DNA of 64,000 nt from Paramacrobiotus metropolitanus (Eukaryota; Tardigrada; Eutardigrada; Parachela; Macrobiotidae): assembly GCF_019649055.1 (NCBI RefSeq), contig NW_026570270.1, positions 558,001-622,000 on the forward strand, read 5' to 3'. Of this stretch, positions 1 through 64,000 are shown in pieces (position 1 is the stretch's first letter; every line of letters begins with the position of its first letter). Both the position numbers and the translations under genes were made by a program. The notes below the pieces were generated by a model. That model was not told the origin of the DNA, did not search any database, and worked only from the letters and a program-made list of their open reading frames with translations.

Positions 1-532
1 AAATCATCCTTCTTTGCAGTTTTTGTTAAAATCTTTCAAAATCGGTACGATAAGCGGGGTTTTCCCAAATTTTTGTTTTTTGAAATTATATTTCTACCCG
101 AAAATATTACCGCGAGTTACCGTGGGTAGTTTTCTCAGCAAATAGGAAACACCGTAGAGGCACATTCGCACAGCAAGTCGAGCAGGAACCCATTTATCCC
201 AAAAGTTTGCTCCTTTTCGGATTTGCCTTCTTTATGCGCTTCGTTCACGACTCTGACTTGCAAAGAATAATGGAAAATTTAATTTAATAAAAACTGGATC
301 ATAAATTGATTTAACACGATTGTTTATCAAATTAATATTAGGGCTTGGTAGTAATTCTGTTGCTGTTTTAATTTTCTATGCGTTATGGATAAAATATGAT
401 AAATAAAAATAAATATGGAAAATGAAAATTGATGTTTTTAATAAAAACTGAATTTTTCCGTACCTGTATCTTTATTTTCTGGTATCATTGTCAGTATTTT
501 TTTGCATTATGTTTTAATTCCGTTGGTTGCAG
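1..532. other. AT-rich intron or upstream sequence
   Basis: No coding exon could be supported here. The stretch is AT-rich and ends in a pyrimidine-rich tract and an AG at 531-532 that fits as the acceptor of the exon starting at 533. It is most simply the tail of an intron whose upstream exon lies outside the window. Confidence 0.5.
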
Positions 533-2039
533 GTAGGCACCACGTACAACCTCGAGTACATCTTTCTGCCAGCCCAAGTGGCCTCGCCCACCGTCGTCGA
601 CCAGCAGAACTTTCTCGACGGCCTGCTCAAGCAATCAGATCCCGAGGGCGGCCACCCGCTGCACCCCATCAGTCCGGCGCCGTCCTCGGCCAATTCCACC
701 CTGTCGGCCAGTCCCAGCACGTCCCGCCGGGACCGCACCCCGGACCCGGAGATGCTCCTGCCGCTCGCCCGCACCGTCACCGTGGATCTGCAGAGTCCGG
801 AGCGCAGTGGCAGTGCGGCCAGCACCTCGGACGGGAGTCTGGTGGGCAGTGAGGCGGCGGCCCCGCGGGCGGCCTCACGTAAACGACAGCGTGCAGTGAA
901 AAGTGCCGCCAGTGCGGAGACTCCGCTGGTCTCCATTATCAAGCCACCGGCGGGGGTGCCGGCGGAACCACCGGAGCCCAAGCGGATGCAGGTGTGGATG
1001 CCCAATAATAATGTGGCGGCCGCGGCGCGCAGTGTCTCCGGAGGCAGTGTCACGGAGCTTCGCGGGACGGTGGCTCCGGCGCAGGTGTTCGATAGCGGAT
1101 TCGGACCGGTGGTTAACGGTAAGAACGACATCTCCAGATGAATTTTGGATTGTTTTGGGCTTACTTGTGGGCGCTTCCTTACTGATTTATTTGATGAATA
1201 GGTGTTCCGGGAATTTTTAAATATTTTTTCGCATTATTATTTATTGCTCGGGTTTCTTGACTTTTGAGGCTGCTTTTTATTGTTTTTCTCTTTGGGATTG
1301 TGTGTAATGAATTTTTGTTTACATTCCGATGTAACACGATGTTTTAACTTTTTTATATTTTTTGGTTTCATTTTTGGTGGCGAATTTGTAAACGCCTCGT
1401 TGCTCAAACTTATTAGTCAAAAGTTTTTATTTATAAGAATTTATGCTTGATTATTTTAATGCGGGCATTGCTTGTTGAAGTTATCTTTTCTTCTTCCTTT
1501 TTTGGTTTAAATTTTGGTGGCTGATTTCAGAAACACCTCATTTCTTACTCCTTAAGCTACAAATGTATAAGAAGAATTTATGGCAGTTATTTGTTCATCA
1601 GAATGACTGAATTCATTTTTCTGTTTCGAGTACAGTATTAGTGGCTGCCGAGTGCAGTGGTTAGTTTTTGCATTGCTTTTAGTGTATAATTTGTATTTAT
1701 CTCTTTATGGCAGTGCTATTTTTCAAATCTTTTTTCATTTGAAGTCTGAGGTTGTTTCTCTAATTTTCCCCCCTTTTTCTCCAATTAGCTTCCATTATGA
1801 ACATCCCGGTGCCCACCGGTCTGCCGGCCTTGAAGCCGAAACGCGTCAGTCCGCGGCGTGTACAGTCCGTCCCGGCGCAGCAGATGGCCACGGCCCCGGA
1901 TCCCGGTCGGCGTTGGACCATCACATCGCGCCAGCTGGCCCTCATGTCGCAGCTGGTGCAGGGCCACCGCAAAGTCACCATCACCTTCGAGGACGAGCAC
2001 GGCAACTCGCAGACCGTGTGCGTGGAGAATCGTGCCTGA
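533..2039 (+). CDS. 3' end of an unknown Ser/Pro-rich, probably nuclear protein (two last exons)
   Basis: Two exons are supported, 533-1118 and 1789-2039 (stop at 2037-2039). Exon one ends one base into a codon at a GTAAG donor and exon two starts with two bases after an ATTAG acceptor, so the frame is continuous. The 278 residues are rich in Ser, Pro and Ala, with basic patches (RKRQR, KPKRVSPRR) that could be nuclear localisation signals. The last 45 residues look more folded (QLALMSQLVQGHRKVTITFEDEHG). The exons are far more GC-rich than the flanks, which supports coding. I do not recognise the family. The 5' part is missing because the first exon seen begins at an acceptor and the gene starts left of the window. 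Confidence 0.6.
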
Positions 2040-3767
2040 ATCACTCATCACTGTTTGCTCAGTTTTTCGGACTCATCGGATCTTTCTCTCGCCTGTGATC
2101 CCGGCATGATCACGTCCTTGGAATATGGTTTTTTTTCGCGATTATCATGGATTGGCATGCGGTGTTTCTCGCGATTATGGAATGGGCTTTTCATTTAGTT
2201 TTATAGTTGAAATTGTTTTTATACGGCGATCGTTGGACAGGACTTTGAAATAGTGTATCGCTCATATTATCTGATCTCTACCGGAATGATAGATGCATTT
2301 TATACTAATTATAAGTTTTATCCTTTTCCTAAAGCGTTTCGGAAGATGCTGCTTGGGGAATGGATTTTGCAGCAGAAACTGGGAGTTTTAGCGCTTTAAG
2401 TTGTTGTTTCCGTATTTTTGGAGGACGCTTTTTTTATTTATCGCATATGCGACCGATTACACTTTTCAGGAATGGTGGTGATATATTGCATAAGCAACAA
2501 TAAAAGTTAGGAATAATTGTGGTGATATTTTCGTGCTGTTTAGTATCACACAAGTGACACAACCTTACGATTACCAAAATACTTAAAATATTGACTGTGT
2601 TGTAATTCTTTAGAGTCAACCAGTAATTATTACCTTACTTACTGTGTGTCAATAATTATTACCTTATTTACTGTGCGTATTAATTAATGCTTATTATTGT
2701 CCATATTTTGGCGGAAATTTAAATGCCTCGTATTAATTAAATCTTTTGACTTGACAAGCAGCTGATTTAATTTCTGTATCACAAATACAATGCCAATGGG
2801 AATTAAACTTTTAATAATAAGTGTCACATACGAGCACACACTGAGTACTAAATCAAAATTCATAATACAAACTATCCTTCACAAAACACAATGTACACAA
2901 TACATACATTATTTTTAAATGCAAGAGTTTTACTCGTTTTTTCCAAGCAATTTCTGATTGTGAGAATTTAAAGAGCGAATTGAGCCATATCCCGATAAAT
3001 TTCCCAAAACGAGTCACAAGTTTTGCCCGTGCACATATCTGTAGTACTCTGTAGTAATTCTCGATCGATCAATATCAATTATGATATTTCATTACATACA
3101 AATTTTACACATGAATGCATTAAGATACAATTTTGTAATACTGGAATTATTTGTTAGTAAGAGAATTGTTTTAATATGGAAATTATCAGCACCTTGCTAG
3201 CAGTGTTTCGATGACGTACCGCAAAAGAAAAAAATATCACAGAATAAAAAATATCAAAAAAAAAATTAAATTACATCATTTACTGTACCAGTATAAAATA
3301 CAACAAGGAATGCACATCTGCACACAACAGGTGAATATAGCCCACCTAATTGAGAACCCTCGCATTCCGATTCGCAGTGCCGAGAACCGGAAGTAGTGCA
3401 CATAAAATATAGCTACTTGTACTGTAAGTAAAATGAAAGCCTCTCACTGGTCAGTGCAATAAACTATTCCCGCATTCTGATGTTTTAATGTCTTGTTCAG
3501 GTTGTGCTCTCTGGTTTCTGGAATACCGAATGTTCACTGCAAATTTTCAATACATATTTACGTGGAAAAAACAAAAAGTTATTAGATTGAACCAATTCCA
3601 TCAGCTTTATTTTCGCTGCAATTTTTCCGTTTTACCAGCGATAGTTTATACCCATCAGCGTTACGGTCCATTATCCGCGCTGCCGGATGCCAGGACAACA
3701 ATCCGAATTACAGGATTGAAAGAATAAAACTCCCACAGAATTTACAAAAACAATTTCTCACCATATC
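2040..3767. other. Intergenic between convergent genes
   Basis: AT-rich DNA between the stop of the Ser/Pro-rich gene and the stop of TMEM186, which is on the other strand. It must hold both 3' UTRs. Only short open frames without splice or homology support are present. Confidence 0.5.
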
Positions 3768-5412
3768 TCACGATTTTTGTGACCGCTGTATTTTTGGCTT
3801 TATTCTACTGGCCGGCTCTTTGATTTCCACTTCAACTGGTGGTTGCGCCGGTATCGTCGGTTTTTCTGCGTTGCGCTGCATCTTATCCAGCGCTGCCGCG
3901 GCCTCCGTGAAGTAGGTCATGGTGTCTGCGCCGAACACCCTGTTAAAAGCCTCCCCATCCAGGATCCCCCCGAAGCGCGTACACAGCGTGTAGTAGTCCT
4001 TCGGATCCGATAATCGGGGCACGTGCGTGTAGAAGCGTCCCGGGGCCAGATGGCCCAACGGGGTGATGTCTGAGATGGGAAAGACGACGTTGTTCCGCTG
4101 TCCCCAGAACGTCAGATGGGAGATGAGCACCTACAACATCACACATTTATAAAATCAGAAAATTCACATGCAACTATTAATTCCAGAAGTTGCACAGATG
4201 ACAGAAACCGGCTATTCGCCTATTCCCATTTGACACTGAACCCACAAAATATTTCATATTGTAAAATTAATATTAATGAAAGGGAAAATTAAAAAGTGCT
4301 GTACTCGAGTTTACATACAATTCATGCAGTAAAAACAGCGGCAAGCAAATCTCGTTATAAAATTTAAAATAACGGGAAAACCCACAAAGACAAAGCATTC
4401 ATAAAATCAGAATGACAATTCACATGGTAATTTTAGAAGCTTCACAGATGGCCGAGCAAGCTACTACAATTTGCAAAATAGTTGAATTTCTGAATATTTA
4501 AGGGAAATTATAAAAAAATTCGGAAGGGAGAATTTAGGAAGTACTCCCGTTTATAAACAAGTACAATTTATTATTCGGGTAGTAATTGTAATTTGTAGCA
4601 TTATAGGGAGATCAGAGCATACTTAATCAATTAAAATAGCTGCCAAATTGTTCATAAAATCAGCAAAAACATTCACATGTTAATTTCAAGAAGCGAGCTG
4701 ACCGAACCAGCTAAAAAATCAACGTAAAACATATCCATTGTGAAAATGCAGAATAAATACAAAAATTCGCAACTATAGGATTTAAAAATAATTCGGAAAC
4801 TCAAAGCTGAAACAAAAAATAACAATATTTTCAGAATAGTCTCATGTCAGACGATAATATCTGTTCGATTCAACAGTGCGAGTACGTAGGCAAAAAGGAC
4901 AACCCATTCACCACCCGCCCACCGGGCGGTCGGCCATTACGCACCTTATCCTTAGCCTCATTGATGTACATGCGCCCGATCCAGCGCTGGAACGCGATGG
5001 TCGTGATGAGCAGGAACGCGAAGGCCATCACATTGCCCATCATCATGATCGGCACCGCGATTGGCGAGAGCTCAAGCCCCGCGATGGCGGCGGCGATAAC
5101 GCCGCCGGTGAGGAGCGTGGCGCCGACGGTCTGGTAGAGTTTCATGCGCTGCAGGGCGCGGACGTGCACGATGAAGGGGAAGTGGTAGAAGGGCGTGAAG
5201 AGGCCGTACTTCTTGGTGTTTAGGGGCGCCCGGATATCCATCTTGGAATGGCCCGCGTACTGGCCGCCGGCCACCAGACGCCAGTCGCGGCCCTTCGCGC
5301 CGAACGGCGATCCCCCACGGGGTTCATGCGGCGGGGTGAAGATGCAGCGGCGAAAAAACAGGCGGCTGGGAAGGCGCGATGGCAGGGAGAGGAAAATGAG
5401 AGAGGGGCGCAT
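3768..5412 (-). CDS. TMEM186: TMEM186-like mitochondrial membrane protein
   Basis: Two exons on the minus strand: 5412-4945 (ATG at 5412) and 4130-3768, joined in phase 0 at a GTGCGT donor and a GTAG acceptor. The 276-residue product has a basic N-terminus like a mitochondrial targeting sequence, the family signature RMKLYQT before two hydrophobic segments (about residues 110-150), and after them MYINEA, then HLTFWG and GGILDGEAFNRVFG. These match the TMEM186 family, an inner-membrane factor in complex I assembly (MCIA complex). The exon junction falls between NEAKDK and VLISHLTFWG, as expected from the family. An in-frame GTG lies 6 codons upstream, but ATG 5412 is preferred. The C-terminal tail is longer and more charged than in vertebrates. 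Confidence 0.85.
4131..4944 (-). repeat. Three diverged ~250-bp tandem repeats in the TMEM186 intron
   Basis: The intron has three related blocks beginning near 4152, 4402 and 4655. Each opens with a variant of AAAATCAG then ATTCACATG, followed by AGAAG, then CACAGATG or CTGACCGA. The spacing of about 250 bp suggests an old tandem duplication within the intron. Confidence 0.45.
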
Positions 5413-5430
5413 GGCCCACTGTCTTACCAC

Positions 5431-6055
5431 GGCAGGGAGTCGATACCCTCAAAACTGCTGCATAAAAGCTGAAAGGATCACGAAACGGAAAATTGTCGTA
5501 AATTCGCAGCCCGACCGAAACGATTGAAATGAACAGATGCTGTTCGACAGACAAGCCAGATTTATCAAGCAATTTCGTGATTCTATAGAAGTAAATTCAA
5601 ATAATCAAAACTGTCCAAAATATAATAATTACGAATCTGCGTCCCATGGAACTCTGAAAAAGAAACAAGAGAAACTCTACGGATATCAGCTGAACTGATA
5701 GGAATTAGAAGAATAAAACTATAAAAGTCAAAAAGTCAAACAAACTGTAAGCAAAAAACTGAAAACTGAAAAGTGCTTCATATGTTGCGCTTCTGATTTT
5801 CACAACAAACGCAAAGCCGTGCTCCAAGGTAAAGCAGGCACACTGCCAACACGGGCGGCAGCTGCGTATGCATCGGCGCATATACATATTTCGACATCGT
5901 CTGCTCAGCCAGTCAACTTTCCGATTTTTGTCAGGTTTTGACGTTTTGTGGAACAGTTTCAAGGATTCAGCCATTCCCTATAGTTTCTTAACTTGGATAA
6001 CAAATAATATCTGTGATCGATTGTCCAGTCTGGTATCATACAAGCGACAGCAGTT
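5431..6055. other. Divergent intergenic / bidirectional promoter region
   Basis: About 640 bp separate the start of TMEM186 (minus) and the start of DIMT1 (plus). No coding exon is evident. With divergent housekeeping genes on each side it probably serves as a shared promoter, but I see no clear TATA box. Confidence 0.4.
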
Positions 6056-9678
<3,623 letters not shown>

Positions 9679-10775
9679 GACTGCGATATACATGCGACCA
9701 GCGTCCAGAGACATTATTTGATTATTGTTAGTGTACTGATGGAAGCGTATAATATCAAAAATATAAAGAAATTATCGGGCGATTTGTGTTTTGCGGTGTG
9801 CCGATTAGAATAACCGACGATCTGTTCATTCGTACTGTACGGTTGTACTGCAGTCTGTAAAACTCGTGTGTGATGCGTCGTTGGCAATCGGCACTGCCTT
9901 CTTCCGAAGAAAACCATGCATAAATAAAAACTTGAATTAAGATTTATCTTCACAATTTAGTTTTAAAGGAGCTGCAATCGGCGCTGGGTTTTTCGAGAAC
10001 TTTTCGAACTGATTTGTGCTAAATCAGTGTTTTTACGGGTGGTACACCCACCGTTATTCCTGGCTTTTGCGGGATTAGCGTGCGGTCTTTGAGCGAGAAG
10101 GTCATAGGAGAGAGAAATCTCCCGGAAAAGGCACGCCTACTGGGAGTTTGCTTTTAGGCCTTAATAAAATTCTATAGGACTATTCTATAGGCCTTAATAA
10201 AATTCTAATTTTATGCAATTTAATTTTTCCCAGGCATATCGTATTATTATATAGTATAAATATACGATTATAAGAGGTAGATTTGTACTTCTGTGCATGT
10301 TCTATGTACAGTGTGCAACCGTGTTGAGAAGTTTTAATGTTTTTGTATTATTCGGTTTACATGTAGTACCTCGCTTCGCTTTTGTGCTAGAATTGTGTGA
10401 AATGTGAAGTGATACAGTATAGTATTATACTGAAAAGTGCAAGGAAAACGTTCAGGAGATTTCTGCGATATTCAACAACGCGTAACAAATGAACATGTTC
10501 GGTATTGGTAAATTTATTATGTATGTACAGAGTACAGGTAAATCCCAGATAAAGTCTGTGGGTACCAAATCCTGCATGAAGTTATTGTAAACAAAATTAC
10601 ATTAACTTTTTGTAATAAAGACCAGGAATTTCCAAAATATACAAAAATATTTATATAAATCTCATACACGAGTACAGTATATATAGATATAACTGCAATA
10701 TTGGTTTGGCGTATAGTTCAGTTTGGTGGCTTGTACAGCAACTCGCTGCTAGTGCCGCTAAAAAAACGTTTCCTT
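9679..10775. other. Convergent intergenic region (3' UTRs)
   Basis: It lies between the stops of DIMT1 (plus) and the first Ly6 gene (minus). AATAAA-type polyadenylation signals occur on the plus strand near 9923 and again as AATAAAATTC near 10160 and 10195; the latter two sit in a short duplicated segment. No coding sequence is seen. Confidence 0.45.
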
Positions 10776-12293
10776 TTATCGCAGAAATAGAAAAACCATG
10801 GGAAAGACAAGGAAGACGTGAGCCGCGTGGCGGTGTGTGACAACGGCCGTGTTGCAGAGGTTGGTCGAGCAGACGCAGACGGTGCCGGTGAAGGTGGACA
10901 CAGTGGTGCCGGACGCCGGATCGGGACTGTGGTCGACGGCATCCACCACCGTGTGGCATTTGTCGGCTTCGGCGGCATCCGTGTGGTTACGCAGCTGCGC
11001 CAGAGTGGCACATCCGCGCTCCATGATGCCTGTAAATACGCACGTATTACGGAAAAACTGTACTCAGTGGTCTTTATTATTTTATGAAATACCTTAGTTA
11101 AGATTTCGTGCTCTGCCGTAGTTGGTACATAAACTCAATCACTTAAGTTTATTCATCGATATTGACATTTTAGAAATTATACAAGTCACAATTCATAAAG
11201 ACAAAATTACATATATCTCGCATTATATCTATATAATAGTAATAGTACTGTGTATCACATCCGCCGTATATGTTGCATATACAAATATAGATATTTTGTA
11301 CTGCGCCTTTTCCTGTATTGCACTGACATGTGACCATCCTCCAGATCAGTTCTCGAAAAGGGATGAACGTAACGATGTTCGTACTACTTTGTAATTCAAA
11401 TAATAAGCAAATTGCCGGTTTTCATACGAGAAACAACTGAAACAGTTCGTACTGAAACAACAATGTACGACTACCATATTTACAGTTAATATAATAATTG
11501 TTATACTGGTTCAGATTCTTAAGCAACCGGGTTTGCCTAATTGCGGCTATGAAATAAATAACTTTACGGACAAATGCTTGTCTCTGTGAACTGAAAAGGG
11601 AAAAATGACGAATGTTATTTATGCTGGTTCGAGTTTTGCTTTTCTATCGGTTTCTGTTAACTATCATACCGCCGTGCAGTTTTGTAGGGTTATTTCATTC
11701 CCTTATAATTTACAAGTTACAGTACCTGGAATGGTGGTCCCGTCATCCGTTTCACTGCCTTCCAACTTGACGCACACGTCCTGATAGATCTCACAAAACT
11801 GCTCACTGATGTTGCCGCACTGCCCGGTACCCGGCATCGGCGTGCAAAAGAAGCACTTCAAGGCATTCGCTACAAACGTATGAATATTATACACCGCCGC
11901 ATTAGCTTATTTGCAGAATCATTTCTAATATAAGAAATCGACTTCGGACAAATTTTATAGCAGCTTTGGAAAGCGCTCATTAGTTTTATTTCTAATAAAA
12001 CAATTAGTTACGGATATAAGTTTTCTACATATTGTATGATCGTACACAGAGATTTTAGTAAAATACACTGTGTACAATTTTTTATCGTCAATTGTTCCAA
12101 GAGTACAGAAGTTACATAATAAGTATAACATACAATATGCACATGTGTACGTATAGAAGGACTGATATTACGGTTAGTAGCGACGCTTGGGGAAAATTAA
12201 TTAGAACGAAAAAACAAAACGTTTCTTACAGTTTGAAACTGCAGCGATAATTATAGTTGCAATGACATAAAGGAATATCCTCGGTAGTTTCAT
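10776..12293 (-). CDS. Ly6/uPAR-type three-finger protein, likely GPI-anchored (copy A)
   Basis: Three minus-strand exons: 12293-12230 (ATG at 12293, signal peptide), 11869-11726 and 11029-10776, with continuous phases (1 and 1) giving 153 residues. The N-terminus MKLPRIFLYVIATIII is a signal peptide. The mature domain opens with LKCFFC and ends with CVCSTNLCN, the typical Ly6/uPAR ending, with the internal cysteines expected of a three-finger fold. It closes with a strongly hydrophobic tail (HVFLVFPMVFLFLR), consistent with a GPI-anchor signal. The product would be an extracellular, membrane-tethered protein; its ligand cannot be read from sequence. The exon layout matches the second Ly6 gene at 26148-27360. 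Confidence 0.75.
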
Positions 12294-13546
12294 GATGCAG
12301 ATATGCAAATGCTGCAAAATGTCAGTTAATTCAATGCTCAATGGAAAAAACCATAATATTTAAAAAATTTATGACTGAAAATGATGGAATTCGGTCGAAC
12401 ACTGCTATGAAGTTGTACATATAGATATTTAGCATCCCGTTGTTGTGGAAAATAGCGGAAATAAAGGAAATGAAATGATCGTAGCGGCGCCGATGCACCA
12501 TTGGCGTTGGTGGTGACTTGTAAGTGATTCCGGTTTACTCCGACCCCGGTGACTGATAAGGAAGGAGTCAACATCGTTGTTTTCTCACGGAATTAGTGCT
12601 GACCAGCTGCAGCTCTTGTTGTTATGTATAAACGGCAGCCGTGTCTGTGCCGGCCGGATGACGCGCCTCCGTGATTTTGTTTTCATTTGGCCTAGATGAA
12701 TCAACGACGCTTTTATTTTTAGGAATTTTATCAAATCAATCTAATTTCACAATTTGCCGGTCGGCTGTTCCCAGTCAGCTGCAGTTTGGTCAGAAATGTA
12801 CGTAATGATATTATTTTTGGGAAAAAAATGAAACTTTTTTGTTCTGGCTATGGTAACAACAATACTATGACATTGTTTGATATACATATAAAATATAATT
12901 AAAGCATATACATAATTGTATACCGCATGAACAACCTAAGAATACTATATTTAATTATATGGAAGTAGTTAAATTGTACTCGCATTAAAAGTAACAAAAG
13001 TAATATGATCTGCTTAGTTTTTGCTGTGAACAGTAATCAACGTTGAACAACGATTTGAATTTCATTCATAAACATGTGAAAATGTTTTAGAAACTGCGCT
13101 TTATCCAATAGATGAGTAGTTGAGTACGTATACGTCGGGAAAACATTTGCTTTCATTTCCGGCTTAAAAATCAGAACCCAATGCAAGTACAGGGTAATAC
13201 ACCAAGCTGCAACCTTGTACAGTGGTACACAGTTGCTTTTTGTAATGCGGAAGTAATGACAGTATAATGTGAAGTTCTAGCAGCGAAATATGGATGTCCA
13301 CATTAAATTTTAATGTTACATGTGTTTAATCAATGGGATCGGATTCACACATAATTTGTCGTATTTTCACTAATTTTCTTATACCGTTAAGTTGTTAGGT
13401 ATTTTAGCACCAATTGTGATCGCTTTTGATTACTGCTCATTGTCATTTAATTTGGCAGTTATGTCCAAGCGCAGGCCACGTATAATAAATCACATGAAAA
13501 TTAATGTGTCAGTATCTTACATATATCATGCGTAAAACAAAACCAA
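12294..13546. other. Intergenic, AT-rich
   Basis: This is the left part of the 2.4-kb divergent gap between a Ly6 gene (minus) and ADAR (plus). A GC-richer patch at about 12480-12680 could be a promoter or 5' UTR. No supported exon. Confidence 0.35.
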
Positions 13547-13911
13547 ATTAAAGGACAACCCAAGTAAAAAAATTGAAAATACCAATCACAGCCGAATTTT
13601 CAAAGGAGTATATGTAGAACTAAAATGATTCACGGACACCGGTGGGCCGCGGTTTGAACGACAATTAAGCAATAGATTTTTTCGCCTTGCCACCTAGGAA
13701 GCTAAAAGAATTACATTTATATAAATATAATTTGTAAAATTATTGTTGTTTACTGTAGTTATTCGCACCAGCTTCTGTACTTATTGCATAATCGTTGTTC
13801 AAACCGCGGCCCACCGGTGTCCGTGAATCATTTTAGTTCTACATGTACTCCTTTGAAAATTCGGCTGTGATTGGTATTTTTTCAATTTTTATACTTGGGT
13901 AGTCCTTTAAT
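13547..13911. mobile_element. Foldback / MITE-like element with ~125-bp inverted repeats
   Basis: Positions 13547-13676 and 13780-13911 are near-perfect inverted copies. Both arms carry GGGCCGCGGTTTGAAC and CACGGACACCGGTG, and the outer ends read TTAAAGGAC and the reverse complement of TTAAAGGACT. The loop is about 105 bp and has no coding capacity. TTAA at both extremes would fit a TTAA-targeting (piggyBac-like) non-autonomous element, but TTAA is palindromic, so a target duplication cannot be separated from the repeat end. Confidence 0.75.
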
Positions 13912-14542
13912 GTTCTACAGCAGAACAGTAGAAATATTATTATAATCGTTTTATACATAAATGATAATTCTGCTCGTAGAAGTACTTATGCTTACAGCTT
14001 ACTTAACTTGCCGACGCCGAATTAAACACGAGGCTGTGGAGTGTGGAATGCGGTAAACACCGCAAATCTGGTTATTATTCAGTCGCTACACAAATTCTGT
14101 ACAATTTATATCATAAAAGTCAAATAAAGTTTTATTTCTCAATATGTACAAGGCGAGCTTCGCTAATAATAACAAATGACAAAGTGCAAAGTCAAACTAC
14201 AAAGTACCAATAACTGCAACGTACATAATTGGCGACCGCCCACCGGGGCGTCACTTCATTCATTTCTGGACCGTTCGGGTCAGCTGACTTATCTCACATG
14301 ACTGTCACAAGAGGCAATGCTGAGCCCGTTTCAGTTGCAAACTTACAAAAAAATTTCCTTTGTGACTCTGTCAATCATACGTCCATAAATTAATTTCGGT
14401 GGTATAACGCTATAACTGATATTGATATTCAGTTTTATTCTGGATCTGCGAAGCGACTTCTTTCCCTAACGGTTCGGCTTTTTATTTATGTCGGTTGTTA
14501 TTTATGTGTATGAATGTCGGTCTCATATCTATATTCGTCACG

Positions 14543-14598
14543 CAGTCGTGCAGCGATTTAAGGATCAAGCATTCAAGCGTATGCAGAGAACCCTGTGC
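14543..14598 (+). pseudogene. Decayed duplicate of part of the ADAR dsRBD exon
   Basis: A stretch of about 55 bp (CGTGCAGCGATTTAAGGATC onward to AGAACCCTGTG) closely resembles ADAR exon 1 at about 15021-15066 (GTGCAGCGATTAAAGGATC to AGAACCCCGTG). It differs by point changes and a few inserted bases. It lies about 480 bp upstream of its source in the same orientation. The surrounding frame does not continue as a dsRBD, so this is a partial, non-functional duplication. Confidence 0.6.
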
Positions 14599-14747
14599 CT
14601 GCATTCAGGATTAAAACCCCTGGCTTCCCATAAAAACCGCTGGAATTTCTTCCTGGACACTATAGTGTCGCACTGCTTTAGAATGTAGTCACTGCTGAAA
14701 GTGTTGAATACTGAGACGTCGCACCATTATAATCTGGACGCTCGATC

Positions 14748-17700
14748 ATGGACACTATGGACCTGGTACCCCCGGCCAAACGCAAACTCCCCATCAGTCT
14801 GCGCGCTCGCAAGATCCTAGCCCGGCAGGGACTGCTCGATCTGAGCCTGCAGACCCCCAGCAGCACCGGCTGGGAACCGGACATCCCCACCCCCGCGCCC
14901 CTGGAACCTCCCGACGACGTATCATCCTCCAGCGACAGTCCCCCCGTCGCCGTCCTCCCCACCCCCCTCGAGACCCTGAAAAACTACGTCCAGTCCGTGG
15001 AGATGAAGCGGTTTGCGCCGGTGGTGCAGCGATTAAAGGATCAAGCGTATGCGGAGAACCCCGTGGGGTTCGTGCAGGAGTTCTTCGCGTTGGGGGCACA
15101 GCAGGGGACGTTGGTGGTGTGGGTGGACGGGGGCGAGGTGCAGACGGGGCCGGTGTTGGCCAGTCAGGATGGGACGCCGCGGTGGGAGCAGACGGTGGAG
15201 TTGTGTGGGAGGGGGTTCACGGCGCAGGCGAATAATAAGCGGGCGGCGAAGAATGGCGCGGCGCTGGCGGCGGTCCAGTGGATTTATGACTGCCTGGATG
15301 ATGTCCTGTGCATAAGTAAGGCAGGCTTATTTTCCAGTGGAAATTCAGCGGAAAAAAGTGATTGCGATAACGAAATTATTAAACTTTACTAAACAGGTGA
15401 ATAGGTAAATAAAATTAATTTGCAAAGTAAATTAGGTATGTAGAAAATTATTAGAATTATTAGATAGCTGATATTGAAATAAATTAGGCTGATAAATTAT
15501 TACGAAAATTAGGTGTGTAAATACATCAGTAAATAAGCTATTTAGTGAATTAGGCAGATAAATTAATAAGTAAAATCGGTATGTACATAATTAAACCGAA
15601 TTGAATTAATAGACAGTTAGCCACGCAGCGATTGTAACCGAATGATGGTTTTTTTCGGATTAAACTGCATCTGACTGGTAGTCAACCTGACATACATAGT
15701 TCTATTTGACCGGATACTGATGGCTTCTTTTGTCAAAATTTCGTATTGATGATACCGATTTTTTTGACGATAATTTCGTCGCGATTCGATGGATATTGCC
15801 GGTAGAATGGCAAACGCCGCATTAAACCGAATACCGAAAGACCAATTTCTCGAAAGTGGAGCCGATCTCGAAACTCGAGAGCCGAAAGGCATTAACGCCG
15901 ACTCCGTAATATTACGGTTACCGATTTCTGCTATCGATAGCGAACATATACCGAAATGCGAAATAAGTCGCTAGGACCGTAAAGAGTTTCGCACGTGTGC
16001 GGAAGTTACGCGCCGGAATGAAAGACTTGCCTCTTGGCGGTAGCAGGCAACAGGATATCGAATACGTGTGTATAAATAAAATAGCAGCATATATAAATAA
16101 AAATATATAAATAAAAAATATAAATAAAAAATATGTAAATAAAAAATATATAAAAAAAGAAATATAAAATGTGTTTGTATAAATAAAATAATCGCGTACT
16201 TTTGTTGCCGTTATTCGGCATTAAAAGTATTAAGCATCTACCGTTGACCGTTAGAGTCTATATGACCGATTCGGAAACACGGAAAAAGACCGTACTACCG
16301 CTACATACATACCGGTAAATACTACATACATTCTGGTACATACATACCGGTAAAATATAAAACCGTTTTTCCTGGCGAAGCTATGACCGGATCGTGCAGC
16401 GATAAGCCGAACGCAATAAGCGTTATCGATAAGCATGATGAAAACCCGCAAATACCGTTTCGGGAAATTGCCCGACTCCGTAATATTACGGTTACCGATT
16501 TCCGCTAACGATAGCGAACCTGCCGAACCTATACCGAAATGCGAAATAATCGCTACGACCGTTAAAGAGTTTCGCACGTGTGCGGACGTTACCGACCGAA
16601 TGAGAATCTGCCTTTTGGGCAGCCACCGGCTCAATTCTGGTCCATTGCCAGCCGTCTTAAGCGAGCGAAACGCTTTTGAAGAATAATTCACTTCGGTTAC
16701 AGCGTCACTTGGAACCAGTCCACCGGAAGCGCGTGGATCCTGCGGCAGTGCTGCATGTGCAAAAGAATTTAAAATGGATGGATAGTGTGTACAACATATG
16801 CTGGAATTATGGAGTGAATTACTGGATAGAGGATAATATCGGGTATGCGTACAATCATTAATATCAACGGCATGGGTATCCTTGGATTGCGCGATATGCT
16901 GGAACTGGTGGCTGTGCTTGGGGATCACTGTGTGCGCTGATTGGCTGGCATCCGGCTGGCGGCTTCTAACACCTAACCTGTTGCAGTTGCTACCATGCTA
17001 ACGTAGAATACGGGCTCGTTTCATGGCACGGATAAGGAGTACATTAGTGCTTACACTTAAAAGAGTACATTAGTGTTATATTAAAAGTTTTAATTTTTTT
17101 GAAAACTGATTTTTTGGTTTCGATAATCCCGTTTTGCTGCATCATTTCAATAGTCAAAAAAATAGCCAACAAAATAACAAATTCAAGCGCGGGCACACTA
17201 CATTTCTTTTTATTGGATACTTGGTACGCAAATTCACACTGCTTGTTTTCGGTTTTAAAAATTCGTGTCTCAACTACGATAGCGGTTTGTCTTCCAACCG
17301 AGCTGAAAAAAGTAATGTAATTAATTAGGATTATTTTCGGAAACCCAGCAGTGCTGATTTGATCGTTCCGGGCGCGTGTCCTGATTGTTTGTCTTAATAA
17401 TTTAAATTCTTCTTATGGATAGAACTTCCCGGAAAATCGAAATTCCCCCCGCAGATCCCAGCCAGACCGATCGCCGTTGCGAAACCTGCGGTACCTCGCG
17501 TTCTTCCGGGGGATGCCGATAACACCTTCGCCAATCGCGTTGCCGAACTGGTGCATTCCAAATACGCGGAGGTCATGGAGCGGTATGGTGTGGCGGAGGC
17601 GTACCGCCGGTATGCCGTTCTAGCCGGGATTGTCATGGAAATGGATGGGAAGATGGAGTGTATCTGTGTGACAACGGGGACGAAATGTATCGATGCACAG

Positions 17701-20272
17701 CAACAGGTGGGCACATAATTTAAATTTTGTCAATTATTTATCAGCTTTTATTATTTCGCTTAGTACAGTTGGTATGCGTTCTGCGTGGTGCGTTTAATCT
17801 GGCACCACTGCTGTAAATTTAGTATTGCGCTGACAGCTGTAAAACAGCAAAATTGCGCAAAAAACATTCATTCAGCACTTTATCAATTTATCAGCAAAAC
17901 AGCAATTAGAATGATTATAACCGTAGCCGATTTACCTCGTCACAACGTTTTGGCTTGAGAAATTACTTAATTACTAATTCAGTTCGTAAGAAATAGTTAT
18001 CGTAACAAAATGTCAGGCACCAAGCTTCTGGAAGTTTCACAGCAAGCACACTGCGCAACGTTTTTGAATTGTACTATTTAAAGTGGTCAAAATGTTTTTC
18101 CTGTAATGCACAGAAGTGTTTTCCAACTATGTCTGTACGTAAGCTCAAATGACGGATATAATGGTTATTTATATTTTTGTAAATATGAAAATATGAATTT
18201 GAAGGAACGAAAAGGGACAGAATAATGTTTCCGAGTTTATCATTGCGAGAAATATTATTATTATTAGAAAAGAAATAAATGTTCGCATTCGATAGTTTCC
18301 ATTCTTCGTTGTAGAGTTTAACCGGGCAGACAGTGAAAGACATGCACGCCGAAATCCTGGCCATCCGCTGCCTGAAACGCTTCCTGTGCGCCCACATCGC
18401 CGCGCACGCCTCCAACCCCGCCACCTCCCTCTTCCACCCGGACACCACCCCCCTGACCCCGCGCGCCACCTTCACCCTGTACATCTCCTCCGCGCCCTGC
18501 GGGGACGCCCGCGTCTTCTCCCTGAGCGACCACGCCGACGGGACGGACGCCCACCCGCAGCGGCAGTGCCGTGGGCAGCTGCGCATCAAAATCGAAGCGG
18601 GCATGGGCGGCGTGACCGTGCCCCCGGGGCACAGCGGCCGGCAGTACTGGGACGCGGTGCTGGGCGGGGAGCGCATGCTGGTGATGAGCTGCAGTGATAA
18701 GCTGCTGCGCCGCAATGTCGTCGGCGTGCAGGGCGGGCTGGGCGCGCTGATGCTGCGGCCAGTGTACTGGAAGGCCGTGGTCATGGGGCATCTGTGGAAT
18801 GGGGATCATGTTGGGCGGGCCATGTTCGGACGGTTGAAACCGGCCGCGGAGACGCTGCGGGAATTACAGGTAAAGAGAATATGGACTGTTTGCGCTAGAA
18901 AATGTTAAAAACTTCAGAAATTTAGAATCGTAGAAATTTTTACTATTTTACTTCCGTTACTATTTTATTTTAGTACTGTTTTTTATGATTTTATTACAAT
19001 TACGTCTCACAATTTTTGTTGTCTTAATTACTAATTAGCCACATCCAGTAATGCCGATCGAAATTTTAGTCGGCCTGGGCGTTTAACTGAGAAACCACTA
19101 TGATCTTGCTTTCTCGTCGCTTTCATAGTTATATGCTTTTTTTACTTTTTTTACCGCTTTTTCTTTGCTTCTCTTATTGTTTTCTTTACGTGACAGCGCG
19201 GTATCCTGATTTTGTGGTCGGTAATAATGTTTAAGTGTTTGAATTTGTAATATTTCCGCTTGTGTTCAAGTGGAAAAAATATGTAGCTGCACGCCACTGT
19301 ACGGTATGAATTGATGTAGAATCGTAGTGCATTGGCTGATTGTTGAACTGTTACCGCCATCGATTTCGACGAGATATTTAAGATGACAGGCAATGTTCTA
19401 ATCGAATTTCATAATTGTTAACCGTCTACGCTTTTTATTGTTTGTCGTTTTCATTTCTGTTACTGAGTTAAGATGTAGTAATCTTTCCTTGACATTTGTA
19501 TACGAGTATACTTGAGTGGGCGAATTAAATAGTCTGTTCATGCACCACTTCTACTATTTTGTAAACAAAAATAATAATAAGTAACAAGTAATAATAAGTG
19601 CAACAGTAATTAATAAGTACAATACAAAAATAATAATAAGTAATAAGCAGACATATTTGTTTTATTTCCTGAAAAAATATTATAAAAGCCAAAAAATATT
19701 ACGATTCTTCTGCTTTTTATGGATTTTACTTGAAAGTATTAAGAATGTTTTGATAATATGCCTGGGAATGAGATCGAGCACTTACTCTAGGCATTTCGGG
19801 AATTGCCCGCTTCGAAGAATTGTATAATAAATGAACGCTGCTTGATTTACAGGAATGCGGCTTTGCCTTCCAAGCGCCGGCCTTGCTGCACAGCACGTAC
19901 GGCGAGAAACGCCAGATCACCGTCAAGCACAACATAGCCGTCGTCTGGCTGACCAACCCGGCCGGCGCCGACCACTTCGAACTCCTCAACTGCGTCAAAG
20001 GGAAGACCGTCGAGCAAAAACCCTCCGTGCTCTGCAAGAAATCATTGTTGGACGCTTATCTGGATGTGTGGGACCGGGCGGAGACCATTCTGCCGCATTT
20101 GGTGGAGCTGCGCGATAACTGCCCCTCGCAGCGTCCCACGTACGCCGTGATTAAAAATTTATCCGCGGAGTATGTCCGCGGGAAGGCGTTGTTTGAGGAG
20201 ATGGTGCGCGCCAGTGGGATTCGGTGTTGGGTGCATAAATGCGAGGAAGAGGAGGGATTTGATGCGCTTTGA
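14748..20272 (+). CDS. ADAR: ADAR-family double-stranded RNA adenosine deaminase
   Basis: Four exons: 14748-15315, 17462-17706, 18315-18869 and 19853-20272, in continuous phase, giving 595 residues. Exon 1 carries one dsRNA-binding domain (about residues 100-185, from NPVGFVQEFF to the basic KRAAKNGAALAAVQW helix). Exons 2-4 carry the deaminase domain that converts adenosine to inosine in duplex RNA. The zinc and catalytic residues are present: HAE at the start of exon 3, PCGD and SCSDK. GTKCI in exon 2 and QCRGQLRIKIE plus GDHVGRAMFGRL in exon 3 are further family signatures. Another acceptor at 17453 is possible, but only 17462 keeps frame with the exon 1 donor. Further 5' exons cannot be excluded. 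A single dsRBD is fewer than in most ADAR1/ADAR2 proteins. Confidence 0.9.
15898..16627. repeat. Direct repeats in ADAR intron 1
   Basis: Two ~150-bp direct copies at 15898-16048 and 16472-16627 share CCGACTCCGTAATATTACGG, then ATACCGAAATGCGAAATAA, and TTTCGCACGTGTGCGG. Between them lie an AT-rich AAATAAAAAATAT-type simple repeat (about 16070-16195) and three copies of ACATACCGGTAAA (16303-16356). The layout (direct repeats about 575 bp apart, no ORF) resembles a small terminal-repeat element or a local duplication. Confidence 0.55.
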
Positions 20273-20917
20273 TTTTTTTATGGTATTTTTCTTCTTTTGA
20301 TCTGTTTTATGATTTTATGTTGTTATTTTTCGGGGAACGATTGATGATTTTATTGTGCATGGGTGTTAGTATGCAAATGATGGTAATTTGTTACCAAGTT
20401 TGATGGTTATTTTCGCTGATTGTAGATTAATTTGGTTGGAGTGGGTGATTGTATAAATGTACTTAGGTTGTATAGAACATCAACGAAGTAAACGCATTTC
20501 TCGCGAGATGTCAAGTGGTACAATGTGCCGGTTTTTTGTAAACTTTCCACCACACTAGAAATTTCTTTTTATCAATAATTTATCTTTTTGGCTGGTATTG
20601 CATAGGAAAACGTGGTATCAGGTTTATTGACGCATGTTATTAATCCGCTGAAGATAGACTATTTTGATAAAGGAACTGGATAAAGCAATTTTGATGATTT
20701 CTATAAAGTATAATTTTATTACAAAAATGTCTAACAGTTTTATTGGCACGATCTCAGGTACTTCCCGCACCGAGCGCAGTGATACGAATTAATTATTGCT
20801 CAATTACAGTCCGTTTTCAGACTAACTGTAAGAAGTTTTTAAAAGTAATAAAGGACCAGTTAAGGGATATTAATTTTGTCCAACCGTAGATAATGTGTAT
20901 CATCAATAACATGGAAA
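20273..20917. other. Convergent intergenic region
   Basis: It lies between the stop of ADAR (plus) and the stop of GST zeta copy A (minus). AT-rich, with an AATAAA-like signal near 20846 on the plus strand. No coding exon. Confidence 0.4.
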
Positions 20918-22502
20918 TTAAGTAATTTGACCTTTAAGTCCCGGTGGACAGTCGCGATGACTGGCGGCATGCGCCAACCGAAACGTCGGCAACTTCAGTA
21001 ATTCGTCATAAATTCGGAAGATGCTGGGGAAGTTTACCGGGTCGGGATTGAAGCGCTTCGTGCGCCAAACCAGCCCGATCAGACACATATCCGCAAACGT
21101 TACAATGTCGCCAACACAGTATTTTCCGCTGGTTTTCGATATCAAGTGCTCCAGTGCGGTGAAACCTTTTTGGAAAAATTCCAGTGACCATGCTGTTTGT
21201 TCGCTCACTTCTTTTGACGCCTATATAAAACATAAAAACAGGAAGCAAAACACGGCATTGAGAAGCTCCTAGATGTGGTTTTTTACTATGATTTCCTTCA
21301 AAGTTTTACTGAAAAATTCATAAAACTATAAATTTATTTATAAAAATGTAAGTTTAAAAAACATAATTTTAAAAAACTATTTTTAAAAAAATGTAATTAA
21401 TAAAATCATAATTTATAAAAATGTTACACCGTTACACCGCACAAAAGCGGAGAGAAAATAAATCATAATAAGATACAGTACATGGAAAAATTCTCAACTC
21501 GTCCATCGATGCTGTAGAGTTTTGTTGGTACTTGTAAGTACTTGCTACATGTAGTTGGTACAGTACGTACAAGCCTACGAGGATTGCTGTGTGCAGACTT
21601 GCAGGTAAAATACTTAAATAATTAAAAATAAACCGTTGCAATCCTAGGGTAATGATTGTGTCTGTGGAATACATGCAGTACACACAATATATCAATATGT
21701 ACAAGCCCGAGCACATAATATTATAGATATCATTGACCATGGACATGCGTAAATACAGCAACAATTCTAAACTTATGGGTTACGCCAGCCTTCCTACCTC
21801 GGCGATCTACGGCACACTATTTATGCGGTACATGCATTTTGCATATTTATAGGTGATGCATGATAAAATTAATACAAATACCGTAATGCCCGTGTGGACG
21901 GGAGCTAGGCGAAAGTCAGTAAAGTAAGGGACGATCTAACTGCTGAATTACAGTTTCTCTTTGCACATAATTGTAGTGCATTGGCTGATATGGCTACTAA
22001 TATGGCTACTAATATGCAAGTATTAGTACTCGTATGACACTTATTTTACACTATCTGTTCCTTTACATGCTCAGTATGTATTAAATCAGGCTTGTACACG
22101 TAGAAGATATTCACTTGTATGTTTTCATAACGTCACATTTTTTACCCGTTGAGCGGTGGCCGGATTCTGCAGTGGTACCATGTAAGAATTAATAATCTCC
22201 ACAATTTGTCGCACACGTGCACGATCCAGGGAATTCGTTGGGAAGATGGGATGCTCCGGCCGGGTTTCTTCTAAATATTCGCAAATGGCAACCGATTGCG
22301 TTATGTAATGTCCGTCAATGAACAACACCGGCACCGTATTAATCGGGTTTAATTTCCCAAATTCCTCCGATTTCTGTTCGCCTTTCATCAGATTCACGGA
22401 TACAGTGTCAAAGGGAATGGATTTCCAGTAGAGCACATTACGGACGCGCCATGCCGAGTTACTGTCGAAGAAATCGTAGAGGACTACCTTATTAGCGTCC
22501 AT
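20918..22502 (-). CDS. GSTZ1-like: Zeta-class GST / maleylacetoacetate isomerase-like, copy A
   Basis: Two exons, 22502-22146 (ATG at 22502) and 21220-20918, in phase 0, give 219 residues, the normal size. The family isomerises maleylacetoacetate to fumarylacetoacetate in tyrosine breakdown, using glutathione. The N-terminal thioredoxin-like domain has YDFFDSNSAWRVRNVL, VNLMKGEQ, LNPINTVPVLFIDG and ITQSVAICEYLEETRPEHP. The helical domain has the CVGDIVTFADMCL motif. The zeta active-site motif is normally SSCxWRVR. Here it is SNSAWRVR, with Cys replaced by Ser, unlike the neighbouring copy. The gene lies downstream of copy B on the same strand, so the pair is a tandem duplication. Confidence 0.85.
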
Positions 22503-23198
22503 TATATTATATGTACTTCTAAATTTCTCAATTTCACAACGGGGGACCGTAGTGGCTGATATCCACAACGGCTGATATCTCTAATCAAATTTTATAAATG
22601 TACGAAAAGCTGGCATTTGGCAACAACAGACAGTATCAGCGTTAATTACGAGGTTTCTACAAATTACAGTGCAAGCGTATATTATATAGATATTCAGTAT
22701 ATAAATATATCAGTGCAAGTCTGCACTGCAAGAAGAGCGTCGTTGCTGGAAAATGCCCTTAGGTTAAACCGCTAAAGCAGGTACGAGTAGCGTTCTGTAC
22801 TGTACAAGTGCCGGTGCTTTAAAGAATTCGATCACTGATTTTCCTTATTGTGATGCACTGCACGAAAAGTTCATACTACAATTGATTGCATAACGTTCAT
22901 TTCCGTTCATATAATAATATGTACATCAAAGCGACGATATAATAATGTAATTATTATTTTTCTTTGCTCCGCCAAATTTGAGATTTTTATAAGTATCGCG
23001 ATAGACTTACATAAAGCGGAAGTACGACATGTACATTCAACGAACGCTAATCACTCTAACAATGTTTTATGCGCACAAAAACTGTACTGCAATTCGAGCA
23101 TACTGAATCCTCCGTTTAAGCGGTAACAGCATAATTCAAACACTGTCAACAACATACATATATAACAAGAAAATATATTTCAACGTCTGGGCGTTAAT
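22503..23198. other. Spacer between the two GST zeta genes
   Basis: AT-rich DNA of about 700 bp that must contain the copy B terminator and the copy A promoter. No coding exon seen. Confidence 0.4.
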
Positions 23199-24469
23199 CT
23201 AATCGGACTTAATCGCTAGACACGCATCCGCTTTGATGTCCGCGGGGCAGTGTGGATGGTTGGCCGCGTGCGCTAACCGGAAGGCGTTCAGTTCCAACAG
23301 CTCCTCGTATAACCGGCAGATCGTGGGGAACTGTGTGAAATCCGGCTTTAAGCGCTTGGCCCGCCACACCTGCGGCACGAGGCACATATCGGCAAAGGTC
23401 ACCGTGTCGCCCACCGTGTAGCGCCCGCTGGACTTGGCGACCAGGCGCTCCAGCGCTACGAAGCCCTTGTAGAAGAACTCCAGGGACCAGGCGCGCTGCT
23501 CGTTGGGATCACTGCAAGCCTGAAGTGGAAAAAACACTGAAAATTTAACAGAACGTGGAAAAATAAATTTAACAAATCGATCGGACAACCGTATTTATCG
23601 AGTAGTGCCGAGACAGTTCGAGACAAATAAAAATCAAATCAACTGTGAAATGCTACATTATTCACAATCCTTTCGAACAAATCGTACTGAACTGTACCCT
23701 TTAAAAATAACAGTACTGATAACCGAAAAAAATTACGAAAAAGACGAAGATTTGATGGAAAAAACATGAAAAATAAGCAACGATTTAAAAGAACGATACG
23801 GGGTGATTATTTATGTATTTTTAGTTTACATTGAACCTATCTGAATATTACGTTAAGGGAACAAAGCTGGTTTTATTCCTTACTCCATTTTTGAGTTGCT
23901 TGATTTATTTCAAAATTTTTGTTGAATGGTTCTTTATTTAATGCCCGCCAAAAACTCAAAGTTGCTAAAATTTGCTTATCAAAATTAATTATTATTGCTA
24001 AAATAATTTCTTGCTTTTGTTATGTAACGCATGGTGTGAATGCGAATTTCAATACATTAATAAGTGCTTTAATAATGCTAATTTAATTTGGCCTTACGCT
24101 ATCTTGCTCGACCTTTTTGGCCGTGGTGGGATTCTGCAGCGGTACCAAGTAGGAGTTGATAATCTCCACAATTTCCCGGACCCGCGCACGCTGTGTTAAA
24201 TTGTTCGGGTAAATGGGATTTTCCGGCCGGGTCTCCTCTAAATATTCACAGATGGCGATGGATTGCGTGATGTACTGTCCGTCGATATATAGTACCGGCA
24301 CGGCACCGTATGGATTAATCTTCAGAAATTCCGGCGTCTTCTGTTCACCCTTAACGAGATCAACGGTCACCGTTTCATACGGGATATTCTTCCACTGCAG
24401 CACCGTCCGTACGCGCCACGCACAATTACTGGCGAAATAATCATATAAAATCACTTTATCCGGCGACAT
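23199..24469 (-). CDS. GSTZ1-like: Zeta-class GST / maleylacetoacetate isomerase-like, copy B
   Basis: Two exons: 24469 to 24098 (ATG at 24469) and 23519-23199. The first exon could instead end at 24113; both donors keep the frame. The stronger GTAAGG donor gives 230 residues, while the weaker GTCGAG donor gives 225 and aligns better with copy A. The product has SNCAWRVRTVLQW, retaining the zeta-class Cys, then VNLVKGEQ-like VDLVKGEQ, INPYGAVPVLYIDGQYITQS and YTVGDTVTFADMCLVPQVWRAKR. It is expected to act in tyrosine catabolism like copy A. By active-site conservation this is the better candidate for the ancestral enzyme. Confidence 0.85.
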
Positions 24470-26147
24470 TTTTCTGACCAAAAATTGTTTAAAATACTAA
24501 CAAAATTCACGGTGAAAATGTGGGCGATCGAAAGACTGGGTGTCTACGTGAAGAGAGTTAATTTTGGGTACAGTGTAGCACATGCTTGGCCGTGGGCGAT
24601 TTTAGTTGTACTGTCTACGCGATACAGCGAAAAGATGAAAAATTCATCAAAGTTTGCTACTGGCAGCATGCCGGTGTGTACAAGTACTGGAGAAAACGCG
24701 GCGCTAGGTAATGAGTATACAGTCTAATGTAGCGGACGGGGATGGTATGCAGCGTTTTACCGGGGTCGCGCCCATACTATACACTGTCGCGACTGCAATT
24801 CCCACAGGGCAGTGCCCATGGGAAGTTAATAAGCAAGATATTCACTTAACCGCAGCCATTTTTCTCCTCATTCACTGATCGTGTCAAATCATCCCATGAT
24901 GAGCGGCGATCAATTTGGGTGGAAGAGCGACTCGTCATCGTCGTTTTTATTATGGGCCTCTTCATTTTCGGCTCGGAGGGAATGCTGCTGTTTATTATTA
25001 AGGGAAGGACAAACAAACTACTAAATAATAGTAATAATGCGTGTGTTATTTGGCAGATTAATTAATGATTATTAATTAGCAGTCTTGTATACGTGATGTA
25101 TTTGCGAGTTTTGCGTACTTTTACGGTTTTACCAAAGTTGCTGGTGTGTGCCTATTTAGTTAGAATCTGCTATGCACGTTTTCAGGTTAAGAATGATTTT
25201 GCAAACGAAACTGTGCAGAACAAACCCTCGAAGAAAAATGTTAACGCGGGTGAGCAAAGGCTGTAAAGTCAAACATAAATCACTGCGGTCTATGGTTTAT
25301 TTTTTCGTGTAAAGTGATGAGGCAGAATGATTACCCAGCCGTTGGCAATGCCAGTCCAAAAACTACAATAATCACGAAAAATACAAGTGACGGTTATATT
25401 CATGCACAAAATTGATCAAATTATATTGAAGTTTAGCGATTAGTTAAAGCTTTAATCCGGTGCCGTTCTCTATGGCAGATCGAGCCGCATCGATCATAGA
25501 TTATAATTTGATAGGTTCAGTTTTTACAGAGCTCAACTTATGAGAATTTAATGACTAATCACTCAATGTTTATTCCAAACGCTAAAACGCTGTTTTTCAC
25601 ACCAAAACCCTTTAAACCTTCAAGCGTTTAATTGCTAATAAAATCCCGCTTGAAACTAAGTGCGCCGTAAGCACTGCCGTCTACACCGCACAGCATGGTG
25701 GCATCGCTATGCGGCAAACATTTCCCGACAAACAATAAGGTACGCTCATATCCGGTCGGTGCGCGTCCGTACATACACATCATTCTATCTGGTGTATACA
25801 TGATACATCATCCGCTTAGTAAAGCCAGTCACTGCCGGCTTCCATAAACAACCTCCCACCCGTTTTTCCATTGACTGGGTACACAACGCTACCAACGGCT
25901 CGTTAAATCCGGTAAACGCTAACACGATACACTGCCGACCCGATCAATCTATGAAATAACACGCCGCTTCCGCTCAACGACAGACTGAGCCGTATCGATC
26001 CGGGGAGTGCGTTTTTTTATCATCGCCACTGTGTGTGTATCGCAACATCCATTTCCGTAATCCGAGCATTAGCGTGTGTCTTACGCTGGCATATTGTTTG
26101 TGGGTCTTTTGTGTAATTGGGATAAAAAGGTATTAAGCGCGATTACA
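24470..26147. other. Divergent intergenic region
   Basis: About 1.7 kb between GST zeta copy B (minus) and the second Ly6 gene (plus). It has moderately GC-rich patches (24720-24980, 25640-26060) but no exon or RNA gene that I can support. Confidence 0.4.
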
Positions 26148-27360
26148 ATGTATACTCATCCGGTGATTGTGTTGTACATCAGTGTATTCAGCGTCTTCCT
26201 GGAGCAAGGTGAGTGCATGTGATGTAATGTTGTTGTTGCTGTTCTCCTTGAAGACATGTAATGTTGTGATGGTAGTTTCCTGTCTGAAGTGTAAGGAATG
26301 CGACAGTCCGGATCAGCCGCAGTGCCCGGTGGTGAAGGATCGCGATTGTGGACCGGGATTTGATGCCTGTGTGACGTTCACCGGGAATTTTGTTGATCAG
26401 AGCGGAAAGAGCTTTGCGGGTGTGTATGATAATTTATGTTTATGTGCTTAGTAATTCGATCAGAATGTCGGTAATTACGGAATCTGTTTGCCCAGCACCT
26501 ACTTAAAAGGTGGTCTTGAATCGTTATTATACATTTTCCTTTTCCACTAGTGTGTTTTCAAAAAATTCAATAAAATTAAAAAAATAGAATTAAAAAATGA
26601 ACAAGTTCAAAATAAGAAAATTCAATTCGTCTACTTTAAAACAATTTCCGAAGCAATTCTTACACTATTCTTGCAACGTCTCGTTTAGAGCAATGCATGA
26701 GCTGTTTTTAAATTGTTTTCTGCACAGGTTCAAAAACCACGTAATTTGAAATGTTCAATGTTATAGTTCGCAACAGAAAATTTGCATCTGCACGCGCTGT
26801 TATTTACAGCGTTTTACACTGTGTGAAACGATATACTGTACTTAGTTATTATGCGACAATTTGGCGTTACAGTGCATACCACTTGTATACTGCTTACATT
26901 ACAACGGTGCATAAAATCTAAGAGTTCCTATAATTATCTGTATTTCTATTCGTATGACTGTGTAAACGTTGTGTGTATTTTATAGGTGTGATTCAAAGTT
27001 ATGTGTGTTATATACGTGTGATTTTTGTTTTCCTTTTATGTAATGATAAAAATGTCTCTATAATTCTCTGCATGCTGGTAAATGCTTACACTTTACAGAG
27101 TACATGCTTTTGTAGGAAATACCGTCAGATCCTGCGGCACACTTCAGAAGCTACAGCTGATCTCAAAAGATATCGGCAAGGACAGATGCACCAATGTGAA
27201 CAACGCTAAAGATCCAGAAACCGGTTCGACATTCTCAGGACGCTTCTGTTTATGCAGCTCGGAGTTGTGCAATGCAACCGGCTCATCCAGCATGGTCATG
27301 TATTCAATGTTCACTGTGTTGACATGCTTATTACTAGCGGGACTCATTTCTACACACTAG
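26148..27360 (+). CDS. Ly6/uPAR-type three-finger protein, likely GPI-anchored (copy B)
   Basis: Three exons: 26148-26208 (signal peptide), 26276-26419 and 27116-27360, in phases 1 and 1, giving 149 residues. The mature part starts SCLKCKEC, has CGPGFDACVTF, and ends FCLCSSELCNATG, the Ly6/uPAR signature, followed by a hydrophobic tail (MFTVLTCLLLAGLIS) typical of GPI attachment. Intron positions and phases match the Ly6 gene at 10776-12293, so the two are paralogues. The donor at 26420 (GTGTGT) is weak but required by phase. A dead copy of the last exon lies at 42038-42330. Confidence 0.75.
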
Positions 27361-28378
27361 AGATCAGAAACCCGAAATTCTGCTGACGCAGCAAAGTGTA
27401 TATCTGTTGGTCGCACAAGAGGTGCTTGCACACTTTCTAACGGCAAAGGATTTAGAAATATAAACAGGGTGGAATGTATCAAGTTTCGGGAAAATGCTTT
27501 AGATACTTATTAGCTGGCTTTGATTTATGCGCACAAAATTAAACCATGCCGGCGTAACGGTTGTAAGTAACAAAACCAATAAACATGTGTTGTAGTTCCC
27601 ACAAAAACAAAAACCGCCGAATAATGGTAGACAGACAGGTAAAACTTATTTACGAAATTTACTAGCTATACTCTGCACTTCAAGTACTAAAACTACGAGT
27701 AGTTAAGGAATGTTAAATACAGGTCGTACCTACAATAAAGTAATTGCCTTACTAAGTACGTTAATTATACGGTCATTCTCGAAAGACACGAGTGTAAAAT
27801 CTTTAAACCGCCAAAAAGGTTCATGAAATGGCCCTTTTATTTGTTTCAAATAAACAAAACAATTTCAAATAAATAAAATTTAAAGCGATGGCAAATTTAC
27901 GTCACACAACAATTCACAGACAAGGTTATACATTTTGACCAAAGCGTTGTGCTCATGTAGGTTTACCCGTTGCAGTTCCTCTACGAACAATTCACGGACA
28001 GGGATAAATCATAAGATTAGTTATAGTTGCATATCTTAATGACGATATCGACCGTGATGATAAGTGATAAAGCATGTAACTGTTTGTGGTTTTCACAGAT
28101 AAGCAATTAACAAAATCTACTACAATTTTGGGTGCAGTTAACTGGCTGAACAAGAACGTCGACAGCGCGCATCTTGCGTTACTTTTGTTCCCTGGGCGCG
28201 TTTCGTCTACGTTGGTTCTTTGACGTTTACAGCCTTTTACTTCCAGCAAAAGATCTTTGCTACTTGTTTGAGCAACGCCGTAATCAAACCAACATCAAGC
28301 CAACATCCAGATCGAGCAGCTAACCAGACCACTTTCCCACAGAACGGCGATTCGGTTGTGAAAAAGTTTAGCGGCGAC
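27361..28378. other. Intergenic, upstream of the clathrin-RING array
   Basis: AT-rich DNA with no supported exon. The block 28035-28100 (GATGATAAGTGATAA, then GTTTGTGGTTTTCACAGAT) resembles sequence upstream of copy 2 near 33770-33835, so part of the duplicated unit's 5' flank is here. Confidence 0.4.
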
Positions 28379-31300
28379 ATGGCCGAGGCGATACTAAGTG
28401 TTGCGAAGATTGCGGAAGTAGCTGGCCACTGTTATAGCGCTGGAAGGACGGCGCATCGTGTTTCCCAGAATGCAAATTAAAGGCAAACCTTTTTAGGTTG
28501 CGGCCTTAACATCATCATCATGGATGTGTGGGAAAAACGCCAACATAACTTTCACCAACGAGAAGCTCCTTTTAATGGTATTCAGTCACGGCGATACGTG
28601 GACGAACCCGTCGCTTACCGTAATTGACCTCACCGACTCCAACCAGCCTCATGTTAAAGAGACAATCGTCTTCGAAAGACATGCTCTAAATATGAGCAGT
28701 ATCACACGGTTTACTATAAGTTCTGACGATCGCTTTATCCTTGTACAAGGTAAGCAATTCTGTTTGTAGTGTACGTACATATATAGACTGTACCTATTGT
28801 CGTATAGCAACGATGGTTATTGTGATACTTCTTACTTGTTGTTATTACCAGTTATCATTCAGTACTTGAAGTATCGATTGTACTGATGTGTGGTTAATGA
28901 ATAAATATTAACTGCAATACGGAGAGACTTCACACTGTTCGTGTCAAACGCAGGCAAAAATTAGGCTTTGTGACAATGTGATCAACGTGTACCTTGACGA
29001 TGCCCATTGCTCGAATGTTTCAGACGGGGCTAATGTAGCCTGGTTAGTTGAAAGGAATAACGTTGATGGAAAGAAAGTCAAACTGAATCAGGGTCGTCCT
29101 GTTTATTTTTCTCAATGGTTACGTCACCACGGGATTCTGCTGGTGTCCAGCAGCGAAACCATCCATGTAAATACGTTCAATAACTACGTCTTTCGAAGAC
29201 AACGGATAAAGAAAGGGTTGAAAGGGCAGATGGTTACGGACTGTCAGGAAAGCCAGCTTGACAACTGGTACTTCGCTGCGGTAATTCAGCTTAATGTGAG
29301 TATTAGTAGCATATTTGTTTTACCAGCAAACGTTTTTGTCTTCACGCATATACATCAACATTTCCGCGCGATATGTAAAGATTATAAGTCTGAAAAACGT
29401 CTAAGTCTCTAATAAATAATGGGTACGACTATTGCCACCCCTCGTACCCCCTTTTGACTATTGTCACCCCCTTTCTCACACTCTTTGACTATTGGCGTCT
29501 ACTGCCACCCCTTGGCCATTTCTTATAAGAGTTCAAGACACGGGAATCAAGATTGTGAACCAGTGGAAAGGTACAAAATCTGTGTGGAAAAGGAGCAGCC
29601 ATATGTACTTGACTCGGCGCTGCCGGCGTAACCCTCGATACCACTTCTGTGGGCACCACTGATTAAGAGAACCGGAAACAATGTCACCGGGAATCTTTTT
29701 TCGCGCGCGCAGTCCCAAGGGAATGGTCATAATTGTGGACTTTTCGCGATAGAATTCGCTGCGGAAGTCATTAGCACAAGAAATCCTGAAGATGCTAATT
29801 TTAACGTAAAAAAATATGGCCGCATATTAGCGATGCGTCAAGTGTCCCTAAGCTTCGCTTGGCGTCTCTCCCTGCCGGTGGTGACAGGGAAAAAAGAGCA
29901 GCTGGTTGCAAAATTAAAGCAATAAATCGAAAGGTGGTGGGAATAGCCAAAAGGGCGTGTGGTAAGGAGTGACAATAGTCAAAGGGGGTGTCTATTTTAT
30001 TTAAATAAAGGGGTGGCAGTAGTCAAAAGGGGGTGCAAAGGGATGACAACTGCCATTTCCATAAATAATTCTGTGGTTCCGTTAGTATCTGCACAAGACA
30101 ATAACCCAAGCGCTCTAGAATGCTTTATATTTTTAATGTGCGTTTCTTACAGACTCATCAACCGAAAGGATTTCTGGAACTTTACTGCATTAGGGATTAT
30201 AAGATCGTGCCAGAGGTTATTGACGGATTTGCTGGTACATTCTTGTACGCAAGTCATGCGGCTTCCAAGAGATTTTGGTTGCCGATGTTGATTGGCAAGG
30301 AGATTGCCTGATTTTAAGAAACACCAAGCTAAAACAGGAAGACTCCATAAGAATGGGAAAATATGTATCTGTTATTAAAACATTAAGCATACGTACCGCG
30401 ATTCTGACCGGGGAAAACTGCAAATTTAAAGCGGAAAACGATATTCCCGTTGCGGTTAGGGTAAGGTCACCACTTTACTACTCGTATGCAAATTAAATCA
30501 AAGTTCCTTAGAAAAGGTGCTTGAGCTTTGTCATTCGAGGTTCTGAATTTATGTTTCGTAAAACAGAAGTCTCCTATTTTTGCGAATGACCGCACATATG
30601 GTCGACTTATGCTTTACATTTTGTTTAACATATGTACGTATACAGTACTCGATTACTTCGATTATTTCGACCATTACTTTGAGCTCAGTCTTATAAAGAT
30701 TTGTAATGCCATTCCATGCTTAACCGAGCATAGTTATAAGTTTATAACTGTAATTCAGAAACGTGGAAGTCTTCAACTTTATTAGCTGTTGATTCAGGTG
30801 GAAGACGGTGGTACTGATTGCCCTCTTGCAATTGTTGTGACCAAGAAAGGATATATGCATTTATTCGACTACCGCATTATGTGCCATTTGGAGTCGAAGC
30901 GAATTTTCACCGGTATCGCTACCGTTTCCGTTGTGGGACCTTTACGCAAGCCGGGGCTACTGACTGTTGTAGATAGCGAAGGAAAAGTAATTATTAGATA
31001 ATCCAGTATCTATTTATTTCCGAAAGTAACGTCAACCTTACCCTTGTGCTGTTTTGATCTGCGTAGGTATGGGAAGCTGCAGTCTCCCTGGAAAATATTG
31101 TGCCGGTTCTTGTAGCTAAACATTCACCCCGCGAATCGGTAGAATACGCTCTGCTGTGCAAGCGTCCATTGAGGAACGATGTTTTCATGTCGACATTCGA
31201 GGGTCTATTACGTTACGATAAACCAGATTTCGGTGCCATTCTTCCCTTCTGCTTGTTAAACACCGGTCATTTGACAGTGGTTCAGAGTCAGCAAGTGCTT

Positions 31301-32503
31301 ACTGAGTGCTTTAGAGGTTCACTGGGAATACTGCACTTTTCAGGATATATAACACAGCTCTCTCTGCAGTTATTCCAGCGGGTCAGCTTGGAATGGGTGG
31401 TTGCTCTTTATGAGCGTAATGAGACTGCTCCCAATGGCGGAGGTAAGTACTCGTAAAACGATACAGTAAACGGTGTATTTTTACTCTAAAATTTGAGTTG
31501 GGACTTTACCTCTTATATTAGAGTCAAAAATTTAGAACCGATCTAACAGGAGCAAAAAGTAAGTTCAATACATTTGTGTTCTGCACCTCTTTTAGGTCTT
31601 CTTAAGCTGCTAAATGTTCTTAGACTCCATTTGATGTCTAGCAGCGCTTGCCGAGGGAAACATGCTGGAACTGGCCAAGAAAATGTTTGTCGAAGGAAAA
31701 TGCTGGGCAGATGCTGTGCGCGTGCAGGTCAGTGATTACTAAAAACATGCAATCAGGCAAACAATGAGCAAAACTGCTCATACAGTGATACTTAGCATCT
31801 GTCCCACGCTACGCGCGCATGTAAAACTTTTGTGCATCAGGTACAGCTTTCGGAGAGGAGTAAAGATTTCCTTGCCGTTAAAGAATTAGCGTGCATGAGC
31901 GGAGATCCCACCCTGTTGACTGAAGTTGGCAAAATCTGTTTGGACAACGGTCATCTAAATTACGCCATGCAGTGCTTCTTAGATGCGAAATGCTTCACCT
32001 ATTATAACGAAATATGTCTGCTGGCGCAGATGGACAGCACCAACTGTAAATGTTTTTCTCTGGAGATCCGTCTGCAGAACTAAGAAAGCTGTCTTGATGC
32101 AGGTGAATGGAATTTACTTATTCGGTTTCTGGAAGGCATGCAACCCCCGGTCAAGAATTCCCGCTATACTGTAACGCTTGCGCTGGCCTATGGAAGGGCA
32201 CATCGTCTCGCAGATTTGAACAACCTCGGTAGGTGCCGTTTGTAGATGTACGGTACGTGGATGATTTTATTGATTGGTGTCGATGACTTGCTTTCACTGT
32301 ATCTGTACACAGTGGCCGAAGGGACCGGTTCAGCGGCTTCTCCCGAGTCTAAGCTCTGCCGAATATGCGAAGATGGTCCCAAGCAAATGGTGTTTGGGCC
32401 ATGCGGCCACCTGGTCACCTGTGAAGAATGTTCCAAGAAGGTCGATTTGTGTCCAGTTTGCCGCAGCCCAATACAGCAAAAGATGAGAACATATGACTCG
32501 TAA
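28379..32503 (+). pseudogene. Clathrin heavy chain-like RING protein, copy 1 (internally deleted, frameshifted)
   Basis: Recognisable exons: 28379-28417, 28497-28749, 29024-29295, 30153-30460, 30798-30986, 31067-31442, 31642-31727, 31841-32045, 32103-32228 and 32313-32503. Positions and phases match copy 2 (34078-39598). Two defects are visible. Exon 4 is 308 bp, not a multiple of three: it is open from 30153 to a stop at 30311, while the conserved VADVDW segment is read in another frame. Also, the equivalents of copy 2 exons 8-12 and parts of exons 7 and 13 are missing between 31443 and 31642. The propeller start, the last solenoid repeats and the RING (CRIC, PCGH, CEEC, CPVC) remain intact. 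An AATAAA lies at 32649. It is probably a pseudogene unless exon 4 reflects an assembly indel. Confidence 0.65.
29421..30056. mobile_element. MITE-like element in intron 3 of clathrin-RING copy 1
   Basis: The ends are inverted repeats of about 50 bp. The left arm (29421-29475) has two units of GACTATTGYCACCCC separated by CCCCCTTT; the right arm (about 30005-30056) is their complement, with GGGGTGGCAGTAGTCAAAAG. More copies of the unit occur just inside both arms (29489-29515 and 29942-29992). The ~630-bp insertion explains why this intron is 857 bp while the same intron in copy 2 is only 188 bp. It has no convincing transposase ORF. Confidence 0.65.
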
Positions 32504-34077
32504 AAAGGGAATCATGAGTGCCTTATAGCTTTGCAAACTATTGTCCCGGTTCACCCTGGAGCTTGAAAAAACCGAGAACCACCAAAATATGACGAACTGT
32601 AGCTGTACGTACATTAGCAGCTACATACTAATTCTAATGTATTGTAGCAATAAATATGGCGCATCTACATGTTAACCGGAGAAATGGATTTCGGTTGTTT
32701 ATTAGTGTTTAACTTATCTTAGTAGTGAAGTAGTGTGCCCACGTTTGCAATCTTTTGTTAAGTATTGTACTGGCTTTTGCCTGTTAAAGTATACGAAGTG
32801 GAAAATCGAGTAATGCATGGGCTTCTGTAAAACATTATGAGATTCTGGGTTTATAACCACTTTATCGCAAACTGGAAAATACGTCCACGGACTGAAAATT
32901 ATCTGGACAAAATACAATGTCGCTGTAATGGTGAACATTGCATTCGACAACCTGGGGTCCGAATGCACCATGGCAAACCAGTACACATCCGCCGGAATCC
33001 AGCAGATCAACACGGTAACCTTCGTCATAGTCGGCACAATAAGTGGTTTAACCCATATCCTTCTGATAACGCCCGATATCGGTCTGGTCTGGCCTTTTAC
33101 CAGAAATTCAGTACCCGAGTAGCTGCATTAATTAAAGAATTGGTACCTTGCGCTTTCATTTCGATTCTGAACTCTCACGGAGCCACGGCTACAAATCAGT
33201 CTGAATAGACACTACGAGTAGTGATTTAAAACAGTAATGCTGGATGAAGGAGTCAGGAGGAATGGCATATAAGGGCGCACTGCTACCTATAGAGTACTTG
33301 CAAATTCAGCGCGGAAACGCGGCTTCTGTCCTGGGGACGGTTGGGTGTTCTCGAGAGTTAGAAGAGTTATTTTTCTTGTTCTGATTATTGGTATTTAAAG
33401 TTTGAATGTAAATGGCACTGGCTTGTACAAGTTGATAATAAAGAATACACTTGCAAATTTTTATAATTAGGTCAACAAAAACGTACTGTAAATCTCAGAG
33501 AAACCAAGGATAAAGTCGCTAAGTTACCAGAAAGATAGGTGAAGTGGCCAACATCTTGGCGCAACCGGAATCCCCCACCCTATTTTTATGACTGAACACT
33601 AATTAAAGTGATGATACATTTACGCGATAACGTGAACGCGTTCCTGGCACTTTATGTAAAGCGGTGAGTACCGTTATTAACTGCAATTACAGTTTAAGGC
33701 AACCCACAAACAACGATAAGATGTTGTAAATGTATATAGTATCTTTGATGACGTTATTCCCGGTGGTGATAAGTTGATAACGCACGCCGCCATACACACG
33801 TGCAGTTGCAGCCGTATGTGGTTTCCGCAGATGAGCAAAACGCTAATTTCTACTGAATCTACAAATTTATGTGTTTTGTACTTTAACTGCTAACTGAGCA
33901 GTTAGCAATAGGGCTAGTACTGCTATACTGGCATATGGCATTGGATTGATTGTTTTTCAGGTTTACTGGCGTTTTGCGCTGTTTATCTCCGAAATCAAGC
34001 TAACAAATCTCTCCAGATCGAAACTTTAAACCAAATCAGTAGAATTGCAGCTCGATTGTAATAAGTGCCTCCCTATA
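32504..34077. other. Spacer between clathrin-RING copies 1 and 2, with duplicated 3' flank
   Basis: It contains the 3' UTR of copy 1. A block at about 32863-33100 is similar to 39918-40165 downstream of copy 2. Both start TATCKCAAACTG and share TGGCAAACCA, then CATCCGCCG, GATCA and TGATAACGCCCG. The block shows no consistent conserved reading frame in the two copies. It appears to be part of the duplicated unit. Confidence 0.5.
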
Positions 34078-37000
34078 ATGACCCAGACGCCCAAATACGG
34101 CATGATGGAACCGATACTCAGTGTTACAACGATTGCTGAGGTAACTAGGCATCAATGTTGCGGTGATAGTGGGGTCACTGGGGTAACTGGACTGGGGTAC
34201 GCTATGTACATATTGCACAATCTGGAGCATTAAGAAAAACATTTCAGGTTGCGGTGTTAACATCATCATCATGGGTGCACGGGAAAAATCTCAGCATACT
34301 TTCCACCAAGAACAAGCTTCTTCTAACGATCCTCAGTCAAGGCGATACGTGGACGTGCCCATCGCTAACTGTGATTGACCTCACCGACTCAAAGCAGCCT
34401 TGTGTCAAAGAAACGACTATCTTCGAAAAACATATTTTAAATATACCCAATATTATACGATTTACTCTCAGTCCTGATGGGAGCTCCGGCCTTGCGCAAG
34501 GTATGCATTCGAATGCTTTTGAGGTTTCGGTAGAGCTTGGAGAGTAGAAAAACTTCTAGAGAAGTACATAAATTGCTTTAAACAATGCAAAAATTTCTGG
34601 TAAACCGTTACTTCTTGTTTTTTTCTGAACTTCTTAATTAACCGCTTGTTTTGTGTGGGTGAACGCACATCCATTTACTGTTGATTTACATATGTGTCGT
34701 ATCACAGTAATATGCTATTGGACTATGAGATACAGTGAGTATCACTGTTCTTGCACTCCCGTAAAAGCGTGTGCTTTAATGAAAACTTTTATTTCGAAAA
34801 TTCTGGATGCTGTAGACGGGGCAAATGTGGCATGGTTAGTTGGAAAGGATGGTGTCAATGGAACGAGAGTCAAACTGAACCAGGGTCAACCTGTTTGCTT
34901 CTCTCAATGGGTAGCTCCAAAAGGGATTGCACTGATATCCGACCGGGAAACCATCCGCGTGAACACGGATAACAAAGTTCTCTTGCAAAGAGAAAGGATA
35001 AACGATGTGTCGAAAGGTCAAACGATTACTGACTACCAGAGATCCCCACTGTTCTCCTGGTGCTTTGCTGCACTGGCTCAGTTAAATAATGTAAGGAGCC
35101 GTAGCACATACCGGTACTTTGCCGAAAAACTTGTATTCGTTTATGTTTTTCCTTCGGGACATTTAAAAATTATCATGGTAGAAAAAGATACATTCATTTG
35201 TAACTGCACATTGCAAATAATGGGCAAACTGAAACACTCGAAAGGCTGCATTTTGTCGATATCGATGCTCGTACCTAGATTCACCACCCAAAAGGATTTC
35301 TGGATATTCACACCGTCAACTATGGACAGTCGGCCCCGATCTTTATTGACGGTTTTGCTGGTGCATTTCTGCCTTCCGATGGTCGGGACTGGGAACAAGA
35401 AATCCTGGTTGCCGATGTTGACTGGCACGAAGACTGCCTGATTTTTAAAAACATAACACTAACCCATGAAGGCTTCCTGCCAAGGGGAGAAGATGTGTTT
35501 CCTATTAATATTTCGAACATACGAAGTACAAAGCTGACAAATGTAAACTGCACATTTACAACGGAAAACGACATTCCCATTGCGGTTAGGGTAAGGTCAT
35601 ATAATTATCATGCGCATTTAAACCAGAAGTTCCACAGGAACGGTGCTTATGTTCCATTTTTAAGTAAGTGGTCTAAACTCATAATTGTGTTCCCTAAAAT
35701 GGCCGTTGAACAGCAACTCATTTAAAATTTTGTATTTTTAAGGCAGCTCGCTTTTTTATATGCTTTAATATTTTGACTATCAATTGGCCAAGATCAAAAG
35801 GTGGTCTGCAAACGTTGGCTGACACGATTAACCGGTCTAATTATTGAACAGAATTGTAAATAAAAAATTTTGAATAACCTCGTTTTTACAGTTTTTGATA
35901 TCTGTTTAGGTGGACCACGATGCTGACAATATTTCACTTGCCGTTGTTGTGACCAAAAAGGGGTATCTCCATTTATTCGACTACCGCCTCATGTGTCATT
36001 TGGAGACAAAGAGAATTCTCACCGGTTTTACTACCGTCTGCGCTGTGGGACCCCTACGAAAGGAGACGCGACTGACCGTTGTCGATAGCGAAGGAAAAGT
36101 ATTATTCCGCATGGATCGATTTCGTTCCAGATTTGTTGCTAAAGAAGCGTTAATCGTATCATCGTTCGGTTTTGATAACTAGGTGCAAGAAATTGAAATC
36201 TCCTTGGACAATATCGTGCCGGTGTTTGTAGCCAGAAATCTACCGAACGAAGCAGTAGTATACGCAGAGCTAATCGGTCGTCCGTTGAGGAATAACGCTT
36301 TCATGTCGGCATTCTTGGGCCTTGTGCGGCACGAGGCCCCAGATTTTTGTTTAATTCTTTCTTTCTGCTTACTGAACACCGACCATCTAACCAAACTTCA
36401 GGGTCAGGAAGTGCTCACTGAATGCTTTAGAGGTGCACTGAGACTTCCACAGTTCGAAACGCGTTTAATGCAACTGGCTTTCCTGTTATACGAGCGAGTA
36501 GGTTTGGAATGGGTGATTGCTCTATATGGGACTGGCTCGAACGATAAGGGTAAATCGAGCATGAATTTAAGTGTGCACGATTTGTGCCAGCACCTGTATA
36601 TGTACTGCAGTTGCCTGTAAGGGTTTGCAGATAACGAACTCGAAGCCTATATGTAGCTGCAAAATCTGCTTGCGAAATCAGCATGAACAGTGCGTAATTT
36701 TGATAACACTATTAAGCTGTTTGTGGATTGAATTTGTTTTGTAGGACTGCTTATGCTACTAAAAGAAGTTCCACTTCCTGTAATGTCCCTAAGCATCCTT
36801 TGCAAGTATATCACAGTACGCATTTACAGTAAATCCTTTATTGCGCACTTGGTGCACAATAAAGACTAAAGGTAAGTATTTCGCAGCTCGCGGTGCAAAA
36901 CGGAGATATGGGCAGTTTGATGTGGCATGAAGAAGTTGATTATGGTGATCGCATTCCACATGCGGAAAGTGTTGTTGACTTTCTGGTCTCCGGAAACTTA

Positions 37001-39598
37001 CCAGCTCAGCTGATTGATCCTCTTCTTGAAAAGCTCTGTATCAGAGTAAAATGTCTTGACCGATTGGTTTCCTTTCGCATGGCCAAAGGCTTCCCTGTAC
37101 AACTACGCTTCCTGCTTGAACAACTGGAGCTTACAGTACGACTAGTTTCGGTTTCCCCAGTTCTGTTTTTAACTTCCACTAAATTAATTTGGCAAACACA
37201 ACAATGATTTTAGGACAAGAGAGCACAATTGCTCCGGATAATGACAAAAGTAGCGTTGCCTTTGCTGGACCGATTCACCGGTGATATTATGTTGCAGTTG
37301 GAACGACAGCTTGATCTTGACCTGAATTTGGAGCTTCTAAGAAGCATCTACAGAAACGTAGTGGTCGAGATGATTCGACAAGACAAACGGTATATTACAA
37401 CGTTTCTACTTAAAATAAGTTAATCAAGTAAAAAGAGTGTTTTTATTATAGAACGGCGGCTGTTCGTTTCATGGGATATTTAGCCAAAAAAGGCATTCCT
37501 GACGCTTACATTTATACGTGTTTGATTACATACTACGCATCCAAAAATCGTTTATCTGAATTGAAAAGTTTGCTCAGGTGTGCATGGATTTTTTGGAATT
37601 TAATTCGTTGTAAGTTGTAACATACAGATGCATAAGCATAAATTTTGGATCCACTGATCATGCAAAGGTTAATTTATCGCTTAAATTTTATGAAGGGTTT
37701 TAATTTTTTTATGATAGAGATAACCAGTTCTACTCAGCGGCGGTAGTCGGTAAATGGTGTGAAGTGTCCAGCGATCCTAGAATTACACCACTGGCGCTAT
37801 TTATATATGAGGAACGGGAGCTGGACGACGATTTCCTCCGTGTATGCTTAGTTTGGACTTTGGAACAACTTTAGTCCTGTATTGTTGTAGTTGAAAGCGT
37901 GAGACTAACTCTCGTCCCTTCAGGTCACGAACAAATTTGGCTATTTCCGGCAGCAGGCAGGTTATCTGCTAAAGCGTCACAGCGAAGTTCTTTGGCAAAG
38001 AGTGCTGGATGCAAACAGCAATCCTAAGCGCGCTAGCCTTGTGTATGCTATGTTATTTTTGGACGAAAATACAACAGCTTTCAATAATTTTGACCACATT
38101 GTGGTGCTGCTGACCGTTATTAGAAAAACCGATCTGATTTCACACACACAGCTGCTCATTCGGAAACTGTTAAGGAAAGGCTACAACAACGAGCAGGTCA
38201 GGTATGGCAAAACGTGTAAAATGTGTACAAGTCCAGACTGACCGTGTTAGTGTCCTTACAAAAACAATGAGATTATCTAACTCCAGTGAAGATTGTGTCC
38301 CGGTATTATACAGATTTCTACAGCGCTTTTCTGTCCAGTGTCTTGTGAATAGCCAACTACCGGAAGGCGAAATCGATAAGGAATACGGCGAACAGCTTAG
38401 CACGTACGATCCCTTGATAGTCGGAGCAGCGCTTGCAGAAGGGAGACTGCTTGAACTGGCCAAGAAAATGTTTGTACAAGGAAAGTGCTGGAGAGACGCA
38501 GTGCATGTGCAGGTTAATAAGTAGAAAACTATTCGTACTCGTCAAGGAGATCGTGATGGGATAATATTTCCCTTCCCTATAGTTATTACTTTGTAGTACT
38601 TTACGGCGACACTACTGGTAGCGTTTTGTAAAGAGAATATTCCTGGCAATTTCTGCACTGCGTGCATATGCAGGTGAGACTTGGGAGAGATATGATACTA
38701 GTTGACTTTTTGAGCAAAGATTGAGAAAGCCAGTTTTATCGTGGACGAAATGATGTTTTATTGTAAGCGTGTTACCTAACACAAAATGTATGCTGGTTTT
38801 GCTACTGATTTTGGTCAGCTGGTCTGCAGGTCTAGCGTCCAACGGACGAGAGTATAATGTTATACAAAGTAACATAGTTTACTGTACTCAAAACGTTTTT
38901 CGTACGTGCGTAATGCTTTTTTTATCAGATACAGCTATCGCAAAACAGCAAAGACTTCTTGACCGTTAAAGAATTAGCATGCACGAGCGGAGACCCGGGC
39001 TTATTGACCGAAGTTGGCAAGATCTGCTTAGACAACGGCGATTTGAATTACGCCATACAGTGCTTCCTGGATGCAAAATGTTTTCTCTATCATAACGAAA
39101 TATGTTTGCTGGCGCAGAAAGACGATATCAACTGTATGTTGTTTCCCTGGAAATTCTTGTTCATAGATCTAGTTCGCAGATAACTAAATATTCTGTTGCA
39201 GGTGAATGGAATTTACTGATCCGTTTTCTGGAAAGCGCGCAACCTCCGGTAAAAAGTTCCTGCATTACTGTAACGCTGGCACTGGCATATGGAAGGGCAC
39301 ATCGTCTGGCAGATTTGAACAAACTCGGTTAGAATTTGCAAGTGTCACTTTTACAAGTGTCTGCCCATGACGACTGTTAACGTAGCAACGATTTCGTATG
39401 TGTATAGTAGCTGGAGGAACCGGATCGATAGGTTCTCCTGATGCAAACCTTTGCCGAATATGCGACGATAGTCCCAAACGAATAGTATTTGTGCCATGCG
39501 GTCACCTAGCCACCTGCGAAGAATGCTCCAAGAAGGTCGATTTGTGTCCAATTTGTCGCAGCCCGGTGCAGCAAAAGATCAAAACATACGACGCGTAA
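34078..39598 (+). CDS. Clathrin heavy chain-like protein with C-terminal RING finger, copy 2 (intact)
   Basis: Sixteen exons: 34078-34140, 34248-34500, 34816-35090, 35279-35590, 35910-36098, 36183-36549, 36745-36815, 36887-37135, 37214-37389, 37452-37577, 37718-37841, 37924-38201, 38314-38512, 38929-39133, 39202-39327 and 39408-39598. All are in phase, giving 1067 residues; by homology the start may be 34102. Residues 1-364 resemble the clathrin terminal beta-propeller (LTVIDLTDSKQP, PIAVRV, TKKGYLHLFDY). Residues 365-1004 resemble clathrin leg repeats (NQFYSAAVVGKWCE, LDANSNPKRASL, STYDPLIVGAALAEGRLLELAKKMF, CEWNLLIRFLESAQ). Residues 1020-1057 are a C3HC4 RING (CRIC-x11-CGH-x3-C-x2-C-x6-CPIC), which would bind a ubiquitin E2. 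The clathrin proximal leg and trimerization domain are absent. HOPS/CORVET Vps proteins share this order of domains, but the residues match clathrin better. Function is inferred only: an endosomal or coat-linked ubiquitin ligase. Confidence 0.8.
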
Positions 39599-40417
39599 CT
39601 CACAATTGCCTGTCTGTAAAATTCGAGCACCATGCACCAGAGTGTAATGTGTTCTAGCCTTTATCTGCATATTTCTTTAGCTACGAAGTATTTATCGAGG
39701 TTGTGCTGCTTCCATTCGGTACTTTCGCCATTGGGAATGTTCATTTGTTCAACCGAAACTACTTAGTAAATGCTGATATCTTGTTACCTCACCGCTGAAT
39801 TAAAGAGAGGAATGTTTCGCAGCTTTAACCACTGATAAACATGAAAATACATCGCAAATGGAGAATACATAAAACAATGGGACTCTTTTAAAAGTTAAAG
39901 TTTTTGTGTTCATTTTATCTCAAACTGAAAAACCACATCAGCGGATAAAAAATCATTTGAGCTGAATACAATGTCGTTGTGATACTGAACACCGCACTCG
40001 AATCAGACGTCCAAATACACAATGGCAAACCAACAGACATCCGCCGAAAATTCAGCAGATCAGCACGCTAACCGACGTTATAGTCAGCACAATAAACGGC
40101 TCAACCCGTCTCGTTTTGATAACGCCCGTCATCGGTCTGGTTCTCCATGTCCCCGCTCTGGCCCGTTCTACAGCGGTCGTTCGGATATACTATAATTATA
40201 CCAGGCGCGACCTACTGACCTACTTTTAAGCGTTTTATATCCAACTTTTCTTCCTGAATCCAAAAACGTTGGTCCCGACTGAGGAAACTCAAACCTTCCA
40301 GACTTACAGACAAAAACAGAAAACCCGGCGCAACTCACAAATACTGCGTACTCACTGTGTTATTACATACGCTAAACAGCGAAACACAAAAACTGAAACA
40401 AAATCGCTTTCAAAACA
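39599..40417. other. 3' flank of clathrin-RING copy 2
   Basis: 3' UTR and the second copy of the duplicated flank (about 39918-40165, related to 32863-33100). The part from 40260 leads into the minisatellite. An ATG-initiated frame from 40269 opens into the repeat but has no independent support. Confidence 0.4.
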
Positions 40418-41060
40418 ACCTAAGAAACCTGAGAAACCTAAGAAACGTAAGAATAACGTAAGAAACCTAAGAAACCTAAGAAACCTGAGAAACCTAAGAA
40501 ACCTAAGAAACCTAAGAAACCTAAGAAACCTAAGAAACCTGAGAAACCTAAGAAACCTAAGAAACCTAAGAAACCTGAGAAACCTGAGAAACCTAAGAAA
40601 CCTAAGAAACCTAAGAAACCTAAGAAACCTGAGAAACCTAAGAAACCTAAGAAACCCAAGAAACCTAAGAAACCTGAGAAACCTAAGAAACCTAAGAAAC
40701 CCAAGAAACCTAAGAAACCTGAGAAACCTAAGAAACCTAAGAAACCTGAGAAACCCAAGAAACCTAAGAAACCTAAGAAACCTAAGAAACCTAAGAAACC
40801 TGAGGAATCTAAAAAACGTAAGAATAACCTAGGAAACCTATGAAACCTGAGAAACCTAAGAAACCTGAGAAACCTAAGAAACCTGAGAAACCTAAGAAAC
40901 CTGAGAAACCTAAGAAACCTAAGAAACCTAAGAAACCTAAGAAACCTAAGAAACCTAAGAAACCTAAGAAACCTAAGAAACCTAAGAAACTTAAGAAACC
41001 TAAGAAACCTAAGAAACCTAAGAAACCTAAGAAACCTAAGAATAACCTAAGAAACCAAAG
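40418..41060. repeat. 9-bp minisatellite (CCTAAGAAA / CCTGAGAAA)
   Basis: About 640 bp of a 9-bp unit, mostly CCTAAGAAA with interspersed CCTGAGAAA and rare CCCAAGAAA variants, with one interruption near 40808-40840. Because the period is a multiple of three, several frames stay open by arithmetic: RNL repeats and KKP/EKP repeats on the plus strand, GFL/GFSGF on the minus strand. Open frames through it are therefore not evidence of a gene. Confidence 0.95.
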
Positions 41061-41361
41061 AACATTAAAAAGTTAAAAGAAATCTACGAGTTAGAAATAA
41101 AACAAAATTAAAGCTGGTGCGGTCTAGCTAACCATACCTCGAACGACAGCTACTGGCTGCTACACCAAACGCATGGACAGACTTGCTTGAGTGCACTGCC
41201 AGAGCATAACATTGCTTGTTTTGCATTTTCTGAAAACTTTTTTTTCAAGAGTTACTTTGGGTTTTCCTCACTCAAAACACATATAAATATAGTTAAAAAA
41301 CATTTCTATGCGTGTTTCAATCAAAAACGGTCAAATCGGCTGCGCCCGGTAAAATACGATA

Positions 41362-41703
41362 TCATCGTGCGCTCATACAGTTTTGGCTGAACCCATGATT
41401 TCCCGCGTCGTAGCAGATGACTTCGCATTGTCTTTGCCGGCGACGGGTGGGGGGATCAGGTAGGTAGCAGTACGCCCCTAGTAGCGGGATGAGGGGATCA
41501 GACGGTGTAGTACGAAATCCGTCCGGTTCCAGTGTATCATCGAGCCAGTAATTGGTTGACAGCCGCTCCGGTGGATTGTCGTAACCGAATTCAGCGAGGA
41601 ACGCCGAAAAGGGTACCAGATGAAAGGAACCAATCATAGTCACACACGCTAAAACTGTTAGCTTTTTATGATGATGCTGCCCGTGCGACATGGGGTATTT
41701 CAT
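41362..41703 (-). CDS. Possible small secreted protein
   Basis: A single open frame from ATG 41703 to the stop at 41362 gives 113 residues. After a short His-rich start (HGQHHHKK) comes a hydrophobic segment (LTVLACVTMIGSF) that could be a signal peptide, then a Pro-rich region and four cysteines near the C-terminus (YCYLPD, QCEVICYD, NCMSAR). It is more GC-rich than its surroundings, which favours coding. An in-frame start lies further up at 41805, but the inner ATG puts the hydrophobic segment near the N-terminus. I do not recognise a family. Confidence 0.4.
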   Translation of the reverse strand: MKYPMSHGQHHHKKLTVLACVTMIGSFHLVPFSAFLAEFGYDNPPERLSTNYWLDDTLEPDGFRTTPSDPLIPLLGAYCYLPDPPTRRRQRQCEVICYDAGNHGFSQNCMSAR

Positions 41704-42037
41704 GGTCCATAGGCGGTTTACAGAAGCAGTACATGGGCCAGAACGGGAATGATGGTGATGACATTTTGGAAATATACAAAATACAGATACATAAACGATG
41801 CACATTTACATTTATGTAACTTGCTGATGGAATCGGCTGATGTGAATATTTTATGGATATTAAAGTGTAACATACCACGAGTAGTAAGTTTTCAATCAAA
41901 CTTTTAACTAGGTCACACTTCACCGCTGTTGGCTGGCACTAAAAGACAGAAGCAAAGCGGGAAACCAAATTCCAGCAACCGTTTGCCAAAATTCTTATTT
42001 GATGTTCCGCTTTGTTTCAAATCGTAAGGGAATGGTT

Positions 42038-42330
42038 ACACAGACATGATTTTGTAGGAAATGCTGATTTTGTAGGAAATGCTGATTTTGTAGGAAATGC
42101 TACAGCGCACTTCGCACTTCGGAGGTCAGCTGGTAAAAGATGTCGGCAAGCACAGGTGTACCAAAGGGAACAACGCTACAAATCCAGAAACCGGTTCGAC
42201 AGGCTCAGGGCGCTTCTGCTTATGCTAACTCTAAATTTTGCACGCAACCGGCTCATCTAGCATTGTCACATCTGTACGTACCACTACCCACTGTTCACTA
42301 TGTTGGCCTGCCTGCTACTAACTGAAAGTG
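42038..42330 (+). pseudogene. Dead copy of the last exon of Ly6 copy B
   Basis: The sequence matches the last exon of the Ly6 gene at 27116-27360, through GGTGTACC, AACAACGCTA, CAGAAACCGGTTCGACA and the CGCTTCTGCTTATGC region that encodes FCLC. In-frame stops directly after the FCLC-like codons remove the final cysteine, and the upstream frame is shifted. At its left end an 18-bp unit containing the splice acceptor (GATTTTGTAGGAAATGCT) is repeated three times in tandem (42048-42101). No other Ly6 exons are nearby. Confidence 0.75.
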
Positions 42331-43205
42331 ATTTGAAACAGTAGAACTCGCAAACGCAAATTGTGCTGATGCTGCCAAGTGTTGTACTGAGTTGTACGAA
42401 AAACGCGATTGCACATTTCAAATGGCCAAAATGCGATTACCAATATGGAAGGTAAACTAACTTAACTAAGTAACTATTTATGTCTAACGATTAATGGTTA
42501 ACCGCCTTTACGCATGGTGATGTCGTTCCATTATATGTCTGCGTGTCACAATTTTGTCTTTTTCTGAAATGAAAAGATTTAAAAAACATAACCATACGAG
42601 TGTTATTAATTCATTTATTTACATTATGTAAATCAGAGCATTAAATTTAAAGGGAAGAGACGCTTTTATTAATTGTCCCAACACCTACAATAGAGTACTG
42701 GATACCGGGTAGTGTTTTTTGGCAATCTAGGCGAAATATGTTGCCGGTTGGCAGAAATAAATAATATCAAAAGAAATCGAAAACGATAAGCTACGTTTAG
42801 CATTATTTTCGAGAATCGGTCGATTGTCCATAGCCAGTTAAACAACACTTCCGCTGTACGCATACTTGTGGCCGTATGTCATTTATCCCAGAAAAGCAAA
42901 TGCAAAATGCTAACCGCTGCGGAATAACTGCAGTTTTGTGCCTTGCATTTGCGTGTGTTGCACTTGACTAAGCTTCTTCGTTACCGTCCCAGTGCGCAGC
43001 TAACGTTGATTGTATGGCTTGGGTGTTTGCTAACGCTTCTCTTTTCACGAGTACTATAACCTTTTTGTTGTAGCATAGCTTGCCCATTAGCCCAATCCAG
43101 CCAATGAAAGCGACTTCCAGATCGGGACGTAAACGAGTACCAGCGCCTAACAGAATTGTACCGTAACTGGATTATACGAATTATCTTTCACCACGAGGCA
43201 ACAGC
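42331..43205. other. Intergenic, upstream of clathrin-RING copy 3
   Basis: AT-rich DNA with no supported exon. It should contain the 5' flank of copy 3. Confidence 0.35.
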
Positions 43206-43669
43206 ATGGCCGAGCCGATACTTAGCGCTACAATAATTACAGAGGTAAGTGATGAGTATTAATTCGCTGGGGCAAAATGCGCCCTCTTTCAGAATCCCGA
43301 CTCTTCGAGTCTAGAGTAAGTATTTGTATCCACCTTTCAGGTTGCGACATTAACCTCGGCAACATGGATGTGTGGGAAAAACGCCAATATAGTGTCTACC
43401 AAGGACAAGCTCCTTCTAACTATATTCAGTCATGATGACACATGGACAAATCCGTCCTTAACTATCATTGACCTCACCGATTCAAAGCAGCCTCGTGTAA
43501 AAGAGACGACTGTCTTCCAAGGACATGTTATGGATATACAGAATATTAAACTGTTTGCTTTGAGTCCTGATGAGCGCTTTGGACTTGTGCAAGGTAAGCA
43601 TTATTATCGTGCCCAGTAAGCAAAAATTTATGTATTCTTCTTTCTCTCTGGGATGCCGTTCTGCTTTTT

Positions 43670-43800
43670 TTGTATTTCTAAAGCATCAGTTTCTAAAGTT
43701 CTAAAGTATTTCTAAAGTTTCTTTTTTTGTATTTCTAAAGTAAAGTAAAGTATCAGTTTTGTATTTCTAAAGTTTTTTGTATTTCTAAAGTATCAGTTTC
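43670..43800. repeat. Degenerate TATTTCTAAAG repeat
   Basis: The motif TTTCTAAAG, often as TTTTGTATTTCTAAAGTATCAG, recurs about eight times in 130 bp in intron 2 of copy 3. It looks like local slippage or duplication. Confidence 0.7.
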
Positions 43801-44311
43801 CGTGAATGAGAGAATAAACGGCAGCAGACCTTATAATTATTATCATTTCAAATTTCCGACTATCAGTTGCATTGTTTTCTCACAGTTCTTTTATAACGTG
43901 CGCTTTAATAATCGACCGAAGCGAAGCGAAGGTCCTCTATGTTCAGGATAACAGGAATTTTTGTCGGTCATGTCGGTCACGCAATAATCTGTCCGTCGGT
44001 CACGCTGCTCACGCATTATGTAATAGCAGAAACCCTATCCCGGTTCTACGGCAAGCAATTTTTTGACGTGCTTTAGACATCGTCTGAGCACAACACGCCG
44101 TCTTTAGAACGGCATGTTTCAGTATACTTATGGAGCCCCTTTATATGTACATTTTCACGTCTAAAATACTTCGTCCACGGAACTATATTATGGCTTTTGA
44201 AACTCAAAAACACCCATCCAAAGACATCTTTTGGATGAAGAACACATGGGCGCTTTTTCTCCAATAGAACCGGGTATATTATTATTCCAGAGCATAGTGT
44301 GAGGTTATATA

Positions 44312-44510
44312 GGGGGCAAAACCGTCTTAGTGGAGCCGGTTTACGGCGCTGCTGCCGTCACCAGGCTGGAATGTGACGTTACGGCAACACATAATAATTA
44401 CGGCTAAATCGGGCGCGGTACATAACACCATGTTTAGCCACAACGTAAGTATCTCCAGCCGGGTGACGGCAGCAGTGCAGGAGACGGTTCGGGTAGACTG
44501 GTTTTGCCCC
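44312..44510. mobile_element. MITE-like element with GGGGCAAAACC ends
   Basis: It is bounded by imperfect inverted repeats of about 57 bp, beginning GGGGCAAAACC on the left (44313) and ending GGTTTTGCCCC on the right (44510), each with an inner GCTGCTGCCGTCAC or its complement. It is about 200 bp with no ORF and lies in the enlarged intron 2 of clathrin-RING copy 3. Confidence 0.75.
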
Positions 44511-47500
44511 GATATTATGGGAATGCCTGTGTGTTTTCACTGCTGTGTATTTAATAAAACAAATCGGCATTGTAAAAATTTCAAATTTGTTGAATTTTGT
44601 CAACGTGCAAAACCGGTTTCTTTAACATTGCAGACGGTCCGATTCCAGTGCTTCGTGTTTTTCCTTTATGAAAATCGTAGTAAGTTATTGATTTTGCTTA
44701 TTGGTTGTTTTCCTTTAGTGATTTTATTTAGTGCCTTTTATGCGAAATGAATCAATGAGTAAATTCTTTATTTAATAATTTTTTGGAGCAGCAACGTTTT
44801 TATTAGGGCCCGCAGTGGGGTACTAATGTACCCCAACGAGCATAATTTTTGTTTGGCTTGGCCAGTTGCTGTTGACCTACACATAGCTATAGTTTTGCAA
44901 ATCTTTCCGTGTAATCACATGTTGCCGAAGTTAGCATCCAGGTTTTGAATAAGTTTGTTGAGCGACGAAATCTGATGAAAACGTGGGTCAGCAATACTGA
45001 ATGAATGTCGGGTGGAAAGTGGGAAGGAGAGAATTTTGGTACCAAAAAAGTGTTTGGGAATACTGTAAGTTAAACAAAGTGTTTTGTGTACAAAATTTGG
45101 TACCAGGGACCGACATACTTCCCTCAAATGGGTCAATATGTATTTTTAAGGGCGGAATAAGATTTATGGTTGTAAAAAGTACTCGTTGTACTCCTTAGTT
45201 AAGTAATTCGTATGCATTTCTGTATACTCCTTATGAAGAAATACAGTAATTATTGTTTTTAAACTAACACAACTTGATAATTTTTCTCTGCTTGTGCTAG
45301 CTCTACACGTGGACGTGCTTTATCTGTGGAATTTTTGTCAATCTTCTTCCCTAAAATGCTCTACTGTAAACTTTCGTTCTGAGGTTGTTGGCAAATCATT
45401 CAAACTGCATAATATAGGCAGCAGATTTTAATGTTGACTAGAAATATGTGAATTCAAAATTGGACGAAAATTCGTAATACAGGAAAAGATTTTGTTCAGA
45501 ATGGACCATCTTACGGAAATTTCTGGCTTCGCTTCGGTCTTTTAGTGCTAGCCTGCAGCGGTGCACTTCCCTAGTTACCAGTGTTTGAATGCTTCAGACG
45601 GGGCAAATGTAGCATGGTTAGTTGGAAGGGATGAAAAGCATGGAGAAAAAATCAAACTGAATGAAGGCCGTCCAGCTTGTTTTGCTCAGTGGATAACTCC
45701 CAGCTTTTACGGGATTGCGCTGATATCCGACAGCGAAACCATCCATGTAAACGCGCTAAACGAAGTTTATTTCCAAAATGAAAGGATAAGCGAAGTGTCC
45801 AAAGGTCTGCCAGTTACTGACTGGCAGAAATCTTCTGGTGGCGCCTGGTGCTTTATTGCACTGTTTCAAACTGATGTGAGTATCAGTAACACATATTTTT
45901 AGCAGCAAATAACAAATTTATGCTTGCTTCTGCACAGTCATACGATATATGTACATTGTTCACTGACACTTTGGCATTATGTTTTTATGCTGAAAATGGG
46001 AAAAGAAACTGAGGTCAAGGCAGTATTCATAGATACAGTGCTCACTGTGTTAGAGAAGTGCAGGCAGTTTAGAGGTTCGGGCTTCAGATACGTAGTTCCA
46101 GCTTCCAGGTTGCGCGGTTCAAGCAGGTGTAGTAGAAGCGGAAACAACAATCCGAAAATTGAGATCATTTCAGTCCGTTTGTGACAAATTTCAGCCCAGA
46201 GTTTTCAAAACCCTAACAAATTAAGATACTTATTGCTCCTCATAGATTAACCGGCCGAAAGGATTTTTGGAAATTTATTGCCCCATAATCAAAAAAACGA
46301 GAACGATGTTTATTGATGGTTTTGCTGGTACATTCGTGTCTTCCGATTGTGACCTTTATCACGTAACGTTCATGGAGGGAACACAAGAGATCCTGGTTGC
46401 CGATGTAGACTGGCAGGAAGACTGCCTGATTTTCAAACGCATCACTCTAGAGCACCCAGACATATACGGGAAGGGAATGTGTGTTTACTGCTAAAATCAC
46501 GGATGCACAAATCTGTCGGATCCCGAAGCTAACCGATGCGCAGCAGCCATACTGCACCTTTACAACGGAAAAGGATGTGCCCATTGCCGTTAGGGTAAGG
46601 TCATGAGCGTATTTTGGACGAATCTGATGAGCCAAAGGAAGAGTTCTTAAATATTATTGAAAGCTCCGAATGTTCACACATATGCTTCTCAAATTTTTAA
46701 ATTTCTTTGGACGGTAAATGATTTGAGCTACATATACAGTAACAAGGTAACGAACTTCTTTACGAATATTTGGGTTTTACTTACAAACTGGAGATTTAAT
46801 CATTATTCTGTAAGAATTATGATCTGTTTCTTAAACTTTCGCGGCATCAGTTCTTCAGCGCAATCAAAGCTATTTATTGTCGAACAGAATCGTTGTCTAG
46901 AGAAACGAACAATCCTGTGTCCCCATTTTTTTGTCCGCTTAGGTGAAAGACGATGCAAAAACTGACCGTATTGCAGTGGTTGTGACCAAAACCGGGTATC
47001 TTCATGTGTTCGACTACCGTAGCATGTGCCATTTGGAGTCGAAGCGAATTCTAACCGGTGTCACTACCGTTTCCGTTGTGGGACCTTTACAAAAAGGGAT
47101 GACACTGGTTATTGTGGATAGTGAAGGAAAAGTAAACATTCGGATGCGTCGTTGTGTAGCATTTTTATTCGCTAAAAAAACCGCTCGTACGACCACTCCG
47201 TTTCGATATAGGTGTGGGAAGCTGGAGTCTCCCTGGAAAACGTCGTACCGGTGTTAATCGCAAGAAATTTACCCGGCGAAGCAGCTACATACGCATTGCT
47301 GATTCAGCGTCCGTTGAAGAACGATGTTTTCATGTCCGTATTCTTGGGCCTTTTGCGTCATGATACCCCCGATTTTGGCGTAGTTCTTCCCTTATGTTTA
47401 CTGAATACCGGCCATTTGACAATGGTGCAGGGCCAGAATGTACTCACAAAGTGCTTTAAAGGCTCACTGGGACTGCGGCAGTTTGAAGCGCCTCTAACAC

Positions 47501-48148
47501 AACTTGTTCTCCTACTGCATGTGCGAGTCAGTTTGGAATGGGTGATTACTCTATATGGTCCGGCGGGTACCCATGATAAAAGTAAGACGAGTGGTCTAAG
47601 TACTAGAGCAGGGATAACGAGAGAATCCACTCTTTTTTTGGGTAAAACCGAGTTACCCCCGTAACATGAGTTTATCACTGCTTACCACAAATTTGTAAAA
47701 ATAATAAAATGATAAAACGAGAATCCAAGCCACAAAAGTTGGACTATTAAATGGATAAATTATAATACGGTAGCAGCGTACGTACGTTATCACGCAGCCA
47801 ACGCCAAAGGGTAACTCGATTTTAATCAAAACAGGGTGAGTGCAGCCGTTATCCCCGCCTTTGTACGTAATAAAACGGTGTAACCGTGTGCATTTACGAA
47901 CATGCTTTGACTCTTATCAGGGTTTTCATAATTAAATAATTTAATTTTTCATCCAGGAAAGCTTACAAAACTCCCTATGTACTGTACCTGTACAGATATG
48001 TCAGCTCTAAATATAGCTAGACATATCTGTACAAACTGCTGGAAAACCAAAAACAGCCCATCCAGGTTTACTATATGAGATCTACGAATTTGAAATATCT
48101 GCACACAGAAGCAACGTAACTTTCCTAACCTTCAAATGGCTCACCGAC

Positions 48149-48300
48149 ATTTCGTCGACTAACACTTCGTCGACCGACAAAATGTCGACACACTACGTCG
48201 ACCAGGGGCGGAGACTAAAAAAAACTGAAATGGTTTAGCTAAACAATAGTTCGACGGTCGATATCTTGTCGATTCGACGAAGTGACGATCGACGAATTTT
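48149..48300. mobile_element. Short palindromic element rich in CGTCGA
   Basis: About 150 bp with imperfect inverted arms of roughly 50 bp. The left arm has TTCGTCGACTAACACTTCGT and TCGACCGACAAAATGTCGAC; the right arm has the complement of TTCGTCGATCGTCACTTCGT followed by TCGAC-type sequence. It lies in intron 6 of copy 3, which is about 780 bp versus about 195 bp in copy 2. Confidence 0.65.
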
Positions 48301-51241
48301 GAAATTTTCGCCGAAGAAATGGCGGGACATCCTTCAAATTGTTCGTGTTTTGACACTCTGTTTAGGACTATTATTATTGCTAAACGCAATTCCACTCCAT
48401 GCGATGCCCGTACGCGTCCTCCGCAGATTTATCGCAGTACGTGTAATAAAGCAACTGCTTGTCCATAGAGAACCACTAGCCTTTTTGTAGAATTGTATTC
48501 ATTAGCTCGCGGTGCAAAATGGAGATGTGGAGAGCCTGATGCGACATGAAGAAACTGTTGGTATTCCACATGTGGAAAATGTTGTGGGCTTTCTGGTGCA
48601 AGGAAACTTCCCACCACTCTCGATTAATCCTCTTCTTGAAAAGCTCTGTATGAGAGGAAAATGTCTACAATACACCGGTTATTTTCCTTCCGCACTGTTA
48701 ATGGTCTTCCTGTGCAACTGCGCTTTCTGCTTCAACAACTAGAATTTACGGTACGACTACAGTTTTCGTTAAAACTTTCTCTGAATCTGCCTTTGAACTT
48801 GCTTAATTTCACACTTGCAACAATAATTCAGGAACAAAAAGCGCAAATTCTTTCAACAATGACAAACGTACTGATACCTTTGATTGTCCGAAACCCCTAC
48901 AAGTTGAAAATGGTACGACAGCTAGATCGTGACCTGAGTGTAGCGCTTCTGGGAAGCATTCACGGTGACGTTATGGCGGAGCTTGATCGACAAGGAAACC
49001 GGTACATTTCGAAGTTTCCTTTACCAGAATTTTAACCTTATGAAGAACTGTGCATATTTATTACAGAATGGCAACAGCACACTTCATGGAATATCTGGCC
49101 GGAAAAGGCATCACTGATTCATGCATCTATACTTGGTTGATTAGTTATTATGCATCAGAAAATCGTTTACGTGAGCTAACGATTTTCCTGAGGTTTGTGT
49201 AAACGTTTAACCGGCATCTTTGGTATTACGTATGTCAAACACATGCTCTATAAACTATCAGCATACACGTGAATCTTCAAATATTCTAGTTGGATAAATT
49301 TGAGATTTCTTCGACAGAAATAACCATTTGTACTCCGCTGCGACAATTGGCAAATGGTGTGAAGAGTGCAGCGATCCCAGAATCACGCCAGTAGCTCTGA
49401 TTACATATGAAGAACGGAAGCTTGACGGGGACTATATCCGGGTACATTCGTTTTGGAGCATTTGAGTATGATTTCGTTTTAGAAACGTGAGATCTACTGT
49501 TGTCCTTTCAGGTATCGAATAAGTTTGGCTACTTCCTGGAGCAAGCGCGTTACCTGCTAAAGCGCCGCAGCAAAAACCTTTGGCAAAGGGTGCTGGATCG
49601 CAGCAATCCTAAGCGCGACAGCCTTGTGCGAGCCCTGTTGCATCTACAAGTCCAAGATACACCTGTCAGCAATTTTGCACACATTACGATGCTCCTCACC
49701 GTGATGGGGAACACGGATCTTATTTCACAAACGCAAGCGATTATCCACAATCTGCTAAAGAGAAGTCTCAGATGCAATAATGACCAGATTAAGTACAGTA
49801 AACTGTCGGCCCATATCCGCACAATAACACTAAGAAACTAAAAGCAGTTCCAATTAAGATGTACAACGTTACGTATCGATGTTATGTATGTAGATCTCTA
49901 CAGCGCTTTTCTGTCCAGTGTCTGGTCAACAGCCAACTGCTAGAGAACGAGATCGATCAGACTTACGGCGATCAGCTGAGCACATACGATCCCACAATAA
50001 CCGGAGCAGTTTTTGTTGAAGGAAAAATGTTGGAATTGGCAAAGAAAATGTTTGTCCAAGGAAAGTACTGGAGGGACGCCGTACATGTGCAGGTTAGTGA
50101 GCGCAAACTATCTGTTAAACAGTGCCACCTCGCAGGGTATTTTTGGTATTTATACTAATATTAATACGTATTTAGAACTATTCGTACATTTGTGCTTACG
50201 TACGTATCTGTTCGTAATGCTTTTGCCATCTGTTATTTTAAGTAGCGTGCATCAGCGCCAGAATACTTATGCATGTGTGTTGGCTTTTGCTAAATAAGAA
50301 GAAAAACTTTTGCGCATTAGGTACAGCTGTCGCAAGGGAGCCAAGACTTCCTTGCTGTGAAAGAATTAGCAATCATGAGCGGAGATCCCGGCTTACTGGC
50401 TGAAGTTGGCAAGATCTGCTTGGACAACGGTCAACTGAATTATGCCATACAGTGCTTCTTAGATTCGAAATGCTTCACCTATCAAGAAGAAATATGCTTA
50501 TTAGCACAAAAGGACGATGCAAATTGTAAGTGATTTCATTGGAAATTCCTTTTTGAATAGAGTAAACTGTCTATTTGCTGCAGGTGAATGGAATTTACTG
50601 ATCCGTTTTTTGGAAGGCGCGCAACCTATAAAAAAGAGCGGCTGTATTATGGTTACGCTGGCGTTGGCGTATGGAAGGGCACATCGTCTGGCGGACTTGG
50701 ACAAACTCTGTAAGTTTCACTTTTACATGGACGTGTAATGTACATTTAAAAGCGACACGTAACGAGTTTGTTCAAGTTTTTTGTTTGTTTGTATGTGTAC
50801 ATAACGACTTTGTATTGATGATGTATCAACAATTTCGTCTATAAATAGTGACTGGAGGGACCGGATCAGCGGCTTCTCCTGATGCTGATGCTAACCTTTG
50901 TCGAATATGCGTTGATAGCCCGAAACAGAATGGTATTTGTGCCATGCGGTCACCTAGCCACCTGTGAAGAATGTTCCAGGAATGTCGATTTGTGTCCAAT
51001 TTGTCGCAGCCCAGTGCAGCAAAAGATCAAAACATACGACGCGTGAATTGACATAATTAAGTATGTGTGATTTTTGAGTTTACAATCTTTACATTCGTCT
51101 GTAAAATCGAAGCCATTAGATCTGTAACGGTCTGTGACCTGCAAGTTTCGTAGCTTTATAAAATTATAAACTTGGCGAAATTAAGTCGTATCTGGAACCA
51201 AAATAGTGAAGCTGTTAAGAAAATAATGTTCTGCGTTCATT

Positions 51242-53158
51242 TTATCGCAAACTGAAATACCACATCAGCGAAACAAAAATCCAAAAAAGTGATTCGTAGA
51301 CAGGTGTACCGAGTCCTGCCGGGAAGATGATCGTCCTTCCTTCACCTTTATACATGTGGTTCACGCGAAAGTCCCAAAAAAGGTCAACTCTCGCTTCTTC
51401 CCACATTTCTCCTTCTTCGTTCATCTCTTCTATCTCTCTTTCAAATCTCCTTTCTGTTGCTACCGGATCAAGAGGATCTTGGATTCCTTTCTCGACACGT
51501 TGCAACCAATGGTTTAGCCATCTTCCTCTTCCGATGATGAAGCTCTTCACGCATGATAGCCAAGTCCGGTATCTGTTACAGTGGTACCGTTCGATGTGTG
51601 GTTTCCACATTTCGTTTGTCCGCATGATACTTTGTAGTTTCTTTTGGGCATGACCTTTAAGGTCTGCTATTGCGGCATTACATTTCGGCCATTGTGAAAG
51701 GTCATCTTGGGAGGTATTTTCGCAACATTCTGCACATTCCCATTGTGGTTGTATTCTGCACGGGTCCTCGAAGTAGCCGTGGTGACAACTCCTGGCTCGT
51801 TCGTCTAAAGTTAATGTCCGTTGACTCGTTTGCGGATTAACATCTTCCCGTGCTGTGGCTTCTTGTTCACATTCGATTGGGGTCACGCTTATGTCCTCAG
51901 AGGATATTTCGATAACCTCTGGTTCTTTTTCTGTTCGGTGACCTTTCAATTGTTCGAGTGCCTTGTTGCGGATTTCACTTGTAAACATCTGTTCCTCTTC
52001 AGCTATTCGTTTCAAAACCCGTAACCTTTCACTCTTTTTATCCTTCCCCACTTTAGCCGTCTTTATTTCCAGTGCCTCTGGTACTGGGATAGGCCTTGCC
52101 CAATCCATGCCAGGCACGAGCGATTGTTTCGCTGCAGCTGTCGCTTCTTTCTGTGTGGCAGCTATCTCTTCAAGTGTTGGTGACCTTTCGTCATTGATAG
52201 CAGAGTGTGGTTCGAAAAAGGGTTCCTTTTGAAGATCACGTTCTGTTATTTCTTCTTTGGCTTTATCTGGTGACCTTTCATTTTGGGTAGCAGATCGAGG
52301 TTCGAAGAAATTCGGAGTACACTCTGGTACTTTTATCGCCGGTGACCTTTCATCTTCCTTTCCCAGTGCCTCTGGTACTGGGATAACTTTTTCGACACAA
52401 TCTTTTTCTGTGGCTCCTTGCTTACAGTCATCTGCGATCATACTTCTCCCGTTCGGGAGAAATATGATCGCCTCATCCATGTCTGGCGCAAGCGGCTCCT
52501 TTTTCCTTCCGTTGACTTTTGCACTTTCACTTTTCTTCTCCGGTGCCTCTGGTACCGGGATTATCCGTTGGCTGATCTCGTTCTGCTGCACGCTCGTTAT
52601 TCCCGGTGCCTCTAGTACTGGGATGACCTTTCCTCTTCCCTTTTGTGGCAGCATTGTCCGGTTCAGTGTGTTTTCAATTTCCTGCTGGATCACTTTCAAC
52701 TGCTCAAATGTTGACAATTCTTTTTGCACCATCTTTTTATTTTCATTTCCCGGTGCCTCTGGTACTGGGATTAGCGTTTTATTATCCGTTTGAGCATTTC
52801 CCGTCTGTTTTACAAGTTCGGTGACCTTTCCGACTTGAACTTCGGCGACTGGTTTTGGGTCCTCTTCTTTCTCTTCTTCGCCTTCGTTATCCATTAGTAC
52901 GAACTTCTTCTCTAAGAAGTCGAATCCCAATAACACCTGTACGTCGTCACACTTCGGTCGGACGTAAAAGGAATGTTCGCTAGTCTTCTTCCTTAAGGTC
53001 ACCGGTGCTACACAGTAGTGCGTCACCATGAATCCTGACGTTCCACTAATTCCATTTATTCTCACCAGTCTGTCTGGTGGTAGTGGGAGCATATGAAGTC
53101 CATTCTTCTCACAAAACGGTTTGCTGATCAGCGACGTCTCAGCGTCGGTGTCCAACAT
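51242..53158 (-). CDS. Retroelement ORF4: protease-like domain plus repeat-rich tail
   Basis: This 638-residue frame starts with a retropepsin-like segment: LDTDAETSLI near its start and LLGFDFL about 75 residues later, matching the usual LDTGA and LLGxDFL pair. The first motif has Asp in place of the Gly that follows the catalytic DT. The rest is charged and repetitive, with five copies of IPVPEA or IPVLEA followed by PG or L, and several ERSP. Near the end is a Cys/His-rich stretch (CHHGYFEDPC, WECAECCE) of unknown role. The open frame overlaps ORF3 by about 31 nt, so it was probably reached by a -1 shift. The last codons (YFSLR and stop) are encoded by flank DNA shared with the clathrin-RING genes. 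Confidence 0.65.
   Translation of the reverse strand: MLDTDAETSLISKPFCEKNGLHMLPLPPDRLVRINGISGTSGFMVTHYCVAPVTLRKKTSEHSFYVRPKCDDVQVLLGFDFLEKKFVLMDNEGEEEKEEDPKPVAEVQVGKVTELVKQTGNAQTDNKTLIPVPEAPGNENKKMVQKELSTFEQLKVIQQEIENTLNRTMLPQKGRGKVIPVLEAPGITSVQQNEISQRIIPVPEAPEKKSESAKVNGRKKEPLAPDMDEAIIFLPNGRSMIADDCKQGATEKDCVEKVIPVPEALGKEDERSPAIKVPECTPNFFEPRSATQNERSPDKAKEEITERDLQKEPFFEPHSAINDERSPTLEEIAATQKEATAAAKQSLVPGMDWARPIPVPEALEIKTAKVGKDKKSERLRVLKRIAEEEQMFTSEIRNKALEQLKGHRTEKEPEVIEISSEDISVTPIECEQEATAREDVNPQTSQRTLTLDERARSCHHGYFEDPCRIQPQWECAECCENTSQDDLSQWPKCNAAIADLKGHAQKKLQSIMRTNEMWKPHIERYHCNRYRTWLSCVKSFIIGRGRWLNHWLQRVEKGIQDPLDPVATERRFEREIEEMNEEGEMWEEARVDLFWDFRVNHMYKGEGRTIIFPAGLGTPVYESLFWIFVSLMWYFSLR
52065..52795 (-). 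repeat. Interspersed IPVPEA-coding repeats
   Basis: Five copies of a ~20-bp segment, on the plus strand approximately GTGCCTCTGGTACTGGGAT, lie near 52070, 52366, 52540, 52600 and 52762. They encode IPVPEA/IPVLEA followed by PG, LG, PE or LE. Spacing varies and the DNA is more alike than the sequence between copies. Confidence 0.75.
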
Positions 53159-53709
53159 TGCGTTGACTTTATGTCTCCCACTTTCACTTCGTGAGTGTAT
53201 GCTTCAATTCTCTTGGGCAATTTTCCATTTTGAATCTTCAAGGTGTGAATCTTACATTTCACAGGGATGAGCGATACTGGTTCCGGGTCCATATCGGGAA
53301 GCACTTGTCCTTTTGCTGGAGCGCTATGACCTTTCAGTATTTCGCTCAGCTTATCAATCCTGTGTGGAACGTTAGTCCGAACATCGTAATATTTTCGCGG
53401 CTTTTCTTTATTTGTTTGCTTCTCTGTATCCATTTTACCGCTAATGACCTTTTCCACATTCTGCACTTGCTCATTAGCTTTTGTGCTGTGCATGTGACCT
53501 TTAGTCACTTCATTTATCGTTTGATGGATCAGTTCCTCTTTGCGGTTTTCATTTCGCTTATCTCGTAGCTTCTCAATGACCTCACTTGTTATTTGGTCCG
53601 CTCGCTTCAATTCGTCTTCTTCACTATCTTTCATCTCATCTGGTGACCTTTTATATGTAATCATATCATATCCTTTTTCGGTCATCCATTCGATCACCTT
53701 CGCGGACAC
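53128..53709 (-). CDS. Retroelement ORF3: charged linker leading into the protease
   Basis: A 193-residue frame rich in Lys and Glu. It ends with a segment (EVKVGDIKS) that, by comparison with retropepsins, should run straight into the LDT motif of ORF4, one base displaced. It overlaps ORF2 by about 16 nt and is itself in the -1 frame of ORF2. No independent domain was recognised and it probably does not start at its own ATG. Confidence 0.5.
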   Translation of the reverse strand: MSAKVIEWMTEKGYDMITYKRSPDEMKDSEEDELKRADQITSEVIEKLRDKRNENRKEELIHQTINEVTKGHMHSTKANEQVQNVEKVISGKMDTEKQTNKEKPRKYYDVRTNVPHRIDKLSEILKGHSAPAKGQVLPDMDPEPVSLIPVKCKIHTLKIQNGKLPKRIEAYTHEVKVGDIKSTQCWTPTLRRR

Positions 53710-55043
53710 TTCATTGTTCGTTTTCGTCTGATCAATTTGTGTAACATTCCGTCTGTTCGGGCTGGTGACTTGTCGTTAGCGTCCTTCTGTAGTGCTTGTG
53801 ATAAGTCCCGTGACCTTTCAACTGCGCTACTCTGTTGCGTTTGCGCCATCTCATTTGATCGTCCTTTTTGTTCGTTTTGCGCTAAGTCCTGTGACCTTTC
53901 GTTGCGCTTCATGACAAATCCGCCGCCCGTCAACTTTTGTATGGGGACTTTTTCTCCATAATTCGGCGGTTTATCCTGTGGTGGAGCGTTACGTGAATAA
54001 TTCCAGTCAGTAAATGTCTTCTTATATTCTTCTGGATTGAATACTGGGACTGGGTTCGGTGACCCTTGGGCTGGTTTCCCGGTAACCAACTCTTCTAATC
54101 GCTTTCTTTCGCATTGCGTTCGCAACTGTTGCATGTTCCAGTAATCCTCTTGCGACATTCTCGTTTTCTGCTTCGCTTTCGGCGTTACGGGTATCCACAT
54201 CCCGTGATTCCCATTCGGTCTGTGGGCCACTTTTTGCCACTTTTCCTTCTGTTGCAGGGTTGCTGCATCAACAAGTGAGTCATCGGAGTCCTGTTGTGCC
54301 GGTTCGTTATTCTGTTGCTCCGCTGTTCGCAGTGTCAAGTCTGTTTCTTGACCTTTTAGCACGGCGCTTTCACCGTGACTTTTAACATTCATACCCACTC
54401 CTTGACCTTTCACTTGGACTTTTCCAACAGAAGGTGACCTTTCATCTTTACTGTTAGTGATATTCTGCTCCATCCATTTTTGCCTTATCAACTTCTCTTC
54501 TTCGTCCTCTGAACAATTCCAGAACTTTGGCTTTATCTTCCCGTGACAGTCACAACATGGCTCATTCGCTTTGTCGTTTTCCGCCAAGTATTTCCGGAAT
54601 TTCTCGTGTTGCTCATTTTCTTCTTGCGCAGTATCGTTCTGCGGTTTCTTCTGATTCAGCAGCGCCTGTTTAATCTTTGCGTTCCGTTGTGCGCGTCGTT
54701 GCGCTAACACGCTGCAGTACGGTGACCTTTCATTTTGCTGCACTTTTTGCAGTGTCGCGCTACCGTCACGACAATTTCCACTCGCAGTACCATTCTCCGG
54801 TGACCTTTTATCCACTTGAGCGTTTCCACTCGCAGTGCCATTCTGCGGTGACCTTTGATTCTGTGACGGTATCCTTATAACCGTTCCATTTCCTTTTTGC
54901 GATGACGGCATCCATATAGCCGTTTCTCTTTGCTGTGGCGGCATCCATCTAGCCGTTTCCTGTGGTTGCGGCATCCATATAGCCGGTCCACTTTGCTTTT
55001 TCGCTGACAGTATCCATATAGCCGTTGCGGTGGTCACATTCAC
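53694..55043 (-). CDS. Retroelement ORF2: repeat-rich protein in -1 frame of Gag
   Basis: A 449-residue frame. The open frame extends upstream to overlap the end of Gag, so translation probably enters by -1 frameshifting at 55145-55139, not at an ATG. The N-terminal part has AIWMP-type repeats (about 54895-55030) and several copies of NGTASGN with ERSP. In the middle is a small Cys/His cluster (CCDCHGK). The rest is Gln/Lys-rich and without recognised domains. Confidence 0.5.
   Translation of the reverse strand: MNVTTATAIWILSAKKQSGPAIWMPQPQETARWMPPQQRETAIWMPSSQKGNGTVIRIPSQNQRSPQNGTASGNAQVDKRSPENGTASGNCRDGSATLQKVQQNERSPYCSVLAQRRAQRNAKIKQALLNQKKPQNDTAQEENEQHEKFRKYLAENDKANEPCCDCHGKIKPKFWNCSEDEEEKLIRQKWMEQNITNSKDERSPSVGKVQVKGQGVGMNVKSHGESAVLKGQETDLTLRTAEQQNNEPAQQDSDDSLVDAATLQQKEKWQKVAHRPNGNHGMWIPVTPKAKQKTRMSQEDYWNMQQLRTQCERKRLEELVTGKPAQGSPNPVPVFNPEEYKKTFTDWNYSRNAPPQDKPPNYGEKVPIQKLTGGGFVMKRNERSQDLAQNEQKGRSNEMAQTQQSSAVERSRDLSQALQKDANDKSPARTDGMLHKLIRRKRTMKCPRR
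54880..55040 (-). repeat. AIWMP-coding repeats in ORF2
   Basis: Five copies of a segment like GGCATCCATATAGCCGTTTC (plus strand) in about 150 bp encode AIWMP, ARWMP, AIWIL and a diverged VIRIP. Confidence 0.7.
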
Positions 55044-55123
55044 TGCAGTACCATTCTGCAGTGGTGACCTTTCCCTTTTATCCGGTGGTTTAGGGTCGGG
55101 TCGATCAGTAGGCTCACCGGTGC

Positions 55124-58100
55124 CTACTGATCTTGCCCGTTTCCCTGAACCGGCGCACCACCTTGTTGCGCGCCTTGCACATTTCCTTGTTGTTGTCCGA
55201 TATTATTTGCCGGGTTAGGATTCTGTCCATTTCCATTATTGCCGCCATTATTGTATTGACCACCACTCTGTTGATAGTTTCCTTGGCCTCCTCCATTGTT
55301 CTGGCCTCCTCTAAAATTTCCTCGGCCGAAGCCTCTGCCCCTTCCTCTGAAGCCGCCGCGGCCGAAGCCACCGCCGCGATAGCCGCCGCCTTGGCCACCG
55401 TTTCCATTTCCATAATTACCGTTTCCATTTCCTTGCTGATTCTGGAAGTTCGCTTTCGCCTGATACCATTGTGTAATCAGGTCATATCCGTTATCCACCG
55501 CTTGACGCCATCCGCCCGTTGCGCGAAGCCGTTGCCACTCTCTGAAGGCAAACAGATTCGGGTTCTGTTCCGGTAGTGTGTTGGCGAACTTGCATCCTTG
55601 TGTCTGATGATTGCCATACATACAGTACTGGCACATCTGCACATTGTTCGCCACCCATCCGTCAATCATCTGAAACTTAAATTCCGTTCGTGACCCTTGG
55701 TTCTGCTGGTAGTTCTGGTTTCCTCTATTTGGCTGAAAGTTGCCTTGACCTTGACCTTGGTTCTGGAAGTTTCCTTGACCTCCATTCCAATTCCCATTTC
55801 CATATCCGTTTCCGCCGAAGTTTCCGTTACCCCCTCCTTGTTGTGGTAATACGGCATTCATAGGGGTCATATTCTGTGGTACCGGTGGGGCTACATTCTG
55901 GGGAGCCACGTTCTGGGCTACTGGTCTCACTTGAGCTGCTGCCTGTATCGCCGCCACCATCGCATATGTTATCGGTTGCCCCGTCTGACTGTCAATAAAG
56001 GTCACCTTTTCTGTGACCTCTCTGACCGGGGTCTCCACACGGTATTCCACTGGTTGTTGGACTGGTGCAGCCGCCATCCTCTGTTGCGGTACATTTTCAA
56101 CCTGGCCTTGGCGGATGGTCACGTATTCCTGGTTACGTTGACCTTTTGGCGCCTTATACTTTTCTTTGCCCGTTGCCCAATGTCGGAAGAAGTCTTTCAC
56201 GTCCGTTGGCGTCTTGCACTTCTGTATACGCAATGCCTTGTAGAGTTCGTTATCCACTCTGCATCCTTCAATTAAGAAACCCACTGCTTGTTTTTCCGTA
56301 ATAATCCGTTTTGCTTTAAACCGCATCATCGCCTGGTAATACTGGTCAAGCGATTCCTTTCCGAGTTCGAATTTCCTCGCATAGGCCTCACGTAAGCCTA
56401 AGACTTCTTCGTCTCTGTCGCCGTATTCATCTTTGAATTTATCCATCCATTCAGTTATGGAGTATTCGATTCCGTCTTCTGCTGCAATGTCCTTTTCTCC
56501 TTCGAACCAGGTTTTTGCAGGACCTTTCACTGCACTGGCTATCTCGATCATGATTTGGTCGTCTGTGAGCTGGTAAGTCCTTTGAGTTTCTTTTACCAGT
56601 CGTGTCCATCCACTGACAGTATCACGACTGCCATCAAAGGTCATGAGGGGCGTTTTCCGAGCCATCGAGTTGAGCGCTTTTGTCAGTTGCTCTGCTGTCC
56701 TTTCTGCTCTAAGATCATCCTCTTCTTCGCTACTTTCGTTATCGTTTTGATTTCGTTTCGCCTTTCCATAACGGGATTTCCCTGGACGCTCCTGCCGGCT
56801 GGAGGGTCTGTCCCGTCGCCCTTCATCGATGAACACATTTGTTTCAAAGTGCGGGGGAAATTGTGAAGGGTCACCTCGACTCATATGCGGGTGACTTTCC
56901 GAGGGTGGCTCTTTGTCGTCTTTGACCTTTTCGCCATCTCGTTCCGTTTTCACGCTTCCTTTACCGGTACCAGTTCGTAATGGCATATCAAAATGGAAGC
57001 TTTTGCCCGTGCCCGTTTCATGCGCCTTGCTGTAACTGGGCGGCGGTGATTCCACTGTTGTTGTCCTGACTCCATATTGTAGCAGCTGTTCATCTTTATG
57101 TTTGTTCGACATGTTGAGCGCCTTGTTTTCATCTTCAAGGCGTCGGACTTTCAACTGGAATTCCTCTTTTTCCGTTTTCAAATTCTGATTCTCCTCGTTG
57201 ACCTTTAGCATGTGCTGATGGAGTTGGAAGGTCTTCTCCTGGATGACCTTTTCAGTGTCATTCTCCACCTTTTTAATGTGTTCCACCAACTGGGTCACAT
57301 CCCTTTCCAACGTCATGTATTGCTCGGCTGCTGCTTTCAGCTGATTCTTGCTTGCAATCAACTCATCATCTTTCGCCAGTGCTGTAGTGGTCATCTCGAC
57401 GAGGTCAGTGTTCAGCTTTGCAATTTCCTGACTCTTTTGAGCGACCTGTTGTTGCCACTCTTTGTCCTTTAGCTCCAATGTTGTGACCATTGTGTCCAGT
57501 CGCCGTGCTTCCTTCTGCCATTTAAGTCCTTCCTTAGTGACCTTTTCAATGTCTTCCGTGACCTTTTCGTTCTCCTGGTTGACCTTTTTAATTTCTTCTT
57601 TCAGGCGTTCTCCTTCGGTGGCTGTGATGTCTTTTGCCTCTCGCATCGCCTTGATTGCCTCATTGCGCAACTTTTCAGCTTCGTCAGCCCGTTCCTGATG
57701 ACCTTTCGACTCCTTCTGTAGGGTACCGATAGCTTTGTCTCGTAGCTCAAGGTCGTTCCTGAGCTTAAATGTTTCGGCTGCTAATGTTGTCAGTCGCTTC
57801 GTGACCTCTGCGAAGTTGGCAGCATATTCATCTCGTTTGGATTCTGCTTCAGTGACCTTTTGACGCAGTTGGTCACATTCGTCCTTCGATTCGGCTAAGT
57901 GTCGTGCCCTTTCAGCTGATTCTTCTGACATACTCTCGTTAAGGTCACTGACCGCAAGATGACCTTCCATTTCTCTGTCATCAACCATTTTCAAGTACTC
58001 TTCGGCCAGTTCCCTTTGCTTTTCGTATTTCACTTTCCATTCTTCTGCTGTACTCTCCAAGTAACCCCATTGTTGTTCTAACTCAAACAGTCGGGTCTCA

Positions 58101-58921
58101 AGCGATGTCAGTCTCTCTTGATATTCCTGTTTTCGTCTCGCCGTCAGATCTTCCTTATTACGGAGTTCATCTTCCAAATCCTTCACGCGCCTCTTCAGAG
58201 TTGACGTGGGGCTATTCGGTGACGGCGGTCGTACGTTGATGACCTTTCCCGTTTGTGTCCTTTCAATAAGGTGCTCGGGTATGTCCTTAAATGGTGTCAT
58301 CCCTTCAGCGCGGTCAGCTTCCTTCATCGCAGTTTGGAAGGACATGTTCATCGTCGCTTCATCATCCGTGAAGTAGGACTCGTTCGATTCGTCTGAGACC
58401 ATCGGAGTTGCCCAAAGGTCATCACCGACAGTCTTATCGTGCAGTAAAAGGTCATCCAATCCCAGTTCAGCCAATTCCATTTCCGTGACCTTTGTCTTAT
58501 CCATTTCCATTCGAGTCAGGTTCACGTTTTTATCCTGCTCATTTGTTCCGCTAATGGTAGCATCCAGCTTCGATGCTCCAACTGGTTCCACTCCTCTTTC
58601 TGTGGATTTTTCCTCCCCGGTGACCTTTTTCTGGTTCATCGGTTGACTTCCCGCCGCAGACGCGGGAGTATGCTTCTGGTCGTCACTCGAGCTTTCCTGG
58701 TTGGCGACCGCCTCGAGCGCCTTCTGATAAGTACTATCAGAGCCCCGTGAATCCTTTTTCTCGAGTGCCTTAGGCGCTCGAGTATTCCGCTCATGTCCAA
58801 CTGGACGTGAGTACGTGTGGAAATCCCTTTCGTATGGGTTTGGTGCACCTTGCTGTGAGCTGCGGGAGCTTCTGCTTCCCTGACTGCTGTTGGATGCCGG
58901 TTCCTCTTTGTCTTTATCCAT
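55124..58921 (-). CDS. gag: Retroelement Gag-like protein with long coiled coil
   Basis: A single 1265-residue ORF from ATG 58921. The first ~230 residues are acidic and Ser-rich. About residues 235-625 are heptad-rich (KVTEDIEKVTK, LRNDLELRDKAIGTL), a long coiled coil. About residues 750-925 match the retrotransposon Gag capsid domain (TWFEGEKD, EYGDRDEEV, LDQYYQAMMRFKAKR). A Gln/Asn/Gly-rich region follows, then a CCHC zinc knuckle (C-x2-C-x4-H-x4-C near residue 1097) and an RGG/Gly-Asn tail, both expected for RNA binding. The ORF ends TAG. Gag proteins usually lack such a long coiled coil, which would drive extended multimerisation. The octamer AAAGGTCA recurs through it in all codon phases. 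Confidence 0.75.
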   Translation of the reverse strand: MDKDKEEPASNSSQGSRSSRSSQQGAPNPYERDFHTYSRPVGHERNTRAPKALEKKDSRGSDSTYQKALEAVANQESSSDDQKHTPASAAGSQPMNQKKVTGEEKSTERGVEPVGASKLDATISGTNEQDKNVNLTRMEMDKTKVTEMELAELGLDDLLLHDKTVGDDLWATPMVSDESNESYFTDDEATMNMSFQTAMKEADRAEGMTPFKDIPEHLIERTQTGKVINVRPPSPNSPTSTLKRRVKDLEDELRNKEDLTARRKQEYQERLTSLETRLFELEQQWGYLESTAEEWKVKYEKQRELAEEYLKMVDDREMEGHLAVSDLNESMSEESAERARHLAESKDECDQLRQKVTEAESKRDEYAANFAEVTKRLTTLAAETFKLRNDLELRDKAIGTLQKESKGHQERADEAEKLRNEAIKAMREAKDITATEGERLKEEIKKVNQENEKVTEDIEKVTKEGLKWQKEARRLDTMVTTLELKDKEWQQQVAQKSQEIAKLNTDLVEMTTTALAKDDELIASKNQLKAAAEQYMTLERDVTQLVEHIKKVENDTEKVIQEKTFQLHQHMLKVNEENQNLKTEKEEFQLKVRRLEDENKALNMSNKHKDEQLLQYGVRTTTVESPPPSYSKAHETGTGKSFHFDMPLRTGTGKGSVKTERDGEKVKDDKEPPSESHPHMSRGDPSQFPPHFETNVFIDEGRRDRPSSRQERPGKSRYGKAKRNQNDNESSEEEDDLRAERTAEQLTKALNSMARKTPLMTFDGSRDTVSGWTRLVKETQRTYQLTDDQIMIEIASAVKGPAKTWFEGEKDIAAEDGIEYSITEWMDKFKDEYGDRDEEVLGLREAYARKFELGKESLDQYYQAMMRFKAKRIITEKQAVGFLIEGCRVDNELYKALRIQKCKTPTDVKDFFRHWATGKEKYKAPKGQRNQEYVTIRQGQVENVPQQRMAAAPVQQPVEYRVETPVREVTEKVTFIDSQTGQPITYAMVAAIQAAAQVRPVAQNVAPQNVAPPVPQNMTPMNAVLPQQGGGNGNFGGNGYGNGNWNGGQGNFQNQGQGQGNFQPNRGNQNYQQNQGSRTEFKFQMIDGWVANNVQMCQYCMYGNHQTQGCKFANTLPEQNPNLFAFREWQRLRATGGWRQAVDNGYDLITQWYQAKANFQNQQGNGNGNYGNGNGGQGGGYRGGGFGRGGFRGRGRGFGRGNFRGGQNNGGGQGNYQQSGGQYNNGGNNGNGQNPNPANNIGQQQGNVQGAQQGGAPVQGNGQDQ
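55139..55145 (-). promoter_or_regulatory. Candidate -1 ribosomal frameshift site (GGGAAAC)
   Basis: On the coding strand the heptamer is read G GGA AAC in the Gag frame, the canonical X XXY YYZ slippery form. It lies four sense codons before the Gag TAG stop. A -1 slip here enters the frame of ORF2, which is open from this point. Downstream sequence is GC-rich (CACCGGTGAGCC), but a pseudoknot was not established. Confidence 0.6.
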
Positions 58922-59036
58922 GTTGATCGGATAACTTGGACGCTCCTGTCAATTGTTCTCACACACACGTTATTGTATGGTTTATTCGGTTGTCCTAAAG
59001 GCCACTTTGTGCTTCGAAATTTTTCTAAGTCCTTTG

Positions 59037-59510
59037 TAAAGGTCACTTTTCGGTCGAAAAAATGTGACTAAGTCCCGTTTAAAGGTCACTTTTTTGATAA
59101 AAACTTCGAGAGATTTGCTCTAAAAGGTCACTCTCGGACAAAACTTCGAAACAGCTTTTACAGTTCGGAACACGTTAGCGAATATAATCCTACAGCTGCT
59201 GATATCGCTGTATCACTATTCAGTTTAATTACACTTCGATAAAGGTCACCGTGCGTCAGTTTCGGATATTAAAGGTCACTCAAATAGGTCAATCTGGTCA
59301 ATTCCAACTTTTTAGTAAAGGTCACTTTTCAAAGTAAAAAGTTACGTTCTGATCTTAAAGGTCACTTTCAAGCTCAATTCAACTCAAAAGGTCACTTTCC
59401 AACTCAATTCGAGCTAAAGGTCAATTTCCAGCTTAATTCTATCAAAGGTCACTTTCTGACTCGATTTTGATCAAAGGTCACTTTTCCTTTGTCTCAACTC
59501 AAAAGGTCAC
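59037..59510 (+). repeat. Twelve same-orientation AAAGGTCA octamers in the element leader
   Basis: The octamer, usually followed by CT (AAAGGTCACT), starts near 59037, 59081, 59124, 59243, 59271, 59314, 59355, 59388, 59414, 59444, 59473 and 59502. All are on the plus strand, opposite to the orientation that dominates in the coding body. AAAGGTCA is the known monomeric nuclear-receptor half-site (NBRE type). The spacing is irregular, 25-120 bp. Confidence 0.95.
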
Positions 59511-59687
59511 TTTCCGTCTCAATTATCTCCTCTCAAATCCAATTTCCCATTACAGCTAAAGTTCAACGGAAAATCCCCATCCGGGTTGTTTACGTCTTTC
59601 CTATTGGTCAGCTAGCTCAAATTATTCGGTTCAAATTTCAACCAATCACAGCTCAGATAACCGACCAATCACGTTGCTCCTCTTAAA

Positions 59688-59708
59688 ATTTATATCAGCC
59701 TGACGTCA
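59688..59708 (-). promoter_or_regulatory. Likely retroelement promoter: TATA box and CRE
   Basis: The minus strand reads TATAAAT at 59694-59688, with a perfect palindromic CRE, TGACGTCA, at 59701-59708 just upstream. CCAAT motifs (plus orientation) lie at 59777, 59790 and 59807. Initiation about 30 bp downstream would give a leader of roughly 740 nt before the Gag ATG at 58921. Confidence 0.5.
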
Positions 59709-59710
59709 CG

Positions 59711-60074
59711 GTCAACGGCCAGACGTGCGCACCGTGTGCAAAACCCCGCCTACGTCTACGCTCAGCTCAGTACGGACCAATGAAAATTGCCAATTTTACC
59801 AACTAGCCAATCTCGTAATTAATAACGGTTTTCTACCTGTTAACCGTCCGTCCGTTCTGCGTTCCACGGGGAAAACGATCCAGATGATCCGGATTCTTCT
59901 TCCACGATCCGATTCCCGCGTCGCCGCTGTTCCGTAGCGTGCCTCGCGCTATCAGTTGGCTACTGTGCCGGCTGTGCCGTAGCAGCAGTAGTTTTACGCT
60001 CTACTCCAGTTTGGAGGAGTCTGATCTGGCAAAATCCGTGCGCCCCTTTCGGCGCTTCGTCGCTTGTGACCCAC
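59711..60074. other. Upstream region of the retroelement
   Basis: Moderately GC-rich DNA with CCAAT boxes. No supported coding exon and no LTR boundary that I could define. Confidence 0.35.
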
Positions 60075-60224
60075 GGCTTAGGATTCGCTGAATCCTTGCC
60101 GAGTACCAATGACACCAGTGTAGGTCTTCGCTGAAGACTCTACACCGAGGAACACTGGCGACTGATCTCTTGAACTCTTGCACAGCTAAGGAAACAGTAC
60201 GGTTCTTCGCTGAAGATCCCGTAC
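60075..60224. repeat. Three hairpins sharing a TTCGCTGAA apex
   Basis: Hairpin 1 (60075-60100) has GGATTC/GAATCC around a GCT loop with an outer GGC/GCC. Hairpin 2 (60118-60145) has GTGTAG-GTCTTC paired with GAAGAC-CTACAC, one bulged base. Hairpin 3 (60197-60224) has GTACGG and TCTTC paired with GAAGA and CCGTAC. All three have a GCT triloop closed by TTC/GAA, with different lower stems, so base pairing looks preserved while sequence differs. Confidence 0.75.
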
Positions 60225-61137
60225 CGAAAACCGAAGCTGGAAAATCCACGTCAGATGAGGCAGTTCACCGCTTGTGGTGTGCGCTTTGCTGTGGTACAGA
60301 CCTGTGCCTTACTGGTCGGATAACACGTCGGATAACAGGCCAACTTTGCCTGACACAAATCAAATCAAATCAGAGAACCGCTGTCGGCTCTGCTACCATC
60401 TAAAGCTAGATCCAGAATGGATCCAGGGACAGAGACTCAAACGGGATGAATCCTGTGGAGTGAGCAATACGATCTGGATTGCGAACTATGCGAAATCACA
60501 AAACGTCGCACCGTAAATTGCTGACTTTTAATAATATTGAAAGTCTGGAAAACCAAAAATCAACACTGATCGGCGCAGCTCGATCGTAAAGCGTAGAGCC
60601 CATTCAACAGTGTGCATCACTGTGCAGCACGTGCTATGCCGCGCCCACTAACACAACTCAAGCCAATCAGAAGAGACACAACACAGACACGTAATCCTAA
60701 GGCGTAGCGCCACAGGCGTAGCGCCACTGACGTGAACGCTAGTGATCCCGGTCTCACATACACATGATGCAACCTCACATTACATCTTGCTCTTTAAATT
60801 TCGCTGCAAGAAATTCGAAATAACTTCTATTACTTTTCATGGAATTTCTAGCGACTTTTGCAGCGAAATCGCTCGAGAATTTCGCGCTGTAATTGGCAAC
60901 AGATGGTGTAATTTTTTTTACCTAGCCCCCTGCTTTACATGCAAATTATCAAACCAGTTTAAGTACTTTAAAAACTTTCCAATCAGTTTCTGCAGCCGAT
61001 TATATCAACATCTTAGATTTCTCTGGTTCTCAGAGCCCCTCCCGCCGAAGCGAGTTACATTCGCCTATGCAATTTAACTATTGTCGCCTCCATACATGTG
61101 CGGCTGGAGTGAACGGCAGCAGCGAGTATTTCCAATT
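60225..61137. other. Intergenic
   Basis: No supported gene. A 13-bp segment GGCGTAGCGCCAC occurs twice in tandem (60701-60713 and 60715-60727) and each copy can fold (GGCG/CGCC). Confidence 0.4.
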
Positions 61138-61723
61138 TAAAAAAAGAACCTCTGGAACCGGTACCGGGTAAAATGAACAGAAACAAAACGATACAGTCAC
61201 CTGCAAAGCGTTCTCCGAGTACTCAGGCTTGCCACAAAGCAAAGGATGCATCGCTTTCACGTGTGTTATCATATGTTTCGTGTTAGCCCTGGCGATGGCA
61301 TCACATCCCTGCAGAAAGAACCCGAATGTTTCAGTGATTACAAGCAGCATGCTAAAAAGCAGGAATGACCTGTTCCAGGTGCGCAGTGAAGAGGTGACTT
61401 CTGATTTTTCGCGCAGTGACGAAGACGTTTTCTTTGCAGGGTTCAAGGTTGCAGACGTAATTCAAGCAACGATTCTGCAAAACACACACTCAATATTCTG
61501 CAAACTATCATAACATCCATGCGGCAAGCGTTCGGCATTTCCTGTGGGCCAATTGGCCACATTACAGTAAATGCTACGAGGCTGCACGTACCCTTGCGAC
61601 GGTTGGCTGGATGAACATATCTGGAATCAACTGGCTTTGAAACGGCTGAGTCACATCGAGTGTCCATTCCGGAAACGTTTTACGCCCATCCAGATGCTTG
61701 AGATAATCTAGATCTTCCGTTCT
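61138..61723 (-). CDS. C2H2-like zinc-finger gene, 3' exons
   Basis: Minus-strand exons 61723-61592 (44 codons), 61474-61370 (35 codons) and 61308-61201 (36 codons) are flanked by good acceptors and donors and are all phase 0. A tiny last exon 61152-61138 after a TTCCAG acceptor would end RFFF and stop. The second exon encodes VCNLEPCKENVF then KIRSHLFTAH, a C-x4-C-x13-H-x4-H finger. The third encodes CDAIARANTKHMITHVKAMHP, a second, less regular His-rich finger. Such fingers usually bind nucleic acid. No gene name is assigned. The first exon seen begins at an acceptor, so the 5' part is missing or lies in 61.7-62.8 kb. Confidence 0.45.
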
Positions 61724-62815
61724 CTGTTTTCGAAACGTGAGTTAAAACCGATTAATACCTGGTAACGATAACCACATTACTACCAACCTGTCTGATTAAG
61801 GAAGAATAAGCAGACTGCATAAAACTAGAGCGCCAAATAACCGGAACAATTACGAGTAGAGTACCCAAGTTATTAACAAATGAAATTAAAGCTTGCTCAA
61901 TTACATGCTCTATTTTGTTCATTTGCGTCAAGTGCGTTTATTTGCGGCGCGCAGGCAGAATCGGTTGGATTTACTTCCTTTACAAAAATTTATTAGTATA
62001 TGTACTTCAAAACATCAATTAAACACTCACAATGATATTCGTACTTAATTTGTTCTTTGATTTCTTTAGGGTTTCATAGAAAAATTTAAAAAAAATCACT
62101 TCTTCGGGCGAAAAACTAAAAGTCAAAAGAAGTGCAGCCTTCAAAAACTTCTTGAGTAAGCCGAATTACGCTGCCACACCGCGCGGTTTCAACTGCGCGT
62201 TATGCACCGGAAATCCCTATCATTTAGTTTAAAGTGCTCATCTTGGAGGGTCTTTGTTTTTAATTTCAGCTTATTCAGGTGAGAAGGAGATTCATGCACG
62301 GATCACACGAATTATGAGATAAAACGTGCTACAGCGAACCAATGCGGCTTCCAGATCCAGGCAATGACAACTGTGCGAATACTAACAACTGAACTTTTTC
62401 TTCTAGTAGACGAAAAAGTTTACTTACTTCCTTCAGCTTCACCGTCTTCCTATAAGAGATGGCTAACACATCCAGCTGTAGATAAAATCATAAAAGAGTA
62501 TTCTACCGACAAAACCAGTATGGGTGGGGTTTAAGTTTTACAGATACCGGATACTCCTTCTAATACTTCGTAATATACGAATAATTTTTAGTTCTTGCTT
62601 TCGAGAAGACCAGTACTACCCTAGCTTCTCTGTCCTCTGGCGCATCTGAACTTGACGGTAACGACGGCAAGTGCCCTAAAGGCCTGAACCAACCACCACA
62701 AAAACTTCTCCCACTGATCACTAGTATGCTAATGGCCCGTCCAAGCAACGCTGTTTTTGTATTTGTAAACAATTTTCGTTTAGGGAACTATCGGTTTTTG
62801 TATTCTGTGCAGCGA
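61724..62815. other. Intergenic or intronic region
   Basis: No exon is firmly supported. A minus-strand open frame at 62560-62772 carries a Ser-rich acidic stretch (PSSSDAPEDREA) faintly like the SSSDPHDSPSSS stretch of the neighbouring gene, but splice support is poor. Confidence 0.3.
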
Positions 62816-64000
62816 TCATACCAAATCATTTTTCTCCATAAATGCGTCAATATCATCCTGGCTATTATCATCAGTACCCACGCAGCACAGCAATAATTGT
62901 AGTCTGTCGTAAAACGGTTCATGAGCCGCTATTAAATGATGGTCCAGATACGTTCCTGAGTACTGATCATAAACGGCAACCGGACATTCCACATTTCCAT
63001 TGCATTCCGCCGGACAGGGACACAACAGATTGATCTGCACATTGATTTCCAGATGTGCCTTCAGACTATCCGTCGACGTGAACTCTGCTTTCTCACAGCC
63101 GTTGGTTGTGGTCCCATACGGACACTTGATAGGACTGCGGCCATACTGCAGATTATAAGAGGCAACTTACAGACATAATAATAGCTATCCGCCTGCTGCT
63201 ATCGTATTATTAGTATTAGTTAACAAAATGATCGCGCAGAACAAAAAACGGGCAACATCTGCCAGATTTGCTGTTAGGAGCCCTGTTACCTACGCTCTTA
63301 CCGATACGGTTCCCATAACAAGCACATGGTTCGCCCGTTTCGTTTTGCGAACAATAATTTTGTGAGGAATTATGGTCGTTTCCAGCACTTTCGTGTCGGG
63401 TCGCTCGGAATAATCCTGCGAAACGAAAAGTCACGTCTATGTGACTATGTCCTGTGACTCCCGTCCATGCTCGAACTGTTCACCGCGCAATGCCACAAGT
63501 CGGATAACTGCGGTATTAAGTAAGTACGTATCATATTTTGGAGAAACCTCGTGGTTTATCACTTTTACGAGATCGATAAGTCAACCAATGCAAACGAAAG
63601 TCACGAAAAGCTCCTTTTTGTAATTACAATGAACTGGAAACGCTAGCAGAACATTAGAACAACTGAATTTCTGCAGTTTTGCTTGCTCTGTTTCAAAGCT
63701 TGCCTTTTGGCCTAATGCAGACTGCAATAGAAGACAAGTAACAATGGAATTAAATACATCTGCGTTTTACTGATCTTCATACTTCGGGCTAAAAGTTCTA
63801 ATGATAAGAACACGTTTTTCTCAAAAAATATACCAGCATATTCAGTTGTTCCAGGGCTTCCTCCACCGGTATTCCGTCTTGGAACGAAGAGCTGGGGCTA
63901 TCATGCGGGTCGCTACTGGATTCTGTTGCGCGAGGAAATTTGTGGTCTCGCTCCCCTCTTTTCCGCTTCTGGTTGAGCACATCAGCTTCGTTGGCATTAT
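62816..64000 (-). CDS. Zinc-finger-like gene, three last exons (5' end off the window)
   Basis: Minus-strand exons: 64000-63834 (continues beyond the right edge), 63415-63302 (38 codons) and 63145-62816 (110 codons with stop). Each acceptor and donor is plausible and all junctions are phase 0, with a downstream GTAAGA donor for the middle exon. The first exon is polar (KRKRGERDHKF, then Ser/Asp-rich, VEEALEQLNML). The middle exon is basic with a beta-like IIVRKTKRANHVLVMGTVS. The last exon has a Cys/His pattern (CPYGTTTNGCEK, LKAHLEIN, CPAEC, CPVAVY, DHHLIAAHE) suggesting atypical zinc fingers, and an acidic end. It may be related to the gene just downstream at 61.1-61.7 kb. Function unknown. 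Confidence 0.5.

Follow-up and report, generated by a model that had tools for sequence, protein, structure and literature searches.

Few eukaryotic proteins are as constrained as clathrin heavy chain. A truncated relative of it is already known in animals, CLHC1 (clathrin heavy chain linker domain-containing 1), for which we know of no described RING. CHC22, the vertebrate paralogue of the heavy chain CHC17, is a full-length clathrin. Two published accounts describe CHC22 as having arisen by duplication and as mediating a separate transport route (PMC6548504, PMC11445476). A propeller, an alpha-solenoid and a C-terminal RING occur together in Sea4/MIOS and in several HOPS/CORVET subunits, while Sea2/WDR24 and Sea3/WDR59 of the SEA/GATOR2 complex carry a propeller and a RING, according to a further account (PMC8534245). 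A gene of the tardigrade Paramacrobiotus metropolitanus has the same propeller-solenoid-RING plan as Sea4 and these HOPS/CORVET subunits, but it belongs to a different sequence family, with a clathrin solenoid and an IAP-type RING. The likeness is one of convergent architecture. The gene, which we call copy B, almost certainly encodes a truncated clathrin heavy chain fused to a RING.

Copy B (LOC129592086 in RefSeq, RING included) lies on the forward strand at positions 34078-39598 of the window, the whole 64,000-nucleotide stretch of DNA that was analyzed. An automatic spliced alignment of the human and the species' own clathrin against the window (210/693 and 214/708 identical residues, respectively) was jumpy and contained spurious introns, and was therefore replaced by splicing by hand. 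The hand splice has 16 exons and 15 introns, all GT-AG, with one terminal stop. Exon 1 (34078-34140) holds the start codon and the N-terminus of the propeller, which continues through exons 2 (34248-34500), 3 (34816-35090) and 4 (35279-35590) to its last blades in exon 5 (35910-36098). Exon 6 (36183-36549) contains the propeller end and a shortened linker with the first helices. Leg helices follow in exons 7 (36745-36815), 8 (36887-37135) and 9 (37214-37389), then clathrin repeats in exons 10 (37452-37577), 11 (37718-37841) and 12 (37924-38201). After exon 13 (38314-38512) come further leg helices in exon 14 (38929-39133), the last clathrin-like exon, 15 (39202-39327), and exon 16 (39408-39598), which carries an IAP-type C3HC4 RING, an aromatic C-terminal tail and the stop. 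With the exon 13 acceptor of RefSeq and the paralogues, at 38314, the product is exactly 1067 residues long, as the sequence-only reading had claimed for an intact product; an acceptor at 38287 instead would add nine residues (1076). The RefSeq protein P0001 (isoform X2, 1040 aa) matches the hand splice except at two alternative splice choices in exons 12/13; it lacks 27 internal residues of exon 12. The open reading of copy B appears not to be a chance pattern, since F, G and H, three paralogues, repeat the unbroken 16-exon reading with intron phases identical to those of B; a chance open frame was rejected.

In the clathrin part the propeller comes first and the distal-leg repeats follow, as in clathrin heavy chain. 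The Pfam Clathrin repeat (PF00637) scores 54.9 bits in copy B (cut-off 29.6) and is present in all four proteins scanned with Pfam. The 37-position Clathrin_propel model is not listed in the Pfam scan of copy B, and the propeller assignment thus rests on matches to the PDB. As a single sequence, copy B matches clathrin heavy chain (1.2e-20) and, weakly, isolated clathrin propellers (about 4.5e-4). A profile of four family members matches clathrin heavy chain at 1.1e-54 over the propeller and distal leg, and its best match to a solved clathrin propeller is 6.8e-19 (chain residues 78-366). Profile positions 429-979 align to the leg repeats at clathrin residues 673-1193. The fusion of clathrin and RING proposed by the sequence-only reading is thereby borne out by the gene model, Pfam and the PDB. 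Copy B is only 24% identical to an ordinary clathrin heavy chain (P0003), over 57% of the query. Across the P. metropolitanus genome Clathrin_propel matches only the ordinary clathrin gene, on contig C5, and all 12 matches of PF00637 are on C5, none of them in window exons; the divergence of the family from clathrin is thus great. AlphaFold gave a poor model of copy B for the propeller and the RING.

A divergent HOPS/CORVET protein (Vps11, Vps18, Vps41 or Vps8) would have the same plan, but this origin is hardly credible and was rejected. The Pfam scans list no Vps-specific family, and the 60 of 79 PDB matches listed include clathrin and no Vps protein. The independence from the Vps proteins asserted from the sequence is therefore supported.

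Homology to clathrin stops at approximately residue 1193 and the RING exon and stop come next, after the distal leg, where the sequence-only reading had placed the RING. The proximal leg, light-chain site and trimerization hub of clathrin heavy chain are absent, and in the family-profile alignment most of the linker and first leg repeats are gone from copy B. The peptide-binding surface is also changed. In one alignment, none of six family copies keeps any of the eight residues T87, Q89, F91, K96, K98, F27, Q152 and I154, which we take to form the clathrin-box/W-box pocket in human clathrin. Among 27 positions inspected, T302 is kept in 6/6 copies, and a handful of others survive in one or two copies. 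The protein might still work at clathrin coats, with its distal leg lying beside ordinary clathrin legs and bringing an E3 to coated cargo. The part that is kept, the distal leg and knee to about residue 1193, would suit such a role, but the missing proximal leg and hub, the lost pocket residues and the low identity to ordinary clathrin make it quite improbable.

The introns record where the clathrin part came from. Seven of the 15 introns of copy B share both alignment column and phase with the species' ordinary clathrin gene (9/15 if two read by eye are included), and both introns flanking exon 4 are at clathrin positions. The clathrin gene was thus duplicated as DNA, and an origin as a retrocopy was rejected. 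Four further introns are common to B, F, G and H and absent from the ordinary clathrin gene, including the one that precedes the RING exon.

Copy B belongs to a gene family of P. metropolitanus that has at least nine loci, spread over four contigs: three in tandem in the window, four on C7, and one each on C22 and C206. One ancestral fusion best explains the readings of these loci. It is very unlikely that the RING exon was taken from a neighboring gene by an error of the gene model, even though an unspliced exon 15 would reach a stop just past its donor, and the RefSeq isoform X2 of paralogue E (P0002) ends without a RING. At each of the nine loci, RING sequence lies downstream of the clathrin exons; B, F, G and H share the same phase-1 junction before the RING; and RefSeq joins the RING exon to the clathrin-like exons in B. 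The neighbor-gene explanation was accordingly rejected, and the RefSeq model of copy B does not show the unjoined RING exon against which the sequence-only reading had cautioned. Database searches returned no relative outside P. metropolitanus other than an ordinary clathrin heavy chain, P0003. Scoring was limited each time to the roughly 7,990 candidates with the most words in common, and the last search missed P0002 itself, so this negative result does not establish that the family is absent elsewhere.

The RING itself (PF13920, 55.9 bits, cut-off 27) resembles those of the IAP-type E3s (XIAP, BIRC7, cIAPs) and MDM2 in sequence, ligand spacing and C-terminal aromatic residue, and the four-member profile matches IAP RINGs in the PDB at 8e-14. 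In the 1067-residue model the zinc ligands are C1020, C1023, C1035, H1037, C1041, C1044, C1051 and C1054, with IAP spacing. R1055 follows the last cysteine, and Y1065 in the tail aligns with a phenylalanine in the solved structure of BIRC7. Residues of these two kinds have a role in dimeric E2-ubiquitin binding. All eight ligands, the arginine and the tail Tyr/Phe are kept in the eight readable RINGs of the family, a count that omits copy C, where a frame break disrupts the RING. When 10 other RINGs of the genome, out of 150 RING matches listed, were placed in a tree with the eight family RINGs, a branch with support 92/93 separated the family from the rest; L035 was taken as family in this tree. 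A separate comparison set the family against 22 of 30 fetched RING loci, counting L035 as an outsider and leaving out seven loci of the family itself and L027, which has a stop. Unlike the IAPs and MDM2, copy B has no BIR or p53-binding domain in its Pfam list and has a clathrin-derived N-terminus instead. The IAP type of the RING, the loss of the linker region and the gene family had not been part of the sequence-only reading.

Selection acts on both the clathrin part and the RING. In the C7 copies it is strongest on the RING and weakest on the propeller: pN/pS summed over the six pairs of D to G is 0.47 for the propeller, 0.40 and 0.32 for the two halves of the leg, and 0.18 for the RING. 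In each of these six pairs dN/dS is lower for the RING than for any of the other three parts. The gradient is not strict in each pair (D-F has 0.32 in the first half of the leg and 0.29 in the propeller). Ratios from most comparisons with B or H were left unused because dS is saturated. A gene of the same structure and origin could also have a RING that is purely structural, holding together a membrane-tether or sensor complex with no ubiquitin transfer, a role reported for SEA subunits and conceivable in HOPS/CORVET subunits. In yeast, the SEA proteins that carry a RING depend on it for binding to the other parts of the complex; the same account also asks whether SEA/GATOR2 may be an E3 (PMC8534245). 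We consider a structural RING rather unlikely, because the RING belongs to the IAP/MDM2 type, in which the relatives of solved structure bear the names of E3 ligases or IAPs, because its features are kept in every readable copy, and because no other part of the C7 copies is as constrained.

We lean towards reading copy B as a clathrin-derived, dimeric E3 of the IAP-type RING, with the propeller and leg as a substrate-recognition arm. Its ancestor arose from a clathrin heavy chain gene that was duplicated as DNA, lost most of the linker and first leg repeats, and acquired an IAP-type RING exon where clathrin has its proximal leg and trimerization hub. The fusion protein would presumably no longer build clathrin cages. 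The RING would dimerize the protein and recruit a charged E2; since the AlphaFold model of the RING alone was poor, as were the propeller and RING in the model of copy B, dimerization rests on sequence. The clathrin-type helical leg would serve as a spacer. The N-terminal propeller, without the main clathrin peptide-pocket residues, may bind a target, such that the dimeric RING E3 would receive its substrates from two propellers. This suggests that a protein of vesicle coats was converted into one that tags others with ubiquitin. If so, a clathrin that was truncated, stripped of the parts required for trimerization, given a RING and multiplied would show that the propeller-solenoid-RING plan of tethering and nutrient-sensing complexes can be reached from a coat protein. 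The genomic origin of the plan would be traceable here through shared introns and tandem copies, and the family would be a direct test of the plan as a natural route to ubiquitin signaling.

A more speculative possibility, which we hold to be doubtful, is that the tandem E3 set is a diversifying recognition system, in which propellers vary for different targets while the RING end stays fixed. The targets may be foreign, damaged or stress proteins. The logic would be comparable to that of the expanded MATH-BATH, F-box and TRIM families of other animals. 

Some copies of the family are damaged or irregular, a point against the dimeric E3 reading. In this assembly copy A (28379-32500, forward strand) keeps its RING, has a frame-shifted exon 4, and lacks exons 7-12 with part of exon 13, from residue 488 to about residue 874. 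Copy C (43206-51043, forward strand) has full-length clathrin-like matches with irregular stretches at exons 4, 8/9 and 12/13, and the two halves of its RING exon are in different frames in this assembly. Exon 15 of copy D is irregular. Among the window copies, dN/dS totals leave out E13b and RINGc; E13 of copy C, which had been placed out of frame, was dropped, and E4c and E12 have no partner. The ratio is 0.35 for the clathrin part and 0.27 for the RING between B and A, and 0.29 for the clathrin part between B and C. Between A and C it is 0.45 in the short RING piece comparable in A, B and C (38 codons), higher than the 0.32 of the clathrin part, and single exons of the window copies reach up to 0.78 (E5, A-C).

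The eutardigrade Paramacrobiotus metropolitanus (Macrobiotidae; assembly of 170 Mb in 533 contigs) encodes a shortened clathrin heavy chain that ends in an IAP-type RING, and this gene has been kept by selection and has multiplied. Copy B (window 34078-39598, plus strand) was spliced by hand into 16 exons, giving a 1076-residue model with 15 introns, all GT-AG, and no internal stops. A word-based protein database search returned a single match, isoform X2 of P. metropolitanus LOC129592086, with 97% identity over the whole query; in one run this search did not return P0002, the RefSeq isoform X2 of the paralogous copy E. The RefSeq protein of copy B is the same as the hand splice except that 27 residues are absent from exon 12 and exon 13 begins nine residues later. 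Swapping only the RefSeq exon-13 acceptor into the hand splice yields the 1067-residue product of the sequence-only reading. RefSeq distinguishes isoforms of LOC129592086, a sign that transcripts may stand behind the model.

The propeller and leg had been assigned to clathrin rather than to Vps proteins, and profile searches bear this out. Copy B contains PF00637 (54.9 bits, cut-off 29.6), and the Pfam scan found no Vps-specific family in it. In an alignment of the RefSeq proteins of copies B and E with copies F and G, all four proteins match PF00637 and three match the RING model PF13920, the exception by sequence being P0002. Against PDB sequences, the profile of this alignment matched the clathrin heavy chain at 1.1e−54 (profile 429-979 to clathrin 673-1193), and solved propellers of clathrin scored about 7e−19; no Vps proteins are among the best 60 of 79 matches. 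Pfam's short propeller model does not match copy B and, genome-wide, hits only the ordinary clathrin heavy chain gene on contig C5, as do all 12 PF00637 matches of the genome scan (none in the window). The clathrin-RING family is thus very divergent. Clathrin has about 300 residues between the propeller and leg matches and the family about 40, the exact size depending on the aligner, so that this stretch, the linker and the first repeats of the leg, is either gone or past recognition.

The RING of copy B is an IAP-type C3HC4 domain. The best solved matches to exon 16 are BIRC7 (1.5e−13) and XIAP (5.7e−13), followed by other IAPs and MYLIP, with MDM2 lower down. In the 1067-residue model the zinc ligands are C1020, C1023, C1035, H1037, C1041, C1044, C1051 and C1054, followed by R1055 and a tail Y1065 that aligns with a Phe of BIRC7. 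An Arg after the last Cys and a tail aromatic residue bind E2-ubiquitin in dimeric RINGs. The ligands, Arg and tail aromatic are kept in all eight readable family RINGs, which form one side of a branch (support 92/93) in a tree with 10 other RINGs of the genome. This tree has 55 columns, resolves poorly elsewhere, as expected, and leaves out most of the 150 genome RING matches. Two other groups of RINGs were seen. An identical RING sequence occurs at 12 of 30 fetched RING loci (L022-L026, L028-L033, L038; contigs C148, C172, C208, C1, C160, C7, C82, C130, C342, C405 and C53), as if borne by a mobile element, and a cluster of six RING matches, all on the same strand at C83:452434-474490, is a possible second tandem family.

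The clathrin-RING family comprises nine loci on four contigs. Copies A (28379-32500) and C (43206-51043), found by tblastn of the B product against the window, are in tandem with B, all on the plus strand. A whole-genome RING search, in which 150 of 218 candidates were scored, and a search with P0002 reached four copies on C7 (D to G, within 2780313-2826468, minus strand), copy H (C22:95673-100241) and copy J on C206, of which about 1.65 kb was read, comprising the last clathrin exons and the RING. The P0002 search also found a further fragment on C278. Copies B, F, G and H are open across all 16 exons with identical intron phases, the first codon of H being unsettled. Copy E has the same phases and copy D one extra intron; exon 15 is irregular in the assembly in both. 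P0002 stops short of the RING, yet the RING exon follows in the DNA. As assembled, copy A is missing residues 488 to about 874 and shifts frame in exon 4; copy C is irregular in places and shifts frame inside the RING exon. A lone RING-like stretch lies between copies D and E (C7:2792544-2792710), with clathrin matches absent alongside. Between B and C (window 40417-41062), about 71 copies of the 9-base tandem repeat AACCTAAGA give long pseudo-open frames.

The ordinary clathrin gene, whose first propeller match is at C5:2897025, reads very close to the human protein, with an apparent frame change in a conserved stretch (about 5540-5590 of its reverse-complemented locus, L013) that is perhaps an assembly error. 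By raw count, seven of the 15 introns of copy B share column and phase with introns of this gene (after residues 197, 301, 364, 510, 693, 903 and 971 of the 1076-residue model); the intron at 301 is two columns off in copy H with one guide. Two more matches were made by eye: a phase-1 intron after residue 105, misaligned because the clathrin N-terminus is absent from the fetched sequence, and a phase-2 intron separating exon 12 from exon 13, which holds with the RefSeq acceptor and is present in F, G and H. Four introns common to B, F, G and H (after B residues 486, 651, 735 and 1013) are not matched in both position and phase by any intron of the clathrin gene; for that after 651, a clathrin intron in a different phase lies three columns away. 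Among these four is the intron preceding the RING exon. Taken together, the introns shared with the clathrin gene and the four confined to the family mean that the clathrin gene was duplicated as DNA, followed, most simply, by a single fusion and then by the spread of copies.

Both parts of the protein are under purifying selection, as judged from dN/dS in copies A to C and pN/pS in copies D to G, and in the C7 copies the RING is the most constrained. Over the clathrin part, dN/dS is 0.35 for B-A (467 codons), 0.29 for B-C (602) and 0.32 for A-C (468). The B-A value for the RING exon is 0.27 (62 codons), and over the 38 codons of the RING that can be compared across A, B and C it is 0.23 (B-A), 0.27 (B-C) and 0.45 (A-C). 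Summed over the six pairs of D to G, pN/pS falls from 0.47 in the propeller to 0.40 and 0.32 in the first and second leg halves and 0.18 in the RING, with pS level along the protein (0.47-0.52). In all six pairs dN/dS is lowest in the RING; the propeller and first leg half swap rank in one. That the propeller is less constrained would suit a recognition end, but also simple relaxation.

Since the hub and light-chain site are absent, the clathrin-RING protein probably does not form triskelia; a RING dimer most likely links two arms in place of the hub. None of the eight named residues of the clathrin-box and W-box pockets is kept in any of six copies in one alignment, and the propeller probably binds partners other than those of clathrin, which the RING would then ubiquitylate. 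Predicted structure models were weak. The main rival is a purely structural RING, as reported for the SEA subunits in a paper that also raises a possible E3 role for SEA/GATOR2 (PMC8534245). The propeller-solenoid-RING plan is already known; its arrival from clathrin is, as far as we could see, undescribed. In line with the sequence-only reading, which knew of no such family, no description of the architecture appears in titles and abstract starts of the open-licence papers listed for clathrin heavy chain with RING, protocoatomers or tardigrades; a search on RING dimers likewise gave none, and a term search of the main text of the P. metropolitanus transcriptome paper did not find the word clathrin (PMC11191345).

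Elsewhere in the window, at 14733-15392 and 18315-18908 on the plus strand, a double-stranded-RNA-binding motif that scores weakly (17.7 bits, under the cut-off of 23) is followed some 3 kb further downstream by an adenosine-deaminase (editase) domain (Pfam A_deamin, 160 bits); the two are possibly a single ADAR-like gene. Beside copy C, on the minus strand (51242-58948), are long open frames, among them ones of 1274, 502 and 653 codons. The 1274-codon frame has no Pfam match. The 653-codon frame matches gag-asp_proteas at 27.2 bits (below the cut-off of 28.2) and Asp_protease_2 at 26.1 bits (above the cut-off of 24.3), and this region is perhaps a retrotransposon.
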